A stretch of 64,000 nt of DNA from Hydractinia symbiolongicarpus (taxonomy: Eukaryota > Cnidaria > Hydrozoa > Anthoathecata > Hydractiniidae): NCBI RefSeq assembly GCF_029227915.1, contig NC_079888.1, positions 14,613,001-14,677,000 on the forward strand. Reading direction: 5' to 3'. The notes beneath the pieces were generated by a model, which did not search any database, was not told where the DNA came from, and worked only from the letters and a program-made list of their open reading frames with translations. Position 1 is the stretch's first letter; each line of letters starts with the position of its first letter. Shown piece after piece: positions 1 through 64,000 of this stretch. The position numbers and the translations under genes were made by a program.

Positions 1-2058
1 TAAAAACATTTCGCTGTGGTTACAGTAGAAGCACTTTATAATTGTCCAAAAGCCCAAAATATAAACACGTTTATCACTTACACACAATGTTAAGGGTTCT
101 TGCAAATAATAGAAAAAATTATAATATAACTTTTGATTTGAAAAAATTCAATCGATAACTTGTTCTTGAGGCTGCAATATACTATGCCTATATATACCTA
201 TATATATACCTATATGCCTTTATATACTATGATTGTTTGTTCCTATGTTTTCTATCTATTCTTTTTTTTAATGTGGCACGAAAAGATTAGGAAATTGCAG
301 GATTTATGACTCTTGTAGTGAGCGACAAGGATTTTTTCAAATTCAAAAAGGAAACAAAGTATTTTTTTTTTAATTTTTAAGGGGGAAAGTAAAATTATTG
401 AAGATTGAAAGATCTGAGAATACAAATTGATGTAAAAATCACCTCTGTCAGTTGAACAATCTGCTCAGTAGATTTTTGTGGAAAAAAATATTTTAAATGG
501 AACTTGTTGTTTTTTGCTTACATTTCCTTTAGGATGCAAGCGAAATTATAAAATGAGCATATTCTTAGGTTACTCTTAACTTTTTGTCTAGTATGGTCTT
601 GAATATTCTTATACAGTATCGCCTTATACAAAAAAGCTTGTAGATAGATTAATTTTATCGTCAGAATCGAAAGAATCGAAGACCCCCTTGTGTTTTTGGT
701 ATGTAGAAGGGTTGTTCTTTAAAAAAGACGCTATTTTTGCGTGATTGCAAACAACTAAATGCATTCTGTTCCTAAAGATATGCTTAAAATATGCGGTAAT
801 CTGTTAATCTAAGGTAATGAATAGACTTATTACAATAGTGCTAATTGCGATCAGCATGGGAAAAAGCTTTTCAATGCTTTTTTCCAATTTATGTGAAATA
901 TGCCTTTAGAAATGTCAAATATCCCACCTGAATTCGAAATAACACAGTCCCATATCAAATCCATTCAAGCAATCGCTCAAGAAATAATCAAAGCGAACCG
1001 ACTTCGATGAAACGTTCGATAGTAATTTTACATAAATTTTGAGTAATGGTTTGCTAATTGGCCGGGTTTCTACATAATAGCTTTCTCAAATATTATGAAG
1101 AAAAAAGCTTATGCATTAAAAAATAAGTTTATTTGAAAACCTTTGTTTCGGTAGATTTCTCTTGCATCAATGAACGCGATTGTGAACACCAAGAATAACC
1201 ATATTACTGCCATCCTGAAAATAAAAAAATGGATATTTGTGGAACTATAGCGACATTTATACCAAAAGCGAATTGATTCTAACCGAATATGCGCAGATCA
1301 AAGAAACTGTTTCAGTACGCATAAAAAACCCTAAATGTATTCTGAGAATTGGGTTTGAGAACATTTTTGAAGTCAAATGTAATTGGACCGCATTCCATCA
1401 GGCAAAACCCTTATTCATTTACATAATTCCAATACATGCAATAATTATTGCTCTGTTAAAACTTGTACACACATCATGTGCATTCCGAATCAAGGCTATC
1501 TACAGTATTTGAACAATTTAACGCTCACTTCTAAAAAACAAGCTGCTACTCGAATAAACACGAAAGGTAAAAATGTAATCATGCCAATAAACCCCTATTT
1601 GAAAAATCGACCATAACTGAATAAACACAAAATAAACACCCAAACACTCAGAGGTAAGTATCTCAAATGTAAAACTTTAGTGCATACACGTTAAGCGCAT
1701 ACAACTGCAATTACGAACTTCTGACCACAGAGAACTTGTACAAAGATCGTCCGTAGGATTAAATTCAATGAAACTACCAACAGTAAATGGTATTAAAAAT
1801 TAACTAAGCCTATTTAAATAGTGTCTTAAAAGATTCAATTTACCATTGACATAGGAAGAAGTATTACAAAGGATTTGCAAAGGTATGTAAATTAATTCCC
1901 ACATATAAGAACAGAAAAGCGGATAGATAACCTGTTGTGATTTTCTGAATAGACTTTTCTATGCCTTTATTTGCTTATTGCTATTATTACAATGCCTCTA
2001 TGTGTTATTTTCAGATCACATGGGGTCGCGTTGTAAAAGAACGTGTACTATACTGTAC
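1..2058. other. AT-rich stretch without a recognised gene
   Basis: Short open frames only, with no codon structure, domain or splice pattern that I could support. Contains poly-T and TATA-like runs near 190-230. I see no repeat with a recognisable partner in the window. Confidence 0.5.
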
Positions 2059-2060
2059 TA

Positions 2061-2732
2061 AGGCGGGGGCAAACCAGTCCAACATTTCAACCAACATTTT
2101 TGTCCCATGTTGGATGAAATGTTGGATAAAAAAATGCATGTTGGATGAAGCAAAGTTTTAGGTTTGTGGGACTGCTTTTAAAAACATTCGAACGATAAAG
2201 AGTTCATTCATTCCTGAAAAAACAAAATGGCGGACGGAAGGAATTCTTCAGTGCTGTTTATGTTGCTGAACGAACTCGTCGATTCAGACGATGAAAAACC
2301 AACCCGTGGAAAAACAAGACAGTGGTCAAAGAGGAGGGAACAAAATGGATATTTTTTTAATATCATTAAAGAATTGAAGATCGAAGACAGATTCGGATTT
2401 AGGGAAATGTTTCGGATGGAGAGGGGAATTTCGATATTTCCTCCTTAATGAAATATCCGATCTGATATCATCAACTTTCGAAATTCGCAGGATTTTTATA
2501 TGTTGGATCAAAAGTACCACCAAACCAATCCAACATGAAAATTCACGCAACTTAAATAAAGAATTCCTTTGATCTTGCCGGAAATGTTGGATGAAATGTT
2601 TGACGGCGATCAAACATCCAACATCGTCCGACACGATGTTTTTCTTCTTTTTTGAAAATTTCAAAATTTTGAAGTGACTCAAACATGTCCAACATTTCAT
2701 CCAACATCACAAAAATTGGTTTGCCCCCGCCT
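2061..2732 (+). mobile_element. Non-autonomous PIF/Harbinger-like DNA transposon
   Basis: The element starts AGGCGGGGGCAAACCA and ends with its reverse complement, TGGTTTGCCCCCGCCT. A TA dinucleotide flanks each side (2059-2060, 2733-2734), which may be the target duplication. Both ends carry subterminal copies of a TGTTGGATGAAATGTTGGA-type motif. The interior contains the start of a Harbinger-type transposase, so this is an internally deleted derivative about 670 bp long. Harbinger elements usually duplicate 3 bp, so the flank assignment is less certain than the inverted repeats. Confidence 0.75.
2227..2510 (+). pseudogene. Harbinger transposase N-terminal remnant
   Basis: An ATG at 2227 opens an acidic leader followed by RQWSKRREQNGYFFNIIKEL and EDRFGFREMFRM. 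This matches the N-terminal pattern of PIF/Harbinger transposases (basic RxWxxxR, then LxxED...F..yFRM). Just after FRM the frame shifts; a continuation like FRYFLLNEISDLISS can be read one frame over at about 2420-2470. The DDE catalytic core is absent. It lies wholly inside the inverted-repeat element at 2061-2732, so it is the leftover coding region of that element and not a host gene. Confidence 0.65.
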
Positions 2733-2734
2733 TA

Positions 2735-5358
2735 ACACTCACTGCTTACTCTTTAAGAAACGCATGGATTTAAAAATAGGTTCCCGTTTCACTAAGTGTG
2801 TCGGGCGTCTCGATGAATATATTTTCATGACAAAAATAAGTAGCTACCTGGATTTTTTTTTTCAGTTATTTGACCTTGTTAGTTTCAGATATAAATAAAC
2901 TAAATAATTTTTTTTCGGCTGGAATACAATAAATTTGAATATATCTGCTTTCTTAAAGTAGCTATAAAAAATTCGTAAATTTGGGTTTAGTATATTACTT
3001 GTATGTGCGGAATCGCTTGTTATTAAAATGTTAAATGTTATTAAACTCCCTGTTCTCTATAAGCACACGCTCTTAGCGTTTTAGCATTGCTTGGTTAACA
3101 CTTGCGCCGTATAAATGGCGCTACTGCTTAGCATCTGTTTGATACCAACGTTCTATAGTATCTACTAGCCCCAACTGAAAAAACATTTTCACGGGCTTTA
3201 TATTTTGCAATTTAAAAAATTTAGACGAATTTCAGATAAATTTCTGTTCCCATGCGTATTTTCTCTAAAAAAAATTAGCGAATTTATTCCGCAAAATAGT
3301 GGCTGAAAATTTGAAGTGCAATATTTTTTTTTTCCTTTTCACCAGTAATAAATCGTATAATGTTTTTTCAGTCGCCCTTTTCTGTTTTATTTTGTAGCTA
3401 TGGTGAATTATATTATATGTGGTTCCTTTTGCTAATTTATAGGGATATACCCTGTCAAGTGTTTCCAACAGGAACCAGAAAGCCGATTCTTGAGTGTGTA
3501 AAAACACCTTTTAAGGTGCCAAAATTTCTGACATTTCCGCGCAATGATATAACAGCTTTATGTGGGGATCGACCCTAAGGCTTTTCAAACCTAAGCTAGC
3601 CATTCTACAATTACGGTTTAAACAAAACTGTTGAGTCCGTTGCACACAAACGAAAAAGAAAAAAAGAAAAAACTTATAAGAAACATGAATTAGTTGATAT
3701 ACTTTACTAACCTTTTAATGCAAAACACAACTGTTGCAGCCAAAGTCGGTAGGTGAGTTCGCCGCTAGTGTATTAAAAAATTATATCAATCCGATGCATT
3801 TATAAGATACATAATGCGTAGGATTGTTCTATTTATTTGTGCAATTACGCAATTTTCTATAGAATGTCTTTTGAATTCAACTTTTAAATACCTCTTTTAT
3901 TAGAATGAATTTTTCGCCGATAGCACATACAAAAAAACAAATGGACTCCGCTTTAAAATATATTCTAGATTAAGTAGTTACTCAACATTATACGAACTAC
4001 TAAATAATTTTTTTTAATTCATATTCTACTGGGTCATAGCAACGTTTTAATGTGAATTTTAAAGAAGAATTCAGAGTTTAAAAATGCTGGAAATTCAACA
4101 GCTTATTAGTATTTGAAATAATCTATGAAAATATGCAAGGGGGAGGGTGATTGATTCGTTGCTACTGCGTGTATTATTAACGCTAAGCACCTACATCCCA
4201 ATTATGCCTTATCATTCACGAGAGTTAATTAAATCAGGAGGACATTGTCCTCATGATTTCAACTTGCATATTGGATGACAAAAACAACAACATAAAAAGC
4301 ACTGAGTAAGAACTTATTAAATGGGGGTATATATTTTAGCTTGTTGGAAGTACCAACGTTTAGACTCGACTTATTGCAGCGTGGGGATATTATGAGTAAT
4401 TTTTCTTATCTTTAAAATTCCACTTTTTTAAAGTAATATTTTACAAAGAAATGAATAGATTAAAAAGATTAAAAAGATTGCATTGAATTACATGTGTCCT
4501 TTCTTACATCTCAATGCTGTTCAATTACGCACACAAAAACATATAGATATAAAATAAAAATATAGATATAACTCTATCAAAGGTATGTTGCGAAATTGCG
4601 TCTTTTACCTTCGAATTAAGAATGACCCGCCCGCCAATAGATTTTGTGGGCGGGTGGGAGGGACGTTTAGATTGACATATCGGAAATCTTAATCAAAAGA
4701 AATTAGTATTTTCTCATTTATATTATTTTACTTCTCAAAATAGAAGGTAAAGACACTTTGTTATGATAAATTTGTTGTTGTTGTTCATGTTTACATTGCG
4801 CATCATTGCAGGGAAAGCGGAGGGTCAGCAAGTCCAATAAAGCACTCGCACCGATACAGCCTTTTGGATCTAACTTATTGTTTAAAAATAACTTTCTAAC
4901 AACTTTAACTGAAATGAAAACACATGTGAACTTGCCATAGCAAAAACAGTGAGCTGGCACTTATTTGTTTTGTAGAACAAGTTTTCGGAGTTAGTACAGG
5001 TAAACCATATACGTATAAGCATAATATCCTTTTTCAGAGAAACTCCTTGAATCAATAACTTTAGACTTTCAACAAAGTTTATTTTACAGTAATAAAAAGC
5101 GTAGCTACTTAACTACATTTAGCATAAAAAGCCTTTAGAGAATAGCTATTAAGGCTAGCTATAATTAGCTGGATTTAGCATGCCCTCTTAAAACCTACTT
5201 TTGTAGTGACACTCTTAAAATCGTTTAAATTGGTGAACGGCTGTGTATGACAATATCTCAATCATAGTATGTAAAAACATATAAAATAGGCCTGGTGTAG
5301 GCTGGGTATTCTAGTACAACAAACCTAATAATAGTTGGTAGAGCAGTTTTTTAAGATA
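2735..5358. other. Unassigned stretch
   Basis: No supported gene. A small G+C-rich hairpin (ACCCGCCC ... GGGCGGGT) lies at about 4624-4656. The remaining open frames are short and uncharacteristic. Confidence 0.45.
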
Positions 5359-5468
5359 TTAAAAAATAAGAACGACAAAATCTACGACATATCCAAATAT
5401 ATCTTTCAGCAAGCTTTCGCCAACGCCCAGGTTGGCATGTTCACACTGCTTCTAAATTTTATTTTACA
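5359..5468 (+). repeat. Left terminal repeat of the Penelope-like element
   Basis: Inverted partner of 7254-7363. Both copies contain AGCAAGCTTTCGCCAACGCC. It lies downstream of the minus-strand stop codon. Confidence 0.85.
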
Positions 5469-5641
5469 TAGGATATAATAGGAAGAAAATAGAGCTATTA
5501 TAATAATTCTAAAGGCATAGATTTTACCGTGTTATTTAAATTGGGACGGTCACGCTCAATTAATAAGCTCTCCATCAGAGTAAGTTTAAAATCTTTAGAC
5601 TCTTCCGCAAGTACTGAGAAGTTGTGAAACGATGCTGGAGA

Positions 5642-7189
5642 CTAATTATAAAACATTAAATGTTCGAGAACGGCACTGGCCTGGGGACCAAGTTTAACGC
5701 GTTTACCTGTAAGTGCAGAAATACCTAAATGCTCAGACATACGGACTTTAAAATGGCGTTTTGTTTTGCCATAATAAGTGGCGTTGCAGCCACTACACTT
5801 AAAACAGTAAACGAGTCCGGAGCGTAACGATTCGGGTATTCTGTCCTTAAAGGCAAAGCAGCTACATAGCCTCCTCTCAGAAAAAAATATAAGTTTAACA
5901 TTACAATGTGCCAGTTTCTGCTTAAACAAACGGTGCAAACGTGTTCTAATTTGTAAGGTAATCTTTCCTAAAAAAGGTAAAACAAGGACTAACTCTTTCT
6001 TAGGAGCAAGGGACACTTGTTCCTTCGGTTCGTAATTTCTGCTCTTGAAAATTCTAAGACAGAATTCAAAATCCTTTGAAGGGTATCCATTCCTTCCAAG
6101 AATAGTCTTCAACTGAGATATTTCTACATGAAATTTATTAAGATCTGAACACAGATGGTAACAACGATAAAGTAAAGAAAAAATCAAGCCGTGTTTATAT
6201 TCCATGGGTATGAAACTAGAAAAGTTAGTATAAACTCTACTAAATGTTGGTTTCCTATATACGTTGGTGACAAAAGAATCACCTTCACGCATGACGCAAA
6301 CGTCCAAGAATGGCAAAATCTTATCACATTCTTCTTCAAACGTGAATTTAATATTCTGATGCCTAGAATTAATATATTCATAAAAATTTTGAACATGCTC
6401 ACGTGATTCAAATAAAACAAAAATATCATCAACATATCGCCTATAATAGATCGGCTTAAATTCAGACGGACCATTTTTAAGCCAAATGTTTTCATAATGA
6501 CACATAAAAATATTGGCCAGTGTAGGCCCTAACGGAGACCCCATGGCCACACCGTCAATTTGCTTATAATATACGCCGTTGAAAACAAAAAAAGACTCGG
6601 TAGTCGCTAGAGTAACAAGATGTTTCAAATCTTTCTTAGGAATACCATCTATACAATTAGATTCTATCTCATTGATAATAATATCAATCGCTTCATGTAA
6701 TGGAATATTCGGAAAAAGTGAATTAACATCAAAACTAGCCATATAACAGTTAGGATTCTGCTGAACAATTTCAGACGTAAAACTGAAGGAGTCTTTCACG
6801 GTATAGTCATTGATAGTGAGACTTACAAGCTTAGGTACAAGAAACTTTGCAAGCTTGTACGTGGGAGTACCAATAGCAGAAAGAATAGGACGAAACTTAG
6901 GTACGCCAATAACACAAGGTTTATGTACTTTGGCTAGATCATACAAAACACCAGGATTGGACCCACTGGGACAAAGTTTCTTGTACGTAGTTTCATCGAT
7001 ATAATTATTGTTTAATAAAGATCTATAGGAATTCCTCAATCTATTTTCTATATTAATTATATAATTAATGTCCTTACCAGGAGGAATGTTCAATTTAGCA
7101 AATTTTGAAATCAAAACCAAAAGAAGTAGGTTACGCGTGCTTGAAAATAATCTAGAGATACTTAAACGATCTCTTTCTGAGACTTTACA
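5642..7189 (-). CDS. Penelope-type reverse transcriptase with GIY-YIG endonuclease, 5'-truncated
   Basis: Copies element RNA into DNA and nicks the target. The frame is open from a stop at 7190-7192 down to the stop at 5642. No convincing ATG lies near its start, so it is 5'-truncated; the usual DKGNxVV motif of the N-terminal part is absent. Visible in order are the pre-RT segment (SGSNPGVLYDLAKVHKP), RT palm motif FDVNSLFPNIPL, motif GVAMGSPLGPTLAN, the catalytic YVDD (6425-6436), then FLDV and VYRKPTFS of the thumb region. At the C-terminus VYCFKCSGCNATYYGKT leads into a GIY-YIG nuclease domain. The YVDD box and the nuclease Tyr and Gly residues are present, and no internal stop is seen. 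Inverted repeats flank it on both sides. It is an element gene, with no sign of host use. Confidence 0.9.
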   Translation of the reverse strand, partial: CKVSERDRLSISRLFSSTRNLLLLVLISKFAKLNIPPGKDINYIINIENRLRNSYRSLLNNNYIDETTYKKLCPSGSNPGVLYDLAKVHKPCVIGVPKFRPILSAIGTPTYKLAKFLVPKLVSLTINDYTVKDSFSFTSEIVQQNPNCYMASFDVNSLFPNIPLHEAIDIIINEIESNCIDGIPKKDLKHLVTLATTESFFVFNGVYYKQIDGVAMGSPLGPTLANIFMCHYENIWLKNGPSEFKPIYYRRYVDDIFVLFESREHVQNFYEYINSRHQNIKFTFEEECDKILPFLDVCVMREGDSFVTNVYRKPTFSRVYTNFSSFIPMEYKHGLIFSLLYRCYHLCSDLNKFHVEISQLKTILGRNGYPSKDFEFCLRIFKSRNYEPKEQVSLAPKKELVLVLPFLGKITLQIRTRLHRLFKQKLAHCNVKLIFFSERRLCSCFAFKDRIPESLRSGLVYCFKCSGCNATYYGKTKRHFKVRMSEHLGISALTGKRVKLGPQASAVLEHLMFYN

Positions 7190-7253
7190 TTATATTGATT
7201 TTCTCCATATCACGACACTTTTTCTTGTTTCAAACGACAGATCAATTAAACGT

Positions 7254-7363
7254 TGTAAAATAAAATTTAGAAGCAGTGTGAACATGCCAACCTGGGCGTT
7301 GGCGAAAGCTTGCTGAAAGATACATTTGGATATGTCGTAGATTTTGTCGTTCTTATTTTTTAA
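7254..7363 (-). repeat. Right terminal repeat of the Penelope-like element
   Basis: Inverted partner of 5359-5468. It lies upstream of the minus-strand reading frame. Confidence 0.85.
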
Positions 7364-8940
7364 AACCTAATTAAAATGTAAACGAAATGAAAAATGTAAA
7401 AAGTCCTAAAAATAGTCAATGAAAAAACTGCAATCTTCTGAGAACACAAAGAGTATCGCAAGCAAGAAATAAAGGAAATAATTATGAAAAGTTAATTTCA
7501 AAACAACTGAGCTGCTTTGTTCTTCTTGCTAAATGTTGGATTGTTGAGAAAGTCTTTTGACGAAGTGTTAAAAACTTGACAGTGGAATCGAATGAGCTTT
7601 AATATCTGATTTTAAATCTTTTTTCAAAAGGCGGGCTTGCTTGTTAGTTTATTTTTAAGTAGCTTGAAGAATAATATAAAGATCTACTTTGTTTGGTTTG
7701 TCTTCCCTGTTTTAGTGGGTTGCTATTTCGTGTGCAGTTAACACGAATTTGCCTCACAGGCAGACAGACAAACAGACAGACAACGAGTATTATAAATATA
7801 GAGACTAGTCGTTAGTCTTTGAAGAAAATCCACGAGAATATGCCTGTTGCAGCAAAGTTAATAAAATTATATCGCAATTGTAATTCGCAGCTTAATTATT
7901 TCATGCATATTTCTAACTGAGCGATCCGCGTCTGGCCGGCAGACATTATGCAGCTATTATTATAGATACCAGTCGGTAGCCCGCGACATCTCGCATTTCA
8001 GGTTTTCATCGCACAGCTACAAAATCTCGCACAAAAGGTTTGACGGAATTCGGTTATTGTTACAGAGATGTCCAAAGCGATAAATTTGACGTTTAGGCTA
8101 AGTTTTTTTCCTACTTTTGAGTAACGCTAAGTCCTGACAATTAAATTGAACCCACGACGTTTTACGTGGGCATTTATCTAAGCCTTCACAAAATGTCTTA
8201 AAATGAGTCATGTTTCTTAAATTTTATAGATCCAATGCCTACGTATCAACATAAAGACCTGCGAGCTTGATATTAAAAATCTCTTGTTTAAGACCTTGCT
8301 ACCTACGTCAAACTAGAAAATACATTTCACAATTATATTGATGTACATTAGGTTAACATGTAGGTGGCAATTAAAAAGGAAACTGCTTGAAGCAGCTTTG
8401 GTAGTCATATCAAAAAATTATTCTTGTAGAATTTAATATACATTCTTTATCTGTCACGCTAAGATTACTTATCTGCCTTTTAAACGAGTACTCTATAGTT
8501 TGCTTAGTAACTAATATGCAGTTATATCTAAAACTGACTCGGATTATAAAAATAAGAAAGTTTAAACGTAAGAGAAATAGCAAAGTCTTCCTGTTTTTCG
8601 AAGAAGCATCATCTTTAGTTGCACGCTGTCATGGTGATAAATGATATTTGCAGAGATTCTTAGCGATATAATTGAACGCTCCTAGGTCATATAATTCTTG
8701 ACAAAACGGTGTTTTAGCGCGAGATATTATGTTGTATCCCTTACCCTTAAATGCCAAATGAGTAAATGTGTATATTTTTTTTGCAAGGACAAGATGAAGA
8801 CTTTTAGGTCGTACCAAAAGGAAAAAAAAGACTGTTGTGGTTTTAAACACTTGACCAGTATCTCAAAGTGATAGTAAAACGCCATGACACAAGATATTCC
8901 GAGTAAAATATAAATATGGCAGTACCAGCTTCTCTCCTTC
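7364..8940. other. Unassigned stretch
   Basis: No gene supported. Short CAGACAGACA repeats occur near 7760. The region next to 8940 may hold the decayed endonuclease part of the following LINE, but I could not read it. Confidence 0.4.
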
Positions 8941-8982
8941 TTCAACGTGTAGGCAATAACATTATTACAGACGAGTATTCCG

Positions 8983-11205
8983 GTGATCACGCGATCTCAG
9001 CAAGTGAACCGTAAATCAGACTCGCGAATAATATATAAAGGAAATATAAATGACAAAACAATTGCAATTTTCAAAGAGAAATTAAGTAACGTAGATTGGT
9101 CCTATATCAAAAACATAAGTGATGCAAACATAGCCTACAACGAATTTCTTAAATTATTTCTCTCATTATATGATAAAACATTTCCAATAAAAGAAATAAA
9201 AGCAAAATCTAAATCTTTACTAAGTCCGTGGATGACAAGAGGGCTCATAAAGTCGTCAAAGCGGAAACAAAAATTATACGATAAATTCCTTAAAAAGAGA
9301 ACTATGTTGAACGAGGATAATTATAAAGCATATAAAACCTTATTTGAATCTATTAAACTAAAATCACAAAAACAACACTATGCAAATCGACTAAAACAGT
9401 ATCAGTTTGACATTAAAAAAACATGGCAAATTATTAAAGAAGTTATTGGGAATAAAAAGACAGTAAGTTCATTCCCAAAGAGACTGATTTCAAATGGTGA
9501 AGAAATAACAGACGCTAAAACAATAGCTGAAATTTTCAATAAATTCTTCGTTAATGTCGGACCTAAACTTGCATCAGCAATTCCTAACACTCAGCGAAAA
9601 TTTGACGCGTATATAAACAGAAATCAAGAAAACATGAAGCAAGAAACATTGACTGATAAAGAAATAACTGATGCTTTCCTCTCTCTTAAAATTAACAAAA
9701 GTCCAGGATATGACGATATCAGTTCGAATGTAGTTAAGAACTGTCAAGATCAACTATTTGAACCACTAAAACACATTTTTTCGATATCTCTAAAAGAAGG
9801 TATTTTTCCCGAGCAACTAAAAATGGCACGAGTATCTCCAATTTTTAAAACTGGAGACGACTCGTTACCAACAAACTTTAGACCAATATCCGTACTGCCC
9901 TGTTTCTCAAAATTACTTGAACGAATCATGTACAATAGATTATATAAATTTCTTTTAGAGCATAACATTTTATATGAAAAACAGTTTGGATTTCAACATG
10001 CACATGCTACTGAACATGCAATTGTCCAACTTTTTGACCAAATACTCCAGTCATTTAATGAAAATAAATATACAATAGGTGTATTCATAGATTTGTCAAA
10101 AGCCTTTGATACCGTAGATCACGAAATTCTAATAAAAAAACTCGAATCTGATGGTATCAGAAACATATCACTCAATTGGTTTCGTAGTTATCTCTCTTAA
10201 AGAAAACAGTTTATAAGCTATGAAAAAGGTAAAACTGACTATGAACACATACTTTGTGGAGTACCTCAAGGCTCGATATTAGGCCCACCTTTATTTTTAA
10301 TATACGTAAACGATTTGAAACGAGCTACAAAATTGCTCGATCCAATAATGTTTGCAGATGACACGAATTTATTTTACTCTCATAGCAACATAAAGGATTT
10401 GTTCGATTCTGTAAATACGGAACTTATCGATATAAATGAGTGGTTCCGTGCAAACAAATTGTCATTAAATATAAAAAAAACGAAATATACTTTTTTTCAC
10501 AAATTGAGTAGAAGAGATCACATTCCTTTAAAACTACCAAAATTAGCAATAAACAATATAGAAATTGAAAGGGAAACAGAAAGTAAGTTCCTTGGAGTAA
10601 TCCTAGATCAAAATATTACTTGGAATAAACATATTGAATTGGTAGAAAACAAAATCTCGAAAAATATTGGTATTCTTTGTAGAGCTAAATCTATTTTGAA
10701 ACAGATGTTTTTAAAAAACATATACTTCTCACTAATTCACTCGTACATAAACTATGCAAACATTGCATGGGCAAGTACACACAGGACCAAATTAAAACCA
10801 ATTCTGAGCAAACAAAAACAAGCAACTAGGATAATTTACCACCAGGATCATGGCACTCACTCAAGGCATTTAATGAAAGATTTAAAGGCGCTTAACGTTT
10901 ATCAAATAAATATCTATCAACACTTAATCTTCATGTTTAAAGTTAAAAATAAGTTAGCACCACAAACATTCCACAATAGTTTTGAGCTAATAAATCACAA
11001 TTTTCCAACTAGATTTCGTGAAAATAATCTAAGGCAGCCAAAAATTGTTACGCAGCGAACTAGTTTTGCTATATCTAAAAGAGGACCACGTCTATGGAAT
11101 AACTTTTTAGACAGAGATTTAAATAAGTTAACATCATTATGTGATTTTAAGCAGTGTGTGAAAAATTTTATTGCGAAATTTGAAAACGAAGTTACTTTCT
11201 TTTAA
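8983..11205 (+). pseudogene. CR1/Jockey-like LINE reverse transcriptase with one in-frame stop
   Basis: The second protein of a non-LTR retrotransposon. One frame runs across the whole span and is interrupted only by TAA at 10198-10200; the frame resumes unchanged after it. The stop falls in the motif that normally reads YLSNRKQF, and here it replaces the Asn. Upstream are SSFPKRLISNGEEITD, KINKSPGYDDIS, NFRPISVLPCFSKLLERI and FIDLSKAFDTVDHEIL. Downstream are GVPQGSILGPPLFLIYVNDL, the catalytic FADD (10351-10362), SKFLGVILDQNITW and the C-terminal RGPRLWN block. The APE-type endonuclease that should precede it is missing apart from a likely last few residues at about 8960-8990, where the frame shifts. 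So the copy is 5'-truncated, as LINEs often are. The 3' UTR probably follows to about 11,300. Confidence 0.88.
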
Positions 11206-13330
11206 ACAACAACAAGGAATAATAACTCTCTACTCTAACGAAACTTAAGGGGGGGCTTGGTGATAAATTTCTTTCTGCAAGCTCCAGTCAGTCTTTTAAA
11301 CTTCATCGTATGGTTTGAGATCTTTATTTTACTAGCTGATGTATGTATATATTTTCTATTTACTTTTAAACGATACGAACTTGTATATATAAACGAACTT
11401 GTAACTCTCTTTGACGAAAAAAAAAATACACACTACTACTAAACTAGACCTAAAATATTTTAGCGTGCTTACGTATGTCTAAAAGGTTTTCTAAAATAAG
11501 TTTGTTTTGCTAATAATTATGCGCGTCTTTTTAATAAGCTACTCCATTGTAATGAAACTTGTCACAGTAAGATATTCCAATGCGTTTTGAAGAAATTTCA
11601 AACGTATTTTGAATCTTTTCTTTCTAAAAATTCCACCGTTTCAATAATATCCTTTTATTCTACACAACTCTGATTGTTCTACTAGTAAAGAGATGCACAC
11701 ATGTACGATGAGATTCACAATCACATTCGATGACATTCACAAATCAATGAAAAAATCACAACTAACTGGCGCTATTTTTATCGATCTTAGGATTCTGGGC
11801 TAGCAATGTAGATGTTAGCCAACATTATTGATTTTTGTGTTATCTTCGCCAATCTGATTTCCACTTAGCTGCGCCTGGGGTTGTGACTGGGGTTTTTAAA
11901 CTAAATGCAATTAAGTAGTTAGCTACCAACTTTAGCAAAACTCAAAAGTTTATTAATGAGATACAGAGTACCTGTGCTATGTGCTCATCCCGTTGTTAAC
12001 GACGATCTATTCCTTTGTTTTTATTTAAACTGAAGTGACGATACGGTTTTATGCAAAAGGCTATTATGCCTATATGCATGCGCGACACAGTGTAATGGCA
12101 GCAAAAGTTGTGTGAAAGTTATTTCTTGAAAAAAAATATATTCACCAGAAACACAAGAATGTTGTGTGTGCTTTGCTTGATTTACGACATACTGCATCCC
12201 TGTACTAAAGCGCTCCACCTGGATGTGTGGCACGGTTTGCAGGTCTTATTAAGCGCTCCCCCAAGCGTTTGCCCCAGTGTCACGCTGGGTTTCGCGGCTA
12301 GTCTCTTTAATAATAGCTGTTGTCTGTCTGTGTGCCCGCGAAAAACGCGTCCTGGTACGGAAACACGATTTTTTAAAATACTCACCAATACCAAATGCTA
12401 TATATTTACCGACTTTGCCGATTATTTAAAAATCAATCCAAGATTTTCACTTAAAAAAACAATCCAATTTTCTGCCTTAAAAAACAATCCAAGATTTTTC
12501 GCGACTGAAAAAAGGCAACTTTGATTTGAAAGTGGTCGTGTGTGGTCAGTGTGAGGTTTGTAGGCCTGTTTGACCTATTTATCTTCTGAAAGCTTTATAT
12601 TTTTGTAACATTTGTTTTCTGTTTGTTTTCAATGTTAAGATAAATATATTTTCACGTTTTTTAGCCACGCACAGATATTACAAGCACCAGTTTTAGGATT
12701 TTTGGCTAGGAACAAAGATTTTGAAGGCTAGCTAGCTAGAGCCATACTTATTATTACTATTATGTATGATATAAGAGCTTTTTATGCTAGCCAACATTTA
12801 TTTTTATGTTAAAGCTGTGGCTATTTAGCTAGCTTCTTAGCCATATCTCTGGCTTAAAAGTGAAAGTATAAAAATGCAGTTTGGCTACAACAATATTCTT
12901 ATGAAATAATTCTTATGCTAAATGCAGTTAGATAGGTAGCTACACCTTTATTATTTTCCTGAAAACTTTTTTTTTTAGTAAAATGGCTGAGCGATTGTTT
13001 TAGCTGGACGTGTAACATCCCTATACGCATGTACAACACCGTTTAACTGTACTAAGCGCTCAGCCCGTGTCACAATTAATTTTTGAACTTTCGCAAAAAT
13101 TTATTCCGCGACATTAAATAATATTGATCGATTGTTTTTGCTATAATGGAGTTTCAACGGTTTGTAAACTCTGTTTTTATTTCAGCTATTGTTGTGGTAA
13201 AGTTTTTTTTTGAATTATCCAAGTATTATATCAATCAAGATGAACTGTCCAACATCAGACATAAAAATTAATTTCCACTGTGTTAAAACAAGTGTCATGG
13301 ACAAGTATATACATCATTAAAAAGATAACA
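11206..13330. other. LINE 3' flank and unassigned stretch
   Basis: The run of Gs at 11,248-11,254 probably belongs to the 3' UTR of the LINE. A patch at 12,410-12,510 repeats the phrase AAAACAATCCAA about three times. I see no supported gene. Confidence 0.4.
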
Positions 13331-13339
13331 AAGCGACAT

Positions 13340-14400
13340 TAGAAGGTGATATACCATCGAAGATATTGGAACTGTTTTCAGCCATTTATGCTGAAAAACT
13401 AACACAGACGTTGACTACATATATTAAAGAAAATCGGTTCCAGAAAAGTTGTGCTGATGTAACACCAATATATAAAAGTACTGACAAAGCATCTAAGCTT
13501 AATTACAGACCTATAAGTAAACTTCCAACTATGTCTAAGTTTTTTAAAAAGATCATGTTTGATCAGATCCATACATTTATGACACATAAGTTATCCCCTT
13601 TATTCTCTTGGTTTAGAAAAGGCTGTAGCAGTTAAACTGTTGGACGAATGTCTGGATCAAGGAAAGGTTGCAGAAAGTTTACTAATAGATTTAAGTCTTT
13701 GACTGTGTAAACCAAGAATTGTGTTTAGCTACCTTATTATACGAAAATAAGTAGTCAATAAAATAATAACGCGGGATTAATTATGATACATAAAATTAAC
13801 GCGAATATAAACTTCGGTAATTAAGTGTGTTGTAAATAACGCGAATGTTGAATTGAAAGAAAGCAACTCTAAATCTTTTTAGGCATTAATTTTAACAACA
13901 AACTCACTTACGTCGATCATATTAATAAACTCTGTTTGAGAGCTAATGTCAAGATTAATGCTTTATCACGAATGACACATGTTATGTCGACTTTTTAAAC
14001 AAGAACTTTTAAAAAATGTTTTTATTGATAACAATTTGAACTATTGTCCTATGATATGGGGTCTTTCAAGTAGATTTTCTGTCTCCAAAATCAACCGTGT
14101 TTTCACCAGGACTCAATTTCCTTTCCCGAAATGCATATCAGGAAAAGACTTTTCATGTTTACTGCTGTAAGTTATTGTTAAAGGAGGTTTATAAGTCAAT
14201 TATTAGTTTATCTTCTCGCCACATAAAAATTGTTTTCCGCCTTGAAAATATCCTGCACAACTTTAGATCTGCTAGTATAAAACGAAGAAGGGTTCCTACA
14301 ACGAACCATAGCTTACAAACTGGGCCTTACATTGCAGCTCAGTTGTGGGATAAACTGCCCACCTTAATAAAGTTTGCCGGCACACATCAGAAGGGTTCTT
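13340..14400 (+). pseudogene. Decayed LINE reverse transcriptase
   Basis: A second, older non-LTR retrotransposon. Pieces appear in consistent order but in several frames. GDIPSKILELFSAIY and ADVTPIYKSTDKASKLNYRP (13,350-13,630) are the fingers region. LLIDLS at about 13,680 is the start of the palm motif. GINFNNKLTYVDHINKLC (13,883-13,940) is the conserved post-palm block, followed by NLNYCPMIWGLSSR (14,030-14,080) and AAQLWDKLP near the end. The catalytic FADD segment is missing, so there is an internal deletion as well as several stops. Its sequence family differs from the LINE at 9-11 kb. Confidence 0.75.
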
Positions 14401-14522
14401 CAGAGATGGAGAAGTTAACAACTCTAAGTTGCTCTTGTCATCCTTGTGCTCCATATGTACTCCAATTACACGATCATTCAGTCTCGCCTGTACACGCGAA
14501 ATTCAGTCTGTGCATGCGCTAA

Positions 14523-17147
14523 CTATTGGAATCTTAAAACGCAAAAATTCCGTGACGATGATGACGTCATAATTTTGACATACCTGACTTAACATGCTAC
14601 ATTACAAGGCATGGTGTTAAAATATTGTTTATTTTGTATTTATTATAATAAGTGTGGCCAAAGCTCCGTATAAACACCTAAAACGACGGGTTTGCTTTTG
14701 TTGTGGTAACGTAAACAAAAGGGTTTTTTTATCCGACACATTTGCAGAATTCCTATATTCTACCGAAATTTGAGCGAAAACAAAAGTTTTTTACCCAGTA
14801 CAGTATATATATTTTGAAAAGGTACAGGATTTGTCTTTCCGCTGTAAAAAACCTTATTTTATTTACATTTTTTTACTAAAAGTTTTTAAGCATTTTCCAC
14901 GGTAGTGATATTTGGCTAACTAGCCTCCTTGAATATCAACAAACATGGCCGACAGGACGACATGCAAAAAGTTCTATAAGTCTCAAATGATCAAAAAAGG
15001 ATAAATTAATCTCATTATTACATTAAACAGTTCTGTTGGTTTCACTCTGATTTGCAAACATCTAAGTATGAAAGTGTGGTAGATCAAGACCACCTAGCAG
15101 TGTAGCAGGCCATTAGGTAGCTAGCCATAGATGCCAGGGCAGGTAAAAAGATGCAGCAAAAGCTCCAGATGTAGCTGATTGATATAGGTGGAAACACAAT
15201 TGCATTATCTTTAATTTCAATAGCACATGGGTTAATTTGTGGCCAAAGAATAGAAGCCTTAAATTTGGATGAAGTAAGAGTATGTTTTAAAAGCACTCCA
15301 AGAGCCTAAGTATATGTTTCGGTTTTATATTTAAGTAGCTGCCTGTTAATTAAACTGTGAAAACTAAAATAAAACCTTATGAACAATGAATTGCTTTGCT
15401 TTGAAAAATGATTAATGCCACGCTTTTACTGTTAAGTGCGAATTGTCGTATTTAGAACTCAAAGTAAAAGTCTCACACAAAGTTCAAATAATGGAAGATA
15501 CAATATGATTTGTGTATTTCAAGCATAAAAATAAAATCTAGACATTAACATAATTCTTTAAATAATTCTTCCAATAAGAACAATATAATGTGCATAGATG
15601 TGTTGGCAACAAAAAGTATTCCAAACGAATGAAACCATACAAGAAGTGATCCATAAACACTTTAACAGGTTGTTAACGCCACAAAAAATGACAGTGGATT
15701 TTTTATAATTACATTACCTTAACAGAATTTTTTTAATATATTTCATAGACATTTCATAATGACTGGAATGTTAAGCTTGTGCAGGTATAAAAGTTAATTA
15801 ACATATTTTAAAGTTTCTCCCCGTAAAGAGTACACATACATTTTTTGTATAAGAAATAGTTTTTAAGAAAATAAGCCTCAAAAACCTCAAAATCCTTAGA
15901 AAATCCCCAGCCCGAGTGTGTTAAGATCCAATTTTGGAAGACCCTAATATTTACATTCACACAAGAAAAAATTCTTTTTTCTAGTCAATTAAACATCCTA
16001 ACAAAGTCTTATCCTAAAAATAACAATTCTTCTCCAATAAAAATAAAGGATGTTTCAAATAAAATATATGTATATATAATAAAGAAATAAAAACTAAGAA
16101 AAAATTAAGAAAATTTCAGCCTACATTTCACTTTGCTAAGAACATTTAGGCTTAAGTCAAAAAAGATTGTTCTTATACAAAAAGGTGTATGCATATAAAC
16201 TTTTTTTGTAAAATTCACTGTTACAATCCTAACATATTTTTTTACACAAAATTCTCTGACAATAAGTATTTTTAATGTGTACATTTGAGTTTTTAAGTTC
16301 TTGTTCAAGTGCTTTTGGCAAAAAACGAACTAACTTTCCAGTGATGCTTTGAGGTATATTTTCTGTGAAAACCATTAATTTTAGTATAAAATATACTTCT
16401 TATATATATAATATTTATTAATGAAATGCAATGATTTTTTGCCACAAAAGCTCACAGGGGGTCAAAAGGTTCCACAAAATCATTTTTTCCAGTTAAGTCG
16501 TTCACTTATGGTCTGTATTAAAAAAAGAAGTAACCAGTAAGAATTTAATAAGGCTTCGACAATAGGCATTATGAATATTTCTCATTTTCTGGAGATATAA
16601 TTAGTCTCACAACATGAAAATTTAGTATGTTATTACTTAAAACATATGTAAAGAACTTGTAACTTTTCTTTTAAATATATTTCACTGAAAAATTTTTTTA
16701 GCCTTAATTCATTACAGTTTACGTCTTTTCGTTTTAATTCTCAATAAGACATGGACATTAGCACATTTTTGACACAGAAAGGAGGGTTAGCAATTACTAG
16801 TAATCGTAAATCCGAAATTCAGGTAAGAATAGAATAACACGTCATAATTTGTGATAAGCAATTGTTAACTCAATAGTTCTATTCACACTATATTTCTGAT
16901 ACAATACAGTGTACTACACCCCTTATTTACTATTTTAATCACATTCTGAATGAACGTGATTAGGCTATGTTTATATTTTTAAGATTATTATTATATTTTA
17001 TTCCATACAACATTAAAGTTGATTTAAATTAACCTTCCTAGGCTGTTATATATTTTATTTTACTTTTTATTTATATCTAAATTTTAAATTGTTTTACTAT
17101 TGTACATTATCGACTGAAAATAAATGATGAAAAAAAATCTCACCAAC
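14523..17147. other. Unassigned AT-rich stretch
   Basis: No domain, splice series or long frame that I can support. Confidence 0.45.
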
Positions 17148-17405
17148 TAGCGATGTCGTGGTAGCGCATTCGGCTTGTAATCATAAGTTTTAGGTTTCAG
17201 TCCCTACTCCAGCGTACTTTAAATGTAGTGTTGTCGACCCATTTAGAGCCATCTATTGAACGCGAACCGGTTCTTACGTCAGGGTAGCCAGTTGGAGCAA
17301 TGCTTTACGTATCTCTACCGATAATGGAACACAGTTACAGTCTGTGGGGAGGAAAAGCCAGCCGTCAGGACGGAACCCAAGGACGTTAAAATTCCCGTTA
17401 CTTAC
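17148..17405 (+). mobile_element. tRNA-derived SINE
   Basis: The head looks like a tRNA gene with an internal polymerase III promoter. An A-box-like GTCGTGGTAGCGC lies at 17,155-17,167 and a B-box-like GGTTTCAGTCC at 17,193-17,203, about 26 bases apart. An unrelated body follows, and the element ends in a short tandem tail (TTACTTACTTACC). The head cannot fold into a full cloverleaf, which favours a SINE over a tRNA gene. I cannot assign the body to a named SINE superfamily by eye. Confidence 0.7.
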
Positions 17406-18640
17406 TTACCTACTTTTTCTTTTTTACCTTAAAAGGTCAAAAAACTAGAAGCAAACCCAGGCAGGTATGAATGGGATACTTAACTCGGTGCATTTGTTGA
17501 AGAGTGAGCATTGAGCATTAGAGTTCGTATTATTCTACAACACGATGAAGCGCAGCCTGAAAATAGCAAATAATAGCTTTGTGATGGAAGAAATAACGAT
17601 GAGAAGAAAAAATCCTGTTTTTTTTAAATGCCATATCTTTCAGGAGTTTTATTAATTCAACGTTGCAATAACAGATAAAAGGAACATAAAAGCTTATTTG
17701 AACAAAACGTTCAAGTTATATATCTGCTTTTTTGTTGAAACTTGTGGAAACCAACTAGACATGAACTTACATATTTCCCAAATCTTCATAATATGCTATG
17801 ACAGAGGTTAATGAAACCTACATATACCCTCCATTAATGCCTTATTTGATTAGGATTCATTGACACTCTTTATTGTTAGTACGTTCACTGGATTTAATCC
17901 TATGGAAGACGTTTGTGTAAGATCGTGGTAGATACAAGCTGGTAATTGCAGGTGTATACGCTAAATATATGAACTAAACTTTCTTTCGAATTTCACAAAT
18001 TCAAAAGAAACTCTACTAATACTATTGTCTTTGGTCGTTTTAACGTTATGGTCATTTATTTAAAAATCAAGAATGACTATCCGAGTATGGAAATTTATAG
18101 GTAACATCTTAAGATATTATTTTTAAATATTTTATGAAACAAAGTTGGATATTTTTTTTCAAGCGCTATCAGTAGTTAACTACATTTTCGAATAAACGCT
18201 TCTGGGTATTTATTAACAGTTCATAACCTACTATTATCGTATATTCGGACATGGTTGGCTATTCAGATAGACGTTTATTGGCCTTAGCTAGATTTTTACC
18301 TTAGACGTTTAGTTGAGTACAGGCATGTTTTTTGAAAGTGGGCGTTAAATCGATTAAATACCGTAGATAATCTTGATAAGGAATGCAGATACTAAGTAGA
18401 GATTTTTAATAGACCAATAATTATTGCACACATTAGGCCAATGTGAATGCATAAAGCTTAATGCATTATGGAATGCCGTTCAAATGCCTTTGTCATAAAA
18501 ACCATTCTTAAAATGTATTATGTGATTGCATTTTAGATTTCTTTTGCGTACTGAAATATTATTTTCGATAAATCACATATATATTTTTTTTACATTTGTT
18601 GTTCTCTGTATACTAATCAGGTTTGGAATATTGACTTTCT
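17406..18640. other. Upstream flank of the ShKT gene
   Basis: No gene seen. Any 5' UTR exon and promoter of the secreted gene that starts at 18,650 would lie here, but I see no clear signal. Confidence 0.4.
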
Positions 18641-18652
18641 ATTTTCAGGATG
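18631..18652 (+). promoter_or_regulatory. Splice acceptor directly in front of the start codon
   Basis: A pyrimidine-rich run ends in TTTTCAG, followed by a single G and then the ATG at 18650. This is either the end of a 5' UTR intron or a spliced-leader trans-splice acceptor. Trans-splicing is known in hydrozoans, and a very short leader is typical of it. Confidence 0.45.
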
Positions 18653-20597
18653 GCAGCAAAAATGAAGTTGATATGCTTATCCTTGGTGTTCACAATCGCG
18701 CCGATTGATGCAATGACAATCTACCGAAACAAAGGTTTTGAAAAAATAAAGTTAATCTTGCATCTTTCTCTAATTTTATGTTTCTTAGTCCTCATAATAT
18801 TCAACAAAGCTGGCCAGGTAGCAAATACTAAGACAAATCGTTGTCAAATCAATATTGAACATTTTATTCCAGTATGTCTACTTTGATAATTTTAGAAGCG
18901 GTTATCAAAATGGATATAACATAGGACTATACCAGTTTGCACTATGGGGTCTACAAAAATATTTGAAAAAAAATTGTAATTACAAGATTTCAAGGTTTTT
19001 TATCGTTACCAGGTGGTTAATAATTGTTGCTAATGAGATTTTTTGGTCATAGGGCTAAAATATAGACTAAAAATGTGACGTGATTAAAATTAATAATAAA
19101 GGAAACAATTTTTTTAATATCCATTACTTACGTCTACCAGGAGAAATTTAGATTGATGACAAAATTGGGAAAATGATCAATAATAGGCATGTGTGATCTC
19201 ATTTTTGATCCCAACGATGTCATAACATTAATTTTGTACCTAAAATCTGTTTGTTTTATACTTTCTCCAAGTATGCCAAATTTTATCATCTAAGCATGCC
19301 AGTTCCAGATCTATGCGCTTTTTTACAATGTGCGCCGAATTATTTGATTTGAAAATGTTGCCTACAACACTGAATTTTGTCCACAACACGCCATCAGTTT
19401 TCATAGCTAAACCAACCGTTATCGAATCTCTACACTACATCATTAGTGGTCCTGAAAAAACCATCAGATTTTGATATTACACCAACAGATTATCTAACTA
19501 ATCCAAAAACTCCGCCAGTGCCAACAACACTGAATTTCATCCACAACAAGCCATCAACTTTCATAACTAAACCAACCGTTATCAAACCTCCGCCATCAGT
19601 TTTTGACGCTACACCAACAGTTGTTAGGGCTGTGCCGTTAGGTGTCAACACTACGCCATTTCTTCTTGATTGCAAACTATTAACTACCAAAACTATACCA
19701 TCAGTTGCTGACATTCAGCCAACAGTTGTAGAAGCAACTGCAAAGCTTAAACCTCCAATAAGTGGTATTTTGGAAATAACAAGTAGTAAGTGTTTTATAA
19801 CGACATAGAGCTACCATACAATGCTCATGCTCAGTGTTTCTTAACTGTAAAGAAGGTTGTTAAGAATTATTTGTCCATCCTTTATTTTTCGATACTTTCT
19901 GCTTAAATTCTTTACCTTTTTCTTTAAAGTTGTGGATTTTTGACATATATTGAAATTTAGAATGTCATGATTCAAAACCTTACGTATGCAAATCACTTAA
20001 GAATCTTAATTTGTGTAATTACAAAGAAAGTGAAGAAGAAGATGAGAATAATAAAGATTAACCACTGCAAAAAATCCTGCAACATATGCTCAGGAAAAGG
20101 TAGTTCTAAACGTTTCTATAATTTGCTTTAGACATTATTGAAAATGTAAAAAGTTGGAATTATAGAAAAACCGTTTTTTGTGTGTATTCTCTCAAGAAGA
20201 CTGCAGATTAAGTTACAGTATTATCTTCTCTTTCTATCTACAACCCATTTTTTGCAAAAAACTTGCAAACGAAGGATTTTGTCAAGACTTCCGAACTGAT
20301 ACATATATGATGGATAACTGCAGAAAAACATGCAAACTTTGTACAAAAGGTAAGTTTTTTCTTTAAACGCAAGTAAAGAGGTATTTGTAAAAAATTAATA
20401 GAAAAAGAAGCGTAACCAAGTACCAAACTACGTAAAAAATAAAAAATAAGCATTTCCGCGTGATATCAAGCGTGTTTATTGAATTAGGTTTAAACCTCAC
20501 AGAAAACCAGATAATTCTGAGTAAAGGAACAGCAAAAGGCAAAGGCAAAAGAAATGGCAACGGAAAAGATGATCCAATGAAAAGACGCAAGTGTTGA
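18650..20597 (+). CDS. Secreted ShKT-domain protein, five exons, one exon with an extra base
   Basis: My exon model is 18650-18734, 19447-19785, 19961-20099, 20197-20349 and 20503-20597, with stop TGA at 20595. Every junction has AG..GT borders and phase 1, which makes the exons a coherent set. Exon 1 gives a signal peptide ending near IDA. Exon 2 is Thr/Pro-rich with repeats of the form PSxFDxTPT, like a mucin-type linker. Exons 3 and 4 each carry a Cys pattern ending CxxxCxxC, typical of ShKT domains; in exon 4 the first Cys pair is unusually far apart. Exon 5 is a Lys/Gly-rich basic tail. Exon 3 is 139 nt, one more than phase allows, so it shifts frame and meets TAA at 20059-20061. ShKT domains occur in cnidarian toxins but also in many enzymes and structural proteins; nothing here shows a toxin role. 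Confidence 0.6.
19361..19430 (+). repeat. Diverged duplicate of part of the Thr/Pro exon
   Basis: These 70 bases match 19521-19590, 160 bp downstream, with roughly ten mismatches. The upstream copy lies in another frame and in front of the acceptor I chose (19446), so it appears to be non-coding now, or belongs to an alternative exon. Confidence 0.7.
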
Positions 20598-21470
20598 TGA
20601 ACAGTGTTGATGCACAAATGAAAGCTTCATCACTCTTCCAGAGAGCAGGGAGTTAACGTAAGTAAATAGATGAACCTTAACAGAAGGCTTTCTGAATATT
20701 ATTCGGAATCTCCTAAAATAACAACTTATTTTAGTAGCACTCCAGCCGGAATGTGTTCTTAGATTGCTTGTCCTTTAATTTTTTAAGGTAAAAATTGTGA
20801 AAAAACTGTCAATTTTGTTAATTTCTGACAGTTTTCAACTTAGGTTTAAATTTTAAGATCGTGTGCTATTTATGTACAAGACATTCGCACCTTGAAATTT
20901 AAACTTCTTCTTAACTGCCGTTGGACTACAATCTCAGTTTAGTTTGCTAGATCTGAAATTTTAACAGCGAATCTGGAATATTTCTGGAAATTATATGTTT
21001 AACCATCTAAACGTGATGTTTTATTGAAACTCACTGGCTAATTTTTAGAACCCTCAATTGTCACCATGTCATTGTTTGACTTTTGAAGAAAAGCTATACG
21101 GGTAAAATCTGAAAAAAAAACTGTCCCATATTTAGAGTGCTATAACTCCAAAGGACCGATTAAAAAAAGTATACTTTGGGTACAAAACATGAAATCTGTT
21201 GCGGTTCAAATTTTAAGAAGCTTATTACTTTAGGTGGAGAAACGTTCGCGGCCATCAACTTTTGCGTGTCTAAAAAGAAACACGAAATCTTTGACAAAAA
21301 CGTTCGCGTTTGGCAATTTTTAAAACAAATTTCGCGGAAAAATCTTTTGCAAATTCAGAATATGGTTCGTATTCGCGAGAAAAAAACTTTTGCGAATAGA
21401 CAAAATGCAAGAAAAAAAATTATTCGTTAAATCACACCTAAGGTCTTTACCGTAATCAAAAAATGAATAA
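20598..21470. other. 3' flank of the ShKT gene
   Basis: No gene. From 21,230 to 21,430 the phrase TTCGCG and its relatives recur (CGTTCGCG, TTTCGCGG, ATTCGCGAG), suggesting a short dispersed element with no identifiable ends. A small AACTGTCA/TGACAGTT hairpin lies at about 20,800-20,835. Confidence 0.4.
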
Positions 21471-21479
21471 AATATACAA

Positions 21480-21960
21480 GTTTAGGCTAAGTAAATTAAA
21501 TTAACTCCCTCTTCCCATTCTAAGTCAGTATTGTCATCACTTTCTTGTATCTTGCTTCCACATAACACTTCAAATTCCTCAACTGTGACATCACAAATTG
21601 CTAGGAGATGGCTATCATCAGATTGCTTAACATCTGAGCATCGGATCTATATCTTGGAAAGGATCAATAGATGGCATTTTTTTTGAACCGAGTTCTAAGG
21701 CATCAAAAAACCATGACTTTTCCATCAACTATCGATAATTTCTTTTCCTTTTGGCGTGCTCAAGTGGTTGTAAAATTCCACAATCCAGCTAGCGTGAACA
21801 GGGTTAAGTTGGAAATCTGTTCACTTCTTTCATGACGTTGCCGCCTACAGTTGTTGCACTGCAAGCCCTTGGCAAAAGGAAGAAAAATTCTGCAGCCACA
21901 AGCACTACTTCTTCAAATAATCGGGACCTCCGAGAAATGCTTGCAGCTCCAAACAGCGAT
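21480..21960 (-). pseudogene. Transposase-tail-like remnant with a zinc ribbon
   Basis: Reading the minus strand from about 21,950, one frame gives CGCRIFLPFAKGLQCNNCRR, a C-x-C ... C-x2-C metal-binding pattern. Another frame then reads NPVHASWIVEFYNHLSTPKG, GFFDALELGSKKMPSIDPF and an acidic end. The second block resembles C-terminal tails of DDE transposases in invertebrate genomes, but I cannot name the family. At least two frameshifts separate the blocks, so it is a decayed copy. Confidence 0.4.
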
Positions 21961-24390
21961 TAAACTAAAAATAAATCATTACTTTTGAAAATTGCCCTGT
22001 TTTTAAGAATTTTTCTATGTTGAAAAAAGTTAATGCCCGCAAAAGTTTCTACCCTTAAAGTATTTGCTGACGGCGGAGTGTCTTATAATACTGTCATTTA
22101 AAATCGACTTATCTCTTTTCGACCCTGTTAGAAGTTTCACAGCCCGGCAGATTTTTGGCCAGATGAAGCCTAAAAATAGTCATTGATAGATCATGATTAG
22201 TTGTATTAATGGAAAATAGGGGAAATATCATCATTATGCTTGTCCTTCTTTATTTTAGTGTATTAATCCAAAGTGAATGAACACACACGCATAAAGCACG
22301 TAATCAGAAGTGTGATTGAAAATGAATTTACTTTTTAACATTTTGCAAACTTTGTAACCTTAATTAGTCATCATATCAACATGTAGCAATGAAGTATTTT
22401 TGTTTCTTTTATGTCATGTCGGATACGCTCTACATATATTACTGGTTTCTTATGTTAAATCACTTTGGCGATAGTTAAATTTGGTGGATGCTTTTTGGCT
22501 TTAGTGACTTACAAGATAAATTAGAACAGCGAACATGGTTATAAAAACTAAGAAGCAAGAACAAAATATTTATGCAAATAATACATATTCTTGTGTCTGT
22601 GCGCGAGAAATAGGTCATGCTGCTGATACGAAATAACAAATGAGATATATTTTTGTCAATTTTAAGGAATTTTAAGCCCGTAGATTTTATCAATTGATGA
22701 CGATCAAGTTTAAATAATCACGAAAGGCAACGGTTAACCATTCTTTAAGCGGTGATTAATTTTGTTTCGAACCCATGGCTGGCGTGGTTGGTGTTATTGA
22801 TAAATGTGCATTTATACTTCAGAAAAATGTTATTTTATCCCTAAAGTTATTTTTATTGTAGAAAAATAGGGTAAGAAGTAGTAAACTAAGTGATTAAAAA
22901 TGAGTAATCAGTGACGATATAAAACTATATTTGACACAAAATTAGCGAAGAAGGATCGGAAAAACAAATAATTTTGTAAATAAAATTGAAGATGTTTTTT
23001 GTATATTGCGTGTTGTAAGTTTTGTAGAAATGTAAGAGAAAGTAAATCGACCATAAAGAAAAAATAACCTCCTGAATTTTAAGTGTTTTTCTCATGACAG
23101 ATAAGAAGATTATCTACATCATCCTCCAATCGCTTAACCAAAGATAAGAGTGAGTGTGAGGAGGCAGCAAGAAAACCAATTTCCTCGCTTATTCCAGTGT
23201 TTTTAGAAGGATTTACATTGTACGTCTGAGTTGACGTTGGAGATAAATGTACTTTAATGTATGTTCAAAAAACTCAACCTAATATGAATTTTCTTTTTAC
23301 TGAAATCATTGTTTTTGTATCTTTATCTAATAGAAAGTAGCAGGTTATATATTTGAGGTAAGATTTTATTTCAGAATCAGTCTGCAACGCAAAGAAATGG
23401 AATAAGTTAAAAGTCTCTTAAGATTTTTATTGAAATAGTATCAGTTAGTAAACTTGACGCATCAATATATAAAAGAGTTGCGGAGCGGGAACAGGTCCCT
23501 ATGTTCGCAAGCGAAAGATTTACATCATGCTCTAGATTAATCCAATAGTCAGCTTAAATAAGATCTTAAAAAAGGTTCTTCGAGTAAAACGCAATCTCGT
23601 CCGCAGAACTTCTTTTTTACTTTCTTAATATATGCCTGCTGGCGGCCATAGCTATAATAAGATTGCGAAAAATAAGCCCTGGGAAGAGAATCGAACAAAA
23701 CATGGTTGAACCGAACTGAAGCATAATGTAACAGACAACATTGTTTTTCAGGACCTTTTTTCTTGTTAAAATAGATAACGAAGACAAAAAGTAGGCTTGG
23801 AAGATTCGTTTATAGAAAAAGTTCAATTTAATATGCTTTGTGTTTAAAGATGCTTTATTTATCTTCACTGTTTATTCGTATCACAAATGTCGAAAGAAAA
23901 TCGTTAAAAATCGTTACAAAACTAGCTATCCTTCCTGGCTTGTGTTTTAAGTAGAAAATTTTAGCTAACGTTGCCTCTGTGCAAAGATTAATCAAACTTT
24001 ATTTAAACTACTAACCTTACTTGACATTTATTTTGAAATGATGCTATATAATTCCAATCATTTGTTGTTCTTTGTGACGTATATACCATTCTCCGATTTG
24101 AGCGCGATCATATATTTAAGATGACGTAATCTCATAATGGCAGATTTTGTGTGTAAACAAACCCTCGGCGTGGTCGAAGACAGTGAGCGCTACTATTTCT
24201 TATGGCAAACAATTAATTAAATAGACCTTTAAATTATTTTACAATAATTTTTTTAGTAACATGTTAAATTTATTTATATGAAAAGATGCAATATGTGTTT
24301 AACGAGTCAAGTTGATTTGCTAAATGCCATCAAATTCTCAGCGCCATTTTTGTGACAATAGCTTTACTACGCTTCTTAATATCAATATAG
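21961..24390. other. Unassigned stretch
   Basis: No supported gene. It contains one copy of a dispersed repeat at 23,460-23,520. Confidence 0.4.
23460..23520 (+). repeat. Dispersed repeat, copy 1
   Basis: TTGCGGAGCGGGAACAGGTC followed by CGCAAGCGAAAG. A related copy lies at 24,665-24,725, and a shorter match (TTGCGGAGCAGGTACGGTTC) at about 52,664-52,683. Confidence 0.5.
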
Positions 24391-24399
24391 AAAGGGCTG

Positions 24400-24600
24400 C
24401 AGAGAGGTTGCCAAGGCAAAGGCATTAAACACGGCAAGAAAAGAGCGCATCAAAGGCAGGCAAGGAAACAGGAAGAGGAATCAGCAAGGCAGGGGTAGGC
24501 AAGCATGGACGGTACAGGCAAGGGCATAGTAGTAGGCAGGCGCGATAAAAGGCATAGGAAGGGTAGGCAAAGGCAGGAGCAGGAGCAGGCACCTCAACAG
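24400..24600 (+). repeat. Degenerate GGCAAGGCAGGCA low-complexity tract
   Basis: About 190 bases of purine-rich sequence built on GGCA/AGGCAGG units, ending in a run of Cs. The proline/alanine-rich minus-strand frame across it is a by-product of the repeat. Confidence 0.7.
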
Positions 24601-24664
24601 AAACTCTCCCCCCCCCCCCTAAAACACAAAAATTACGTGTACTCAATATAATAATGTACAATGC

Positions 24665-24725
24665 AACGATATAGAAGGGGTTGCAAAGCGTGGGACACGG
24701 CCCCTTAGGTTTGCAAGCGAAAATT
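24665..24725 (+). repeat. Dispersed repeat, copy 2
   Basis: GTTGCAAAGCGTGGGACACG followed by TTGCAAGCGAAAA; partner of 23,460-23,520. Confidence 0.5.
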
Positions 24726-24871
24726 TTTAGTGGTCCTTATTTTGAAAAGGAGCACTAAAAATTAGACCAATAAAGAACGAACATGTATATCTGCCTTTCC
24801 CAAACATGGCATTTTTGTGATATATAAATGAAAGTGGTTGTTGTAGATGCAAGATTATCATCTTTCTACTT

Positions 24872-24938
24872 GCCCTGTCCAAGATTTGAACCTGGATCTT
24901 TCATTTTATGAGTGTCTTAGCCATTAGATCAACAGGGC
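24872..24938 (-). tRNA. tRNA pseudogene or tRNA-like sequence with a collapsed anticodon arm
   Basis: On the minus strand the ends pair as a perfect 7-bp acceptor stem (GCCCTGT with ACAGGGC). A D-arm with TGGCTAAGAC and a 5-bp T-arm (CCAGG TTCAAAT CTTGG, one G-T pair) are in place. The piece between them is too short for a normal anticodon stem and 7-base loop, so no anticodon can be assigned. The total is 67 bases instead of about 72. I take it for a pseudogene, or the head of a small pol III-derived repeat. Confidence 0.6.
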
Positions 24939-24939
24939 A

Positions 24940-27900
24940 TAAATATATATATAAAAAAACTTTACAGGTGCATCTTATATATGCTTATGGATTTACAGTA
25001 CATATAGCCGTTTATTTTTCTTGTGGATAATAAAATTCAATTTTTTCTACTAAATAGACGGGGAGAGGTGGTGTTAAAAAGTCAGGTTTAGTAACTGTGT
25101 TACGCAGTGGAGCGATTAATAAGAAACTGTGCCACCATTCATATGGAGCGCTTTAGTAGAAGTATACAGTATATCTTAAAGTGAAGCACACACACACAGC
25201 ATCAGGGCGTTTGAGGTTAATATACTTTTCAAAAAATAACTTTCCTGCAGAAATACGGTTTACATGTTGTGTCCGTCATAGCAAATTTTCTCAAAATGTT
25301 TGCGGCAAAACTTAAAATATGAATTGTAATCCGGGGTGAGTGCTTAGTACAGGTAAACGATGTTGCACATCCACATAGGTTTAATACATTTTCTAAAAAA
25401 ACTAGATTGCAACCTCTGTTTAAAAAAAACAGTGAAAACAACCTGCTGTTACCCAGTCCAGCTAAAAATCTGATGTAATAGAAATTATATATAATTTCTT
25501 ATTACGACGTTAATGTATTTTATTTTCTATTCTACTCATCTCATTATTCACAGTCCTTTGAGGGTTTCAGCAAAAATTTTATTATATATATAGTGGCTTT
25601 ATTGTGTTAGCAGTATTACTTACCTGAAGATGTAAAGTTCTATTTACGAAAAGCTTCGTGTATTTTATTGAAAATTTTTATGTTCTTTTTTTTATATTAA
25701 TTTTACCAAATTTGGGCATTAATTATGCGTCCAGCAAACTTTACGTTTTCAACCTAAAGTCAATATATCACCATAATATCACCAAAGCTGAAAAAAGTTG
25801 CTTAAAAAATATCACAAAAACTGAAAAGAAAAAGAAAATGCAATGTCTTCTTTAGGTTGGTTGCACCTCAAAAAGCATAGGTACAAATACGAGACAATAT
25901 TGACCAAACCAAGTATCCGTTGTTATTTCTGAATAGAAAAAAAAGGAAGAAATAATAAATAGATGACGATGTTAAACATTAATATAGAAAGATTAATTTA
26001 TTGAAAAGGTTTTACCTGTACGAAGTAAAACACACAGCAACGTAAAACCAAGAAAAGCATAAAGCAGCTATCAACAAGCATACTCACTCAACAATGCCTT
26101 GAAAGTATTCCCAGGATTAGTAATCCTTATACATTTTTATCATGTTGGTTATATATTTGTGAAGTGGCGATTAGGGATAACTTGTCGGCAAAAAATACAC
26201 GGCGAAAAAAGTCAGGCGAAAATTGACTACACGTCTAACATCTAGACACAATATAAGAGCAGTTTGTAGCTTGTGGATATAAGATAATAGGAGACAACAC
26301 GATTTCACAGGGGCAAATTAAAAAAAATAGCTGCACGAACAGTCGTCGATAAAATTCGACCATTGAGTTCCTTTATCATGAAATAAAATAATACTTCCCT
26401 TCTTTCTAATTGATCCAACAAATCTTATTCTATTTAACAAATTTGTATATTCAATCCTGTTAATACTAGTCTTAACATGCTGGAATTTTTTACAATAAGT
26501 AGAATAACCAACTTTTCGTGCAAGTAATATTTTGATTTTGCATTAAAGGCAATGAACTAACTCCTGTAAATAGAAAATCGGTAGACAGATTATGTAAACA
26601 ACAGACCCAATTATTAAAAAGATCCATGAAAAAAAGAAATGTTGGCTTGAAATTGATAAAAAGTTCCTTAAAAACGAACACACGGCTAACAAAATTGATA
26701 TCAACACCTCTTGTATCTTGTGTTTTCAAAGAATATATACATGCTTCAATAATAACCAACTCTACAAGCAAGAGCGAATGTCGACCCTGTGGCACTGCGT
26801 AGTAACATGATGTCACGATATATTACACGCTACGCTGAACATAATCTCCGAGATGGAAAACCTGTCTCTCGAATTATTACCAAACTATCGATATCAGTTT
26901 CCTTCGCTCCACGATATTGACTACATCGTATATCTCATAACGCAAATCAGTCAGCTGATGTTGACCTAACTCTTTTCATGTGAAGCAGTATATTAATCAA
27001 ATAAGATTTTATAGCACACAAATCCTCTCAAATTTGTTTCCAGGTACAGCCATGATATGTTTTTCCGTGAGGTTTTGACCATGAAACTACAAGATTCGGT
27101 AAGGGTTTGACAGTGAAACTAGGCTTCATAGTGCACTAACTCTGTGAACGTTGTTTCCAGGTATTAATAATGTTTTTAGGCCATTTGGTATAAATATCTA
27201 GGACACTGTTGGACATTTTGACGAACAGAAGGTTACCAATTATGACCAAAGGTTAATTGCACATCTTGACATTTCAAGACCATCTCTCCTAACATTGTTG
27301 AATCATTTTTTTCTTTTTCACTCCGTCCATACACAGTTTCACCTTCTTTAAGCTTTCAATAAGTTAAGCCCTTCCTTTTATTTACAAGTGGTCCTTCGAA
27401 ATTCTGGTTTTCTTCTTTGAGTAAAAAAGTTGTAGAGACCTAATTACATACGTCAAAAACCAGTAAAGTGTGGCCTAAAAAAACAATTACGATGAATGAT
27501 TACATTCGTATCGTATTTTATTGCTGCAATGGCGATATATCGTAAGGTAACGAAATATAGTTATGAATTGGATGTTGCAGAGATAGAGGAAAAAGTATTC
27601 TTTATCATAGTATAATTATAATAACTAGAAAAAGTATATATTTATATCACACTTTGTATGCAAGAGAAGAATAGGAGTCCTATGTATAATAGTAAATTAT
27701 TTATATGTCAGTCACATGAAGGTACTTAAATACAATCAAGAATGAGGGTTAAGCTCGATCTTAAGACTCTCTTGCATTCAACTGCATTTCTCGCTGAAAC
27801 AAAGCAAGGTCAGGAGTTTGATTTTTTTGTCAGTGTGGGCAAGTTTTAAAACAATCGCTAATTCTGTTAAGAGTGTGCTCTAACAAAAGACGTTAAGACA

Positions 27901-28270
27901 GGACCACCTGCAACGGAGTATCTTTGTATGTTTTCACAGTTTTAGCAACAGCCATTTTTTAAGTTGCCGCTTTTGTTTATTTATTTTTAATTAATATACC
28001 AACCCAGCTCGCGCTTCGTAATCGGAATGACGTAATTTTTTTAGCGTGGAAAAGCACTAGGCTCTAGTTTACCATCTTTACCATATTATGATCTGGATCA
28101 TATTTTGAAGCCTGTGACCTATGGAAATATTTTTAATTTGATAATGTGTGAAACATGTGTGAAACAACCCAAGTGATTTGGGTTGTAAAGATCTTATAAA
28201 AATACAAAAGCCTACAGTTATGTTGCTAATGGATGGTTTGGAAAAATATCTATTTTTTTTTCTTGATTTT
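24940..28270. other. Unassigned stretch
   Basis: No supported gene. A near-perfect AT palindrome lies at about 25,477-25,506 (GTAATAGAAATTATA and its complement). Confidence 0.4.
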
Positions 28271-28282
28271 TGACTTTGTGTT

Positions 28283-29188
28283 ATGAACGCTGATTGTCGT
28301 CCCTCAGAAAGTGGTAATGACTCAGATCACAAAGTGGGGACATGTTTAATAAAAAGAGAAGGTGAATGTATGGCAAAAATGTCAGAAACTTGTAACCATG
28401 TAGCAGCTCTTTTATTTCGCATCGAAGCTGCAGTATCTTGTGGACTTACTACACCATCATGCACTGAGAAAGCTTGGTTCCCATATCGAAAGAAAGTGAA
28501 ACCAATTCAAGTAAAGGACATGAATTTTTCACGTAATAATATGAAGAAAAAGAAAGGTACAACCAGTATATTAGTAGCAACACGAAAGAAAAACTACAAC
28601 CCATTGCCTCACTCTTCAGTAAAACCTTTAAGCTCACAAACAGCTCATATTGCAATCACATACTAGCATTATTACTTGAGCTAGCAGACTATTCATTAAA
28701 TGGTTTAAACAAAATTCCAGAAGAAATATCGTCCACAAGCAGGACCACACAATGGGGTGTACCAAGTAAAAGCAGAACTTTTTAAAGACTTAGTTATGCT
28801 CAGCCCTGTAAAATGTAGTGCTGACAAAAAGGTATCCATTTAACGTTATATGATCCTAGAATTAATGATGGTTTGTGTAACATAAATCCAAGAATATTAA
28901 AACAAGAAGCAAAAAGATATGCTTATGGTTGACAGACGAGTTGGTTTTGCTGATTGTATTAACGGCACACGAAAAAGAAAAAACAACATTAAATATGGGA
29001 ACTTTCTTGTCGGATCTACATTGTCACACCAACTACTACCATTAGAACATAACATCAAGGTTGTTACTGATATTAATATATTAAATACTTCAAATAATTT
29101 AAAACATAACGAAACACAACCCTATGAGTTTATTGATGTAGATTCTGTATTATGCCCAAAAGATTGGGGTAAATTAAATCAACATTAA
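28283..29188 (+). pseudogene. SWIM zinc-finger protein remnant, possibly of a YqaJ-nuclease gene
   Basis: The frame 28283-28666 contains SETCNHVAALLFRIEAAV, followed by CTEKAW, VKPIQVKDMNFSR and KKNYNPLP. The CxH part of a SWIM zinc finger is clear; the upstream CxC half is damaged. In cnidarian genomes this SWIM plus Cys/Trp pattern is usually followed by a YqaJ-type recombinase/nuclease domain in mobile or virus-like genes. Downstream, other frames show ELADYSLNGLNKIPEEISST and YDPRINDGLCNINPRILKQE, so several frameshifts and stops are present. A further open frame reaches 29188. This is a dead mobile-element gene. The YqaJ link is from family knowledge; the nuclease motifs themselves are not visible. 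Confidence 0.5.
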
Positions 29189-29189
29189 A

Positions 29190-29650
29190 CACACCTAGCT
29201 GTTCAGTAAAGTCGTTTATAGTATCCTTGATTAGTTTTTCTTTTAACATTAAATTCTCAGTTTTGATAGTTTCTAATTCATCAGGAGTGGAAAAACCAGG
29301 TTGTTCTTCAGTGATCTCAGCACAATCAGATCAAGAACTTTCATATATGATTTTAGAATCTGCTTCGACTACTACTCGAAGTGCTCTTTTTCGCACTTTC
29401 ACTTTTTTGTGTTGTATTATTTTGTTTGAACGTAAATATATTTGGCACGGAGGCTTTGATTAATGTTTGCCGTCCACAACCAAAACACAATTTTACACAG
29501 TGTACTTCAAAGTGGACTTCGCATACTTTTGTGTTCTTGTTTACTGTGAACACATCACACATCCCCTTCTACGATATCTTGAAATGATGCTTACCCATTG
29601 TTTTCTCAAACTTGGATCCGATGGAAATGAAAACATTCCAATGCCTGTTT
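29190..29650 (-). pseudogene. THAP zinc-finger gene remnant
   Basis: On the minus strand from about 29,640 one frame reads FSFPSDPSLRKQWVSIISR, the FP-x-DP-x-LRxxW signature of a THAP domain. After a frameshift the next frame (29562-29353) gives VNKNTKVCEVHF, then LIKASVPNIF, the usual second half (CxxHF, LxxxAVPxIF). A Ser-rich stretch follows. In a third frame a coiled-coil-like piece (FSTPDELETIKTENLMLKEK) lies at 29,230-29,300. The N-terminal C-x-C pair would lie upstream of 29,650 and I did not find it. THAP domains bind DNA in P-element-type and other transposases and in host factors. Here the frame breaks indicate a pseudogene convergent with the SWIM remnant. Confidence 0.55.
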
Positions 29651-29659
29651 AACTCTGGG

Positions 29660-30260
29660 TTTATTAAGAGTAGAACTTTTGCATAGCGGTACGCAACAGA
29701 AGTTGCAAGGTCGAGAGGTCGATATATCTGATTAAATTATGATCAACTTCTTGCTGACTGCTACTCACCATCACAAGTACATATTCTTCTTTTACAAGAC
29801 AAGTATGTTTTTAAATACATTATAAGTGGTTTCGTTAAGAAAAACCTGCAATCCTTTAGAAAAATACACAATAAAAGATCATTCATAACGCATAAAAGTA
29901 TCACACTCGCCAGCTGTATTTCTAATGTTTACAAAGTTTACTAAGAAGTGCCTCGTTTTTATGCCGATGATGTAATCGAGAGTTTAAAATCGAGAAAGGT
30001 GTACTACGTCATTTCTTTCTGTATTTTTTTACAAACGCGTAGCACGAAAGCCAAATTCGGCAAAATTAATCAATTATTCACGACATTTTAATTTAAAAAG
30101 GAATTGTTGTTATTTTTTGAGCAAGATAATAGTATTATAGCTATAAAATCGTGACAAGTGTGTTATAACAGGAAAAATAGGGATATTAGTCTGAAAATAA
30201 CCTTTCGTGACAAATTATGTAAGAAAAAAATCTGATTTTTAAAAGGGTTACTGCCACCTT
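29660..30260. other. Unassigned stretch
   Basis: No supported gene or repeat. Confidence 0.4.
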
Positions 30261-30266
30261 AAAGTT

Positions 30267-30598
30267 TTTTGTTTGTTTGTTTGTTTGTTTGTTTGTTTGT
30301 TTGTTTGTTTGTTTGTTTGTTTGTTTGTTTGTTTGTTTGTTTGTTTGTTTGTTTGTTTGTTTGTTTGTTTGTTTGTTTGTTTGTTTGTTTGTTTGTTTGT
30401 TTGTTTGTTTGTTTGTTTGTTTGTTTGTTTGTTTGTTTGTTTGTTTGTTTGTTTGTTTGTTTGTTTGTTTGTTTGTTTGTTTGTTTGTTTGTTTGTTTGT
30501 TTGTTTGTTTGTTTGTTTGTTTGTTTGTTTGTTTGTTTGTTTGTTTGTTTGTTTGTTTGTTTGTTTGTTTGTTTGTTTGTTTGTTTGTTTGTTTGTTT
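30267..30598 (+). repeat. (TTTG)n microsatellite, about 83 units
   Basis: 332 bases of an uninterrupted tetranucleotide array. Because 4 is not a multiple of 3, every plus-strand frame cycles through Cys-Leu-Phe-Val and the minus frame through Lys-Gln-Thr-Asn. The long open frames across it are therefore artefacts. Confidence 0.99.
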
Positions 30599-30599
30599 C

Positions 30600-31170
30600 G
30601 GAGATCACACCTGCATATTTAGCTAAGAAAGTCAGACATTTCTTAAATACTTTCTTATTTACTTACTTATAATCAAATTTCTCTATGTTTAATATTGAAA
30701 TTGAGTAGACAATACAACGAATTCTCAGTGTAAACATAAATATGAACGACTGCAACCCCGACGCTGAACAACGTAATTAATTTTTGCTTATATACCTCCA
30801 TAGTACTAATTTTTGCGGATATATATTTTGGGTGTCCAAAAAAAAATGCAATTCGCTGTTATTTATTTTTGCGTATAGGATCTTGAATAAAATTTCATCA
30901 AAATTTGTCGAATTTTGCCAAAATTGGGAAAAGCGCACAAATAAGTACGGGAAAATTCGCAACACTCGTCGTGTAAAGTTCCACAGAATCAGAACATTTG
31001 AAAAAAATCCACAGAAATTCGCCCTTCACTACTCCAAGTAACCATCTTTGATACGCAGAGTCGTATTTTAATATAGCGAGATCTTCAAGGTTAGAATAAA
31101 GGCACAAACGTTTTTTAAAAAAGTAAAAATAAAAAAGAAGTTTAGGTTAATTAGCATAATAAACGTATCT
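30600..31170. other. Unassigned stretch
   Basis: No supported gene. The 30,784-31,041 frame has a plausible length but no recognisable features. Confidence 0.4.
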
Positions 31171-31207
31171 AAATATTTTGTTCTATTTTATCACCTTTTT
31201 CTCAGCT

Positions 31208-31480
31208 AGAATAAGTGATTCTATGAATGATTTTCTGCCTCTGACGTTTCTGGTAGATAAACTTCATCTTCATCGTCTTCTTCAACAAACCAACACTCCC
31301 AAAATGCGTGATTCCAACTGTTTTGTTTACAAAATGTCTTGCTGCAATTTCTATCGTATTGACATTTCAGCAGACAAACTGTCCTTTAGTATACTTGATG
31401 GTCTTCCCATTCCTGATGGAATTAACGTTGTTTATAACGTAAAGTTTACCAGCGGTGAGAATGTATTTGATAGAGAATAA
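31208..31480 (+). CDS. Possible terminal coding exon of an unknown gene
   Basis: A pyrimidine-rich run at 31,180-31,205 ends in AG, after which an open frame runs to TAA at 31478. The peptide is about 90 residues with unremarkable, protein-like composition (MNDFLPLTFLVDKLHLHRLL, then a Cys-Cys pair, then ILDGLPIPDGINVVYNVKF). I do not recognise the family. No matching upstream exon or polyadenylation signal was found. It could equally be a piece of a decayed mobile-element gene. Confidence 0.25.
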   Translation, partial: RISDSMNDFLPLTFLVDKLHLHRLLQQTNTPKMRDSNCFVYKMSCCNFYRIDISADKLSFSILDGLPIPDGINVVYNVKFTSGENVFDRE

Positions 31481-33430
31481 TAATAAGATTAAACTTAAGA
31501 AGAATTTGAAATCCATATTTACTTCGTGCCATACCCCTATGCGATCCTAAAAGAAAAATTGCCGTTTCGGGCATTGTACAACACTTTACATTGTAAAAAC
31601 AGTTGCCATTGGCACAAGAATTTTGACCAATAGGGCTTACTTCTCTCGCGTAAGGAACCAATAATATGTAATATATAATACAAATTTCGTGCAGGTATGA
31701 GCCACAACGTTACAAGATAAATAATGTATTACTACACCAACTCATACATACTAGTTTGTCAACTCAATGGTTAGTTTGTGCTTAGCCAAATACAAAATTT
31801 AAATGTAAACAGCAGAGCGAGTTAAAATACGCAATCACGAAAACATTTAGTTTTCCTCATTGTAAAACCCTTTCCCGACTTAGTATTTGCAGCTTTCTCC
31901 ATATTTATCATAAAATAATTCATTTACAGAATGTGAGTATTTGAAGTCAACTTATTAACAGCGAAGTTTTCAAATTCAAACAGAAACAAACAACAACTTT
32001 TTTATTTCGAACAAATTAACATCTGCTCGAAAACGAGGCTTATTACTACAAATCGATAATAAAAGAACTTTCACTATAAAAAAAATGCCGTTAAATCTTT
32101 TTCCCACGGCGGAAAAGGTTCATACTGACACAGCATTTGATCAATGCTGAGACGTTTAGATCTGACAACTTCCTCTTCATAAGACCCACGTTGGTCAAGG
32201 TTTGTTCGTGTTGTGTTTTGAATATTAATACTACTAATATGCAGAAATTGCGTAAACTATCTTTTTGTCAAAAGGTGCAACATTCATATTAATACTACTA
32301 ACATTCCCAATCCTCTATTTTAATAAACACCTAGAAAAAAACAAAATACTGTATGCTACTTGGCCTGTGACCACAACAGATGTTTGTTCAGTCCGGTGTG
32401 TTTTGAACATATTATATCAAAATTGGCACACAGAGACAGGTCTAGAATATTTTTCTGGTTAGGCAAAATTTGATATATTTTTTGTAAAGTAAGATCAAGA
32501 GTTGTTGTGTTGTCAGCGGTCTATTGCTGTGAAATCTTCACAAGGGTTCTTTATAGCGCAATAAATAAAAGTACTTAATAAGGAAAACAATAAACCGCCG
32601 TGGATTTAACTCTTGCATCCTGGTTGACGTATGCCAATAATAAATTCATCTTTTTAGTAAACAATTAGTTACCATAAAACAGAATTTACATTGCCATATA
32701 ATGGACGGATTTGACTGGGATGAAGATGAAGTATTATCATCCAAACGTTTTACGAATATAATACGAGTGCAGGCAATCGATGACTTACAAATTCATTAAG
32801 TTAGGAAGTTGCTTTGTTTCAAATTGCAGAGTAAGTCTAATAGCTAACATTTGGTTACGCTACAAGATGATATTATGAATAGATCAGACAAACACAAGTG
32901 GAACGAAAAAATATTTCTTTAGAAAATTACAGCTACTGTTAGCAACCTGCAAATTTAAAAATAAAAGCAGCATATAAAAGTATGAAGGCTTCCAAGTTAA
33001 ACACATAGTCTAAAATAGTAACGCATAAAAAACGTTATTATTTTGTACTGGCCAATCTTTTATACCGACTTTATTTTTTGGCGACAAAATTTCTTCGCAG
33101 ACTTTTATTTTCCCCTTTTTCGTGCAGCAATAGTAACTTAGAAATAAAAGGTTTCAAAGGTTAAATATTTTCAGTTTTCATTTTTAATATTGGTCTTTTA
33201 ATTATTTCCAAAAATCAGTTGAAACAGCAAAAATTTAGCCCGTAAAAACTAAGTCAATGAGAAAATTTTTCCGTGGCTAAAAGTTTCTCGGATACCTTAA
33301 TCATCGACTTTTAATTTTTCCGACTAGCTTTAGTCCGACTATAAATCCTCAAAGAACAGTTACCAGCGATTTTTTTGTTGAAATGTTCCCATTTTGTTCC
33401 TACTGAAGTCAATCAACTAGTAACTTTCAT
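31481..33430. other. Unassigned stretch
   Basis: A 32-codon acidic frame starts at an ATG at 32,701 (MDGFDWDEDEV) but has no partner exon. Nothing else is supported. Confidence 0.4.
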
Positions 33431-33435
33431 ATTAA

Positions 33436-34144
33436 AGCCGTATTCACATGGACGTATAATTTTACGCAAGGGCTCACGGAAAATTTTAGGTTTTGTTCTC
33501 ATGTTACGTAGATTTTTGTTCGTAATATACATACATATATGTAATCCCCTTACCTAACTTACGTAAATTTTGTTTTCGTTCATTCAACATGGCAGCGATC
33601 ACCAAATATCGCTTTTATCAACTGCTTTTTTTTGTGATGGAGATGTCGCCGTCGCCAATAAAAAGCAAATGAAACACGTAGCAACAGAATGACTTAACAT
33701 CTTCTACATCAAGTTCATTCGCAACTGCTTTCCAGGCATTCTTCTTAATGTTCTTTCTGTGAAAATTTGCTTGGTTCTTGTGAAAAAAAACAGCGTATTT
33801 ATCGATAGCTCTTCCTCCTTATACAAAAACATTTTGATTATACTATGTTTTTGTTTTGACTGAAGATTTCAAATTCTAGAAGTTCGAATATAGAATCGAA
33901 TGTTATTGCGTAATTGTTTTATTTATTTTTTTCTATTTTTGGCTTACATACAGTTTTTTACGAACAAAACCTTTTGTTCGCAAGAAAACCTACGTTAGCA
34001 CTTACGAGACTACGTAAGGGTTTACGTACTTTCCGTTAAATATGTTACATGTACGTAAATATTTTACGTGACCTTAGAGATTGAATGAACACCGACCAGT
34101 CCGTATGTCCTTACGTAAAAATTTGCGTACATGTGATGGAGGCT
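33436..34144 (-). mobile_element. Harbinger-like DNA transposon with TAA target duplications
   Basis: The ends form an imperfect inverted repeat: AGCCGTATTCACATGGACGT at the left matches the complement of the right end, AGCCTCCATCACATGTACGC. Internal TACGTAAA-type motifs recur near both ends. The same trinucleotide TAA flanks both sides (33433-33435 and 34145-34147), the 3-bp TWA duplication expected of PIF/Harbinger. Length is 709 bp. The interior contains a MADF/SANT-like remnant on the minus strand, the kind of second protein Harbinger elements carry. Confidence 0.7.
33650..33850 (-). pseudogene. MADF/SANT-like DNA-binding remnant
   Basis: Minus-strand frames read KNIKKNAWKAVANELDVEDV after a basic stretch. 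This resembles the W..IA..L core of MADF/Myb-SANT domains found in the accessory protein of Harbinger transposons. The frames are interrupted and the full three-helix domain is not recoverable. Its place inside an inverted-repeat element supports the assignment. Confidence 0.4.
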
Positions 34145-34674
34145 TAACTAATAATTATTTTTTTGCACAAGAATTACATTTATCGATTTTGCGAATTTTT
34201 GGACTTTCCGTGAATTTCTTTAAACGCGACTGTGATCATAAAAAAATATTTGTCATTCACGAAATATAAAATTTGGGGATAATAGGCCATTGCGTAAATT
34301 CATCAGCTTTTGACCACACTTGTCCTAAAAAGCCTTACGTCATTAATGTAGACAACGGTTTCTCCGACGGCACTGGTTGGCAACACTTTTTTGACAAAAA
34401 ATCTTTTAATTGCTAGCCAAGTCGTTACAGCACAACGTATCCTGTAACCATCCGTTTAAAACCTGTTCACACACACTAATATCAACTTAAAGAGTATATG
34501 TGTTTGTTTTTCGGTGTATATGTGACCATGTATTAGTAACAGAATGAACTATTTTTCGCATGTCATACGCATGCAAGTGCATGAGTCACACCAAGTGAAC
34601 TTATAAGATGACGCGGCTGCTATACCGACGCGCTTTCATTGATCACATTAATGTTATAAATACAACAGTTCTCG

Positions 34675-34721
34675 CCTCTGAGTTGACACAAATGACATTG
34701 CCAATTGTGTCAACTCAGAGG
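34675..34721. repeat. Perfect 17-bp hairpin
   Basis: Arms CCTCTGAGTTGACACAA (34675-34691) and its exact complement (34705-34721) enclose a 13-base loop. It is not part of any element I could delimit. Confidence 0.85.
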
Positions 34722-36900
34722 GCAACTTCTTAGATGTAATTAACATCTCTCTGCCCGAGTTTTAGTTTACTGTATTAACAATCAACCACTGCTATCAATC
34801 CGCCTAAAGACACGTCGCTACCAAAACATGAATGCTATTCAACCTGTATAAAAGGATTTTATACTATTGTATTACGATTGAATTTTCTTCAGGGTGTCCA
34901 TGGAACATAAACTATCTATTTTTCTGTCATTTTTCATTTTTTCTATTGTTTCGAAAAAAAAAAAAATTAAATCAGAACCAGAAATTTAATAAAAATATGT
35001 CCAATAACTGTCAAAGTTTAAAATTAAGTTTCTATATACACACCTGCCAGAACCTCGCAGTTTGTTTTAATGGAAATTGAAAGAGTTGTTTCTCCTTCTT
35101 CTATTCTTTCCTCCAGAATGAAACTTATAACAAAGAGTTTTATAATAACAAAGATAGCTTTTGTGAGGAGATTTTTTCGCGCGTTTTACAACTACAGCTT
35201 TTTTGGAAATGTGAAGGATTTTGAAAATTTTAGGGAAATGACAAATTGGCATTGCCTGATGGTAGCTTCACAGGTGAGAGGCGACGAGTGTTCTACTTTG
35301 GTAGATGTGTAGCGCGGTTGAGCAAGGTTGAAAATGCGTTAGTTTGTGATGTCAGCATTATGGAACAATAAACGCGACGGCCCTCGCAGAAAGCAAACTA
35401 AACTAAAGTAAATTAAAAGTAAACTTTTTCATTATTGAAAAGTTCAAAGTGCATGGGTGTAAATATAAAAGCGGCGTAAATCATTGCTTGTGCGCATAAT
35501 AATCTTTATAGTTACATTTTACTACTAAATTATTGATCTAATGACGTCAGTTTTGATGATGTCATCGTTTTCTTCATAAAACAGTTTTTTTATCTTTCTA
35601 CTTTATATAAATTAATTTTAATATCGCGATGGCAAGGATATTTAGATTAGAAGAAATTTCTTTTCCGAGCCCCAAGTTTTCTACAACTAGCTCGGATAAA
35701 ATGTAAAAAAAATGTAAAAAATCCTTCTTTTGTTCTAGTAATGCAAATAAGAAAAAAGTAAAGTCATAAACTCTCTAGCGTACACTGTACTAGAAGAAAA
35801 AGATTTAAAAATAACAATTCCCTGCTTTCTAGGATTCATAGATCAAGTTTAAAAATATATTTTTGTTTGAACGCCTATTTTCGTATTCGTATGGAAGAAA
35901 TTGTTAAACCCTGCTAATTCTTGGAAAATTCTGAACTACTAGATAATGGTAATTTAATCAAGCTGAAACTTGCATTAACTTGCAACGTTAATAACATCAA
36001 AATTACATATTGACATAATAGAAGGTCGGACCCGTTGTAAAAATCCACGGGTTCGACCGTCCTTTATATTTACCCATCGCAACAAAGTGGATAAAAATAT
36101 ATCGCATTTGATATTCGTGTTTCTGTAACATGATTTTCTAACTCAGCGGGGGGTCCACGCAGAGAAAGACAGACGACGGCTATTATTATAGAGAAAAGAA
36201 ATAAATAAAGGTACGTTAACGCGTACATCTTAATAAATACATGCAGTGCATCTTCAATGGTGATATCTTCTTCATTTTGTTTCGACGGCTCTATTTATAG
36301 AAATTTCGTTCCGTTTTTTGACAAGATTGTGTAATCGATTTACCGTCTTCTTTGCTATCGAACATCAGTTGTGTGTAATTCGCGTTATCCGAGGGACTTG
36401 GACAGCTCTGATTGATCTAGAATAAAATTAAGTTGATTCATATTTTGTATTTGTACTTGGAGCTATGAAAAGAACATCATCACCTGTCCTTGAGTCGAAA
36501 CCAAAAATGTTTGAAGTTAATATTAATCGTTACACAATATGGAAGAAAATTACTTTTTTCTGTTAAAGTATTTAAATTTATTTATTGCCATCCTGTTACC
36601 TAGGATATTGATATTGACATCCAGCCTACATAAACTGAAAATAATGATAGCTAGCAACAAAATTCTATTTTAAGACTTATCAGTTTTATTGTTTTCTCCC
36701 CTTTATTTTCCTACGGGTTTTACTTTAATGTAAATTGGGAGCAAAATATACTAGGTCGAAATTAATGATATTCAGTTCTTTTAAATATTTTGTCATTCTT
36801 TCTTTTGCTAACTGTGCCAATTTTAATAAAATAGCTAATTTAAACCCACAACTGGGGCTGTTTTTTAATTTGTTAATATGTTGGGCGGATTTTCGATAGT
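34722..36900. other. Unassigned stretch
   Basis: An 80-codon frame at 35,070-35,312 starts with an ATG but has no recognisable feature. No splice series was found. Confidence 0.4.
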
Positions 36901-36904
36901 TTAA

Positions 36905-37646
36905 CCCTATTCGGTCCCCGGGGGGGGGCGGATTCCGCCCCCCCTGACGGTTTTTTTTTAATAACTCCTGATTGCTTTCTTATATGGCTATGATACTTAC
37001 TGAGTTTCAACATTTATCTATTAGACACCTGCATGCTAAATTTTTAGGTCCCATACCTTTCAGAGGCTTTGATATTGGCCATTACTCGAAACTACCCCTA
37101 AAATCTCTATGAAATCCTTATAATGGAGAAAATATAATAACTCCTGTTAGGATTATCCTTAGAACTTGAAACTTGCAACACAACTTTGTTTCATCAAGAA
37201 GGATCATTTCAATTAATTTTGACACGTGACTAATCCGATTTCCCGATTTTTTCGGATTTTACCCGAAAATCGGAAAAAACCGGATTTTCGGGTAATTTTT
37301 GGCAATTTTTTATTCGATCCATGTAAAAACCGGAAGATATGTTAAAAAAATTTTATTTACCTTTCAGAAACTTCAAACAGAATGTGAAAATTCGCTCTAG
37401 AACAAAAGTAATTATATTTTAAGCAGATAGTGGCATTTTTAACAATTTTCAAGCTTCCGATGACGTCACAGAAAATGTGCTCACGCAAGCAAAAATTTAT
37501 TGCCGCCATTTTGTTCCTTTTATAACGTACTATAAATGTGCCAAGTTTGATTCAATTTGAACAATCCTATGAAAAGTTATTGAGGGGGGGGGGGCGGAAT
37601 CCGCCCCCGGTCATAGTATGTTCGAAAAACCCCGGACCGAATAGGG
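36905..37646. mobile_element. Non-autonomous piggyBac-like element
   Basis: The ends are CCCTATTCGGTCC and its complement, almost the terminal sequence of the full piggyBac at 43,570 (CCCTATTTGTACCGGG). TTAA precedes the left end (36901-36904); the right flank reads TGAA, consistent with one mutation. Just inside each end lies a G/C hairpin sharing the core GGCGGAATCCGCC (left copy GGCGGATTCCGCC). There is no transposase, so mobilisation would need one in trans. Confidence 0.8.
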
Positions 37647-37650
37647 TGAA

Positions 37651-39440
37651 GAGCCTACAGAAAACGACTGATAATTTACTACAATTTTCTGTTTTGCATT
37701 TTGATAAGTACACATTTAAATTACTTAAAAAACATTAAGATAAGTTTGGTTGGCATTTACGTTAAGGAGAAATCTACAAAAAATCTAATCTGCCGGACGA
37801 ATTCGATAAGATTTTCATTCCAAAGATTTTAGATTTATAGTTCTATTAGCTATCGAAAAAAAGGAGTCGATGACGATGTTGATGATGGAGATGCAACTGG
37901 GGATGCAAGAGATATTGTGTTTTCTTTAACCGCCTTGGATTCCTCCTTCTTTCGTTTTCAATATTCCCTAGATCTAAATCTATCTTTCTTTAAACGTGCT
38001 TCGTACTTTTCCCTGTCAACATATTTCTCGTAATCTCTAGCAATTTTTTTCTTTCTTTTTCTTTTAGTTTGGATGTTTCTTTGTTTTTCTCGCGATATTT
38101 GGGACAGTAATCTTATTTGATTTAATGCCTGAATGTAGTCTAATCATTCTATAAGTTATAAACTGAAAAAAAAATCAAAACAAGTTTCATGTAAAAAAAG
38201 TTGAAAATTCATACATACTTGCTTTCTTCTCTCTGTTGTTGGCCCACAAATTCTTTACAAAACTTTTTTGACAAGCACAGAGAAATTCTTCACAGTTTCG
38301 AATGTTTCATTAATATTCAAATGTTGATGGTAGATAGCTTAACGATATTCATTGCACTGCAACGCCTTCAAAAGTACGAAAACAAAACAAATAGGAACCC
38401 ACGCCGGGTAGCTGTTTTGAATTTATATTTTTTTATTTAATTTATATTCGGGGTAACTGTTGTGAATTTATTTCTCCTGTTATATTATATTATTTCCTTA
38501 GTTGGCACTTCGAGTGATATTCTGTCGGACGTGTTTTCAACTGAGATAAGTGAAAGAAATGTATTACAAAAAAAAGTCTCATTTTACAGTTCTCATTTTA
38601 AAATTTGTAACTCAGACATGGATTTAGTTAATTCTGTCGGGCGGTTTTTTTTTCTTCCCGTGCATTTTTTTTACTAATAGTTATAAACAATGCTTTCTTT
38701 CATTTTGAAAAAGATGGATAATAATTAATAGTTTAATGTAATTTTAGAGTTGGGTGAAAGCTTTATCTTCTTAAAAAAACCTTCAAACTTTCAGCATCTG
38801 TCGGACGGACGAAAGGTTGTTTTGTCAAACTCTAAACAGCTTGATATTGCTAGAAAGTTAAGCAAAATGTTTCATATAATCTACCTGTCCCTTTAAAATA
38901 TCTTCAAAATCATTTAAAATTTCTAATTGACACCACCACAACTTATTATGCATTTTTAAGGAACGTCCGCCAGCAGATTAAAAGGGTTGTAAAAAATATT
39001 TAACGCATGAAATCGTAAAAAGAAAATTTGTTACTAGTTTTCAAGTGGTTTGGCAGTTAGATATGAATGTTAAACCCCAAAAAAAAAAAAAAAATATTTT
39101 CCAAAAATGTTACTTATTAAAAAACAGCCCCAGTAAAAAAAGAAGAACGAAAAAATTGATGGGTCATTTTCCGTATCATTTACCAAATGATCGTTTTACG
39201 TGTAAACAGCACTCGTTTCTAACTTTTGTGTTTATAATTATCCAAGCAATGCGTATGTAGCCGATAGCTCACATGCTTATATAAAAAAAAAAAAATGTTG
39301 TTCCCGAATAAAAAATGCACATATCAATTAGGCTATGTCATAAAGACGCGTCTGTCATACAATTTTTAACAATTTGGAGGTATACTCTATAACATGAAAA
39401 AGGGACATAATTAAAACATATTTTTACAAAATCCAACATT
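37651..39440. other. Unassigned stretch downstream of the minus-strand receptor paralogue
   Basis: No supported coding exon. Further 3' exons or the UTR of the minus-strand gene could lie here. Confidence 0.35.
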
Positions 39441-39447
39441 AATCATC

Positions 39448-40109
39448 CTATTCATCAATTGGTCCGTGAATAGTGGATAAATATGTTATTGTCTTGCATT
39501 TTTCAAACAAGGTGCTTACTTCGCCTTGTTTTTCACCGCTGACAGTTTCATTGATCGTAACCTCGCATTCAAAACTTGATTTTGCCAACTAAAAACAACT
39601 TTATTTAAATTCATTTGTTTAATTTGGACATAACTTTTTCTAAAATATCTGCTCCCACTTACGTTGATATCACTGGTACTTCGCTTAATCCTTCTAAAAA
39701 TTAAATAGAAAGAAACTTTAGCGACAAATCTCTAAATAATGCACTGAAACATAGATATTACGTAATGCATCCATTATAGGGTACGGTCGAGTAGCTAGTT
39801 ACCTCTTATCCTATTTTTTTACTTCATATATGAAAACTATAACAATTATAATTAAAATCATGTTGACGGCTCCTAAGATTCCACCAATTGTAACAACAGT
39901 TTTGTTATATTTGCATGAATTTGTGTCCGTTCTGGAAGTTGATGTTGCCAGCACAGAATTTAAACTCCCAGTTGCTTTATGTTTCACCTTTGTTGCTGCT
40001 GCTGTAGTAGTAGTTGTTGTTGATGATGATGATGGTGGTGGTGACGGTTGTAACAATGGTGTTTTTGTTGTTGTCGATTTAGGGACGAATGATGATAAAG
40101 TTAAAGGGT
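39448..40109 (-). pseudogene. Paralogue of the ITAM-tailed receptor: stalk, membrane span and tail exons
   Basis: Three minus-strand exons line up with exons 4-6 of the plus-strand gene at 43,120-60,533. Exon 40109-39803 starts with the same DPLTLSSF motif, passes through a Thr/Ser stalk to the membrane segment IGGILGAVNMILIIIVIVF, and ends at a donor in the same phase. Exon 39693-39663 (31 nt) and exon 39588-39448 follow, matching SFExE and SGExQ positions of the plus copy and reaching TAG at 39448. All junction phases agree. An in-frame TAG at 39811-39813 lies three codons before the end of the membrane exon, so the product would stop just inside the membrane unless spliced otherwise. The Tyr residues of the plus tail are mostly lost, and no ITAM is visible. 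The last exon reads through the position where the plus gene has a donor, so the true 3' end is uncertain. Signal and ectodomain exons were not found. Confidence 0.65.
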
Positions 40110-40735
40110 CTGAAGAAAAGCGAAAAACATAGGTACATCAGGCCAACATTGTTTAGAGGACTTTGCAAGAGATATTAACGTGTACTAAAAGTATCCTAGC
40201 TGGGGAAGGAGTAATCCAAGAAGATACAATTAAAGTAGTATAAAAATTTATGAGTTGGAAAGACTTGGACTTTCTCAATCGTTCTTTTTTTGCATCTATT
40301 AAATTAGTATAAAATTTGAGTTTATAATTAGATGTTTGTTTGATTTGACTTCAAAACATCATTTTAACCAAATGTAACTGAATCGAGTCCTTTAACATTT
40401 CTTATAGATATATTCAATGTTGAATCGGATAAATAATAAAATAAAGAAACTAAAAAAATGATGTGGTTGAAAGTATTAGATAACTACAAAACATTAGAGA
40501 ACTTATAAACTTTTATTTGAATTCCGTTTAGGGATGGGGCACAGAGACCCAGGGTCAACTTGATTAGTTCGTGATGTTCTTAATGCGAGAAGGATAGATA
40601 TCTTTGTCTGAACATCATATTGGATAATCACATTTATTTTATTAAATAACAACACAACGTTCTTACTCGATCTTTTTAATATTTCTGAAACGTGACGCGG
40701 ATTGCGTTATAACGCCGGTTTTGTGAAAGGTGTAT

Positions 40736-40959
40736 CTACAACCCTGGTCATATACTATGGGAAAAATGACAGAATATCATTTTTTTACCCCCTCCCCCCC
40801 CCACCCCCCGTCTCACCCAGTTCAATATTGTGGTTTGTATTTGGTTTATTTTCGTTATCAAAGTTAAGTCGGGGATGCAACTCAACATATAAATAGGGTG
40901 AGGGGGTGGTAGAGTATGAATTTTTCAAAATTTCCATAAAATTTTGTCCAGGGTTGTAG
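40736..40959. mobile_element. MITE with CTACAACCCTGG termini
   Basis: The left end CTACAACCCTGG and the right end CCAGGGTTGTAG are exact complements, and the similarity continues inward for about 20 more bases. Length is 224 bp, with no coding. It includes a run of Cs at 40,790-40,808. A minimal copy of the same termini is at 47,111-47,166. Confidence 0.7.
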
Positions 40960-41990
40960 CACATTTTAATGTTCCTAATTTTTCTAACATACCTGCCGAA
41001 GTAACATTTTCCACCATATCGACCTTATTGTACTGACAAGTACAGCTGAAGAAGACTTTGAGCTTGAGAAATTAAATCAGTCGCAGTTTAAGGTTACTTC
41101 TTAGACATTTAGAAATATATTTGCAACGTTGTTACGATGAATTCTATACCACCATGCTGACAAGACAACACTGCAGTGTTTTGCAAAATTTTCAACATGA
41201 AATAAGCAGAACGTTGTCTAAACAGCATGCGCCTGCTAGGTGGATACGAGTTTGATCTTGATTAGCGCTTTAACTTCTTAAAATAAGAATTAGGAAATTG
41301 AAATTCAATAAAATAATCTAACGTTGGTTGAGCTTGCTTATTATTGTCTATTACCAATTGAGACTTGTCATTACATCATCGTTGTTACATCTCTTTGAAA
41401 AAGTCTGGTTACATTAAAACATTTGACTTTCATAATGTTAGTTCATTTAAATGTTCTATGGATTTTTTGGGTGGAATGAAGCTTAATGAAAAAAACATCG
41501 CGTTGCTACATCTCCCTAACCTTTCTCGTGATCAAATGGCCCTATACATTAATTTGATCAGTGTTTCTAGCTCTACGCACCTGACAATACGGTTAAACAG
41601 CTTAATACAGAAAAAATTGTATTTACGGGTCTATGTCAACGTTATTAAATTTGAATTGCCTTTTTTGCCATTCTTCTCCTGTCTAAATGCTTTTTTATGG
41701 GCTTATCAATAAGTGATAAAAAGTGTGTTTTGCTTCTTCTTATGGGGCCTCGTGATTATGTCAATTTTTTCGATTAATTAGAATTATATTCTGGGCAAAC
41801 AATGGTGAAAAATAATTGGCACCAGTTTGTTACCTTCAAGACATACTATAACTGTGACAAATTTTGGTTCAGCTGAAAAATCTTATTACAAGTCATAGAA
41901 GAGGGGGAGTGGGCGGATTTCGCAATTGCTAGATTTATAAGACTTTATAAGGTATATTTACAGTTAACTTGCTCCCCCACTTAGTGTGTA
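40960..41990. other. Unassigned stretch
   Basis: A 115-codon frame at 41,365-41,712 has no ATG-proximal signal peptide, domain or neighbour that would support it as a gene. On the minus strand near 40,980-41,060 a short stretch resembles part of the tail exon of the receptor family (VENVTS), but the match is too short to call. Confidence 0.35.
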
Positions 41991-41993
41991 TAG

Positions 41994-42222
41994 GATGTTT
42001 ATTAAAATGGGAGGGATACACAGCTGATGTAACTTTAATAACACACCATGCTCAACAAAATAGAGTTTCGCATTACTAAACATGGCGTGAATCTTTGTCC
42101 AAAGATAAAAGACACATATGAAGCATCAAGTGTAAGAGTGTTAGCTCTGACTGATAAATGGGAAGTTGTTCCAACATTTTGGTCAAAATTTTTTACTATA
42201 TAGTAAACCTAATATCAAAAAG
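41994..42222 (+). pseudogene. Broken copy of the receptor ectodomain exon
   Basis: 229 nt closely matching exon 2 (54401-54630, 230 nt) of the receptor gene, including the acceptor TATAG/GATGTT and the donor GTAAGTTAG. A 2-bp deletion soon after the ITHH/ITHK position throws the frame and gives an early TAA; further changes lie near the 3' end. The next exons of the family are not found downstream. It is a partial duplicate in the same orientation as the intact gene, 1 kb upstream of that gene's first exon. Confidence 0.85.
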
Positions 42223-43119
42223 GTAAGTTAGCTTACTCTTATGCATACAAAAAAACTTATGTTCAATTAACAACATCCGGATTTATCGCATTTGTTTTGG
42301 CAGATATACAGTAAGGAGTTGTTATCGATTTGTATGATAAAAATTTCTACATCAATACAGTTTGTTTAATAAAGCTCAATACATGTGAATTTGTTATTTT
42401 TTATTTAATTAGTTTTATCGTATGTGGTAATTTTGAATATATATTACACATTATAACAATTCACATTTTATTTTTTATTGTTTTGGGTATTCCATGCTCC
42501 TCCAAAATTCTTTGATTTTATAACTCTATAATTTAAATGTTAGGATATTCCCGGTTATTTGAAACCATGGTTTGCCTTTGTACGTTGCGGAAATCTTCAA
42601 GCCCCAGGGCTTCTTGTTTATAATAATTTTTTGACTTGTGCCTACTAAAAAATGTTAGTTGATGACTTCATTGTGTTTAGAAATGACACACATTCCTAAA
42701 ATAGGTCATTTTACTAATTTAGCAATAAATTTAAATCTCTCAAGCATAACGGACGATTGTCTCAATCTTGGTTGGTTGTATTTATATATAACTTTTTCTT
42801 AATTACTATATGTCAAGCCAATACATCCAAACTAACTCTCTATTAAAAGCGTTTATTCATTTCATTAGAATGAATTAATAGTAATGGATTAATAATACTT
42901 TTATCTTCAAATTACAAACAAATTTGCTTAACAGAAGACATCGATACAGAAAGTTCAATTCAATAAACATTATATCACAAAAAAATATTAAAGGGAAAGA
43001 TCATTTGAGTCTGCAACCGCACCACATAAAAGAATTACGCTTTGAATTCACTGCAGATTGTCTTTGTATATTTGCCTTACTACGATTTATATATAATCAT
43101 TGGTTCATCAACTAGCAAA

Positions 43120-46100
43120 ATGATTTTTTACTTTCTTATGTTGTGTTTACATACTTGCCACTGCACAAGTATTACAAGAGGTGAGCGGATGGATGCTGTA
43201 ATGGGAGGATTTGCATGTAGACATACGTGTACTTGTCAAAGTCCCACTGCAACTTTCTTTCATTTATCGAAAGAAGAAAAGTGTATTGGTGCTAATGAAA
43301 CAGGTTAAATTACTTACACACCTCTCTTATTATGGCAGCACTTGTTATGAAAAAATTATAATACTCTTTACGAATAGAAAAAAACATCAAATACTTCTCG
43401 CGGCCACTTTCGCTTGATTGGCGAAAAATTCAGTGAGTAAATTTTCCCAGCCGGCACAAGACGTTTTAAAGACGCCTTTTCTGGAGCTTTTTTGCGCATG
43501 AAATATGCGCGCACCCGAAATACGTCTTTTAAACGTCTTTAAAACGCATGTGTCAGACGCGCATTTTAACCCTATTTGTACCGGGAGTGCGCTGAATGAG
43601 CGCACCCTTTCACATTTTTATGCGGCTTTTCATGAAAAATTAAGCGACCCGCATGAGCTTCGCAGACTTTTAATATTTTTTTAGGGCGGTTAAGACCGGC
43701 AAATTTTTTTTCTGAAAAATTTATGTTTTGCGGCCATTATGGGGCCAATGTCAAAAAAGGCGCAAAAGCGAAAAATGAAATATTTCGAATTGTGTTATAT
43801 TTTCAGTCTTATTGATGTTAATTAGATAAATAGGATAGATGGTATAGCAAAGAGGGCTTATATATAATAAAAAATATAATTATTGCGTTTGTGACATAAA
43901 TTACCCCTTTATATATTATTAGTCTAATAAAAAAATTACAAAATGGGACCGAAAAAGGCTAGAATTTCATCTGAGGAAGCCATTCAAAATATATTGAGAT
44001 TTATTGAAGAAGATAACGTAGACGAAGCTATGGATGAAGAACTTGATGATGAAGATGATTTGGAAGAATTGTGCGGTGAAATTGGTAATATATATAGCTA
44101 TATTATATATACATATATATAATCTCTCTGTCTAACTTCGCGTATATATATGGCGCATTGGTTGCGAGAAGCAAAATATGTTTCAAAATGTGTGATAATT
44201 TATTTTTAGTATTTTTGTTTGTCTCATAGATAAAGAAATAGTTGAAGAAGAGGATCATCAACATGATAACGATGACCGTGTAGGTGATGCTGACAATGAT
44301 GCGTCCGAAAGTGAAGAGGAAGCCGGAGCAAACCATTTGAGGAGACGTCGACTTACGAAATATCGCTTAGTAAACAGTATTGCTGCCGCTACAAATTTAG
44401 AAAATTATAACGTTTTTCCAATACCACCAGAATCAAAGTCTATCCAAAGCATTTTCAAAATAGATAATAAGAAGAAAAATGACATAATTCGTACTTTCCA
44501 GAATCAGCCACAAGCTGGAAATGTTGGTCGAAATAATCGTGCAAATGTTATTACTGGACGACAAGGCCCACAACCAAAAGCTTGTGAAACTGCATCACCC
44601 CGTTCTGCTTTTGAGCTCTACTTCACTCCTGAAATTGTGAATAACATTTTGTTGTGCACCAACAGAAAGATTAGACGCACTCTGTCCAAACTACCCGATA
44701 ATTTCTTGACGCAAAATAGTAGGTATTCGTACATGAAAGAAACCTCTGTTGAAGAAATTTATGCATTTATTGGATTGTACCTATATCGAGAACTATACAA
44801 ACTAAACTGTATATCTGCTCATAGATTATTCTCAAACCAATATGGTCCGCCAATATTCAGCGCCACTATGTCGAGAAATAGGGTTTTTTTTATACGTACA
44901 AACCTTTGTTTTGACGACGAGACAACAAGAGATGAAAGATGGAAACATGACCGTTTTGCGGCAATGCGTGAAGTTTTTGAATCTTTCAATTATGAATGCA
45001 TGTCATGCCTTGTACCGGGCGACTATCTATCACTTGATGAAACCCTGTATCCAATGAGGACACAGATAAGTTTCAAACAGTACAATCCCAACAAACCCGC
45101 CAAATACGGTTTATTACTGAAAGCCATAAATGCAGCACGATATCCGTATACATTCCTTGCAGCTCCATATAGCGGCAAACCACAGGGAGATCCAGGAATT
45201 TATTATGTACCAGGCACTGAGGAAATAGTAAAATACATGATAAAACAACTATCAAATGTTGTCTCGCTGGCCGGACGTAATATATCTTTCGACAGATTAT
45301 ATACATCAATCCCGCTTGCGCTTTGGTTGTATGAAAGGGATATCACTTGTGTTGGTACAATGCAGATCAACAGGAAAGGAATTCCAATTGAAATGAAAGA
45401 TTTCAAACAAAGAGAGCCACTGTCCAGTGAAGTGTATTGGCAAAAAGATGGGCCGCTGTCCTTATCTTCATATGTAGTGAAAACTTCAAACGGAAAGAAA
45501 AATGTACTCATGTTGTCAACACTAGAACCAATCCTAGGTACAACCAAGGATGATAATTGCCACAAATTGGGGTTATATAAACTATATGACTTTACAAAGG
45601 GGGGTACTGATATTGTGGATCAGAGGATGGGGTTTCACACGACGAAGACAAAGTCAAGAAAGTGGACGTTTGTTATGTTTTCTTACATGTTGGATACCGC
45701 TCGAGTAAATTCTTCGACGATATATTCACTGAATAAAGGTATTGATCCGCTACAACAAAAGTCTTTTGAATACGCCTTTCAATTAGTCATGGAATTGGTG
45801 AAACCAACCATACAAAAAAGAAGTCAAAATGGTATGTTGTCCATCACAAAACAAAAAATAAATCTTGTCTTGGGTAATGCGCAATGTAATCCGGAACCGC
45901 GTGCAGCTATTGGTCCTGCATTTGCAGAAACAAGGAAACGGTGTACTGTTTGTCAGGCTGAGAATGCAGGAGAAAATTATTCCCAAAAGAAAAAATCTAT
46001 TCCGTGTGTCAAATCACTTTGTCAATCATGTGGCAATACAACGTGTCAGGCCCATATGATACAAAAATGTATGTCGTGTTCAAAGAAATGAACGTTCTGG

Positions 46101-49100
46101 TTTCAGCTGATGATATGAACCTTACTGACATTATTTTACTTCTTTTTGTTTATTTTTGTCATGTTTTATACTAATAGCAGGGTTTTGGTGTAAAAAAACT
46201 AATTCATGTCAAAAAACCTTCTTTAGGGACATTTTTTTGAAAAATCCTTATTTTTCGCCCTTTTTTTTCAGCCGCTCATGTTGATTGGGGCAGTGAGAAT
46301 GTAATTTAGCTTGAAAACATCCAAAGTAGGTGTTTTTTGGTACAATATAGATACATAATGTTACTGTAAAAAAATCAGGTTCACCGCTTTTATGCGAAAG
46401 ATTTTCTTGGGGGTGCGCTCAATCAGCGCGCCCCTGGGATTTGAACGTCAAAAAAGCCCCGGTACGAATAGGGTTAAAGGCGTCATTAATGCGTCTTTTT
46501 CAGGCACGGTCTTTTTCGTTTGTGATAAAAGACGTCTTTAGGTGCATAATTAAGACGCGCATTTTAAAGACGCAAAAAAGATCGAAAAAAGACCGGTTTT
46601 TATTTCTGATATAATTGGTCTACTATTTCTCCGCGGGTAACATGTTTAATTACTTCTTTCATGTAAAAACTATAATGCCAATAAAAAAAATATATCTCAC
46701 AATAACTTGATTTTAAAAACTTGTATTGTATTAAAATAGCAGGGTAAATCTGTATTTATCATTTAAAAGAGTGATTAAAGAGTAGAAAACTTAATTATTA
46801 CCCCCGTCTGTACAATTTTAAATGTCTGAAGTGGCGGTAACTTTTAAACAAAACCAAGTCGAGAAAGGAAACCGGTTGGTTGCAGAAAGTAAGTTATAAT
46901 TGTTTTTGTTTTTATTTGCATTATTTATCAAATGAGTTCCGGCAATATGGTAGCCCGATATAGAGCTCGTGTTTTTTCATGAGCACCAAAAAAGTTATCT
47001 TTTTAGAAGCGAGTTTGGGGACTAAGAGCTATGGATCGTATGCAGTTAAGGTCATGTATATATATTTATTTTATTGTTAACTTTTTTTACTGTTAAAGCT
47101 AGTAGCTATGCTAGCTGCAACCCTGGAAAGATAGTGAAAAATATTTTTTTCCAGGGTTGTAGCTAGGTGTTTCTAGCCAGCTAGTGCAGCCATAAGTCCC
47201 ATAGAGCTAAGTGTTAACATTAAGCCTTTTACACCCAAAAGCCACCACACCACTCACACACAAAGCCTGTTGATTCTGCGTGACTTGTACAATTGAATTT
47301 TTAAACTAAACAAAGTATTTACATCACAAAAAGTACCTGTGTCTTGATAAAATTTCCAAATTAAGATTATTAGAAAGTCATACAAAATGGAGAGAAATAT
47401 TTGTGACATCTTGCAGCTATTTCTTAAGGCAAAATGACATATACTTTGCCGGTCACAGACACGTTTCTGTAACTTGACCTGAACTAAAAGCTGACGTTTC
47501 TTAAAAATTATTTAACTAAATATTTTATTAAGAACATTGATGAATAAATCTTAACATCTTAAATAAGTTTTGCAACTATAACTTGAGAGTGGATCTGTCT
47601 GTACTTAATGGAAATTGTCAAGCGAGTTTAAATTTTATCCACAGGCTAGCTATATTTTTAACTAACATTACATCAATTTTAGCTTAGCATTAAATTTATT
47701 TCAGAAATGGATAAGTCAAAGAGGCAGAATGAACGACGGAGGTTGCAGCAAAAAGTTGAGGAGTTTTTAAGGCAGGAGGATAGCGAAAGTAGTGATGACA
47801 TGTTAGATGATACATCAGATATTGAAAGTCAACCACAATTTGATAGCTCCCCAGACATGTCAATTGACATAAACGAAGAAGAAAGTTTCGCATCTTCCTT
47901 GTTTTCTTTTGAAGAGGATGTTGTAGAGCCAACTTTACAAGATAATCTTGCTAGCTGGGCCACTAAGTACCAATTAGGTAGAGATTCCCTTAATGACCTT
48001 CTATTCATTTTAAGAAACTCAGGACATGATCTTCCGAAAGACAGCCGAACTTTGCTCATAACCCATCGAACTGTACAAAGTGTTGTTTTTAATGGTACGA
48101 ACAGCTTCTGTTATTTAGGAATTAAAAGTTCATTAATTCAAGCTGTCACATTTATCAATGATCAAATCGATACACTTGAATTGCTGGTTAATATTGATGG
48201 AGTCCCATTGTGGAAGTCAACAAACTCTCAGTTCTGGCCAATTCTTGGTTCTGTTAAGGATACCAGTTATGTCTTCCCTATGCTTTGTTTTATGGGAACA
48301 CAAAACCTGCATCTGTTCGTGAATTTCTTTCTGACTTTATCAATGAAGTTGAAAACTTAACGCGTGATGGTGTAAATTTTGAAAATCAACATTTTACATT
48401 TGTTCTCAAAGCCATAATTTGTGATGCTCCAGCCAGATCATTTCTAAAGTGTACAATAGGTCACACTGGTTATTACTCTTGTGAACGATGTTGTGTTAAA
48501 GGTGTAAGGTTGGAACACAGAATTGTTTTTAATGATTTTAATGATGCTGACCTGCGTACCAACCACGATTTTTCTAGATTTATCTTTGACGGTACTCATC
48601 AAAAAGAACGATCACCCTTAGTAGATATTGGTTTTAATTGTGTTAATGATTTTCCCTTAGATTACATGCACCTGGTTTTACTTGGAGTTTTAAAGCATGT
48701 TCTTACTTTTTTATTGAAAGGGCCAAATCTCTGTCGTATTTCACACCAGCAATCAAATATTTTATCTGAAAGGTTAGTTAGCTACAATGAAAAAATGCCA
48801 TCTAATTTTAAACGCCAGGCAAGAGGATTACAAGATCTTTGTTATTGGAAAGCTACTGAATATCGTCATTTTTTGCTATACCTTGGTCCAATTTTACTTA
48901 AGGGTGTCATCGATGCAAAGGTTTACAAACATTTTCTTGCTTTGCACGTGTCCATGTCAATTTTGTTAAATGGTAGTGCTGTTTTAGATTCAGATCTTGC
49001 TCAGTATGCCAAAGATCTGTTGTCCTGGTTTGTTCGTAATGCTGCTTTTGTTTATGGAAAGTTGTTTAATGTATACAATGTTCATGCCTTAATTCATTTG

Positions 49101-52100
49101 GCTGATGATGTCATTCATCATAAATGTTCTTTAGAAGTCATTTCTGCATTCAAGTTCGAAAATTACATGCAAAGTTTGAAAAAAATGGTTCGAAATAGCA
49201 ACAATCCCATTGTCCAGGTGGTGAAACGTCTTGCTGAAAAGAAGTCTTCTGAAACATCTACTCAGTGCAATAAAATTTTCAAGGGAAATGGTAAAGACCT
49301 ATTTTTTCTCTCGAATGAAGGTTACGTTTGCGAGATTAAAAAATTTGTTGATGGTGATAAGTATCAGTGTATCATTTTTAAATCCAGCATGCTTGAACCT
49401 TTTTATGAAACACCAATCGATTCACGAATACTTGGGATCTACTACACTCGAGGTTTTAGTCATATAGGGAAAGTTTTGAAGATTTTAACACACACACAAG
49501 TTGAAAAGAAACTTTTAATGTTGCCTTATAAAGATGGTCGTGTATATTTTCCATTACTTCATGACATCCAGGGAAATAGATTTTAAATAGTTGTTATACC
49601 TTTTACAGTTATTAGCATTTTATTATATATATAGTACATGCAAATACTGTCTTAAATTAGAAAAATTGGTAGTAGTTAAGGTTCCAACATACATGGTTAG
49701 GCTGTTTTTAGCATAGCAGAACTCTGTATAATCCAATTTTCATCCTCTCTTTAATTTTTTATCTAGCACATGCGAAATATATAGCTTAAAGGGAACCCGA
49801 GGAATAAAATGATGTTGGACTTATATTTAGAGCTAAAAAAGTTGGTCAACAGGTCATTTTAAATTTTTTCAAAAAGCTCCTTTCGTTCTCAAGATATTCA
49901 CATTTAAAGAAATTTAATTATACTCCATAAATTATGATGTCATATTTCAGGAATAGCAAATTTGACATTTCCATAGTATGCTGCATTACATTTACTTGCT
50001 ATGTTTGCGAAAAACTGATACACAACATTAAAGAATTTCGGAAGCTCTTCTACAGTTTCTTTTTTCATAATCTCCTTTTTTTCTGGTCTTTTTTTTGTGC
50101 CCTAGTACTCGTTAGTCAAACATTTTTAAGGCGCAAAGAGGTTAGTTGATTTCTTCTTTACTTAGATTCAGCGTATTCGGAATATTGGTGGGTCCGACTA
50201 TAAGGACGCCGTCAAACAAACACTTAGCCGGTACGGATAGCTACTATTCACTGTGCAATTATGATTTTTGCTCTTTTACACCGATCGTCAATTGTCCGAA
50301 AATTGCCCCTGACTAAAAGGGCGGTGCCGGTCGCAAAAAAGCAAACCAGCGAGAATGAAATATTTAATATTTTTGTTATTGTTTTTCTGTTTGTTTATTC
50401 CGCTCCACAGGATTTGGAACTGTTAGTCTTTATTTATTTATCACGAGCATTTATACAGGATAGTCATTCAAAAACTACCGTAGTTTGTCTAATTTAACAT
50501 GCCCTCTTATTAACACGCATAGGCCATTTTTAGCAAAAATTGTAGCCTTATAAATTTTTAGCCTTTTTTAACGCGTGTTTAGTTTCGTTCCAGTTTCTAT
50601 TTTATTTTCCTTTAATTATTAACGCGTGAAAATAATTATTTTTATAATTAGAAAAACTACGGTATTTTAACTTGTAAGTATTCGAATATAATTAGCGATT
50701 CTAGACTCACATTATTTGGTTCTTAATCTATGGGTGAATTCAGACTGAGTGCTAAGCCTCAACGTTCTTTTAAACTAGGTTCTCATAAAAAGAAAAACGT
50801 GTAGTAACTAACTAATTTGAGCAAATACTAATGTTTAACTGATGTGAATAAAATTATTGTAAATTTGTTGATAATATAGAATTATTTATGATATTTATGA
50901 TATTAAAGAAAATATTACAAAAAGATAAAGTTATACAGTTTTACTGCATTTATAACCCCTCTAAGGACAAAGGTTGTTTGAACAGCTTTCTAGAATGACT
51001 TTATTTATGAGTTTACGTCTTATTTGCCACTAAAAAAGACGCACAAAAAAGACGCAAACATTTAAGACCAAAAAAGACGCACTTAAGACGCATTTAAAAA
51101 AACGTCTTTAAAAAGCATTACAAAGACGTCTTTAAGACTGCGAAAAAGACGTCTTTAAGACGCACAAAAAGACGCCATAATGACGCACAAAAAGACGTCG
51201 GAAAAGCGGACATTTATGACCTAGAAAAGACGCGTTTAAGACGCATTTAAAAGATGTCTTTAAAACGCATTTTGAAGACGTCTTAAAAACTTTAAAAAAA
51301 AGACGTCTTTACGACGCACGGAAAAGACGTCGTAAAGACGCATGAAAAAAGACGTCAAGAAATCGGACATTTAAGATCAAAATAAGACGCCAAAAAGACG
51401 CACGGAAATGCGTCTTAAAGACGTCTTAAAGACGTTTTTTTGCCGGCTGGGTTGCTATAAGCATACTTTATGTCCACATTCTTGTAGGGACAGACAGTTC
51501 ACTTCACCACTGTGTAGCCCAGATTTAGTAAACACTTTGAACCTACAAAAGTATAATAATATGGAATTTAAGTGCAAACAATCTGTCTTATTATTTTGTT
51601 CTTATAACTAACTTGTGCTCAGGTAACTTAATTATAAAATTGCAAGCAGCACAAAGCTGTTATAACTTATTAATTTTACTTTCAAATAAAGATGTTTAAT
51701 CTCCAAAATTGCCTTTACTACAAGTATAAAACAATCGTTTAATAAATAGATTTGCCTAAATAGCTTTAAAAGTGCCTTTTAAAATACATACTGAAGCTTG
51801 AAAAAACTTAAGTTACTAAAAAAGAATAACAACAGGGGAAGTATTTTCATGCACTTTTCAATTTATTCCTGTCCCTTTCCTCTCCTGAAAATCTTGTCAA
51901 CTCTGATGCGATTCAGTTATATACCACAAATCTTTTTTGAAACAAATGTGCACTTTAGTCTGTCGAAGTTGGCCAATTTGCTGATAGGGTAGACACAAAC
52001 AAATTGAGAGCAACAAAAACAGTGATACTCATTTTAACAACCCTAAACATAAAAGTACTTTGACAAAGCTAATCGAAGAAAGCTTAATTGACGCTTCTTG

Positions 52101-55100
52101 GGAAGTATTGAATGTTTACCTCGGGAGCGGGCGTAAACGAAACTGATTGAGTGGTATTGGCCAGGCTTATCCAGCTGATGACTGAATCCATCTTTAAATC
52201 ATAAACATTTATCTTACTAAGGAGGCCTTTAAAAGTTTAATTTCACAGCCTTTATTTATTTTAAGAAGATGAATTGAAAAGGTTGTAAACTTACCTATTA
52301 TATATACATTTGTGTCGTAAAAAATACAAAGATTAAGATGGGAAAAAACTCGTGAAAGAAAAAGTGAATAAAGAGATTAGTCCTACAAGTTTGGCAAATA
52401 TTTGATTTGATTAGAGAGTGGATCCGTATAATTAGGGCAGTAAGTAATTACAATTGTTCGTTTTTAATAGCTAAAATAATTTTAAATTTTTTTTCTGTTT
52501 GTGCAGAAGTGAAGAAGTGACGCAACTTGAATAACACTTAATATAATCTATCAGAAAACAGTAAATGAATACATGCTACCGAGATAAGTAAAATGCTACA
52601 TACTAAAACATTACTTACAGCCATTGGCTTTTTATCAGGTCATTAGACTACACCAATATAAGATTGCGGAGCAGGTACGGTTCAATGAGCCATAGTTGGA
52701 CCAGAATTATCCAAGCAAACCAAAAAACTGTCGTGCAGTAAAGCTTTTAAGTATTTTTAAATGATGCAGCAATACGGATAAAATGTAATTATACTGGCAA
52801 AATCATGCTCAAACCATTACAAAAAACTCCCAAATATGGTACAGCGATTATTGGGTACTTTACTTTTCGCACAGTTTTTTACATATTTCGCACATTTAAC
52901 TATGCTGTTCGTTAATTAAAGACTCGACAATACGTGTGAAGTTAGTTAAAAAGTCAAGGCATCTTTACTTTGTCTGTGTTTTAGCGCAGTAATAACATGA
53001 CCTCTAACTTCAAATGCATTCACTTTAAACTTAAAGAATTGAACAAAAATTAAATCCAGATGAAGTAATTTCACTTTTTGGTGATACCAAAAAGAATAAT
53101 TTGTAAAAGAACAACTTTAACTTTTTCTTTCCGGAATGTATTAGTGCATTAAATCAAAATTATTAATAGATATAAATGCGCGAAGTAGATTTGGGCCACA
53201 TTTATTCCTGTGTTATTAGCAATGTAATTATCAATCAACAAAATTTAGCTACCTAAACAGATATCAATATCTCTGAAGTCTTTATAATGAGAAATCAAAT
53301 TCCAAAAATTTACATGACCTAACAGAAAGAAGGTGGAAAAAATACATTAATGCAAAATATTCTTACAAACAGTAATGAATGCTAGTCCACACTTATAGGT
53401 AGTCGTTTTAAAATACAATGTTTTGTTACAAAAACAAACAAGCGTATTTCCGAATAAAACAGTCATCCAAAAATTACGTTTGGGCACATTTGAGTAGCAA
53501 ACGTTTTCAAGCAATTTAGTTTTATTTGGTCCTTCCGTGCCGATACGGAAATCCGATGCATCTATTACAGGATTGTTATGTATCTGTTAAATGGATATAA
53601 TTTTTTCGAAAATAGATCCAAAAGTGAAATGACTTTCATATACAATTACCAACCCGCAAAGATTTTTCTTTTCTTTTTTCATTCAATCGCATAATAGCAA
53701 ATTGAGACTTCTTGGAAGCGATAGAAAGGCTTTAAGTTTGTTTTTGTTTTTTTATGTGTAAAACAATGTTACTAACATTTATCCACCCTTTACTAAGTTA
53801 TACAGTAATAACAGGCAAAAGACGCAAGAATGCGTTGTAATCACTTGTACAGCAGTTAATCAGTCCTGCTGGAAGCAATTATTGTTCTCTTATGTCTCGT
53901 TAAAGCAATTCAAATTATATAGTAGAAAACCTTTTTTGGGTGTGATCCTTATGCAAATAAAAAATTTTTTTTACTAACGTAGGTATTAATTACTGCTAAC
54001 CGGCAAATATTGAAAATGTGTATATTTTTTAAACGAACGTATTCATACACAAACTTCATATGCTAAAAATAAATAAATAAATTAAAGACGTGTATAACGA
54101 AGGGTTAAGAACATATCACAGTGCGTTAAAGATACCGCATAAATATATAGCTAATGATTTAGCTAGCTATATATTTATTAAAGATGATACAATCAGAAAT
54201 CACATAACTATTATGTGGGTAATTGCCTACTCAAAACGCAATTACCTTTTTTTTCCGACTTCCCGGGGAAAAAGAGAAAAAGCTGCCTTGTTTTTTAAAC
54301 ATGTCGAACCTGGCCAATAATTTTGGATATCCAATTGCATTTTCTTGAACTAATGTTTGTGCGTTTTCTTAAGCTTGTATTACGACATATTCTATTGTAG
54401 GATGTTCGTTAAAAGTGGATGGATATACAGCTGATGTACCTTTAATAACACACAAAATGCTCAACAAAACAGAGTTTCGCATTACTAAAGATGGTGGGGA
54501 TCTTTGTCCAAATACGTTAGGTACACATGAAGCATCAAGTGCAAGAATGTTAGCGCTGACAGATTCTTGGGAAACTGTTCCAACATTTATGTCAAACTCA
54601 TTTTCATATAGTATACCTAATGTGAAAGAAGTAAGTTAGCTATTTGTAGTATATTGATAAGAAGACAAATATTCCTACATATCAAACTTGAATATCTTAA
54701 AGGATTTTTTGTAGTAATGTGTTTAGTTGGTTCGTAAATACTACGTTATCACTACTTTTACAATTTCAGATAAAAGTAACATTTCATACAATATGGTCTG
54801 GCTTGTTGATAAAACTTGAAGTCAAGTGTAAAGCAAGCAATGGAAACGAATACACACCACGTGGAAACTGCGTTCTATTCAAATATGAAGGTACAGCAAC
54901 GTGTAAGTAGAAATATAGTATCAACTAGCATTAATTATAAAATAATGTTGCTCTTTCTGTTCTTTCTACAAATAAGCAATGCTAAAATTTGATATTACCG
55001 GAAGGTAAAATCCTTGTTTTTTCTTTCTTTAACGATACCTAGCAATTTAACATTAAATATGCTATTTAAAGGCGTATTTAAATTAATAAATTTTTTTAGA

Positions 55101-58100
55101 AAATCACTGAAAATAATAATTAAAAAAAAAAAAAATAAGACGAAGCATTTCAAAGTTTGATTCCAAATTCAGTGTTTCTAGAGACTCTTTTTTTTTGCTG
55201 TTGATATCACATAAAGGCGGGATGGAGGCAACTTGAAAAGAAGGCAAAAACGCTTTGCATCTCGCATCGATAAGCCCGTCGAAATAACCCACTTAGGCAG
55301 AAGAACAATAGGAAAGAACCGTTAAGTAAAATTTGATAAAGTCGGCATGAACACGTAAATGCACATGCATGTTTGGAAATTTATTTACCCGTTGTTAGTT
55401 ATGCAGAAGTAGTAACACTGATCAAAATAGATGTATGTAATGTATAGAACATGTGCTTTGGACAAACGAGTAAGGAGATATAAAGGTTTAAGTGTTTTGC
55501 TGACGCCAAAAAACAACGCGCTGTTCCTTGTATCGAACTTCGTTAAATCTAAAGAATATTTGTAGTATTTATTATAACATATATAGAACATTAATATAAA
55601 GTAAAATAATGGCAGTCAAATAGTGATCACACTTTTTCAAAGGATGTAACGACAATGATGTAATATTTTTAACAGTGTCTTCATTTGGTAATGTAATAGT
55701 ATAAGATTAATTTAGAATAAATTAGAATAAGATTAATTTATTGCAATCTTTCGCTTTTACTAACTGCTGTTCCAAAATGTCAATGCGTTCAATATAAAAA
55801 AAATGTTTTCACCTAGCAGACGCATGATGTTTAGATGATTTTATACTTAATGTCACTTTTCGCACATTATTCAAAACACCGCAGTGATATCAATTCAGAT
55901 ATGTTGGGTATTCTTTATCAAAAAACATCTAACATATACAGTGACAAACCCCTGAGAAATAACCTAAAACTGCGACTAATTCAGTTTCTTGAGCATATAA
56001 CGTTCTTTAGCATCACCTGTTCAATACAATGAACTGTAACATTTTTAATTTGCAAGATATGTAGGCAAAAAAAACCTTGTCAAAATGGGCTAGGTAAACA
56101 GTATATATTTTATGTCTAGTTCTGTACGAGAATTGATTAATAAAATGAGTGTTATTATCTAATATGTTGATGTTTGCGGAAATAACACACACGACCTAAT
56201 TAAGTTGACATCAGCTTTTTGTGTCCATTTGTAGCGCCGGGTTTGTTGTCATAGTTCCTGAAATGAACTTAAATAAAATTTTGTAAGTTTTCTAACGTTT
56301 TGAAGTTCTCTATTACTTTTCACCGCAATTGTTTCCAGTTCCTTTATTTTACGATTTATCCATTTCAACAATGAGTACACCTATAAGAAATGTTTAAAGG
56401 CTCAGGAGGACGATTCAGTTTCGCCATTATCCCTAATGCAGTTTCGGCGTAAAATCAAACAGGAATCTAATTTACTTATTAGATACAAAAACGAGGAAAA
56501 CGTTTGAATTTTTATACCATTTTAAATGTATCTTGTTGGATTCTTTGAACACGATGACTATGCTTTATGCAGTCAAGAATCTTTTTGTCCCAGCTAATAT
56601 CTCTTTTAAATTCCTTTAAACACTATTTGCGCAAAGTATCTATGTTGTTTGTATGCTTTTTACAGATCCGTTAACTTTGTCATCATTCGACCCCAAATCC
56701 AAAACAACAAAAACACCAACAAAACCAGCAACAAAAGCAACAACAACAACAACAACAACAACAATACTAAAGCTACCAACAATACCAACGAAATCAACAA
56801 AAAAAATAACAACAACCACAACAAAGGCTTTAAATAACGTAACTGGGAGTTTAAGTTCTGTGCTGACAACATCCACAACTGCAACGACGGAAGCCAGGTG
56901 TAACACATTGACTTCTTGCGAAAGTAACAAAAAACTTGTCATAGCTGGTGTAACTTCAGGAGCCATTAATCTGATCTTGATTTTAATCGTCATAATTTAA
57001 ATATGCAAAGTAAAAAAGCTGAATCAAGCGTAAGTACTTGACCGTACTCCATAATAGATTTATTACTTAATGTCTATGTCCCAGTAAACATAAAGGCGTT
57101 TTAAAGACGACTTTTCTCGTCTCTAACTCGTCCGGACGTCTTCCGACTAAAAAAACGTCTCAAAGACGTCTTTATTTGGTCTCTGTAAGACCAGTAAAAT
57201 CTCCTTCGAAATAAACGTCTCAAAGACGTCTTTATTTGGACTCTGTAAAACCAGTAAAATTTCGTTCGAAAGAAACTCCTCTAAGACGTTCTTAATTGGT
57301 CTCTGTAAGACCAGTAAAATCTCGTTCGAAATAAACGCCTCAAAGACGTCTTTATTTGGTCTCTGTTAAACAAGTAAAATCTCGTACGAAATGAATGTCA
57401 TTATTACTTTTCATTTTAAAAATAATTTCACAACAAACAAATAACGTAGTTATTTGTTTGCCCATTCGCAATAATTGGCATAAACGTTTTTGATATTTCT
57501 GAATTTGTTAGAGTAGCCAAAAATTCGAATTAAATTTGTATAAAAACGGAAACATTTTACAATGAAAACAGCTTTCGAAAGATCACATAGAATAAACTTG
57601 ACGTTTACTTTTGAACGGAAAGGCATATTGTGCTCCATATTGTGTTCGAATTGACGAATGTTCGGATTATCGGAAGTTGAGAAAAAACAAGAATTTTGAT
57701 AAACTTTTAAAGGTTTTATGCTAATATAACTTTATTACAACTGTACTTATTACAACTTTTTTATAAAAATCTTTAACTTGGTTTGCTTGGCGGTGGGCAA
57801 GGCCTCCAAATTCCTTGTAAACTTCATTTTATTGGAAATGCTAATTTAATTGATGCAATGAAATTGAAACGTTTTTTTATTTTTTCATAAGATTTTATTT
57901 ATCGATACACAAAATTTCGAAATTGTTCGAATTAGCGAAGTGTTCGAATTAGCGGAGTTCGAATTAAGCAGCTCAAAACAAGACTTTATTAAATCAAACT
58001 CAAGGGACTTGGCAATTTGTTTGAAAGAACGGAAAGTTCGAATTAAGCGGCATTCGAATTAGCAGACGTCTACTGTAAGTATTTTTTTTACTTCACGCGA

Positions 58101-60533
58101 AAGATTATGCTACGACTTCTTTTAAGTTAGTTTTAAATCAAGGGAAGCTTTAAATGCTTAATTTTAGCTTCACTATCCCTTTCCCTTCAAGCGCACGTTA
58201 CACATGCTCTAAAGTTTTAGACCTATAAAGTTTGTTCTTGAGAAAAAACAGTAGCTACTTTAAGGTGGATTTTCACGAAGCGAATTGAACGGCGAATTCG
58301 ACGGCGAATTTTTTGGCGATTTCGCTTTTTTAATGTTCACGACAAAATAAATTAGACGCCGAATTCATTGTTTACATTGGTTAACCGCGTTCTCATTGGT
58401 CTAAAACTTGTAGCGAAACCTTTAACTGAGAAAAATTAGGAACTGTTTCTACTTTTCAGCGAAGCGAATATTTCGATGCAAAATCATAACAAACAAAACT
58501 GCGCATGCTCAGATACAATTTGCCGTCGAATTCGCCGTTCAATTCGCTTCCTTAAAGTTCCCCTTTATATATTGGTGTAATGACTGAAATGCATTTTATT
58601 AAAGGGTTGTGTGGATAAAACGTCAAAGAATAAACATATCATCCAACGTGCGCATTATTACAGACATATTTTACAAGCAGGGCTCAGACCGAAGTGTTAT
58701 TGATTGGCGTAAATATAATGACACTGTCGTTCAAGACAACGTTCAAAGATACTAACTGTTTGTTCATGGTCAACAATTTTGTAGTATTACACCGTATATT
58801 TTGTGTTATGTGCGATTTTTATAAGCAAAACAGCAGTTTAGCTTAATGCAGCTTAGGTTTTTCTGTTTTAAAGTTTTCTGTTTTTTAATTTTTTAGAACA
58901 AGAAAGGTTCCCGAAGTAATAATTTTGCCGTCGTTGTTGTTGCTTATGAAAAAGCTTATATGATATAATATTTTATTCTTAATAAACTGTTTATTTATAT
59001 AAATGATAGAAATACAAATTTTCTATTAAACACTTCATCATTGTTTTCCTAAGCCTTTTCTGTAAAACGTCTTTAAAACGTCTTTAACACATCTCAAAAA
59101 GACGTCTTTTTTACGTTTCTCGAAGACGTTTTTAGGCGTTGAGCTTTTAGACGGGTCAGAGACGTCTTAGAGACGTCTCATCTGGTCTTTAAAAGACGTT
59201 TTAAAGACGTGTTTAAGACGTTTTATGTTTACTGGGGCACAAGACATTCTGTCGATTAATTTTGATATTGTTTAGGCTATTATCAATATATCTGTTTTTG
59301 ATTTTTTAGAAAGATCAAGCAAATTACCAATGTTAAGGTAAGTGCGGGAAAACATTATAGAGATAAATTTACAACTTCTCTCTCCTTATTTTGTAAACTA
59401 TTATCTGTAATATAATATTAACGATTTTGTTTAGGTAACAGAACCAAGTTTTGAATATGAGTATCCCGAGGTTAAATTAAGTGAAATAGTCAACGGTGAA
59501 GAACAAGACAATGTAAGCGCGTTCTTTGACAGCTATTTTGAAGTGACAAAATAAAATTAGGGATTACATTAGTCATTCTATATACAATATGTGCTTCTTT
59601 TCAGTGCAGAATTATTCCTCTGCAATCATACCCAGTGACACCATAGATATGGCCTGCTTTAATAAATAGTTTATTTACCTTAACATGGAACTACGAAAAG
59701 TGATTTATCAAAAAAAATTGTCCGTTACTCATAACGCAATCAATGAATATACTATGATAATAATTGAATTTTGCAGAAATGCGTTTTCATGCGCACTTTG
59801 ATTATTTAAAGTCTACACAAATGTAAGCAGAAATCTTCCTCCTTTTCTTTTCATGCTGAATTCCCATAAAATGTAAAAAGTGATATCACCCATGCGTCGT
59901 TATTGCTAAGCTTAATCAAGTGTAAATTCTATTGACGTATAGCATTAGACTATTTATATAAACTATCGGGTGACAGAAGTACGAAACACTTGAAAAATAA
60001 CAAATGGAATAATTAGGAAGAAGAACAGTTTATGCGCAATACAGTCTTTTTAGACATAGACAACAAACAACAAATGGACAATCAATATGTTAACAAAACA
60101 ACCTTTTCCTATTCTTCAGCTCTTTTGTAAATTTTGCACAAATTCACACAGTAAAAAAACATATCAACTGAATTTGTAGTCGTAATTTTCATTGAAATAT
60201 AAATATTGGTAAGTTAACAAAAACAAAGTCCTGTTGTCGTCATAATATTTTGTTGTCAGCAGTTTAAGTTCCTTGAGCTTCAAAGGCTTTTAATGGCGGT
60301 TTAAGCACACGGGTGACCTTTACCCGACAACTTAATGTAATCTTCCAACATAACACCAGAATTCCACTTTTTTTATTTTATTTTAGAATAAGCAGGGCTG
60401 TCAAGATGTGCAAGACAACAAAAATTATGCGCTATTGGTATTTGACAGCAAAGAAAATGTTACCTCGAATTATACTCCCCTATCAAAAGTTAACAACGGA
60501 ATTCCTATGAATAGAACTATGAAAACACCATAA
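43120..60533 (+). CDS. Type I membrane receptor-like protein with Cys-rich ectodomain, Thr stalk and ITAM-type tail (seven exons)
   Basis: Exons: 43120-43303, 54401-54630, 54770-54890, 56666-57029, 59310-59337, 59435-59512 and 60387-60533. Phases run 1, 0, 1, 2, 0, 0 and every junction fits. The sum is 1,152 nt (384 codons), open except TAA at 56998-57000 (codon 290). Residues 1-15 or so form a signal peptide; 30-60 hold a C-x3-C-x-C ... C cluster. Exons 2-3 form an uncharacterised ectodomain with GCSLKVDG, WSGLLIKLEVKC and CVLFKYEG landmarks. Exon 4 is Thr/Lys-rich and ends in a membrane span. The last three exons are cytoplasmic. Exon 7 gives YALL (Tyr 349) and YTPL (Tyr 364) separated by 11 residues, within the ITAM consensus. 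I do not recognise the ectodomain. The join of exon 1 across an 11-kb intron rests on phase and Cys content only. Either the TAA makes a tail-less protein, or alternative splicing avoids it, or the gene is dying. Confidence 0.65.
43570..46473 (+). mobile_element. Apparently complete piggyBac element
   Basis: TTAA flanks both sides (43566-43569, 46474-46477). The termini CCCTATTTGTACCGGG and CCCTATTCGTACCGGG (complement at the right end) differ at one base. Each end has a subterminal hairpin, GTGCGCT ... AGCGCAC at 43587-43605 and a similar one at 46413-46434. The 2.9-kb body contains a full transposase. It is inserted in the left subterminal repeats of the CMC element, so it is the younger of the two. 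Confidence 0.95.
43943..46091 (+). CDS. piggyBac transposase, two exons, looks intact
   Basis: Cuts and pastes the element at TTAA. Exons 43943-44084 and 44230-46091 join in phase 1 across a 145-nt intron (GTAATA ... CTCATAG) to give 667 residues without a stop. The N-terminus is acidic (DEELDDEDDLEE and a second Asp/Glu block), as usual in the family. The catalytic acids are in place: Asp 317 in SLDETL, Asp 402 in ISFDRLYTS, and Asp 508 (with Asp 511) in GGTDIVDQRM. The C-terminus is a Cys-rich zinc finger (CTVC ... CQSCGNTTC ... CMSC) that binds the subterminal DNA in this family. Length is somewhat above the roughly 590 residues of the insect enzyme. Intact frame, termini and TTAA copies together suggest recent activity. 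Confidence 0.93.
47111..47166. repeat. 56-bp hairpin with the termini of the CTACAACCCTGG MITE
   Basis: CTAGCTGCAACCCTGGAAA and a near-exact complement separated by about 18 bases. The arms match the ends of the MITE at 40,736-40,959, so this is either a minimal derivative or a chance relic inside the CMC element. Confidence 0.7.
47707..49586 (+). pseudogene. CMC/EnSpm-type transposase with one 1-base frameshift
   Basis: The first part (47707 to about 48288) starts at ATG after a TTTCAG acceptor. It has an acidic leader and then the family block DGVPLWKSTNSQFWPILG. The second part (to 49586) continues one frame over as FYGNTKPASVREFLSDF, CDAPARSFLKC, HTGYYSCERC, DYMHLVLLGVLKH and the C-terminal HALIHLADD segment. 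The break lies in the short T run at 48287-48290, where one missing T restores the family reading PMLCFYGN. No other stop was seen over about 625 codons. Upstream exons may exist, given the acceptor just before the ATG. The family assignment (tnp2/CMC-type in animals) is by motif recall. Confidence 0.75.
50476..50664. mobile_element. 189-bp MITE with TACCGTAGTTT termini
   Basis: The left end TACCGTAGTTTGTCTAATT pairs with the right end AATTAGAAAAACTACGGTA. The interior carries ACGCGT motifs and no coding. It lies inside the CMC element. Confidence 0.65.
51000..51451. repeat. Right subterminal GACGTC-rich minisatellite of the CMC element
   Basis: Some 450 bases built from AAGACGC and GACGTCTTTAAGACG units with variable spacing, ending at the inverted terminal TGCCGGCTGGG. 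The matching left tract is at 43,460-43,565 and 46,478-46,600, split by the piggyBac. Confidence 0.85.
51452..54400. other. Rest of intron 1 of the receptor gene
   Basis: No exon recognised. A 14-bp perfect AT-rich inverted repeat lies at 54139-54152/54165-54178. A short piece of the dispersed TTGCGGAGC repeat is near 52,664. Confidence 0.45.
54401..54890 (+). CDS. Receptor ectodomain, exons 2 and 3
   Basis: Exon 2 (54401-54630, phase 1 to 0) and exon 3 (54770-54890, phase 0 to 1) are separated by a 139-nt intron with GTAAGTTAG donor and TTTCAG acceptor. Four Cys lie in the pair (GCSL, DLCP, VKCK, GNCV), plausibly two disulphides. The segment has alternating polar and hydrophobic residues typical of a beta-sheet fold, but it lacks the Cys/Trp spacing of a classical immunoglobulin domain. 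A broken copy of exon 2 lies at 41,994, showing local duplication. Confidence 0.7.
54891..56665. other. Intron 3 of the receptor gene
   Basis: About 1.8 kb. No coding or repeat feature with support; poly-A at 55,120-55,135. Confidence 0.5.
56666..57029 (+). CDS. Receptor stalk and membrane-span exon with premature TAA
   Basis: The exon begins after a TTTTTACAG acceptor and opens with DPLTLSSFDPK. Some 60 residues of Thr/Lys/Pro repeats (ACA-rich codons, 56,700-56,820) look like an O-glycosylated stalk. Two Cys (ARCNTLTSC) precede a 20-residue hydrophobic span (AGVTSGAINLILILIVI). TAA at 56998-57000 stands where the minus paralogue has TTC (Phe). The remaining codons run in frame to a strong GTAAGT donor at 57030. 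The Thr-rich part has a long shadow frame on the other strand that is not a gene. Confidence 0.75.
57640..58075. mobile_element. Fragment of a pogo/Tigger-like MITE
   Basis: The right end reads (complement) CAGTAGACGTCTGCTAATTC and is followed by repeated TTCGAATTAGCGG-type motifs at 57,920-58,060. Related TTCGAATTGACGAATGTTCG sits at about 57,640, probably the degraded other end. The family name is a guess from the terminal sequence. Confidence 0.4.
58264..58563. mobile_element. 300-bp MITE with long inverted repeats
   Basis: The terminal inverted repeats are about 45 bp and share GAAGCGAATTGAACGGCGAA and, next, TTCGACGGC. There is no coding. It is nested inside the 57,080-59,236 element. 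Confidence 0.85.
60387..60533 (+). CDS. Receptor cytoplasmic tail exon with ITAM-type motif
   Basis: The acceptor TTATTTTAG is followed by 48 codons and TAA at 60531. Tyr 349 (YALL) and Tyr 364 (YTPL) form YxxL-x11-YxxL, inside the YxxL/I-x(6-12)-YxxL/I definition. In animals such motifs are phosphorylated by Src-family kinases and recruit Syk-type kinases. Exon 6 adds FEYEYPEV with two more Tyr. Function is inferred from the motif alone. Confidence 0.7.
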   Translation, partial: NKQGCQDVQDNKNYALLVFDSKENVTSNYTPLSKVNNGIPMNRTMKTP

Positions 60534-61665
60534 AGAAAATTTCATCATCCCCAATTCGTCATTTGTATTTAATAGTATGATATAATATGAACAAGAAACC
60601 GAGGCTGCTTTACCACTGACACTAAGGCAACAGATAATAAATTTCTTGAAAAAAGAAAAATAAATCGATACGGCGCCATAATTAACTCTCGTTGCATTTT
60701 AAACACTCTCGCCCACGGGTGTGAGTGGATTATAATATAATCGAAATAATATGTTTTGGTACTAATTTTATTTGGCAAAGCTTTTTAGGAAAAACTGTCT
60801 TTTCCCATGCAATGAAAATTTCGTATCTCTTAATTCGCTCTATTTGGTCAGTATGTCATTTTGATATCATTGATGTTACAAATTGAAGATAGAATCATGG
60901 AGCACGCTTCATGTAATCATTGGTATATCACCTTTATATCCAATCCCTTTCAGTGTCCATCCCGCAATAGAATAGATCATGAAACATTTAAAAATTGAAA
61001 CATTGGTATAGTATTAATAGTTAACAAGTTGGGCGAAAATGCTATTCACGTGGCAAGTAAAAAAAGCAAGTGTTAACCTTATAAGTAAAACATCAATCAT
61101 GTTGTCAATTTAGCGTTATATCAACCTGTTCTCCAATAGTGAATGTGTAGTAACAACTTGGTCCTGATAAAGCGAGATTCAATCAGTTCTATTATAGTTC
61201 AAAGTTTCGAAGTTGTAAACTTTTTAGGTATTTTAAACCACGATGGGTATTTTTTACAAATGTTGATGTCCCAGGTTGCTTCTAATAATAACTTCCTTCT
61301 CTGCAAGACATATATACAAGCCGACTCTCCGAACATGTGAAACATACTTATTTCTTGTGTGTCCTTGTTTCTGCTGTTTAGAAAGATATAACATATTTGT
61401 GATATCGAAACATTCTTCGCAGCTACGTTTTTACCTTTTTTTTAACATGACAGAAGTGAAATTTAAAGGGACTTTTACTAATTGTCACCATCATGTAAAT
61501 ATTATCATCCTTCGTTGATGCAATAACCTAGTGTGCACCTTTTGTTATTAGTAATTAGGAGGTTGTTGATATAAGCCCGGTTAGCAAGCTGGCTCGTTTA
61601 CCGAGATCTCCCTTGTTACTCATACTCCTCATATTTTTGCACATCTGTTTATATGGTCATATATA
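60534..61665. other. 3' flank of the receptor gene
   Basis: No supported gene. I see no canonical AATAAA within the first 100 bases after the stop. Confidence 0.4.
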
Positions 61666-61671
61666 ATAATA

Positions 61672-62019
61672 TCATGTACATTTTAGAAAGTAAATTACCT
61701 TAATTGATTGACATGTTAACTTTGTGTTTATGATCCATTCTTGGTTGTTAGACGTTACAAATCGATCTCCTTCTTCTATATATTGTCTGCATAGCTTACA
61801 TCGTCCGTCTTTACATTTCAGTAGACCAGGGAAGGCAGGATTTCTTTCTTTTGTTAATAATCGTAATAGACTTGGTGGGTGTCGTTGAGCAAACACTATA
61901 TTATAATTATTAAACTTTTCTTTATTTTTTTTGTTCTTTGCTCTTTTAACATTATTTTGATTCGTATAGTTACTGTAAAATATTGAAACAAACGGTATAT
62001 TTACTTTCTTGTGTTTCAT
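61672..62019 (-). CDS. Penelope-type linker-domain fragment, GIY-YIG part lost
   Basis: An ATG in good context (CCGCCATGA) starts a 115-codon frame. After a Lys/Asn-rich leader come PPSLLRLLTKERNPAFPGLL, CKDGRCKLC and TCQSIKVIYFLKC. This is the Cys-containing linker (CxxxRCKxC, TCxSxxVIYxLxC) that precedes the GIY-YIG nuclease in Penelope-like elements. The frame ends at a stop immediately after FLKC, where the nuclease should begin, so either it is truncated or the frame continues after an intron (a GTACAT follows). Its sequence differs from the element at 5.4-7.4 kb. It could also be a small stand-alone gene derived from such an element. Confidence 0.6.
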   Translation of the reverse strand: MKHKKVNIPFVSIFYSNYTNQNNVKRAKNKKNKEKFNNYNIVFAQRHPPSLLRLLTKERNPAFPGLLKCKDGRCKLCRQYIEEGDRFVTSNNQEWIINTKLTCQSIKVIYFLKCT

Positions 62020-62134
62020 GGCGGCGGGACTTTGTAATTAAGCGTTATATATACCCTTTTCTGCAGAAAATGTGTAAGACGAAACATGAATATATGACCG
62101 AAGGAACCTTGCTTTAGGTCGTCTAAAGGCGCAT

Positions 62135-62979
62135 TTAATATTCAACTAGATTTCTTGCAGAACAAAGCATGCTGTTGAAAACAACTTGCTCATTAGCAGA
62201 GCAAGATTTATATTTCTTCATGCAAAAGGGGGTTAGTGGGTATGCAGGATCGGCTATGAGGTACTTAGGTATTTTAAAGGCTTGTATTGATTGATAAACC
62301 GTAGGTATCGAATTATTCCTCAACTTGTGATTTACGCTTGAGTTTGCAAATACTTTTGCATCATGAACACTGCCTGGTCACATGCATTCTACACCCATAA
62401 AGTAACCTTGGTAGTCACAAACAGCTTGAACATTCAATAAATAGTACCGAAATAATCCTGGAAGTTTTGCACCGGACACTGAATTGGAACATGCGTCCCA
62501 TCAATTGCTCCGAAAGATTGTGACATTTCAAATTTTTTTTCAAATTGTGAGAATTTCCTCCTAACTTCATCTAAGATGAGGGGCAAATGAATATACTTGG
62601 GACCAACTTGTCTAGCTATAACTCCACAAACTTCTGCAACGACTTTCGAAACAGTAGAAATAGCTACACCAAAACTGTTTACTGTCATGCTCAGTGATTC
62701 AGTGTCCTTCAAATAATACAGAGTTATAGTTAGTTTTTTCTCACTGGTGAGAGCTATGTAATTAGGTGATAGAGGATCTGGAGATAAGAAGCGATCTACT
62801 TCTGCTAAAAGTTTGTTGAAGTCGTTTTGAGATAGGCGGAAATTTTGTCGCCAAAATTCCTCAGGTGATACACTAAGTAACACATTTTGCCACCACAATT
62901 CAGTGCGATCAGGCTTGAACCAGCTACTGCGTTTTTGTCTGCACCAACGTCTTTGCTGAAGACGTTTATTGTTTGTCAA
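62135..62979 (-). pseudogene. PIF/Harbinger transposase with one frameshift and one nonsense codon
   Basis: The first frame (62979-62434) starts at an ATG after a poly-basic leader and contains the N-terminal FWRQNFRLSQNDFNKLL block, a helix-turn-helix-like stretch (FGVAISTVSKVV) and the first catalytic region FGAIDGTHVPI. It stops at 62434. One frame over, NVQAVCDYQGYF continues (the usual second catalytic block), then a TGA replaces the Trp of the normal WPGSVHDAKVF motif. After it LIADPAYPLTPF (third block) leads to about 62,135. The far C-terminus (VVERAFGxLK) is missing. Two single-site lesions in an otherwise readable gene suggest a recent death. Confidence 0.8.
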
Positions 62980-63179
62980 TCATAACACCTTTTTCATATC
63001 ATCGTGACACAAATAGCCTGTCTCTGCTGACTTTTGATAATTTCTGATAGCTACTACTATCACAAATTATCAACTACTATTGAAGTTGGCATATCACCAA
63101 GAATATATTTGATAAACTTGCAATCAATATAGGCAAAATATATGTTTGTTTATATTTCGCCGCCAAAAATACTTTCGTT

Positions 63180-63305
63180 TTTAAACAGACAAAAACTTGA
63201 CGAGCCAGTCCGCCTACTCGGATGGAAAACATATAAACACAAAGTCGAAAACAGCCCGTCAAGTAAGCCAGCCGAGTCAGCCCGCCTCCACATAAACAGT
63301 CCCTA
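63180..63305. other. Possible 5' terminal region of the Harbinger element
   Basis: Contains repeated motifs GTCCGCCTACTCGGATGG and CCGAGTCAGCCCGCCTCCAC and ends in TAAACAGTCCCTAA. The complement TTAGGGACTGTTTATG resembles Harbinger termini. No matching left end was found. Confidence 0.3.
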
Positions 63306-64000
63306 AGATATTAATAACTTGACGAAGCATAAGTGTGCAAGGTGTAAATAGAGGTATAGCTGAAGTGCTGTTCTTTATTTTCGGAAAAATGGTTTTAGCA
63401 TCTCTAATCTTTGCACCCCGCTCAGCAATTTTGCAGTAATTAGAAATCACGGACAACATCCGGGTGTTGTTGTCAACTACTCGTTTCTTCGTGAAAAATC
63501 AACAATTTTACCCTTCATAAAGACAAAAAAAGTCTTAGACGTTTAAAAGTGTATTGTTTTGTATTTTCTTTGGGAAATTATATTTCAATATTTCAATTTC
63601 AATTTTTAATATTTCATTTTATTTTAATATATTTTCTTTGAGGCAGTAGATTTCAAACAAGTATTGCTTTATTGATTTCCGCCGGCAAAGGCGGAATCTT
63701 TAATATCGCCTGGGAAGATAGAGAGAGAGATAGAGAGATAGATAGATAGAGACAGTCCAGAGCCTTGACGCCTAAAACTTATCCAGGCTAAAGCTTAAAT
63801 CCTCGTTTTGACAGATTTTTTCTGAGAACGAGGCTAAATTGAGTTTTAAGCCAATAAGAATCCTAACAGTGCAACAAATTGTTTTATTATCCAATGAACA
63901 TTACTTTATTTTAAAGTTTATAATCGAAAGTTCGTGCAGTGTAGCATAATGAAGATCGTCTTATAATGCGCCATCTTTGATGTTATATAATTACGTCATT
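63306..64000. other. Right edge, no gene seen
   Basis: AT-rich with the small microsatellite; nothing else supported. Confidence 0.45.
63718..63753 (+). repeat. GATA/GAGA microsatellite
   Basis: A short run of AGAGAGAGATAGAGAGATAG-type sequence. Confidence 0.8.

Follow-up and report, generated by a model that had tools for sequence, protein, structure and literature searches.

Does a gene on contig 14 of the hydrozoan Hydractinia symbiolongicarpus encode a receptor with an ITAM-type tail, and to which family does it belong? The gene lies in a stretch of 64,000 nucleotides (contig 14, 14,613,001-14,677,000), which is referred to below as the window. In all probability contig 14 is chromosome 14; for this species a published assembly of 483 Mb has 15 chromosomes (PMC10411563).

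The initial annotation proposed seven exons with GT..AG boundaries, joined into a single frame of 1,152 nt. The exon structure was borne out, with AG acceptors and GT donors at the internal exons and with the phases of the annotated gene LOC130625457 (Table 1). The signal-peptide-like start, Cys-rich ectodomain, Thr-rich stalk and hydrophobic span are all present in the DNA, and the EYEYPEV sequence ascribed to the tail was found in exon 6. The single frame, however, did not hold. The joined exons measure 1,164 nt and contain an in-frame TAA at codon 294; probably an ACA repeat had been miscounted by 12 nt and the TAA overlooked. The stop is located directly 3′ of the transmembrane core and upstream of the ITAM-like exons. 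Exon 7 of the window DNA does carry the motif of the proposed tail, in an ITAM-like form, and that tail is intact in LOC130625457, but the view that the window copy itself encodes it is not supported.

Table 1. Coordinates of the window copy, of related fragments and of elements in its introns, with exon lengths compared with those of LOC130625457.
Feature	Position in window	Strand	Length (nt)	Length in LOC130625457 (nt)	Remarks
Exon 1	43120-43303	+	184	187	signal-peptide-like start (by eye), N-terminal Cys-rich CRHTCTC...KC, GT donor
Exon 2	54401-54630	+	230	230	ectodomain; Cys in 'GC' and 'LC'
Exon 3	54770-54902	+	133	133	end of ectodomain, WSGLLIKLEVKC...NCVLFKYEGTAT; most conserved block of the family
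Exon 4	56666-57029	+	364	355	Thr-rich stalk and transmembrane span, then GTAAGT donor
Weak alternative donor	56988-56990	+			exon end 56988, then GTCATA; would bypass the stop
In-frame TAA, codon 294	56998-57000	+			LOC130625457 reads TTA (Leu) there
Exon 5	59310-59337	+	28	28	juxtamembrane, 3′ of the stop; homologous 28-nt exon in LOC130625457
Exon 6	59435-59512	+	78	78	EYEYPEV part of tail, 3′ of the stop; 65% identity to LOC130625457 exon 6
Exon 7	60387-60533	+	147	147	ITAM-like YALL-x11-YTPL and natural stop, 3′ of the TAA; 64% identity to LOC130625457 exon 7
Decayed paralogue	36345-40137	-			pieces of exons 4, 6 and 7
Its stalk/transmembrane exon	39814-40107	-			TAG before donor
Its exon 6 piece	39523-39564	-			
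Its exon 7 piece	36345-36410	-			frameshift after YTQL
Decayed exon 2 copy	41993-42233	+			frameshift
Transposase in intron 1	43943-46091	+			DDE_Tnp_1_7, E 7e-48; 630-aa frame 44199-46091; ATG 43943 by eye
60-bp tandem array	57149-57399	.			4.2 copies; intron 4

LOC130625457 (protein P0003, uncharacterised) is the intact counterpart. It lies ~117 kb from the window copy, on the minus strand of contig 14 (14,509,841-14,539,228), and when spliced at the homologous sites it gives the database protein of 385 aa letter for letter, in an open frame. The two genes agree in their seven exons and in the exon phases, and at exons 2-6 the first six bases of the donors are identical. Where the two can be aligned before the stop their identity is 67%, and in the tail exons it is 64-65%; they differ in that LOC130625457 is open to its end whereas the window copy has its TAA. 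The initial annotation had named one way in which it could fail, namely that exon 7 belonged to an unrelated gene. This was checked and ruled out by the structure of LOC130625457: since that gene joins the same seven exons, in the same phases, to the same tail, exon 7 belongs to this type of gene. Six core cysteines, the exon-3 block, the exon number, the phases and the splice sites place the window copy in the LOC130625457-type family; a complete open frame through the tail is what it lacks.

Could the stop be bypassed by splicing? Among combinations of candidate splice sites, 16 yield a full open frame, the longest being 1,119 nt (the weak donor after 56988 joined to exon 5 from 59314), which would leave the gene intact. 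All 16, however, require that donor, which cuts the last portion of the membrane span out of the product. GTCATA also fits the donor consensus poorly, and LOC130625457 uses the GTAAGT site equivalent to position 57030. An intact gene spliced in this way is therefore very improbable.

A second alternative is that the stop is not damage at all. The product could be a working tailless protein, ending in the membrane, GPI-anchored or shed, that serves as a decoy or ligand for its tailed relatives. The frame stays open through exons 1-3 and the greater part of exon 4, and the predicted product ends in the hydrophobic AINLILILIVII after a short polar spacer, an arrangement that resembles a GPI signal. 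An annotated isoform of another family member, LOC130625153, likewise lacks the membrane core. The ectodomain also shows low dN/dS by the Nei-Gojobori count, in which three intact paralogues, P3, P1 and P2 (P0003, P0001 and P0002), were taken in and P0004 was left out. The values for the window copy against these three are 0.43, 0.30 and 0.39, and those among the three intact pairs are 0.38, 0.45 and 0.26. Mature exon 1 has changed most quickly (0.43-0.84), and dN is lowest in exon 3; every comparison made gave a dN/dS below 1, with no sign of positive selection. Against a working tailless protein, the exons that follow the stop still show apparent constraint. Exons 6-7 give a dN/dS of 0.44, with a Fisher p of ~0.03 for synonymous versus replacement proportions on rounded counts. 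As the tail exons would have been constrained for much of their history, the stop, judged from these substitutions, looks recent, and so does the truncation. Nor did the database show a protein of the window copy itself among 26 candidates of 161-513 aa, a range that a gene model of another size could escape. We regard a functional tailless protein as rather unlikely. The explanation that we prefer, and consider probable as a whole, is that the window copy is a paralogue whose tail was lost by a recent Leu-to-stop change, leaving a disabled or tailless member.

Three further copies near the window copy bear lesions: the minus-strand paralogue, the exon 2 copy at 41993 and a copy at contig 14:14,679,423 with a stop in exon 2. 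The introns hold other elements, among them a transposase in intron 1 which we take to be of the piggyBac type, a pair of long ORFs at 47683-49586 that overlap in different frames (no Pfam match) and look like a frameshifted transposon gene, and arrays rich in AAGACGTC-like units at 51032-51435, 57149-57399 and 59059-59225. Elsewhere in the window there are reverse transcriptases (RVT_1) at 5642-7189 (minus strand) and 8953-11205 (plus strand), the latter broken by a stop where two frames join, and a run of 84 GTTT copies (99% matches) at 30264-30598.

The paralogous fragments had been taken as signs of a local multigene family. The decayed copies in the window and the genome searches agree with this, and the family is larger than was supposed. 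The searches covered 480.9 Mb in 76 contigs, and because only the best candidates were scored, the counts are lower bounds and an absence carries little weight. Exon 2, searched as DNA against the whole genome, gave 10 matches including itself. The LOC130625457 ectodomain, used as query, matched at least 31 exons, spread over contigs 14, 2 and 7, and two more divergent loci used in the same way, L033 and L035, gave at least 38 and at least 37 matches, respectively. Counted by exon 3, there are at least 22 loci, 21 on contig 14 and one on contig 2, and 19 of the 22 fall inside 668 kb of contig 14. This count includes a weak match at 14,313,961 (E 0.006-0.016) and leaves out a match at 8.52 Mb (E 0.155), as well as two additional copies of exon 3 that lie no more than 310 bases from one already counted. 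Pieces of the family outside contig 14 occur at contig 2:35055740-35066996 and contig 7:32107054-32114980 (L032), and the contig 7 pieces are closely similar to part of those on contig 2.

Two subfamilies can be distinguished. The first, by exon 3, has at least six loci on contig 14 (the one at 14,721,857 with stops) and one on contig 2. The second and divergent one occupies 14053891-14314101 and 17389704-17394575 of contig 14 and has at least 15 exon-3 loci on that contig, 13 at 14.05-14.31 Mb and two at 17.39 Mb. Its gene anatomy is known from L033 and L035, the other loci being represented by exon matches. Both have a Cys-bearing ectodomain, a Thr stalk and a tail with repeated (E/D)YxVVNK. 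L035 reads as a complete gene, with a signal-peptide-like start, a two-Cys exon 1, exons 2-3, a long Thr stalk, a membrane span and a tail. L033, reached through the match at 14,063,433, has exons 2 and 3, a stalk/membrane exon and a 195-aa tail exon, with a weak candidate for exon 1 (E 0.018).

The ectodomain exons of the window copy find homologues at E 8e-49 to 3e-90, and the ectodomain is 51-77% identical to those of the H. symbiolongicarpus proteins P0001-P0004; by these sequence comparisons the homology exceeds chance. Exon 1 reaches 58-67% identity with its counterparts in P0001-P0003 and 39% with that in P0004. When seven members from both subfamilies and from Hydra were aligned, the weak exon 1 candidate of L033 included, six Cys, G-x-L-x-K and C-V-x-x-K-x-E-G were invariant. 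The Hydra member, a Hydra vulgaris protein called 'mucin-5AC isoform X1' (P0005), was the one distant relative recovered by a profile search (E 3e-5, 8,000 candidates scored). It shares the core cysteines, GLL(I/L)KL, C-V-x-x-K-x-E-G, a Thr stalk, a membrane span and a Tyr-bearing tail with the family, but its identity is 22-25% and its tail is a different one with no ITAM-like pair.

That this ectodomain lies outside known families, as the initial annotation supposed, agrees with the searches of Pfam and of PDB sequences, which gave no convincing match. On whole proteins, Pfam returned only matches below its cut-offs, ETRAMP (8e-5, the best), CEND1 (0.0011), RIFIN and Amnionless, nearly all of them on the stalk, membrane or tail parts. 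On the seven ectodomains it gave DUF5300 (E 9e-4) in one of seven and DUF7574 (E 0.13) in one of seven, cut-offs for these not being shown. The best PDB sequence match had an E of ~2. Structure prediction reached a mean pLDDT of 35 for P0003 (4 sequences) and 32 for P0001 (5 sequences), which is too poor for use.

The paralogues differ in their tails: core cysteines and a Thr-rich stalk are common to them, yet at least three different Tyr-bearing tails follow. The first is the ITAM-like pair, YALL-x11-YTPL in the window DNA and YAPL-x11-YTTL in LOC130625457. When either tail is shuffled, the pattern YxxL/I-x(6-12)-YxxL/I turns up in 0.8% of cases, and since the two tails belong to recent paralogues they are not independent evidence. 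A classical ITAM has a spacer of 6-8 residues and an acidic residue at -3; here the spacer is 11 and Asn stands at -3, so the classical form is not present. The tail of P0003, compared with the protein database, found only P0003 itself among 189 scored candidates of 212-674 aa sharing 5-residue words.

The second tail occurs in LOC130625151, LOC130625153 and P0004, uncharacterised members of the same cluster. They have the ectodomain, stalk and membrane exons in the same order as the window copy but differ from it in a long tail with 9-11 Tyr, YxxV/I/M and YYN sites and no ITAM-like pair. Between LOC130625151 and P0004, 9 of 11 Tyr in this tail are kept, against 62 of 151 other residues (p 0.011). 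Isoform X2 of LOC130625153 (P0002; gene at contig 14:14488976-14493458), the one mentioned above, is annotated without the membrane core, yet in the DNA of that gene a membrane exon is present, as is a long-tail exon with an open frame; together these suggest soluble and membrane forms. The third tail is that of the second subfamily. L035 carries EYTVVNK and EYAVVNK, and similar tails occur at three other positions, L033 included. By the same ITAM rule none was found in the second-subfamily tails tested, YATL-x13-YADL of L033 falling just outside it.

What could such proteins do? The predicted product of an intact member would consist of a signal peptide, an ectodomain of ~160 residues in which six cysteines form the core set (the subfamily of the window copy has eight), a Thr-rich and probably O-glycosylated stalk, a membrane span and a tail that is not the same in all members. 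Most likely the ectodomain would bind a surface ligand, and tail tyrosines, once phosphorylated, would recruit SH2 proteins. The candidate SH2 sites are the ITAM-like pair in LOC130625457, the YxxV/I/M and YYN sites in LOC130625151, LOC130625153 and P0004, and (E/D)YxVVNK in the second subfamily. An immune or recognition role may be inferred. It is quite possible, though we hold it at less than even, that the family instead consists of ordinary mucin-like adhesion or epithelial surface proteins, tandemly expanded and not part of any recognition system. The Thr-rich stalks would fit this, as would the name given to the Hydra relative by its source, whereas the conservation of tail tyrosines above other residues, the retention of one ectodomain with differing tails, and duplication and decay in clusters speak against it. 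Tentatively, and at less than even odds, we propose that chromosome 14 may hold a second, undescribed recognition-receptor complex, unlinked to the Alr complex, with paired activating and modulating receptors for colony or microbe recognition. That complex would comprise 21 loci or more, of which 19 form a 0.67-Mb cluster, with a hydrozoan six-cysteine ectodomain and tails of the ITAM-like, multi-YYN and (E/D)YxVVNK kinds.

The genes that work alongside Alr1 and Alr2 are, to our knowledge, only partly known, and so are their signalling partners. LOC130625457, LOC130625151, LOC130625153 and the genes at 14.05-14.31 Mb are of interest as candidates outside the known complex, and they would show a cnidarian joining immunoreceptor-type tails to a hydrozoan ectodomain that fits no recognised family. 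A search for the LOC identifiers in the texts of open-licence papers found none that names these loci; on that evidence the receptor-like family, with its 22 or more loci and its differing Tyr tails, is undescribed. The signalling setting of such tails is described in part. According to a review, candidate allorecognition genes of Hydractinia bear ITAM and ITIM motifs and the genome encodes matching signalling proteins (PMC12065747). Among invertebrates, Syk/Zap70 homologues are reported only where CARD-CC and Bcl10 are also present, and the animals listed with Bcl10 include cnidarians (PMC5978004).

Among the known systems close to this family is the Alr family, whose members are also clustered type I proteins with tyrosine motifs reported in the tail (PMC12065747, PMC11067881). 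Could the present genes simply belong to this immunoglobulin-type family? The organism is the same, the tail is ITAM-like, and in a Foldseek search with the pLDDT-35 model of P0003 the top match was the V-set domain of CRIg (E 5e-3). That model is poor, however, and its matches also included CopC and other proteins, with no E value at or below 0.001. No Ig family appears among the Pfam matches, and contig 3, which from its numbering would be chromosome 3, had no ectodomain match among the candidates scored. The Alr complex is reported on chromosome 3, with three Alr homologues lying apart from it, on chromosomes 5 and 6 and near the terminus of chromosome 3 (PMC11876637), and Alr is described as Ig superfamily, whereas the present family lies elsewhere and has no Ig domain detected. 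Because its members are on contigs 14, 2 and 7, the family is outside the Alr complex if contig numbers are chromosome numbers. Membership of the Alr family is accordingly improbable, and the ectodomain is likely to differ from that of Alr, taking Alr by its description.

One ectodomain type combined with several signalling tails would resemble the paired-receptor families. In mammals, paired receptors are encoded in tandem and include members with activating and members with inhibitory tails. These receptors, and fester/FcoR of Botryllus, differ from the present family in having Ig or Sushi ectodomains and tested functions. The likeness lies in the plan rather than in membership: fester/FcoR, too, are arranged in tandem and have tails of both the activating and the inhibitory kind (PMC12065747).
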